IMG/VR virus record: IMGVR_UViG_3300031111_000407
Coordinates: 1-24,635 of that record
DNA: 24,635 bases
DNA from: a virus
Reading direction: 5' to 3' (one strand)
The translations under genes were made by a program, and so were the position numbers. The notes beneath the pieces were generated by a model. That model ran no database searches and had not been told where the DNA came from. It was given only the letters and a program-made list of their open reading frames with translations. This document shows, one piece after another, positions 1 through 24,635 of the stretch (positions are counted from its first letter, which is position 1; the number at the start of each line of letters is the position of its first letter).

Positions 1-1459
1 TAGCACTATGCACACCTGATATCTCTTGCAGTAATTGCATCTGTATTGCAAGCAGGTCTTTTACCCCTGCATTGGTTGAATTACTCGATATCTGTTTCGG
101 TAGTTGCAGGTGTTCTTTATTGGGTTTATAAACTATTATGCCGTTAAACCTTGTCCATTCCTTTGCAAAGTCATCAGGTGTCATACCATCCGGTATAACA
201 TCTTCAGGAACAAGCAACACTCCTTTAGCTGAAGCACTCATCATAAAATCCATCAGTATAATAAGCCGGTTTATATATCTTTGCTGATCTATCACATCCT
301 CGATAAAACCCCATACTTCACCGTCCAGTAAAGGATAAAGGGTAATAGCATAAGGATGTTCTTCATGTGCATAAGGTGTTTCTCCTTCCCATAAGGTATG
401 ACCATGAGGTGTAAGGTACTTAACCTTCCATATCTGCTCATATTTCTCCTCTGCCTCTATAAGAGGTATTTCTTCTTCTTCATAACCTTGCTCCTTATAA
501 AATATTAACCTGTCCCTGTTTTGCTGTGCTATCTCTTTGAGGGTATAGTCAACAATATCATAGGAACCATCAAGGGGGTCATGTGCGTATGTCTTTGTCT
601 CTCCAACCAGGTACCATACTTCAAGCACCCTCGCTTTGTTCAGGTCTGCCGGTATATAGAAATCAAGGTGATCAAGTGTGTCTGCAGTAAGTCCTTCTCT
701 CCTATATAGGTCTTTCTCATATACACCCCTGTAAAGGTTTCTTATCCTTTCCTGGTCTGCCCTACTCTTAGCAAATGTTGAAATAACTTCATCCAGGGGG
801 GCATCAATAATTTCACCTACCAGCCTGAGGTCTTTCAGACGTATATCCGAAACATCTGAATTGAAGAACATCCTGTTTGGATTAACATTTTCTATGTAAA
901 CATCTTCCTGGTTGCGTTCCTTCCAGTATTTGTAGCCTATCTTCTGGATAGGGGCACCAGACAAAGCGTATTCCTCAAACAGCCTTGCATCAAGCTCTCC
1001 TGCCATATTGATCTGTGAAGCATACTCAATAGCATTACTGAGCATATCACTTAGACTGGCATCATCTCTCTGTCGTGCAATGACGATACTCTTTGACGGA
1101 TTGCTACGATACTGACCTATCAGGTTCTTTACAAGCTGACGGATCTGGTTCTGCTTTAAAGGTACTTTCCCTTGCCTTTTGATATAATCACTCTCAGTAA
1201 TATAATCATCACTGACACTATCAGGATCCTTCACAAGGTCGCCCCACTGATCGCCTCTGTAATATCTACGGTTACGCCTCCTGCGGTCCCTGAAATCTCT
1301 CAGGCTCTCCCAGTAAGTACGGCATTGCTCAAGGAGGTGTATATTCTCCCTTACATCTTCCTGGTCTACCTCTGTTTCCAGGCGTATGATCTTCTGCTTA
1401 CGCATCCCCAGGGATGTGTTAGTCTTGAGATCCTTCAAATCTTTAGTTACTATCCTCAT
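1..1459 (-). CDS. Phage portal protein, P22-like (partial, runs off the left edge)
   Basis: This is an open frame of 486 codons with no stop before the window edge, so the C-terminus is missing. I read it as the portal, the dodecameric ring through which DNA is packaged and ejected. The N-terminal part is charged and helical (WESLRDFRDRRRRNRRYYRGDQW). It is followed by the segment KQNQIRQLVKNLIGQYRSNP, typical of the start of the conserved P22-type portal core, and then by NPNRMFFNSDVSD (about residue 195) and DVIDQQRYINRLIILMDF (about residue 395). The last two resemble the stem and clip portions of such portals. The start ATG lies 2 nt after the TAG of the giant gene and its ATGA contains a second in-frame stop for that gene, so translation is probably coupled. 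No separate Shine-Dalgarno sequence is apparent. The family call rests on motif memory, not on a search. Confidence 0.85.
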   Translation of the reverse strand, partial: MRIVTKDLKDLKTNTSLGMRKQKIIRLETEVDQEDVRENIHLLEQCRTYWESLRDFRDRRRRNRRYYRGDQWGDLVKDPDSVSDDYITESDYIKRQGKVPLKQNQIRQLVKNLIGQYRSNPSKSIVIARQRDDASLSDMLSNAIEYASQINMAGELDARLFEEYALSGAPIQKIGYKYWKERNQEDVYIENVNPNRMFFNSDVSDIRLKDLRLVGEIIDAPLDEVISTFAKSRADQERIRNLYRGVYEKDLYRREGLTADTLDHLDFYIPADLNKARVLEVWYLVGETKTYAHDPLDGSYDIVDYTLKEIAQQNRDRLIFYKEQGYEEEEIPLIEAEEKYEQIWKVKYLTPHGHTLWEGETPYAHEEHPYAITLYPLLDGEVWGFIEDVIDQQRYINRLIILMDFMMSASAKGVLLVPEDVIPDGMTPDDFAKEWTRFNGIIVYKPNKEHLQLPKQISSNSTNAGVKDLLAIQMQLLQEISGVHSA

Positions 1460-1461
1460 GG

Positions 1462-4400
1462 CTACTCATATTTAGATATATCTTCTATAAAATTCCTTAT
1501 CAACATCTCCTGAAGGCCCTTAAATTCCTTAACCTGTCGGGGATCCTCTATCAGCTTAATATCTTCATCTATGTATTCAAGGTCATCTTTTAACATATTA
1601 AGCATATCAATCTTTATCTGCCACTCAGGGGTAAATCCCTCCTTCTCATATCTCTCCAGTCCTTTGTTGCGCTGACTTATAAGTGACTTATAATCCTCTA
1701 TCTCATCAACTATTTTATAGTACTTGCTATATACAGTATTATTCCAGGGCTGACGAAGCAATCTGCGTACAATAGGCAGGTTATTCATGTTAACATCATC
1801 AACAATATTCTGAAAGTCCTTGTCACCGGTCATTACTTCTCCGGCTCCCTGTACTATAGATGCACTGGTCTTGACAAGATTATTCCAGAATGTTCCTCTA
1901 CCACCCAGGTAGTATTCAATCATGTGTTCGATATCTGAAGGGTTCTTGTCGAACATATCGCTTACCTTATGTATCTTACCATTGTCATCAAGGTAAAATT
2001 TACTTCCTACATCAGGATCTCCACCACCTACCTTAAACAGGTTATCGGTAAGCCATTTGACACCCGGGTTTACATAGGACTGCCCAAGTGAAGAATCAGC
2101 TATTCTTCCATCAAGAGCTTTAGTAAACGGTTCCCTGTGTATGTTCCTTCCTGTAAAATCAGCATTAACCCATATATCATACCAGGGCATTAGTCCTGTT
2201 GGAACAAGGGGCCTTAGTGTCAACTGCTCATCTTCTCCCAGGAACTCAACTGGGTTAACAGGCGATATTGATGCAAAGGCATTAGAAACAGCATCTTTTA
2301 CGCTGTCCCCTATCGTTTTGCTATCGGTAAACAGGTTTTCGTAAGCTATCACACCAAGACTATTGAACCACCTGAATCCATGAGGCAGGGGTATAGTCAA
2401 GAACCTGTCACCGAAGGGGCTTTTTATGACAAGGTGATTATACTTGACATAATCATTCAAACCCTCATAGTAATTATCTCCTTCATCATCATCTCCACCC
2501 CATAAATGGTTTAGCATAGCAGACAAGAACCCCATTGCCATAAATCCGGCACCTACGCCCAAAAATTTAGCAGTATGTTTCTTGCCCAGGTTATATATAT
2601 TATTACCTCCCTGCAGGGATGCGTTAAAGAAGGCATATAAGGAACCCATCAAGGATGAAGCTCTACCCTTGCGGTTAAAGTTCACAGTGATCTCCTTAGC
2701 TTCAAAGGCAGCCTGCTTGGGCGACTTACCGGCTTCTATTGCAATGATATACGTTGCAAACCTTGACAGGTTCTCACTCCTTATAGCCATGTGTTCCATC
2801 CATTGACCGGCTATTCTCAGGTATTTATTATGTATGGTCTTATCCCATACTGTATTCTTCCCGGTCATCCTTGCCAGTTCCTTCTCCATTTCCTTAGCAA
2901 GCTGGTCCACATCCTTCAGGTGTACCCATCCTGTCTCTCCTCCATTGAGCATAAAATCAAGGTACATCTGGTCATACTTGTTATCAGCCTCCCCTTTGCC
3001 TTTCAGATACCTTATTATTGCTCCCCTGGCTTTAGGCAAGGCTTTCATAAACTCTAAGGACTGTTTTGCATCACCCTTGCAATAATGGGCCAGTGCTGCA
3101 TATTGTAAATCTCGCATCTGGTTTATGGGAATAAAGGCAGGGTTTTTACTGGTAAAGTTGCTTGACAGCCACCTGGTAAGCCTTCCAAAGTTGTTTCGTG
3201 TTATATAAGCCACATTATCCCACCTGGAAGGAGTCTTATTCAGTGCATTGGATACATCAGCCGGAAGAACCATAACATACTTATCGCCATTGATCCATAC
3301 TTCTGTCTCATGCTCTTTAGCCTGTGACATAGCCCTGCCCTTCATGTGTTGGGTATCCTCTTTTGTTAGTACCCATCCTCTATCCCATATATCCTGTGCC
3401 GGTCTTTCGGTTGTTTCGTAATAGTTCTTATTACCCATTTCATCATACGAACCGTCAAATACCCGGTATATCTTCTTAAACTTATGCAGGTCCGTCATAT
3501 CTTTGTTGTTACGGACAAGCCTTGCAGCGTGTTGTTTGATACGGTTTTTCTCACCTGTCACAACTGCCGTATGAGCCATGTTGACTATATACTGCAGGGG
3601 ATCATCTGCCTCTGATTTTCTACCTCTTGCCGTCTTTAGCGGGTTAACCACCTTGCCTACATCCTCTCCCTGGTATTCGTAAAACTCATCAAGCTCTGTT
3701 TTCTTCCAGTTTCTCAGGGGTACATAATAGTCATACATACCTGCTATTTTCTTATACAGGTCAGTCGATATAAAACCATCCTGCATCCATCTCTTTAGCG
3801 TATATCCTGTAGCAGCATTAATCTTATTCCAGAGGGTGTTAATTGTTTCCTCTGTAAACTTACTCTCAAACCTGTCTATAATCTCATTTGCAGCCTCGTC
3901 TGTCATACCTGCATTAACATCCTTGCCAGTCCTCTCCCTTAGTTCAGCGTTGCGTTCCGGGGCGTGTTTGGCTTTCATATACAGGTTTACCTCCTCATAA
4001 TCAATACCTGCTGTGTTCATCATGTTACCTATGGTTTCCAGTAAGGGATCCACATATTTCTCATTATATTGCTCAACAGCGTGTTTAACGGCTCCATGTG
4101 ACAGGTTTTCCTGACGATAAGGATTTGATGATTCGGTTATCATTCCCCCTCTACCCCGTATAGAATTTTGCCATTTCTTAACAGATAACATCCTGTCCTG
4201 CCATGTAGCCTGTCTTTTCTCTGCTGCGGTCTTTATAAGATTTTTAGGAGGTCCTTTTTTCTCGGGGGATTCATCACTAAGCCTGTAGCTTAACCTGTCT
4301 TTAACAGTTATATTATCTTCCCTGAATACTACATAGTTAACTCCTTTACCCCTGCCTTTTTCCCTGTCGCTTATTTCGGTAGGGTAAATAAATCCGTCAA

Positions 4401-7400
4401 TACCTGCCCTGGACAGTAATAATGATGCTTCCTTATCGGATCCCAGTATTCGTGATAATTGTTTATACAGCACCCTTGCAGGTGTAATATCCCAAAGTGC
4501 GTGTTCAAGTGATGCGTCTGTTATACCTTCCCTTGCCAGTTGGTCACTGATAAGGACCACATCCTTATTTTTAAGAGGTTCAAGGAAATTAATAAAGTTC
4601 AGTTCTCCGGGTTTTCTCCCTTTGCGTATCAATACTTTATACAGGTGTCTGTTCTGTGGTAATGGATTATCCTGGATAAACTTGATTGCTTTCTCAAACC
4701 TCAGTGTAATATTCGGGTTATCCTTGTATTTCTCAATCTTTTCCTGCAGGAAGGGTATCACTTTGTTATGGTCATAGCCAGAATAGAATACAGCTTTCTC
4801 AATCCATTTAGCTGACTTCTGCCCTATGAATGTTTCGGCTTTATCGTAATACTCATCATACTTAGCCAGTGCCTCAGCATATCCTTTGGCTACTTCCCTC
4901 TTATCTGTGAAATACATTCCCCATCCGTATGACTGGTATCCCTCACCTGTACCTACCCTGCCAGTTGTGAAATTCTGGATCCCTGCATAAGGACTGCCAT
5001 GCCATGCTTCTACTGCATCCAGGTAATCCTGTGCATTGGTATAATCACTTGCCTTAGGCTTCTGTGACTCCCTGAGCATTTTTCGGGTATCTGCCAGAAG
5101 GTTAATAACATCATTATAGCTGTAGTTGAGCTTAAACAGCTTGCGTATAGCCTGACGGATCCGGGCAATAGCTTTCTGCAGGAGTGTTGGGTTAACATTC
5201 CTCTCTGCCATCAGTGCCAGGTATTCATCAGCTATAGTATCCTTATCTGTTGTATTGTATTTGCGTTCAAGAGCCTGTATATCCTCTATATCCATGCCAT
5301 TATATACCAGGTTCATCACCTCGGTCCATTCTTCGCCCAGCAACCTGCGTACCCCTTTATGACCTACCACCTCATGCATTATAGATTTTAATATCTCATC
5401 AAAGCTGTGGTTGTTATTAAGGATAACATAAATAGAGTCACTTGCAGGATCATATAAACCCTGTACCCTTTTACTCTTGCCTGATCGTATTACCTGGTCC
5501 CTTATTTCCTTTGGAAGATCCTCAATGGTATCTACTGCGTTTATATCAATACCATATTTCTTTGACAGGAGTTCTATCCTTCCCAGTACCTCTTTTTTGG
5601 CTTTTCCTGCCATTGTAGGTTTCTCCAGTTGTTCCTCCAGGGTTTTACCTTTAGGTGTCTCTATGCTGCGATACAAAGGCACACCTTGCTTGAAGGCATT
5701 GAAAAGTTCAGGGGTGATAGGCATTGTATGAACCTTAGTTACTCCTTGAACAAAGTCCACAACTGCCTCAATGTCATAACTATCAAACAGGTCAATACCT
5801 TCTCGGATAACTATATATTTGCCTGCGTCATCCCTTTCAATGGTATAATCAAAGGTTATTGGAACAATATACCCGTTGTTCTTCTTGATTTCTTCTTTAG
5901 CTTCCTCCAGGCTATGAGATGCAAACTTCATAGGGGTTCCATCAGGATTATATGTAAAATATGTCACTCCTTTATTACTTGACCTAAGTTCTAAAGACTG
6001 TACCCTTGCCCCATACTTCTTGCCTATCTTATTTGCAACGGAGGGAAGAATACTATCATAAAAGGACTTCATGCCTTCGCCACCTACTTCGAGGTCTGTG
6101 CCTGTATATTCTATTCTTTTACCGTCATTAGTCTTACCGGTATCTTCAACTATCTTCTTGGCAAGTTCTTTGCCAATATATTCTTCCAGTCTGTTCTCGG
6201 TCAACTCTCCTCCAAAACCTACATATTCCTCCCCTTCATTGGTTGTTATATCAACAGCGTAATTACCATTATCCAGCTTCCTTGCCTTTATCTTCTGAAC
6301 CTGTTTGCTTAGTTCATACCTCTCTGCCTGTTGCTGTCCTGTGGTCCAGGCAATGGCATCAAAGCCATTGTCAATAGCATATCGTATCATCCTACGCATA
6401 GCCAGACCTGCCCATTCGGAAGTCTTTTTGAAGGGCATATCGGGAACCATATTCTCGGTAAGACTTGCCTTGCGGTCATAGTATGTTGTTCTTGCGTTTT
6501 GCAAGCCTTCCTCTGCTGCCTCTCTCCTTTTAATAAGTTCTTTTCTGCTTCGACCAAGAAGTATTGCTCTCTCCCTTATTCTCTCTATTTCATCGTCTAT
6601 CTCTAAATATTCTTTATTACTTCGGACTTCTTTCTGGCGTTCCATAAGCCTCCTGAAGCGTTCATTCCTTGCTGCAAGGAAGTTATAATCACCAAGTTCA
6701 AACCATTCAATCTCTCCGCTACTGGCTCCCTGTGGTAAACCGTATTCTCTCATCTCGGCAAGTACGTCATCAAGCTGTTTCTTAATATCATTAAGGGCTT
6801 TATCCCTTTTGATAAGATCATCCAGGTAGGGTTGTAATGTTTCTTTAAGTCTTTCCGGGGTATTTACAACTCCCCCTTCCCGCCTTATCTTCTGTGCCCA
6901 GTCGCTTTGTATCTCCTCAATAAACAGGATATTCCTCCCCTGTGTGTCTGTACGTTCATTAAGCCTCACATGAGAAATAACATTAGGTTCATCCCAGTGA
7001 CCTGAAAGGAAGTCCCCTTCAAGCGTTGCCCCTCTCTCCTGTATGTCAAAAGGTGCATCCGCATATTCTTCTTCCCATCTGTCTGCCCTTGCCTGTTCTT
7101 CTGCGGGGTCTATAGCTTTAACAGGTTTCTTAAGGGTAAGGAGTATTTCCTTGTAGTTCTTCCCTCCTGGTAAGGTCCATCTGGAATACTTGGTATAATC
7201 CCTTTCTACATAACGGCTCTTGGCAGCCAGGAATCTATCTTCTGCCCTCTTATGAGCATCAACAACATCATGGTAAGCGTTAATATCGTAATCAGGCAGG
7301 TACTTAAGGATGTTATTTACTGCATCTGCCATCTTGTTAGTATTAAAGTTATTAAAGTTCTGCTCATCAAGCTGACGGATCCAGCCTTCCGCATCCTCAA

Positions 7401-10400
7401 CACTTACACCTGATTTTGCTAATGATAATCTTAGCTCGTACCTTTCACTATCATGTTTGTTTATTGTTTCTTGAAGATAATTATAAGCCCTATTATAATC
7501 CATCTCATCATCAGGATCAGTAGTTTTTGACATATCAATCTCTTTTATGTCAATCTTACTGCGGTCAATATGCTGTTGCAGTTCTTCCCGGGTGACAGAC
7601 TTACGATCCTTAAACTTCCCTTCCAGGTCAAGCCAGTCCATCTCACTTTGCTTGGCTCCGTTCTTTACAAGCATAGCCTGCCACTGTGTCCAGGGAGCTT
7701 TATCCTGCTTAATGACATCCAGTGCCTTCTGTGTGTTGGAATAGAATACCTGTTCGTCTGCCAGCCTGAATAGTACTCCCTGTCCTTTATTCTCAATAGC
7801 TGCCCTCTCAGCCTGTTTCTCAAGGTCTGCAAGCCTTTTCTGCAACCTGGCTATCTGGTTATCATAATCTGACAGGATCCTTTTAATATTCTCCTGTGTA
7901 GCATCCATATCCACATCAAAGGTGGTCTTTTGTTCCAGGGTGGGACCGAATACCTCTCCTGCGAATAATGCCCCCTGGGTGTTTATCCTCTTGGACAGTT
8001 CATTTTTCTTATCCTGCCTTGCCTTTGTAACCTTCCTCAGTTCTTCCCTGGTACGTTCAATCTCTGCCTGTAGTCCGTTTGTATAGTCAGTCTGTGGTTC
8101 CATCATAATAGAAGCACCACCTCCCTCACCGGCTTCTATTCTTTTCATATCAAAGGCATCCAGTAGGTTGATATCAGTCGTTTTCAGTTCCTCCTTAATT
8201 CTATTCAACGCAATTACGTCAACCTCGCTTATACCCCTGCCATACAGGATTAATCCGGAAGCATTAAATCTTGCACAATAAGCTCTTGTGTCAGCCATAA
8301 AATCATGGCGATTCTCATTAAGATTTGAGTAAGGATAATGGATATTAGCAACTATCTTGTTCTGGCGGCTCAGGATCAATGCGGACAGTTTATTGCCACT
8401 GGTATGTCTCTGTGCGGAAGCATACTGTGCTGCTTCGTCCTGTTCCTTAATTTTTGCGTGTTTCTCATGCAGATAGTCAATGTCCTTATTAAACACCATC
8501 CTATCAAAACGGTACACCTTATATTCCTTTTCAGGTGCCTGTTTCGGTATTTCGTATGAATTTTCAAAGCCTTCAATACTGCCGAATGTGCCATACAGAC
8601 CTGAATCAATATCTATGATTATACCTAAGGGGTTTATAACATCTCCGAAAGCATCCTTTAGTTTACTCAGGATAGTTATATCTGCCCTGCTTGGATTAAT
8701 GTTACCGGAGGGATGGTTATGTATAAAGTACGTCTTTACAGGGTTAAACCTGTTAATTCCATCTGCTATAGCATTAAAATTAACAATGCTACCGGCATTA
8801 CTGCCTACTGATATGTGCTGAATAACTGATTTACCATTCTCAAGCACATGGAGTGCAAATATATTCTCAACAGCTTTATCTTCCAGTTTACGGAAAAGGA
8901 AGGCAACATCATCCTGTGACTCTATCTTTTCCTTACCATTAAATACAAGGTTCTTGTCAATGGTGTACTTAACCTCAAGGCGTGCAAATTCACCTGGTCC
9001 TAATTTTCGGAGGGATGGTCTGTTTCTACCACTTCTATCCTGACCGGTATCTTCTTCCCGTTGTACTTCTGCGGATCCGCTATCAAGAGGGAGTTCTTGA
9101 TCGAAGGCTGACTCAGCAAGTATAACCGGTTCTTTCTCGGCTTGTCTGTATGTTTGTGGTCTTTCATTTACCTCAAAGTTACGATTATTAAGGAAATCTG
9201 TAGCTTTTGCAAGGAAATTTTTTGCTGCCTGTTCATCTTTAAAATTAAACCCAGGTATTGCACCCTGTCCTTTATATGAACTGTAATATCCTCCCTCATT
9301 CTTAGCCATACGTTTGAGGGAATAGAAATCGTCCTTATCAAGGCGTATGTTCAGCTTAATGGTATGCAGGTCATATCCTTCCTTTGTATGCTGCTGCTTT
9401 ATCAGTTCCAGTTCCCTGCTGGTTGTCATTAGTTTCTCCTGTCTTGGAGTGACCGTTGAAGCCTTGCCTGTGAATACATCATCCAGTTCCTTCATCGCCA
9501 GGTCCTTCTCGCTTGCAAACCCGATAATGTTCTTGATATCAAAACTCTCTGGCATTTCCTCTGCTGACTGTACGATAAAGAAATGTCGCTGAACACCAGC
9601 TACTTCAACAATATTGCGGATAGTGCCTACCCTTATTTTCCCTTCATTATCCTTAAACCGTACAATATGATGTATATTCCACCTCTCAGGCTTCTTAACT
9701 TCTTCTACTTTTCTATCTTCCTTGCTTATCTTGGCTGGTACCTCTACATTCTCAAGTGCATCGAAGAACTCATTGATATTGGTATGTGATGACAGATCTA
9801 TGTTAACTGGTCCAGGTATATCGTATTGGTCAGCCTTATATACTTTGTCGATAACAACAATCTTTGCATTAACACTGGTTCCTGCCCTTTCAAATGATAC
9901 TGACGGAAGGTTAATTTCGGCCCTCAGGAAAGCATCAGGATGAAGTTGTTTCCCATTCTCATCCTCTCCATGCAGGAATTTATCAAGCCTCTTATCCATT
10001 GAAGGACCGGCAGGAATGATAGCAACAACCCTTCCACCCTTCCAGCTAAGATGACCGAAGGCTTTTTCCAGGTGTTCCATTGCTATCTTACCGCCTGTAC
10101 CAAAAGGCGGGTTCATAGCAACACCTTCAAACTTATTGCCTACATAAAAATCCTCAAATCTCTGGTTTACCTTCTTCCCTTCAGCATTAACCATAAGTTT
10201 ACTGAACAATACATTGCTCGGCTCTATGGATGTTAGCTCTACTCCATCAGGGGCAAACCTTGATATAGCTCCATGTCCTGCAGACGGTTCAAGTCCTCTT
10301 TCGCCCCTGTTAAGCTGCAGCCATTGCCACATCTTAAAACCAAGAGGTTCAGGTGTAGCAAAGTAATCTATGCCCTCTGCTGATTTTTCCCTGGAGGTCT

Positions 10401-13400
10401 TTTTCTTGTTAGTATAGTATAATGCTCTTGCCTTCTGGTATGGATCATCTCTCTCAAGTGTCTCGGGCATATCAAACTTTTTGCCACCAGTCCCCTGCTG
10501 CTCGTTAGGACTAAATACATCTGCATTAAGGAATCCATCTTTGAATGATCTTCTCAGGTCCCTTGCCTTGTTACCCAGTGACAGGTTCTCAGTTGTACCT
10601 ATCCTTTCATTTATCTTGCTCCCAAAGTGGTATTTCTCAATATCAAGTCCAAGTACAGGATACTCGAATACAGCATTGCTCATAAGTCCTATCCTGTTTA
10701 TTCTTCCTTCTGCCTGTAATGCAGTGATAGGATCCACCGGCATACCCAGGTTAATAAGTACCCTTTGTTTGTTTCCTGTTATATCATGCAGGTCTATTCC
10801 TTCCCTTCCTGCCTGTTCCTGTATTAATATGATATTACTGCCTGAATTTGGATCATTAAAGAGTGCCTGACGTTCCTTGCGTACTTTCTTAGGTACATCA
10901 CCATTAAAAACCAATAATCCCGGGAAAGCATCCTGTAATTGCTGTATCGGGTTTCTTAAATCCAGTTTAAGACCTAAATATTCAGAATATTTAGCCTGGA
11001 ACTTCTCCCATGCTTCAATAGCCTTTTTATCATCTCTCAGGTATTTCCTTACCCTTATTTTATTATACCAGTCATTATACTCATAATAAGCATTACTGAA
11101 ATCAAATGGATGATCCACCTTTGCCTGTTTGTAGCGATGGAATATAACAACCTTCCTTCCCATCTCCAGGTGTTGTTTTATCCTGGGTATCATCATGCCT
11201 GCCTTCAATACCTCAAATAGCTGGTTTGAATACAGATAATTATAAAATCTGAAATGGATATACTTATCAAGTGCTTCAAATTCAGGATGAGTGTTTTTGT
11301 TAATGCTCAACAGTAGTCTTATACCTTCATTAAGTGAAACACTACCCTTATTGCTGATAATAGGAAAGTCTCTTGAATAATCATAGTCAGTCTGTAACAT
11401 CCTTCCTGCAAAGGATCCCTTCTTAATCATGTTATCTACAAACATCCTCTCCAGGGCAGATACATCAACCTCGGCTTCAGGTGCGGTAAGTTTGTTATAA
11501 CGCATCCTGTACCCGAAGTTAGATATAAAGAACTGGTCCTCCGAACTCCCTTCATTATAGCCGGATTCCATTCTTGAGTCACTACCCATCTTATAGAGGT
11601 AATCGTTAGCATACCTCAGGGTGAAATGGCTCTTGAATGGTGTGGCTGACAGGAATACTACTTTAGTGCGTTCTGAGGCTGTTTTTGCCTTTTCCTGCAG
11701 GTCGGGTAGTACCTCATCCTGTTTTGCCTTGACTTCTTCTAATTCCCTCTCCAGTGGTTCAATTTCGTTACTGTACTCCCATGATACCTGATTTTCTCCC
11801 TTATCCAGGTTGCTGTTATTCTCTGCGTTCCATTCACTAATCCTGCGTTGTATTTCTGCTTCCCGCTTCCATAGTCCTGTATTTGCTTTCAGTCTCTCCA
11901 GTGCCCAGCCATAGTTACGGTTGCTTATCTTGAAATGAGCTTCTGTTCCTGCCGTATTCTGCCCCTTCTGGTTAGCCATAATGTGATGACTCTCATCATA
12001 GATAATAAGGTCAAACTCTCTCTTAAGTAGTTCTGGGTTCTGTTTAAAGTTAGCGTATGTTGTTACATTTATCTTATCCCCTCCATCCTGTGTATTATCA
12101 AGCTGACGTATATCAAGGTTCAGGTTCCTTCCATCCCTGATCCAGTCTTTTGCTTTAATGTCTGTCGGAACAACAATAAGGATATTACTCTTACCCTGTT
12201 TATCAAACCTTTTAGCAACGCCAAGACCTGTATATGTTTTCCCTGTGCCTGTAGCATTAGAAAAAAGCATACCTTTCCCTTCCTGGAATCGTCTTTCAGT
12301 TTTTATTACATCATCATGTTGTTCGGGGAATAGGAACGGTAATGTGTCCTTTATGTTCTGAACATCATTTTCTTTTACTGGGATACTCTCAGCTTCAAGC
12401 TGTGCCTTTACCTTATAGGAAGATACCTTTCGAGTTTTCTCAACATCTCCTCTATCACCTTCTTGTCCTTCTCTCCGAGGTCGGGCCTGTCTTTCTCCAT
12501 GTAAATCAACGCCTCCTGCGGTGAACAGATCTCCGGCAAAACCCTCATCAGATTTAGGTCGTTCATCTTCCTTATGTACCTGCCTATCGCCTCTCTCTCC
12601 AGAAACAGGGGCAATATCTCCCATATCGCCAGGGCTATCCTTTCGGGTTCCTGTAGTGGATAGTTCTGTGCCAGTGCCTTTGCCAGTGCTTTCACTTGTT
12701 TTTCTTCTTCCCTCGCTACTGTCCACTGGTTTTTCAGGAACATCTTGTTCATCAGCTTGTACTTCAGAGGTACCTGCTTGGCTATGTCGTTCAGTATCGA
12801 TTGGTCTATGTTCAACATCTTCTTCTTTTTTTGCAATGTCATTAAATAATTCTGCCTCGTCTATTTCTTCTTCTTCTCCTCTTTCTCCTTCTGCTCCAGT
12901 TCGTATCTCATCTCCCTCACTACTTCCAGGGGTGTTTTCTTCTTCGCTATCGCCAAATGCACGATAAGCTGCTTTAATGCGTTCTTGGATGCTTTTGCCG
13001 TCATTTTTAAGTGTTTTTTTAAAGTCCTTTAACTCTTGCTCTGATAATCCATAAGGAAAGGTAGTAAAATAAAAAGGATCAGCCTCAATTTTTGCTAACA
13101 AGTTTCCTACATTGAAGTAACCTTCCCAGTTTGTAAACTCATCAATGATAGGTCCATAAGTTTCTGAATTGAGTATATAGTCAAAATCTTCATCTCTATC
13201 CATATCCTCAAGGTCAGCCTCTATGACCTCCATATCGGGTATATCTTCCCTGTCCTGTGGTTCTTGCTGGTTCTGTATATCCTCCAGGGCATTAAGCATT
13301 TTACCTCTGGAGGGATACATTTTCATTATCTCAATAACCTCATTGATCATATCCATTGGCCCCTTATCCTCCATGCCGAAGGAATTTTGCAAGGCTTCAT

Positions 13401-16400
13401 TGAATACGTCAAGTGATTGACCTGTGTTCTTTATTGCCCAAATAAACTTACGAAACTCTGTAGTCTTGGGTTTGAAGCCAGTATGAGCAACAAAGTCCTG
13501 TGTTGCTATCCTTCCACCCTTAACAAAGAATTGCAGGGTTGCTTCCAGGAAAGATTCAGGATCCCTTTCAAGTACCTTGTCGGTCCGGGATGGTTTCTTT
13601 TTCCTTGCCGGTTTCTTTTTCTCTACCGGCTTTATTTCCTGCTGTTGGGTTGCTGGTTTCGGCTTAACTCCACTGGCTCTGTCGTCAATGACGAAAATTC
13701 GTTCCATGTTTTCACCTGTGGTTCCTGGTACAGGTGCGTGTGTTTCCTCTATCCTGCCCCTGTGGAGAACGAAATTATAAATGCTTTCTTCTGCATCTAA
13801 GACATTCTGTTTAAATCCTCCATCCTTTTTCCTGGGTGCATCAGTGCGTATTGCTGTAACCCAATAATGATGATAGCCAGGTCTGCCTTGTTTATCCTCC
13901 ACTCTTTTTACTGTCAATACTTCCATTCCCTGAACAGGATAACCTTCGGATGAATAGATACCGTAATCCTCTCTTTTCCATTTATAACTTGGACCGATAT
14001 AGATATTCCTGAATACCATCCCGGGTTTAAGTATCTTAGCCAGGTCGGTTCCCGGATCATTCATTCTCTCCTCTCCTGGTCCTACTTCAGGGGCAAGTCC
14101 TTCCTCTGTTGGTTTCTCGTTTAACTTATTATCTACAGCCTTAACAATAGCCTCCCTGTCAGTCCAGTCCAATCCTTTTTCTCTTAGTTCATCCAGTTCC
14201 TCTTTAGTGAATACACTTACTGCTGCCTCCCTTGCTTTAATCAATGTTTCTCTCCAGCTTTCCCTTAGTCCTTGTTCCTGACTGACTGGTTCCTCCTTCT
14301 TCCATAGGTTCCATACCGGGCTGTCAGGCTTTTCGTATGACCTGCCAACAATAGACTTAACTCCTGCCCTCTTATATAGTCCATCTACAACTGCTAATCC
14401 TAAGCCGGTAATACCACCATTGGCAAGCAGTATTTTCTTTCTGTATAGACTGTCCTTAATCTCTTTGTATCTCTCCTCGTCTATTCCAAGATTTTTAAGA
14501 TACTGTCTGCGGTAAGGTGATTTCAATGTTTTGGTAACATCCATTACGGCCCATTCATCCTTTGTAATCTCAATAGCTGGTGATGTAATACCTTCAGTTG
14601 ATACCGTTGGTTCTGATTCTTTGGCTGCCCTTTCAACCCTGGGTTTTATTACACCCTCTACCGCCTTCTCGGATTTCTCGATAAGCGTTACATCCCTTCC
14701 AGCCTTGACTGCCTCTGCACCTGTTACACCGCTACCAGCAAAGGGATCCAGTATCATATCTTTCTCGTATGTGGTCATCTCAATGAGTTTACGGAGCATT
14801 TCAGCCGGTTTCTCAGTAGGATAACCCTTAGGTCTTACCAGGTCAAAGTCAAGGTCAAACTCCTTGCTTATAGGGGTAAATTCGCCTGATTTTGTCATTA
14901 ATACAATAGCTTCAGGGGGAAGGAAGTCTTTACGCATAGGCATAGTCACCCTGTTACCATTACGGTAATACTTGGTATAGAACCCTTTTGCTACAGGTTT
15001 AAACTCTTTTTCGATCACCTGCAGGTATTCTTCCATATCCTTTGTACCGGTCTTGGAGGTTGAGTGCATAAACAGGACTGGGGTATCTTCTGACCTTGCT
15101 ATCTGTGATATGCTCTGAACAACCTTATCAAACTGCTGTGGGGATATCTTATCAAAGTTCAGTTCCCTGTTACCTGACTTGATAGCTGATGTTGTATAAG
15201 GAATATCCAGAAATATCATATCCGCCTTAAACCCTTCCTTTGCAAGCCTGGGTAATACTTCCACTGCATCACCTGCATGGATCCATGCTGTAGTCTTGCC
15301 ATCTTCTGTGACAAGTTTATATACACCTTTGTCAACTCGTTCAAACTCTCCTTGTTTGGTACCTACTCCAAGTATCCTGCGAATGCTAGGCTCTACTATA
15401 CCTGTTTCATCTGCTATCTCCTTTATAGACTTGGATTCTTCACCCTTCAATACCTGTTTGACCTGTTCTTTCTGTGTCTTTGGTTTCTCAAGTATGTCAC
15501 CGGCGAACTCAGCTTTTTTTAGAGGGCCACCTATTTCATTAAGTTTTGCTTTTGCTTCCTTTAATAGCTTCTCGGCATAAGCGATATCTGATTTCGTTTC
15601 TGCACCTTCTTTCCGTTTGGACATATTTTCAATAAACCTTTCAAGTCCATGCCTGAGTGCTTCCTTTCGGGTTGCAAATGCCTTAGAATGAATTGAAGGA
15701 GCAGAACCACCACCTGAAGAACCTAAACTCCATGAATACTCTGAGGCCCAATACCCATTCGGACTTTTCGCAAGGTCTATACGGTTCATAACTGCCCATC
15801 CTTTTTTATCAGGCGTTAATCCCACTTCTTCTCTTTCCCAGTTTTGCTCTCCTGGTGTTTTGTTAGCAAGCTCATCACTGAACCCCCAACCTTTGCCTAT
15901 AGTTCCCCAGGGGTAATCAGGATCACCATGTTTCAAGTAACCAACTTTACGTTGTAAGGCAAATAGCTCCTCTATAGCTGTATTAAGTGTTTCAATATTT
16001 TCTATCGACTTATACTTCTCGCTAAACTCATTGTATGCCTGTCTTTTAACCTCCTCTTGCTTATCCTCTTGTTCTTTCAGTAATTCACCTACTGGCTTCT
16101 TGGTCCTGGTACCATTTCCTAACCACTCTTTAAACTCATCAATATCCATCTCTACTATTTCACCCAGACCCTTCCATCCGGGTTCATAGTTAGCCAGGTA
16201 ATTATCCTCAGCCTCTTTGAAGTTCTCAAAGCCAAGCATAACTTTATGTTCATCAAACTCGCCTGTTCCGGGAACCACCTGGTCAATGACAAATACCTTT
16301 TTGCTTTCAAGGTTATCACCCAGGAATACATCCACCTGGTCGCCATCTTTGCCCTCAGTCCTGCGGAAATAACCATAGGGGTTATGTAGCATCACACTCC

Positions 16401-19400
16401 ACTTGTTGCCCTTGCTGTCTTTCCCGGACCGTATGCTCAAAGCAGGTTGCTCAATAGATATCTCCATTCCTTGTATTGACACATGACCTTTCTTGTAATT
16501 ACCTGCCTTCTTTTGTGCCTCTGAGGGAGAAGTATCTACCTTTGCTGACTCTTTTTCGACCTCTGCCTGTTTGGAGGGAGCTTGTTCTTCTTCCTGTTCA
16601 GTTTTTTCCTCCTTTTCAACCGGTGTTGCCTCTTTACCGGCTTCATAGATTACCTCTCCTTTTGCATTTGTGACTCTCAGGATATCGTCAATAGTAAGCC
16701 CTTTACCAAGTCTTATGCCTGTCTCGTCATTCTCTTGTCCTGATTCTACTGCTGATTTATCAATTACCTCAGGCTTAAACTCAATGATAACTCCATCATC
16801 CTTGCTCTTGGCATAATCATCGGCGTATTCCTTTTTATCAGTTATCCATGTAGCTTCTTGCATATTGTCAGAGGATATTACTCCTCCATCCTGGATTGCC
16901 TCCCATTCCGATAATGTGGTTCCCCTGTATGTTGGTCTTAACTGTTCTAATCCATATTTCTCCCTCTCTGTTGGTTCCTTCTGATCAACTTCTCCCTCTG
17001 CTTTTTCAGGCTGTGGCTTGACAACCATAGCACCAGCACCACCTGTAGGCGGCTTTTCTGGCGGCTTCTCTTTTATATCCTTAGCAGCTCCCTCTACATC
17101 GAAAAATAAAGGAATATTTAAGGAATATTTCTTATTTATCTTTCCTATTACCTCATTAACAGGCATACCAGACCTAAGCATCTCTTGAGCCACCCTCTGG
17201 AACTCAGACCTTTCCTTTCTGCTCTTCCCTTTTTCAGAAACAATATTGTTCCTTATATGACGCCATGCAGGATCGGTTTCACCTACTACAGTTGTAGTCT
17301 CGTCAACACCCGAGGTTTCTTTGGTAGTTTCTTCTGCTTTCTGTTCGGGTTCAGCCTTAATTTCTTCTTCCTCTTTTAAGGGTTCAGCCTTATTAATCTC
17401 CTCAATAACCTCAGGATTGAGTTCTGTAGCTTTAGCAACCAACATCTCTGTCAGTTCGTCATCATTCTTAACAGTCACTCCTTCCAGGTCAGATATATCT
17501 GTTGCTCCTTCGATAATACCTATTATCTCATCCCTGTCCGCCTTATCTTTGCCCACCTTATACTCCGGTACAGCTTCCGGAAACCTCTCAGCAACCATCT
17601 TATCCAGGTCCTTATCATTCTTCCATGCAAGTCCGTTAAGGTCATTAAGGCTCTTAGCAACTCTGATACGCCCCTTGACATATCCTTTGGTTACTTCTTT
17701 ACCATTGAAACTATAGTCAGGTAGTTCCTGTTCGGGTATTTCTTCCTGTTCCCCTGGTTGTTCTTCCTCTTGCTGTCCTGTCCTTTGTATGTTAGCAGCA
17801 TCCTCAGGTTTTATCTCTATTGATTCACCTACTCCATCTTCTGTTATCTCATCAACATACAGTGTACCATCCGTTCCTATCTCGGAAATAGACCACTTCC
17901 TGTCCATGTAATTTATTTCCTCCCCGGGAGCAAGGGGTGTTTCTTCCTCTTTCTCCTGCATCTCTGCTTCTACCTCTGCCTGTACCTGCTGTTGTGCTGC
18001 TACTTCCTCTGATTGTTGTATGGTCTGATAGTAAGCCTCCATCTCACTTTGCATCCATTCATCCAGAGAAATTTCATTACGTTCAGCAATATCTGTTTCC
18101 TTCAGTATAACAAGTTCCATTGTTTCGGCATTGAGGGCAACAAAGGTTTTCTTGCCCAACGCCTTCGGTCCTTCACTTTTCAGGAATAGTATATTTCCTT
18201 CTTTATCCTGGACAGAGCTTATCATGTCACTACCTTCAAAGGATATCTTCTCACCGAATGAACGGATCTGTCTCTCAGCACTCTTATTAACCAGTTCCCT
18301 CTCCAGTTGTGGTAAATTTTCCTGTCCCTGCTTATATGCATCCAGGAATTGACTTACTTCCTGTGGCTTAAGGGTTATACTCTTGGCTATATCTTCCCTT
18401 GTTATAGTCTTAGGTCTAAGGTCGTTGTCAATAACGGTCATCTGTCCGTTCTTTCCTGTACCTACATATTCAAATACATCACCGTCTTTTGTCTCAAGAA
18501 GGGTTACTTTGCCTTCTTTATTCCTTCTCAGGTAATGGTATGCCTTATTGGAAGAAACTGTTATCGGTCCCAGGAAACCACCCATTGCATAACCACCGGC
18601 TGCTGCTCGTAACGAATTTTGTACTGCATCTCCTATGGTATGCTTATGTTCAGGATCCAGGTATATGTTTTGTGCAAGAGTCTGTATGAACTCAGCAAAT
18701 AACTCCTCGCCTCCTTCTTCCATTCCCTGAATGTTTACCTTCCGTATGAAACCTATTAGCTTCTGATATTTGTTAGGGAATTTTTTTGCCCACTTGGAAA
18801 GGATATCACTGCTTACCTCAGGGTTTTTCCTGAGTATATTACCCATCAATTTACCTGTCAGTCCATTAGGCACAAACTTATCCAGTGCCATATTAAGCCT
18901 CATTTTCTCAGATGCATACTCGGCTGCTCCTGCAAGTAAAGCTACTCCCCATCTCTCAAGTTCATTGGGATCCTTTCCTGTTTCTTCAACGTACTTGTCA
19001 TATTGCCGTAACTGATCACCTACTACTGCACTTGACAGTACCAGAAGGTTTCCTCCAGATACCAGGGCAGGTATGGCCGCCAGTGCCGGTGCCCCTCCTG
19101 TGGCTGCTGTGGCTACTGCTGCAGCTACCGTTCCCATTGCCTGAGGCAACATATTGGCTGCATTGAACACAAAGCCTTTACCCTTTATCCCTTCAGCTAT
19201 CTCAAACTTTTCCTCTGATGCCTGGGTTACTCTGTCTATAAGGTTATCGAAAGATTCATCATTATCACTTGCCTCGACCATTCCCTCATACATCTCCTTG
19301 CTGTTCGGGAATAAGGGATTGTATGGTACTCCTCCAGGTGCAAGGGCAGTACCCATCTTTGATATCTGTGGTAATGTTTCAGCAAAAAAATTACCAACCC

Positions 19401-19671
19401 CTCCTTTCAACCAGTTAACACCTTTCTTCCATCCTAAGCCAAACTTTTCACCAGGTCCTTTCTCTCCCCATTCTTTCTCAAATTGCTTTTGTTCATCAGT
19501 CTGTGGGAGGTAATCATCACCAAGCACCTGAGCATCTAAGTCGGGCAATGCTTCAACACCAGGGCCGAAATCAACAGAAGGAAGGGCAAACATCTTTTGT
19601 ATTTCCTTCATTCTATCCTTCGGATCCTGGATTTTCTTTTTTTTATCTGGATCTTTTAAACTTGTAGGCAT
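1462..19671 (-). CDS. Giant polyvalent protein, 6069 aa (multi-domain phage DNA-protection/injection protein)
   Basis: One uninterrupted frame of 18.2 kb encodes a protein of roughly 680 kDa. It strings together enzyme domains used on DNA, nucleotides or proteins, separated by Glu/Lys-rich linkers; the recognisable domains are listed as separate entries. This architecture is that of 'polyvalent proteins' (Iyer, Aravind and colleagues), which are known in phages and conjugative elements and proposed to enter the recipient with the DNA and counter host defences. Residues 375-625 hold several short beta-rich repeats (for example NKEGKVTLLETKDGDVFEYV and GTDGTLYVDEI) that look like SH3-type barrels. 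Residues 1690-2240 hold globular segments I do not recognise. The chosen ATG lies 12 nt after the upstream stop, with no good Shine-Dalgarno; an A8 run sits at codons 9-11. The gene ends TAG-CCA-TGA, with the TGA overlapping the portal start. Its place between ejection-type proteins and the portal suggests a virion protein, which is inference. Most polyvalent proteins I know of are shorter. Confidence 0.9.
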   Translation of the reverse strand: MPTSLKDPDKKKKIQDPKDRMKEIQKMFALPSVDFGPGVEALPDLDAQVLGDDYLPQTDEQKQFEKEWGEKGPGEKFGLGWKKGVNWLKGGVGNFFAETLPQISKMGTALAPGGVPYNPLFPNSKEMYEGMVEASDNDESFDNLIDRVTQASEEKFEIAEGIKGKGFVFNAANMLPQAMGTVAAAVATAATGGAPALAAIPALVSGGNLLVLSSAVVGDQLRQYDKYVEETGKDPNELERWGVALLAGAAEYASEKMRLNMALDKFVPNGLTGKLMGNILRKNPEVSSDILSKWAKKFPNKYQKLIGFIRKVNIQGMEEGGEELFAEFIQTLAQNIYLDPEHKHTIGDAVQNSLRAAAGGYAMGGFLGPITVSSNKAYHYLRRNKEGKVTLLETKDGDVFEYVGTGKNGQMTVIDNDLRPKTITREDIAKSITLKPQEVSQFLDAYKQGQENLPQLERELVNKSAERQIRSFGEKISFEGSDMISSVQDKEGNILFLKSEGPKALGKKTFVALNAETMELVILKETDIAERNEISLDEWMQSEMEAYYQTIQQSEEVAAQQQVQAEVEAEMQEKEEETPLAPGEEINYMDRKWSISEIGTDGTLYVDEITEDGVGESIEIKPEDAANIQRTGQQEEEQPGEQEEIPEQELPDYSFNGKEVTKGYVKGRIRVAKSLNDLNGLAWKNDKDLDKMVAERFPEAVPEYKVGKDKADRDEIIGIIEGATDISDLEGVTVKNDDELTEMLVAKATELNPEVIEEINKAEPLKEEEEIKAEPEQKAEETTKETSGVDETTTVVGETDPAWRHIRNNIVSEKGKSRKERSEFQRVAQEMLRSGMPVNEVIGKINKKYSLNIPLFFDVEGAAKDIKEKPPEKPPTGGAGAMVVKPQPEKAEGEVDQKEPTEREKYGLEQLRPTYRGTTLSEWEAIQDGGVISSDNMQEATWITDKKEYADDYAKSKDDGVIIEFKPEVIDKSAVESGQENDETGIRLGKGLTIDDILRVTNAKGEVIYEAGKEATPVEKEEKTEQEEEQAPSKQAEVEKESAKVDTSPSEAQKKAGNYKKGHVSIQGMEISIEQPALSIRSGKDSKGNKWSVMLHNPYGYFRRTEGKDGDQVDVFLGDNLESKKVFVIDQVVPGTGEFDEHKVMLGFENFKEAEDNYLANYEPGWKGLGEIVEMDIDEFKEWLGNGTRTKKPVGELLKEQEDKQEEVKRQAYNEFSEKYKSIENIETLNTAIEELFALQRKVGYLKHGDPDYPWGTIGKGWGFSDELANKTPGEQNWEREEVGLTPDKKGWAVMNRIDLAKSPNGYWASEYSWSLGSSGGGSAPSIHSKAFATRKEALRHGLERFIENMSKRKEGAETKSDIAYAEKLLKEAKAKLNEIGGPLKKAEFAGDILEKPKTQKEQVKQVLKGEESKSIKEIADETGIVEPSIRRILGVGTKQGEFERVDKGVYKLVTEDGKTTAWIHAGDAVEVLPRLAKEGFKADMIFLDIPYTTSAIKSGNRELNFDKISPQQFDKVVQSISQIARSEDTPVLFMHSTSKTGTKDMEEYLQVIEKEFKPVAKGFYTKYYRNGNRVTMPMRKDFLPPEAIVLMTKSGEFTPISKEFDLDFDLVRPKGYPTEKPAEMLRKLIEMTTYEKDMILDPFAGSGVTGAEAVKAGRDVTLIEKSEKAVEGVIKPRVERAAKESEPTVSTEGITSPAIEITKDEWAVMDVTKTLKSPYRRQYLKNLGIDEERYKEIKDSLYRKKILLANGGITGLGLAVVDGLYKRAGVKSIVGRSYEKPDSPVWNLWKKEEPVSQEQGLRESWRETLIKAREAAVSVFTKEELDELREKGLDWTDREAIVKAVDNKLNEKPTEEGLAPEVGPGEERMNDPGTDLAKILKPGMVFRNIYIGPSYKWKREDYGIYSSEGYPVQGMEVLTVKRVEDKQGRPGYHHYWVTAIRTDAPRKKDGGFKQNVLDAEESIYNFVLHRGRIEETHAPVPGTTGENMERIFVIDDRASGVKPKPATQQQEIKPVEKKKPARKKKPSRTDKVLERDPESFLEATLQFFVKGGRIATQDFVAHTGFKPKTTEFRKFIWAIKNTGQSLDVFNEALQNSFGMEDKGPMDMINEVIEIMKMYPSRGKMLNALEDIQNQQEPQDREDIPDMEVIEADLEDMDRDEDFDYILNSETYGPIIDEFTNWEGYFNVGNLLAKIEADPFYFTTFPYGLSEQELKDFKKTLKNDGKSIQERIKAAYRAFGDSEEENTPGSSEGDEIRTGAEGERGEEEEIDEAELFNDIAKKEEDVEHRPIDTERHSQAGTSEVQADEQDVPEKPVDSSEGRRKTSESTGKGTGTELSTTGTRKDSPGDMGDIAPVSGERGDRQVHKEDERPKSDEGFAGDLFTAGGVDLHGERQARPRREGQEGDRGDVEKTRKVSSYKVKAQLEAESIPVKENDVQNIKDTLPFLFPEQHDDVIKTERRFQEGKGMLFSNATGTGKTYTGLGVAKRFDKQGKSNILIVVPTDIKAKDWIRDGRNLNLDIRQLDNTQDGGDKINVTTYANFKQNPELLKREFDLIIYDESHHIMANQKGQNTAGTEAHFKISNRNYGWALERLKANTGLWKREAEIQRRISEWNAENNSNLDKGENQVSWEYSNEIEPLERELEEVKAKQDEVLPDLQEKAKTASERTKVVFLSATPFKSHFTLRYANDYLYKMGSDSRMESGYNEGSSEDQFFISNFGYRMRYNKLTAPEAEVDVSALERMFVDNMIKKGSFAGRMLQTDYDYSRDFPIISNKGSVSLNEGIRLLLSINKNTHPEFEALDKYIHFRFYNYLYSNQLFEVLKAGMMIPRIKQHLEMGRKVVIFHRYKQAKVDHPFDFSNAYYEYNDWYNKIRVRKYLRDDKKAIEAWEKFQAKYSEYLGLKLDLRNPIQQLQDAFPGLLVFNGDVPKKVRKERQALFNDPNSGSNIILIQEQAGREGIDLHDITGNKQRVLINLGMPVDPITALQAEGRINRIGLMSNAVFEYPVLGLDIEKYHFGSKINERIGTTENLSLGNKARDLRRSFKDGFLNADVFSPNEQQGTGGKKFDMPETLERDDPYQKARALYYTNKKKTSREKSAEGIDYFATPEPLGFKMWQWLQLNRGERGLEPSAGHGAISRFAPDGVELTSIEPSNVLFSKLMVNAEGKKVNQRFEDFYVGNKFEGVAMNPPFGTGGKIAMEHLEKAFGHLSWKGGRVVAIIPAGPSMDKRLDKFLHGEDENGKQLHPDAFLRAEINLPSVSFERAGTSVNAKIVVIDKVYKADQYDIPGPVNIDLSSHTNINEFFDALENVEVPAKISKEDRKVEEVKKPERWNIHHIVRFKDNEGKIRVGTIRNIVEVAGVQRHFFIVQSAEEMPESFDIKNIIGFASEKDLAMKELDDVFTGKASTVTPRQEKLMTTSRELELIKQQHTKEGYDLHTIKLNIRLDKDDFYSLKRMAKNEGGYYSSYKGQGAIPGFNFKDEQAAKNFLAKATDFLNNRNFEVNERPQTYRQAEKEPVILAESAFDQELPLDSGSAEVQREEDTGQDRSGRNRPSLRKLGPGEFARLEVKYTIDKNLVFNGKEKIESQDDVAFLFRKLEDKAVENIFALHVLENGKSVIQHISVGSNAGSIVNFNAIADGINRFNPVKTYFIHNHPSGNINPSRADITILSKLKDAFGDVINPLGIIIDIDSGLYGTFGSIEGFENSYEIPKQAPEKEYKVYRFDRMVFNKDIDYLHEKHAKIKEQDEAAQYASAQRHTSGNKLSALILSRQNKIVANIHYPYSNLNENRHDFMADTRAYCARFNASGLILYGRGISEVDVIALNRIKEELKTTDINLLDAFDMKRIEAGEGGGASIMMEPQTDYTNGLQAEIERTREELRKVTKARQDKKNELSKRINTQGALFAGEVFGPTLEQKTTFDVDMDATQENIKRILSDYDNQIARLQKRLADLEKQAERAAIENKGQGVLFRLADEQVFYSNTQKALDVIKQDKAPWTQWQAMLVKNGAKQSEMDWLDLEGKFKDRKSVTREELQQHIDRSKIDIKEIDMSKTTDPDDEMDYNRAYNYLQETINKHDSERYELRLSLAKSGVSVEDAEGWIRQLDEQNFNNFNTNKMADAVNNILKYLPDYDINAYHDVVDAHKRAEDRFLAAKSRYVERDYTKYSRWTLPGGKNYKEILLTLKKPVKAIDPAEEQARADRWEEEYADAPFDIQERGATLEGDFLSGHWDEPNVISHVRLNERTDTQGRNILFIEEIQSDWAQKIRREGGVVNTPERLKETLQPYLDDLIKRDKALNDIKKQLDDVLAEMREYGLPQGASSGEIEWFELGDYNFLAARNERFRRLMERQKEVRSNKEYLEIDDEIERIRERAILLGRSRKELIKRREAAEEGLQNARTTYYDRKASLTENMVPDMPFKKTSEWAGLAMRRMIRYAIDNGFDAIAWTTGQQQAERYELSKQVQKIKARKLDNGNYAVDITTNEGEEYVGFGGELTENRLEEYIGKELAKKIVEDTGKTNDGKRIEYTGTDLEVGGEGMKSFYDSILPSVANKIGKKYGARVQSLELRSSNKGVTYFTYNPDGTPMKFASHSLEEAKEEIKKNNGYIVPITFDYTIERDDAGKYIVIREGIDLFDSYDIEAVVDFVQGVTKVHTMPITPELFNAFKQGVPLYRSIETPKGKTLEEQLEKPTMAGKAKKEVLGRIELLSKKYGIDINAVDTIEDLPKEIRDQVIRSGKSKRVQGLYDPASDSIYVILNNNHSFDEILKSIMHEVVGHKGVRRLLGEEWTEVMNLVYNGMDIEDIQALERKYNTTDKDTIADEYLALMAERNVNPTLLQKAIARIRQAIRKLFKLNYSYNDVINLLADTRKMLRESQKPKASDYTNAQDYLDAVEAWHGSPYAGIQNFTTGRVGTGEGYQSYGWGMYFTDKREVAKGYAEALAKYDEYYDKAETFIGQKSAKWIEKAVFYSGYDHNKVIPFLQEKIEKYKDNPNITLRFEKAIKFIQDNPLPQNRHLYKVLIRKGRKPGELNFINFLEPLKNKDVVLISDQLAREGITDASLEHALWDITPARVLYKQLSRILGSDKEASLLLSRAGIDGFIYPTEISDREKGRGKGVNYVVFREDNITVKDRLSYRLSDESPEKKGPPKNLIKTAAEKRQATWQDRMLSVKKWQNSIRGRGGMITESSNPYRQENLSHGAVKHAVEQYNEKYVDPLLETIGNMMNTAGIDYEEVNLYMKAKHAPERNAELRERTGKDVNAGMTDEAANEIIDRFESKFTEETINTLWNKINAATGYTLKRWMQDGFISTDLYKKIAGMYDYYVPLRNWKKTELDEFYEYQGEDVGKVVNPLKTARGRKSEADDPLQYIVNMAHTAVVTGEKNRIKQHAARLVRNNKDMTDLHKFKKIYRVFDGSYDEMGNKNYYETTERPAQDIWDRGWVLTKEDTQHMKGRAMSQAKEHETEVWINGDKYVMVLPADVSNALNKTPSRWDNVAYITRNNFGRLTRWLSSNFTSKNPAFIPINQMRDLQYAALAHYCKGDAKQSLEFMKALPKARGAIIRYLKGKGEADNKYDQMYLDFMLNGGETGWVHLKDVDQLAKEMEKELARMTGKNTVWDKTIHNKYLRIAGQWMEHMAIRSENLSRFATYIIAIEAGKSPKQAAFEAKEITVNFNRKGRASSLMGSLYAFFNASLQGGNNIYNLGKKHTAKFLGVGAGFMAMGFLSAMLNHLWGGDDDEGDNYYEGLNDYVKYNHLVIKSPFGDRFLTIPLPHGFRWFNSLGVIAYENLFTDSKTIGDSVKDAVSNAFASISPVNPVEFLGEDEQLTLRPLVPTGLMPWYDIWVNADFTGRNIHREPFTKALDGRIADSSLGQSYVNPGVKWLTDNLFKVGGGDPDVGSKFYLDDNGKIHKVSDMFDKNPSDIEHMIEYYLGGRGTFWNNLVKTSASIVQGAGEVMTGDKDFQNIVDDVNMNNLPIVRRLLRQPWNNTVYSKYYKIVDEIEDYKSLISQRNKGLERYEKEGFTPEWQIKIDMLNMLKDDLEYIDEDIKLIEDPRQVKEFKGLQEMLIRNFIEDISKYE
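1465..4221 (-). other. C-terminal LPD38-like region of the giant protein with a membrane helix (residues ~5151-6069)
   Basis: This long, mostly helical C-terminal region is typical of the end of phage polyvalent proteins, where a 'large polyvalent-associated domain' of the LPD38 type is common. Hallmarks visible are TSKNPAFIPINQMRDLQYAA (near 5510), ITVNFNRKGRASSLMGSLYA (near 5660) and then a hydrophobic helix FLGVGAGFMAMGFLSAMLNH (about 5702-5721), followed by an acidic GGDDDEGDN stretch. Proteins of this type commonly sit next to the portal gene, as here. The hydrophobic helix and the virion-gene context suggest it anchors the protein in the particle or the membrane. The exact family number is from memory. 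Confidence 0.6.
4291..5010 (-). other. ADP-ribosyltransferase-like domain (ART-PolyVal type) of the giant protein (residues ~4888-5127)
   Basis: The domain opens with EAWHGSPYAGIQNFTTGRVG, then GEGYQSYGWGMYFTDKREVA. It ends with LLSRAGIDGFIYPTEISD and NYVVFREDNITVKDR. An H-G after the first strand, a 'G.G.Y.T....A..Y' segment and a C-terminal 'GIDG..Y......NYVVF' are the characteristic order of the phage polyvalent ART family. A helical insertion lies in between. It would transfer ADP-ribose from NAD to a host target, a frequent phage take-over strategy. The catalytic acidic residue is not certain from inspection. Confidence 0.75.
5083..5625 (-). other. Zincin-like metallopeptidase domain of the giant protein (residues ~4683-4863)
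   Basis: A helix carries IMHEVVGHKGVRRLLG (His 4766, Glu 4767, His 4771), preceded by strand VQGLYDPASDSIYVILN and followed by a helical part with DTIADEYLALMAERN that could provide a third ligand. The general layout, strand then HE-helix then acidic helix, is that of zincins. The spacing is HExxGH (three residues between the HE and the second His) rather than canonical HExxH; I recall HEAVGH-type motifs in related phage proteins. If active, it could cleave host proteins or process the giant polypeptide itself. Both roles are inference. Confidence 0.65.
5665..7752 (-). other. Large EIQSDW-containing phage polyvalent module (residues ~3974-4669)
   Basis: This long module is familiar from phage polyvalent proteins. 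It begins with APWTQWQAMLVKNGAKQSEM and a VTREELQQHI helix, then has WTLPGGKNYKEILLTLKKP, DEPNVISHVRLNERT, the hallmark FIEEIQSDWAQKIRREGG, PFKKTSEWAGLAMRRMIRYA, FDAIAWTTGQQQAERYEL and finally GGEGMKSFYDSILPSVANK. A long coiled-coil insertion of about 130 residues (roughly 4300-4430) separates the EIQSDW and PFKKT parts. The biochemical function is not known to me. The conserved E, D, W and TTGxQQ residues suggest an active site. It is flanked on both sides by short Arg-containing motifs discussed as possible processing sites. Confidence 0.72.
8140..9003 (-). other. Two tandem JAB/RadC-like domains of the giant protein, the second degenerate (residues ~3557-3844)
   Basis: The first copy has the complete metal site of RadC-type JAB domains, FIHNHPSGNINPSRADI: His 3651, His 3653, Ser 3661 and Asp 3664. 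The strand pattern before it (NIFALHVLENGKSVIQHIS) is the usual one. The second copy follows at about 3723-3844. LSALILSRQNKIVANIHYPY corresponds to the same strands, and LILYGRGISEVDVIALNRIK followed by INLLDAF occupies the place of HNHPSG...D and the closing 'LLDH' element. It has Tyr-Gly-Arg in place of the two histidines. The first is probably an active metallohydrolase (peptidase or nucleotide hydrolase) and the second a structural partner. That reading of the second copy is my alignment by eye. Confidence 0.78.
9187..9351 (-). other. Small conserved polyvalent-associated segment (residues ~3441-3495)
   Basis: The pattern is FYSLKRMAKNEGGYYSSYKG, then GAIPGFNFKDEQAAKNFL. I recall this 'GG-Y/W-YSSY ... 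PGFxFK' segment from many phage polyvalent proteins, usually near helicase/methyltransferase and JAB domains; its function is unknown to me. An upstream beta-rich stretch at residues ~3328-3390 (IVRFKDNEGKIRVGTIRNIV) resembles a small KOW/SH3-type domain. Confidence 0.5.
9832..10374 (-). other. Gamma-class N6-adenine DNA methyltransferase of the giant protein (residues ~3100-3280)
   Basis: Directly after the helicase comes FATPEPLGFKMWQW, then the SAM-binding motif I EPSAGHG (3128-3134), an acidic strand end VELTSIEPSNVLFSKL, and the catalytic NPPF (3187-3190). It is followed by GGRVVAIIPAGPS and a C-terminal strand AKIVVIDKVY. The order SAM motif then NPPF is that of the gamma class, as in Type I HsdM and many phage enzymes. 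Helicase plus adenine methyltransferase in one chain is a recurrent polyvalent pair. It would methylate adenine in DNA; the target sequence cannot be read from the protein. Confidence 0.88.
10537..12375 (-). other. Superfamily-2 (SNF2/strawberry-notch-like) helicase domain of the giant protein (residues ~2433-3045)
   Basis: The helicase motifs are complete and in order. Motif I is NATGTGKTYTG with Lys at 2478. Motif Ia is LIVVPTD. Motif II is DESHH, starting at Asp 2559. Motif III is LSATPF near 2674. In the second RecA lobe, LVFNGDVPKKVRKER is followed by GREGIDLHDI and motif VI QAEGRINRIG (2986-2995). A coiled-coil insertion rich in Glu/Lys lies between motifs II and III (about 2595-2665). 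Such helicases are regular parts of polyvalent proteins next to adenine methyltransferases. The enzyme is expected to translocate on double-stranded DNA using ATP, perhaps pulling in or scanning the injected genome. All catalytic residues appear intact. Confidence 0.88.
12408..12842 (-). CDS. Candidate overprinted gene inside the giant gene (144 aa, same strand, +1 frame)
   Basis: This 144-codon frame lies entirely inside the giant gene but is read one base later. I do not recognise the protein. It looks genuine: an all-helical, well-balanced sequence with regular hydrophobic spacing (for example ERIALAIWEILPLFLEREAI and EEMLRKLERYLPIR) and Trp at two positions. Ten of its 12 Ile codons are ATA and all ten Arg codons are AGG or AGA, matching neighbouring genes. 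In the same stretch the giant frame is nearly free of large hydrophobics, and 5 of its 14 Arg codons are CGA, which is uncommon in the neighbouring genes. Start candidates are the first ATG (12842) and ATG at 12818, the latter right after a purine-rich AAAAAAAGAAGAAG stretch; an in-frame TAG lies upstream of the first. It may be made by internal initiation, or by slippage on the A7 run at 12826-12832, which would fuse it to the upstream half of the giant protein. It could still be a chance frame. Confidence 0.6.
   Translation of the reverse strand: MTLQKKKKMLNIDQSILNDIAKQVPLKYKLMNKMFLKNQWTVAREEEKQVKALAKALAQNYPLQEPERIALAIWEILPLFLEREAIGRYIRKMNDLNLMRVLPEICSPQEALIYMEKDRPDLGEKDKKVIEEMLRKLERYLPIR
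14617..15480 (-). other. Winged helix plus beta-class DNA methyltransferase of the giant protein (residues ~1398-1685)
   Basis: Residues 1398-1453 (KSIKEIADETGIVEPSIRRI, then a wing GEFERVDKGVYKL) look like a winged helix. It is followed by an amino-methyltransferase with the motif order catalytic-then-SAM that marks the beta class. Catalytic motif IV is LDIPYTT at residues 1487-1493 and SAM-binding motif I is LDPFAGSG at 1641-1648, preceded by YPTEKPAEMLRKLIEMTT, the usual helix before motif I. The product would be an N6-adenine or N4-cytosine methyltransferase acting on DNA. Motif IV reads DIPY instead of the common DPPY, so activity is likely but not certain. A likely role is self-methylation of incoming phage DNA against restriction. 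Confidence 0.85.
15607..16029 (-). other. Trp/Gly-rich domain next to the methyltransferase (residues ~1215-1355)
   Basis: The segment has a compact globular look: YPWGTIGKGWGFSDE, then GWAVMNRIDLAKSPNGYWAS, then SLGSSGGGSAPSIHSKAF and a helix TRKEALRHGLERFIE. I have an impression of similar small domains beside methylases in phage and plasmid proteins, but cannot name the family. It is probably structural or an accessory to the methyltransferase that follows. Confidence 0.35.
16087..16494 (-). other. Inorganic-pyrophosphatase-like domain of the giant protein (residues ~1060-1195)
   Basis: The pattern is that of the 'InPase' domain described in polyvalent proteins. An opening KKGHVSIQGMEISIEQPALS is followed by RSGKDSKGNKWSVMLHNPYG, then the Asp-rich core TEGKDGDQVDVFLGDN. 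After that come VFVIDQVVPGTGEFDEHKVM and a C-terminal EPGWKGLGEIVEMDIDEF. The DGDxVDVF core matches the metal-binding Asp cluster of soluble pyrophosphatases. A plausible role is removal of pyrophosphate from, or hydrolysis of, nucleotide derivatives linked to the neighbouring modification enzymes. That role is inference. Confidence 0.75.
16657..16938 (-). other. ART-like (ADP-ribosyltransferase-fold) domain of the giant protein (residues ~912-1005)
   Basis: The segment opens with TYRGTTLSEWEAIQDGG and continues with ATWITDKKEYADDYAKS and VIIEFKPEVID. An R/H-G turn after a strand, then a 'xT-xxxxxAxxYA' stretch, then a strand, is the usual order in compact ADP-ribosyltransferase-fold domains of phage polyvalent proteins. 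I cannot point with confidence to the catalytic glutamate. If active, it would modify a host protein or nucleic acid. The assignment is from pattern only and could be wrong. Confidence 0.45.
17401..17673 (-). repeat. Internal tandem duplication in the giant protein (residues ~667-757)
   Basis: Two adjacent copies of a roughly 40-residue unit are visible. Copy one contains LNDLNGLAWKNDKDLDKMVA followed by PEAVPE. Copy two contains ISDLEGVTVKNDDELTEMLVA followed by NPEVIEE. The shared pattern is DLxGxxxKNDxxLxxMxxA...PEVxE. The two copies differ at many positions, so this is an old protein-level repeat rather than a recent DNA duplication. I do not know its function. It lies between the beta-rich repeats and the Glu-rich linker that precedes the first ART-like domain. 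Confidence 0.6.
18892..19179 (-). other. Hydrophobic N-terminal segments of the giant protein (residues ~165-260)
   Basis: An Ala/Gly-rich hydrophobic stretch (AMGTVAAAVATAATGGAPAL, about residues 178-197) is followed by AAIPALVSGGNLLVLSSAVV and, after a charged break, by WGVALLAGAAEYASE. A similar short Gly/Ala stretch (AAAGGYAMGGFLGPI) recurs near residue 360. These could be membrane helices or the amphipathic helices found in internal virion proteins that cross the envelope during ejection. The sequence does not decide between the two. Confidence 0.5.
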
Positions 19672-19683
19672 TACTGCTGTCTT

Positions 19684-20754
19684 TTAATTACCACTCTGTT
19701 GCAAGTAATAGGAAGCCATCTCGTCTGCATATTCATCTGTTATGTCAGGGTTATATTCCTGCAGTGCTTTCCTGATAAGCCTTTTCTTCTTATTTTCTTT
19801 ATATGATGTGTTTCCCAATACGTTCCTGATCTTAACAGCGAGTAATGATTGAGCTTTTTCCTGCTCAGGGGTTAATGGTACTTCTGCCTGCTCCATAACC
19901 TGAAGGCCGGGATGCAGGTGACGTACTCTGTCCCAGTATTTATTTAAAAGCACCTGGACAGACTGCCCCCTGTTTTTTGTTCCTTCCACAAGCAAACTCC
20001 TTAATACACTCATGTCATTGGGATCAAGGCTTGTAAGGTTCTTTGACAATTCACTAAGCATAGCACTTGCAAGGTCACTATCCACTTCTACCGTTTCACC
20101 GGAGTAATTCCTGTCTGTTATCTTCATATCAGGAATAACAGGATCCTGTCCTGTGCGGTCATATTTCCCGGTTGCTATTGCCTCCCTGATGTTTTCGTTG
20201 GTCCTGTGGGTATCTATCTCCTTCTGTTTCTTTGTCTGCAGATCAGCCTGTTTCTTCATTTTCTCATCTCCGATACCTGCTTCCAATTCGACAAGTTCCT
20301 TTTTCAGATTTGCCTGTTTGTCAAACATATCTTCTTCCCAGTCATATTTCCTGTCGGCTCTTTTATCTTCCCTCTCTGCCTGTCTACTTTCTGCCTCCAG
20401 TCCATGCTGATATTGAAGGTCATGGATCTTAGTATCAAGGTCCTGTAGTCTTAACTGACTTAGTTTCTGTTTATATTCTGTATCCGCTTGCCTGTGTCTC
20501 TCTGCTGCTGACAGGATTGCGGGATTAACCTGGTGAGGGTTTATTGTTGCCCCCTTCTTCCCTCCAACACCTTCAATAAGTAACCTGAAGGCATCTCCAA
20601 TAGCGTTAGTACGCATAATCTTTTCTTCAGCCTGATGCTGGCGTTCACGTTCCTCCTGTATTCTTTTCTCCTCATTGCTGTAATCAAATAATGCACTGAA
20701 AGGACCTTCATCAAGGTCCTTTTTCTTTTTCTTATCATCTACCTGTGCTATCAT
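19684..20754 (-). CDS. Coiled-coil virion-associated protein, 356 aa (function unknown)
   Basis: I do not recognise a defined family. The protein begins with a charged stretch (DDKKKKKDLDEG), then a highly charged helical middle that reads as a long coiled coil (about residues 80-200, rich in Gln, Lys, Glu and Arg). The C-terminal part is more globular and helical (DLASAMLSELSKNLTSLDPN, then LLAVKIRNVLG and YADEMASYYLQQSGN). There is no signal peptide or membrane helix. Its start codon overlaps the stop of the upstream gene (ATGA) and its own stop lies 12 nt before the giant gene, so the three are surely co-translated from one message. Position between an internal-virion-type protein and the giant protein fits an internal core or ejection protein, or a chaperone for loading the giant protein. 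That role is inference. Confidence 0.8.
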   Translation of the reverse strand: MIAQVDDKKKKKDLDEGPFSALFDYSNEEKRIQEERERQHQAEEKIMRTNAIGDAFRLLIEGVGGKKGATINPHQVNPAILSAAERHRQADTEYKQKLSQLRLQDLDTKIHDLQYQHGLEAESRQAEREDKRADRKYDWEEDMFDKQANLKKELVELEAGIGDEKMKKQADLQTKKQKEIDTHRTNENIREAIATGKYDRTGQDPVIPDMKITDRNYSGETVEVDSDLASAMLSELSKNLTSLDPNDMSVLRSLLVEGTKNRGQSVQVLLNKYWDRVRHLHPGLQVMEQAEVPLTPEQEKAQSLLAVKIRNVLGNTSYKENKKKRLIRKALQEYNPDITDEYADEMASYYLQQSGN

Positions 20755-21101
20755 TGTCTTATTTCGTTTATTAGTTTATACAGCATTAAAAGGGCATACA
20801 CTACACCTGCAGTATTCAGAAACATAATTATCCTTTCACCTATCTTGAATGCTCTGGCTTTTTCGGGGTTCCTGTTAAAAAACCTTAGCTCCTCCGTATC
20901 TTTTTTCAATTCCTCCACATCTTTTCCTAAATCCTTAACAGGACACTGAAGCTGTACTCTCTCAAGCCCTGATACCCTTTTGTTAATCTCTCTGGAATCA
21001 AGCTCGTAATCATTTAGCTTCTGCAAGACAATATCCAGCCTGGAATAAACGCCTTTGAATTTTTCCTCTAAATATTTGTCTTTATACCCATTCTCATCCA
21101 T
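20751..21101 (-). CDS. Small coiled-coil protein with C-terminal membrane helix (holin- or XhlA-like?), 116 aa
   Basis: The N-terminal two thirds are charged and heptad-like (YSRLDIVLQKLNDYELDSRE, GKDVEELKKDTEELRFF). A single hydrophobic helix near the C-terminus (IIMFLNTAGVVYALLMLYKL, about residues 91-110) is followed by a short charged tail. One Cys lies in the middle. This is the layout of XhlA/haemolysin-like phage proteins that sit beside holins, so a membrane or lysis-related role is possible. An alternative is a virion protein that contacts the envelope during ejection, given the neighbours. The start ATG lies 18 nt after the preceding stop, with a weak AGG a few bases upstream. It is in the same frame as the preceding gene, separated only by two TAG codons. 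It overlaps the next gene by ATGA. Confidence 0.75.
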   Translation of the reverse strand: MDENGYKDKYLEEKFKGVYSRLDIVLQKLNDYELDSREINKRVSGLERVQLQCPVKDLGKDVEELKKDTEELRFFNRNPEKARAFKIGERIIMFLNTAGVVYALLMLYKLINEIRQ

Positions 21102-21119
21102 GACCTAAATCCAATTAAT

Positions 21120-21548
21120 CTATTTTGAGATAAATGGACATATGACAATGGTATGACCACACCGCAAAGTATCAGTCAGGGTATATTTTGCTCTCAGGTA
21201 TTCCCAGTACATAACTGATGTATTATTCTCATACGCTGTGGTATCTGAGCTTGTACCCTCGACACCTACATAGGTCAGTGTATCTACGTCAAAGAATACA
21301 ACACCATCATGTGATCCCTCGATCTCGAAAGTACATCCCAGTCCTGCGGCTGTACCTGCTATGCTATCAAGATCAATCTGCCATCCCATGTAATACGGAA
21401 GATCCCCTATTACGGCATAATCGTATGTAGTGGTTGTGGCTAATGCTGTGGCTGCCTGGGTAGTCTTAGTGCCAACTGGTATAAGTGTTTGGGCTGAAGC
21501 CGTAACAACAAATAATAGAACTGCTAAAAATAAAAATGCTTTTTTCAT
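21120..21548 (-). CDS. Secreted small beta-rich protein with Sec signal peptide, 142 aa
   Basis: The N-terminus is a textbook signal peptide: MKK, then a hydrophobic core AFLFLAVLLFVVTASA, with probable cleavage after SAQ (residue 20). The mature part is rich in Thr, Val, Gly and Asp and looks beta-stranded (TFEIEGSHDGVVFFDVDTLT, YWEYLRAKYTLTDTLRCG). 'E-S-x-DG-xxF' followed later by 'YLRxKY' recalls small beta-sandwich domains in tail or decoration proteins. Two Cys residues in the mature part could form a disulfide. Export by the host Sec system is unusual for a gene inside a virion operon; possibilities are a periplasmic or surface factor, superinfection exclusion, or a decoration protein. 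It has the best Shine-Dalgarno of the window. I do not know the family. Confidence 0.8.
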   Translation of the reverse strand: MKKAFLFLAVLLFVVTASAQTLIPVGTKTTQAATALATTTTYDYAVIGDLPYYMGWQIDLDSIAGTAAGLGCTFEIEGSHDGVVFFDVDTLTYVGVEGTSSDTTAYENNTSVMYWEYLRAKYTLTDTLRCGHTIVICPFISK

Positions 21549-21556
21549 GTTTTTTT

Positions 21557-21563
21557 CCTCCTT
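21557..21563 (-). promoter_or_regulatory. Strong Shine-Dalgarno (AAGGAGG) for the secreted protein
   Basis: On the minus strand AAGGAGG is followed by eight bases (AAAAAAAC) and then the ATG at 21548. It is the only near-perfect Shine-Dalgarno I find at a start in this window. The other starts have weak or no such sequence, as is common in Bacteroidota, so this gene may be translated at a different rate from its neighbours. Confidence 0.75.
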
Positions 21564-21590
21564 AATTATGTTTATGAATAAGTGTATTAA

Positions 21591-22148
21591 TTATTCTGTT
21601 TTTACTTCTTTCTTAAATAGTCCTTTCAGGTAGGTATCCCAGTCATTAAATGCACCTGCACCGGATGCTTCAGCAAAGCCAATACCTGCGTTCATGGCAT
21701 TGTTCATAAAGTTTGCCCAGTTCTGTGACTTGTTCTGAAGGTTGGCAAGCTGAAGGTTCTCCAGTCCTGATTTCCTTGTGATATATTCTCGTCTGAGGGA
21801 ATCCCTTAGGTTGGTACCGTATCCTGCCAGTTTGGTCAGTGCATCCGAATATCCTTTCTGAGTCTTTTCTGTTGCTGCTATCTTTGCCTCATTTGATGCT
21901 CCTGTGACTGCTGAATCACCAGCAACAGACCTCAATGTGTCCTTATGCTGGTTTCTCAGGGTTGATATCACACTCTTTGCCTGGTCCGTATCAAAGAAGT
22001 TTCTATTATACTCTTTGTCGAACCAGTATTGTAGTTCCTTTTCCTGTTCGCCAATCCTGCGATCAATTCTTCTATTTGCTAATGCTGATTGTCCGGTTCC
22101 GAAAGCTGAACCTACCAATGATGCTAAGGCTAATGCTTCTCCTATCAT
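21591..22148 (-). CDS. Internal virion (ejection) protein, T7 gp14-like, 185 aa
   Basis: The protein starts with a hydrophobic, Ala/Gly-rich helix (GEALALASLVGSAFGTGQSA), then a charged helical region with NRRIDRRIGEQEKELQYWFD and NRNFFDTDQAKSVISTLRNQ. A Gly/Ala/Thr-rich middle is followed by a C-terminal part rich in Asn and Ala (NFMNNAMNAGIGFAEASGAG). This is the usual profile of the small internal virion proteins of podoviruses (T7 gp14 type), which leave the capsid first and form the outer-membrane part of the DNA ejection channel. It is the first gene of the leftward operon. Start choice: the first ATG, with AGGA close upstream (GCAGGAATATG). The family is judged by profile and context rather than a diagnostic motif. 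Confidence 0.72.
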   Translation of the reverse strand: MIGEALALASLVGSAFGTGQSALANRRIDRRIGEQEKELQYWFDKEYNRNFFDTDQAKSVISTLRNQHKDTLRSVAGDSAVTGASNEAKIAATEKTQKGYSDALTKLAGYGTNLRDSLRREYITRKSGLENLQLANLQNKSQNWANFMNNAMNAGIGFAEASGAGAFNDWDTYLKGLFKKEVKTE

Positions 22149-22284
22149 ATTCCTGCAGTTAAATGATTACAGGAATAAACATAAGAATAGTAATTTACGA
22201 CTATGGGGTTATTAACCCCCTGTTTAGGCTTATTAAACCTCAATATTAAAAAAGACTTATAGAGATTTGTAGAAAGCGACTTTT
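22149..22284. promoter_or_regulatory. Divergent intergenic region between the two operons
   Basis: These 136 bp are the only non-coding gap of any size and must hold the start signals for transcription in both directions. The region is AT-rich except for the first dyad. Leftward, a TATGTTTA stretch about 20 bp before the internal-virion gene resembles the Bacteroidota -7 element TAnnTTTG at most positions, but I see no matching -33 element. Rightward I see no convincing promoter. The phage may use its own RNA polymerase or an activator. Confidence 0.45.
22205..22240. promoter_or_regulatory. Pair of 15-bp dyads, centres 21 bp apart (candidate operators)
   Basis: The first dyad is GGGGTTATTAACCCC (22205-22219), with six perfect base pairs around a central ATT. 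The second is AGGCTTATTAAACCT (22226-22240), with five of six pairs around the same central ATT. Both have a purine/G-rich left arm and a TTATTAA core. The centre-to-centre distance of 21 bp is two helical turns, so two protein dimers would sit on the same face. The helix-turn-helix protein encoded next door (22285-22761) is one candidate binder; a phage or host repressor is another. Confidence 0.5.
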
Positions 22285-22761
22285 ATGAGTAAGAAAAAGA
22301 TATACACGAAGAAGGAGATTGTAAAATACCTGAAGATCTTGGAAGGTAATAAATTTAATTACCTGTCAACTTCCAAGTCAACAGGCATAGCAAGGCAGAC
22401 GTTAAAGAATTGGACAGATAGATATGGCAAGGATGTATTTTCACCGGATCCCTTCCAGGAGGCAATAGCAACCATTGAAGAATATACTGACATCGACAAG
22501 ACTGAGTTTAGAAACCTTCTCGGGGATACACAGACCAAGATATTAAGACGTATGAGGATATTGATAAGGGAAGAAAGGAACCTGGATAACCTACAGAAAG
22601 CACTCCGTACACTACATGAACTTGAACAGCAGGATAACCCCTCTCTGGCAAACAGAACTAAAGGAGGAGATATAACCTTCCTGCAGTACATTAACCAGCA
22701 ATTAATACAGCAAGAAAATAACGAAAAAAAGAGTAAAGATGAGCCAGACAGTGAGGAATGA
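22285..22761 (+). CDS. Helix-turn-helix protein, probable terminase small subunit, 158 aa
   Basis: The N-terminal 50 residues contain KKEIVKYLKILEGNKFNYLS, then TGIARQTLKNWTDRYG, a clear helix-turn-helix with the 'RQTLxxW' recognition helix common in small terminase subunits and in transposase-type HTH domains. A charged helical middle follows (LLGDTQTKILRRMRILIREE, then NLQKALRTLHELEQQ), as expected for the oligomerising part of TerS. The C-terminus is short and acidic. TerS recognises phage DNA and feeds it to the large subunit. The large subunit is not in this window; the next gene is structural, so a regulatory role cannot be excluded. The start ATG has no good Shine-Dalgarno, only AGAAAG further upstream. 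It overlaps the next gene by 23 nt. Confidence 0.68.
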   Translation: MSKKKIYTKKEIVKYLKILEGNKFNYLSTSKSTGIARQTLKNWTDRYGKDVFSPDPFQEAIATIEEYTDIDKTEFRNLLGDTQTKILRRMRILIREERNLDNLQKALRTLHELEQQDNPSLANRTKGGDITFLQYINQQLIQQENNEKKSKDEPDSEE

Positions 22762-24635
22762 AATCGAATTGACAGGCATTGTAAGAAACATACCTGATGA
22801 GAATGTTACTGATGGAGCAATGCAGGAGCTTATTAACATACGCCCTAAAGATGGAGCATGGAGGGTGGCAGGTAAAAAGAAAGCGACTATATCGGTAACT
22901 GAGAATGTGCGATACCTGCACCGAGTAACCAGTAATACCTATGTCATTGTCACTTATGATAATTCACAGGTAAGGTATTATGTATTTGTTAATGATGATG
23001 TAGCAACCAGTAATGAATTGCTTGTGTCGCTAACAAATAAAACACTTAAGTTTTCAGCATTGCACAATATCCTGGTCATATCAAATATCACTGACAAGAA
23101 AATTCTGTACGGTGTATTTAACTTTGACGACAATGAGTACAAGTACCTGGATGAGCCATACCCTGAGACACCTCTGATAACAATAACCAGATCTGCCGTT
23201 ACATATATGGACAAGACAGAGACAGTCACAGATAGCGAGGATGCTGTACTGGCTGCTGCCAGCAAGATAGTGAATGAAAGGCTCTCACAGAATTATTTTA
23301 CCGGCAAGGTCCTGATAAGGTTTGCCTGGGAGTTATTTGATGGAAGCATAGTAAGCCCTTCCATACCGATTGAGGTAATGGGATCCGAAATGTCAATGCT
23401 TTCTTCAACGTCTTTCAAATGGTCTGCATATCACCACACAATAAGTATTTCAGATACATCCTGGCTGAATGACGTAAAGGCAAAGTATAAAGATATAATC
23501 ACCCGCCTTAATGTTTATATGACCAGACCAAAGGAACTAAAGGCTGGTTTATTAAGTGATAACTACCTGCCCAAACAGGATGATCCTGCAATAGCTGATG
23601 AGATTAACTATTACAAGGTTGAAAGTATAGATATGAAAACCTTTACGGGGTTCTATTATATTTCAGATAACTTTTCAGATCTGAATACCAGGGACACCAT
23701 GCCAGTTGACAACAATACTCATCACCGGCTGATTGGTCAATGTAATCCTTTTGCATATAACTCCAGGTTATTCTTCGGTAATATCACAAATAAGCTGTTT
23801 ATCGGTTTCTCTCCCGAGTTTTTTATAAGGCAGGTATCAGGTGGATCCACAAGTACAGCATACGATGTAGGTATTGAAGTTGATATTACTACTCCTGAAG
23901 GGACAAAGACTATCTTTTCAGGATGGGAAGAATTTAACTATTATAATTCAGGGGCTACAAAGCCTGAGTTTGAATGGGTGAACTATATTGGTTATCCTGA
24001 CCGCAGAGCAACCAAGATGAGAATAATAATGAAACTCTCAGGGACAAATTATATAATGGCTGAGATAGAATTGAAAGCACATGAATTTCTTAACTATTCC
24101 TGGGGGGATGGTGGCTCACATGAGTACGCAGGAACAGAAACGGTCCATACAATGACTACGACTGATCAGTATTATGTCGATGAGAACAGAGTACAGGCTT
24201 GTGAGCTTAATAATCCCTTCTATTTTGCAGCAGAGAACAGCTATAGGGTAAGCAACAGAACCATTGTAGGCTTTGCAACCAACGCAATAGCATTATCACA
24301 GGGACAGTTTGGTGAATATCCATTATTCTGTTTCACCCAGGAAGGAATATGGACTATGAATATCGGACAAGGAGATATTCTTATTTCAAATATTGTTCCC
24401 CTTTCTCGTCATGTATGTAACAATGCAGACTCTATTACACCGATTGATGGAGGGGCTGTTTTTAGCACCTCTGACGGACTCATTGTTATCTCTGGTCCTG
24501 ATCCCTTCGAGATAGGTGAATCGGCTGAAGGGGACCACGAATCAAACCTCACAGGGGCATTAATGTATCAGACATTGACTAATGATGTAAACACACTCGC
24601 AATCTCAGACTATATCTGCTCTACAGGCTTCAGAA
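22739..24635 (+). CDS. Tail/head stabilization-like structural protein (partial, runs off the right edge)
   Basis: This open frame has 632 codons with no stop before the window end. The N-terminus TGIVRNIPDENVTDGAMQEL, followed by INIRPKDGAWRVAGKKK, matches the 'DGxxxELINxRxKxGxWRPVGxK' opening I recall from the stabilization protein of crAss-like and related Bacteroidota podoviruses, which plugs and extends the portal tube. The rest is beta-rich with recurrent blade-like units (HNILVISNITDKKILYGVFN, GEYPLFCFTQEGIWTMNIG, GAVFSTSDGLIVISG), as in a beta-propeller or a large structural ring protein. The start ATG lies inside the end of the upstream gene, giving a 23-nt overlap and probably coupled translation; no good Shine-Dalgarno is present. 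The C-terminus is missing. Confidence 0.75.
   Translation, partial: MSQTVRNEIELTGIVRNIPDENVTDGAMQELINIRPKDGAWRVAGKKKATISVTENVRYLHRVTSNTYVIVTYDNSQVRYYVFVNDDVATSNELLVSLTNKTLKFSALHNILVISNITDKKILYGVFNFDDNEYKYLDEPYPETPLITITRSAVTYMDKTETVTDSEDAVLAAASKIVNERLSQNYFTGKVLIRFAWELFDGSIVSPSIPIEVMGSEMSMLSSTSFKWSAYHHTISISDTSWLNDVKAKYKDIITRLNVYMTRPKELKAGLLSDNYLPKQDDPAIADEINYYKVESIDMKTFTGFYYISDNFSDLNTRDTMPVDNNTHHRLIGQCNPFAYNSRLFFGNITNKLFIGFSPEFFIRQVSGGSTSTAYDVGIEVDITTPEGTKTIFSGWEEFNYYNSGATKPEFEWVNYIGYPDRRATKMRIIMKLSGTNYIMAEIELKAHEFLNYSWGDGGSHEYAGTETVHTMTTTDQYYVDENRVQACELNNPFYFAAENSYRVSNRTIVGFATNAIALSQGQFGEYPLFCFTQEGIWTMNIGQGDILISNIVPLSRHVCNNADSITPIDGGAVFSTSDGLIVISGPDPFEIGESAEGDHESNLTGALMYQTLTNDVNTLAISDYICSTGFR

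What the first reader, a model, noticed from the sequence alone, without database searches (positions are those of the whole stretch)
12408..12842. A probable overprinted gene hidden inside the giant polyvalent gene
A 144-codon frame on the same strand, one base out of step with the giant gene, encodes a balanced helical protein. It has neighbour-like codon use: 10 of 12 Ile are ATA, and all 10 Arg are AGG or AGA. It coincides exactly with the part of the giant protein that is a disordered linker (Ser, Thr, Gly, Glu, Arg, Asp, almost no large hydrophobics). There, Arg codons shift to CGA (5 of 14, with only one AGG), as expected if the linker frame is being bent to serve the embedded gene. An all-helical protein made from inside a DNA-protection protein would be a new element of the system.
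Basis: partly seen in the sequence, partly recalled or inferred. Interest (0 to 1): 0.85.

Follow-up and report, generated by a model that had tools for sequence, protein, structure and literature searches.

The report
Hidden second gene inside antirestriction gene
A small, previously unannotated folded protein is encoded in a second reading frame inside the giant antirestriction-type gene of this phage, and the same hidden gene sits at the same place in more than 130 related phage and prophage genes whose hosts span many bacterial phyla.

Summary
Window 12408-12842 (minus strand) is a +1-frame ORF inside the uninterrupted 6069-codon DarB-like polyvalent gene (1462-19671). Loci chosen by the downstream helicase domain alone, without reference to the ORF, carry a homologue at the same place in 125 of 148 cases, always in the +1 frame and always under an open main frame. 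The 23 loci without it have short helicase ORFs with no N-terminal extension. Start codon (ATG 114, GTG 3 of 117) and Shine-Dalgarno sites are conserved. In the overlap, substitutions follow the embedded frame (nonsynonymous observed/expected 0.66, versus 1.18 for the giant frame), yet the giant frame stays open in 116/116 loci (6.5 expected). AlphaFold gives pLDDT 95.6 for the embedded frame and 57.5 for the giant-frame linker. No family or fold match stands out, and I found no prior description. The likely start is Met9 (12818; 136 aa). Function is inferred only: a small partner made with the DarB-like protein, perhaps for its packaging or ejection, as P1 Ulx is for DarB. Translation has not been measured.

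The parts
12408..12818 (-). Embedded (overprinted) gene, 136 aa plus stop, +1 frame relative to the giant gene; all-helical product of a new family
   Evidence: Conserved start Met in relatives; AF2 pLDDT 95.6, pTM 0.88; homologues in +1 frame in 125 of 148 helicase-selected loci; codon-position selection
12819..12842 (-).
   Evidence: Not aligned with relatives, whose sequence starts at the Met equivalent to 12818
12409..12819 (-). The same DNA read in the giant frame: low-complexity linker of the giant protein (about aa 2285-2421)
   Evidence: AF2 pLDDT 57.5, pTM 0.15, no secondary structure with 102 aligned relatives; bulky hydrophobics median 12% against 33% in the embedded frame across loci
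1462..19671 (-). Giant DarB-like polyvalent gene, 6069 codons, no stop
   Evidence: PHROG 10089 'DarB-like antirestriction' and Pfam domains InPase, N6_N4_Mtase, ResIII, Helicase_C, RadC, LPD38
11959..12324 (-). Start of the SF2-type helicase domain (ResIII) immediately downstream of the embedded gene; the anchor used to find relatives without bias
   Evidence: Pfam ResIII E=1.8e-14, giant aa 2450-2571; alignment A2
14656..15069 (-). N6_N4_Mtase domain of the giant protein, upstream of the embedded gene
   Evidence: Pfam E=6.6e-17, giant aa 1535-1672

Best explanation
A genuine, ancient overprinted gene lies inside the DarB-like/polyvalent gene, just before the helicase domain. SHOWN BY COMPARISON: the +1 frame encodes a conserved protein of about 120-150 aa with its own start codon and, in most lineages, its own Shine-Dalgarno site. 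Selection acts on its amino acids, while the giant frame over the same bases is kept open but is free in sequence. INFERRED: ribosomes start internally on the late mRNA and make the small helical protein alongside the giant protein, probably in more copies. INFERRED, less sure: the product binds the helicase/methylase part of the DarB-like protein and helps it fold, stay inactive, be packaged or be ejected, the job that the separate small protein Ulx does for DarB in phage P1. My sub-confidences: real protein-coding gene 0.97; internal initiation rather than frameshifting 0.93; partner of the giant protein (packaging, assembly or activity) 0.55.
For: Unbiased census: 148 loci picked by the helicase domain alone; 125 carry the homologue, all in +1 and all inside one open main ORF, and the other 23 have 840-880-codon or truncated helicase ORFs with no N-terminal extension. 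Context-blind scan with the N-terminal DNA motif: 24 true hits, all nested +1 except one cut by the sequence end. Named phages (Klebsiella ZX1, Serratia Parlo, Pseudomonas Skulduggery, Ruegeria 45A6, Vibrio D274 and 1.232.O): match always +1 inside the annotated giant CDS. Start codon ATG 114 and GTG 3 of 117 nonredundant loci; SD matches of 5 nt or more 58/117 against 0-10/117 at control offsets; spacing mostly 6-9 nt. A stop lies within 10 codons upstream of the ATG in 53/126 loci, which argues against frameshift entry. Selection: nonsynonymous obs/exp 0.66 embedded against 1.18 main; helicase control 0.51 in its own frame and 1.17 in its +1 frame. Main frame open 116/116 against 6.5 expected. 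Fold: pLDDT 95.6/pTM 0.88 against 57.5/0.15 for the same DNA in the giant frame. Partner role: no stand-alone copy found; position fixed next to the helicase; P1 Ulx is packaged with DarB and needed for the same protection (PMC9024508; PMC12810830); Ulx genes follow darB in Thermus phages too (PMC11437467).
Against: No ribosome-profiling, proteomic or genetic evidence. The window itself lacks a good Shine-Dalgarno site at 12818, as do most of its closest relatives. Genetic linkage is weak evidence for physical partnership, because an overprinted gene cannot easily move away. No detectable similarity to Ulx (hhalign probability 0.1%). A clade of related helicases works without the embedded gene.
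Confidence: 0.55

Rival explanations
1. The embedded protein is real but is an independent effector (for example an inhibitor of a host defence or host process) that merely shares DNA with the giant gene.
For: Novel fold and variable charge (pI 4.05-9.82, median 4.96); giant polyvalent loci are rich in anti-host functions (PMC5512222).
Against: Never found in another context in three independent searches; always beside the helicase module, even where the main protein is only about 1245-1283 codons long, which suggests a tie to that module.
Confidence: 0.25
2. The embedded protein keeps the helicase/methylase of the giant protein inactive in the producing cell (an inhibitor encoded in the same locus) and is shed after ejection.
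For: Its gene lies immediately 5' of the helicase codons in nearly all loci; helicases without it are a separate short-gene clade.
Against: No direct evidence; no known inhibitor fold.
Confidence: 0.15
3. The +1 segment is reached by programmed +1 frameshifting, so that the product is a truncated giant protein ending in the helical domain.
For: The relative frame is always +1, as a frameshift would also require.
Against: Homology starts exactly at a conserved start codon with a Shine-Dalgarno site; in-frame stops lie within 10 codons upstream in 53/126 loci and within 2 codons in 13.
Confidence: 0.03
4. Chance ORF or artefact: the open frame is a by-product of the composition of a low-complexity linker, or of assembly frameshifts.
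For: In the window alone such a run arises in 79/20000 synonymous resamplings.
Against: Protein-level conservation, selection on codon positions, conserved start and Shine-Dalgarno sites, and a confident fold, across hosts of many phyla and independently sequenced isolates.
Confidence: 0.01
5. Only the embedded frame is coding here; the giant gene is really two genes and the linker reading is spurious.
For: The linker frame shows no amino-acid constraint (obs/exp 1.18) and does not fold.
Against: The main frame is open in 116/116 loci where 6.5 are expected if the embedded frame alone were selected, so it is very probably translated through.
Confidence: 0.01

Closest known systems
P1 Ulx (with DarB; Dar antirestriction system)
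   Same: Small protein (17 kDa) encoded beside a large methylase-helicase antirestriction protein; packaged with it and listed as aiding DarB localization (PMC9024508, PMC12810830). Proposed functional analogue.
   Different: Ulx is a separate downstream gene, not nested. No sequence similarity (hhalign probability 0.1%). The P1 genome has no homologue of the embedded protein.
Lambda Rz1 nested in Rz; phiX174 E nested in D (known nested phage genes)
   Same: A complete gene nested on the same strand in a shifted frame of another phage gene.
   Different: There both products are functional proteins of known role. Here the host frame is an unconstrained linker and the nested frame is the constrained, folded one. 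Rz/Rz1 is in PMC5295617; phiX174 is from general knowledge.
Polyvalent proteins (Iyer, Burroughs and Aravind 2017, PMC5512222)
   Same: The surrounding giant gene is of this class (LPD38, methylases, helicase, RadC).
   Different: A text search of that paper found 'overlap' 0 times and 'frame' and 'embedded' once each; no passage shown describes an overlapping gene.
ardD in tniA of Tn5053
   Same: An antirestriction gene lying inside another gene (PMC3533173).
   Different: ardD lies on the opposite strand, in a transposon; not compared by sequence here.

Membership tests
Overprinted (nested, same-strand) protein-coding gene | Second open frame wholly inside another gene, conserved as protein in relatives | tested here: met
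   125/148 helicase-selected loci, all +1 and inside the main ORF
Overprinted (nested, same-strand) protein-coding gene | Purifying selection in the second frame | tested here: met
   Nonsynonymous obs/exp 0.66, control +1 frame 1.17
Overprinted (nested, same-strand) protein-coding gene | Own translation start signals | tested here: met
   ATG/GTG 117/117 at the same place; SD of 5 nt or more 58/117 against 0-10 at control offsets; weak in the window's own clade
Overprinted (nested, same-strand) protein-coding gene | Product detected in cells | not testable with these tools
   Needs mass spectrometry or ribosome profiling
Ulx family (P1) | Sequence homology to Ulx | tested here: not met
   hhalign probability 0.1% over 13 columns; P1 record without match
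Ulx family (P1) | Packaged with the DarB-like protein and aiding its incorporation | not testable with these tools
   Proposed role only
Known protein families (Pfam, PHROGs, NCBIfam, PADLOC, PDB) | Consistent significant profile or fold match | tested here: not met
   No family matched by more than 2 of 102 members; PDB sequence best E=0.014 to a designed TPR protein; Foldseek best E about 1
DarB-like polyvalent gene (the host gene) | Large protein with DNA methylase and SF2 helicase plus polyvalent-associated domains | tested here: met
   Pfam and PHROG domains

The most novel reading that the evidence does not exclude
A universal, hidden component of the helicase-bearing DarB-like systems: an ancient overprinted protein with a new fold, co-made with and needed by the giant injected antirestriction protein, conserved in phages of many bacterial phyla. 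It is missed by annotation because gene callers report only the giant frame.
Probability: 0.55. Interest if true: 0.88.

Novelty: new variant of a known kind. Interest (0 to 1): 0.82.

Why it matters
The nine named phage and plasmid records I read annotate a single CDS at this place, so a conserved phage protein is missing from public annotation and from PHROGs and Pfam. It adds a probable new component to DarB-like antirestriction systems, whose delivery mechanism is poorly understood. It also gives a clean natural case of overprinting in which the constraint is inverted: the outer frame only has to stay open, the inner frame carries the fold. A start-codon change silent in the giant frame makes the function directly testable.

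Tried and rejected
Single-protein scans of viral contigs with the window protein and with L103's found nothing: too divergent for back-translated peptide patterns. Alignment A1 was too variable for a collection scan, so I anchored on the helicase instead, which also removed selection bias. A first DNA motif had one N too few; its two hits had no embedded homologue. The 47-aa ORF 12861-13004 in the same +1 frame, just upstream, is not conserved in relatives and is rejected as part of the gene. DNA-mimic (Ocr-like) role: rejected as general, because net charge ranges from -18 to +7. Weak PHROG hit phrog_7897 (E=0.0039): matched by only 1 of 102 members, not followed. Homology to Ulx: rejected. 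Stand-alone copies: none in 369 + 395 genomes. L140 (Pseudomonas thermotolerans prophage) has the start but a 32-codon embedded ORF and a main ORF of only 542 codons: a degraded prophage, not counter-evidence.

Full report
WHAT IS THERE. The window is a 24.6-kb phage record. A 6069-codon gene on the minus strand (1462-19671) encodes a DarB-like polyvalent protein with InPase, N6/N4 methylase, ResIII/Helicase_C, RadC and LPD38 domains, next to a P22-type portal gene. Inside it, one base out of step, lies the reported 144-codon ORF (12408-12842, minus). The +1 run of 150 open codons is the longest in the giant gene (next 78), and synonymous resampling of the linker reaches it in 79 of 20000 trials. 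In the window alone that is suggestive, no more.

FIRST COMPARATIVE SIGNAL. tblastn of the embedded protein against annotated phages gave its significant hits only inside giant PLxRFG/DarB-like genes (Klebsiella ZX1 E=2e-6, Serratia Parlo 1e-6). In each, the matching frame is +1 relative to the annotated CDS (CDS starts and match starts give remainder 1 modulo 3). A second round with the Parlo protein added Ruegeria and Vibrio phages and Acinetobacter and Comamonas replicons, all again +1. The proteins share M[Y/H]QxPxxxWNxIA at the start and LPExxxxxEA later, and the alignment begins at a methionine that corresponds to Met9 (12818) of the window.

UNBIASED CENSUS. I built a profile of the helicase segment in the main frame only (A2) and used it to fetch 80 viral contigs and 68 genome loci. 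With the nine named records and the window, 127 loci have an embedded homologue by the first profile: 127/127 are +1 and 127/127 lie within the stop-free main frame. A refined profile (A3) recovers eight more, again +1, so that 125 of the 148 helicase-selected loci have it. The 23 without it are ORFs that begin at the helicase itself (one, L016, is truncated). On the helicase tree, 17 of the 18 distinct embedded-less sequences form one group of mainly Bacteroidota-type short helicases. A context-blind scan with the DNA motif of the N-terminus returned 27 stretches: 24 are true homologues, 23 shown nested +1 and one cut by its end; three are chance matches. Searches of 369 and 395 genomes found no stand-alone copy (nesting checked). 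Genome titles place hosts in Pseudomonadota, Bacteroidota, Bacillota, Campylobacterota, Verrucomicrobiota and other phyla, some of these as metagenome bins.

TWO FRAMES, TWO KINDS OF SELECTION. In 13 near pairs (594 substitutions) the overlap changes mostly at the third position of the embedded codons (136/116/342). Nonsynonymous changes are at 0.66 of expectation in the embedded frame and 1.18 in the giant frame. The neighbouring helicase gives 0.51 in its own frame and 1.17 in its silent +1 frame. So, on amino acids, the giant frame behaves here like an untranslated frame. Yet it never contains a stop: 116 of 116 nonredundant loci, where synonymous resampling of the embedded codons predicts 6.5. 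The simplest reading is that the giant protein is translated through this stretch as a free linker while the embedded frame carries the conserved protein.

START SIGNALS. At the conserved start, 114 loci have ATG and 3 GTG. A Shine-Dalgarno match of five bases or more is present in 58 of 117 against 0-10 at ten control offsets, mostly 6-9 bases upstream. In-frame stops lie within ten codons upstream in 53 of 126 loci. This favours internal initiation over frameshifting. The window and its nearest relatives lack a good Shine-Dalgarno site; Bacteroidota use such sites little (general knowledge).

FOLD. AlphaFold2 on the embedded protein with 101 relatives gives mean pLDDT 95.6 and pTM 0.88, eight helices. 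The same DNA in the giant frame, same loci and depth, gives 57.5 and 0.15 with no secondary structure. Foldseek finds nothing similar in the PDB or BFVD (best E about 1). No Pfam, PHROG, NCBIfam or PADLOC family is matched by more than 2 of 102 members.

HOW IT PROBABLY WORKS. Shown by comparison: a conserved, selected, foldable protein with its own start. Inferred: internal initiation on the late messenger. Less certain: its job. The gene is tied to the helicase/methylase module, even where the main protein is only about 1245-1283 codons long. In P1 the small protein Ulx, encoded next to darB, is packaged with DarB and listed as aiding its localization, and is linked to the same protection against EcoB/EcoK (PMC9024508; PMC12810830). 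Thermus phages also keep ulx after darB (PMC11437467). The embedded protein would be the nested counterpart. It is not a member of the Ulx family: there is no sequence similarity and P1 itself lacks it. An independent effector, or an inhibitor that keeps the helicase silent until ejection, are the main rivals.

NOVELTY. Nested phage genes are a known kind; this family, its fold and its place are not described in the papers searched. The library holds no preprints and few subscription papers, so earlier description cannot be excluded. The inverted constraint (outer frame free, inner frame folded) and its conservation across many host phyla set it apart as a variant.

LIMITS. No expression data. 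Expected values rest on simple codon and substitution models; pairs are near but not tested for recombination. Host assignments from metagenome bins may be wrong.

Noticed in passing
window 12861-13004 (-): A 47-aa ORF in the same +1 frame just upstream (MTAKASKNALKQLIVHLAIAKKKTPLEVVREMRYELEQKEKEEKKKK); not conserved in the nearest relatives, probably chance or lineage-specific.
   Followed up: partly
L140 5873-5971 (Pseudomonas thermotolerans prophage): A degraded copy: conserved start with a full AAGGAGG site, but only a 32-codon embedded ORF and a main ORF of 542 codons; looks like a decaying prophage with an internal deletion.
   Followed up: partly
L021, L024-L026, L028-L030, L034, L035, L038, L039, L041-L043, L078, L095, L098, L102, L104-L106: Mainly Bacteroidota-type loci with an 840-870-codon stand-alone helicase lacking both the N-terminal extension and the embedded gene; one group on the helicase tree.
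   Followed up: partly
L069, L070, L088, L092, L112, L113, L119, L123, L130: Embedded gene separated from the helicase by about 365-950 extra bases in the main frame: an insertion between linker and helicase of unknown content.
   Followed up: no
window 8376-8609 (-) and 16155-16376 (-): The next-longest +1-frame open runs of the giant gene (78 codons each); the second lies in the InPase domain and is probably chance.
   Followed up: no
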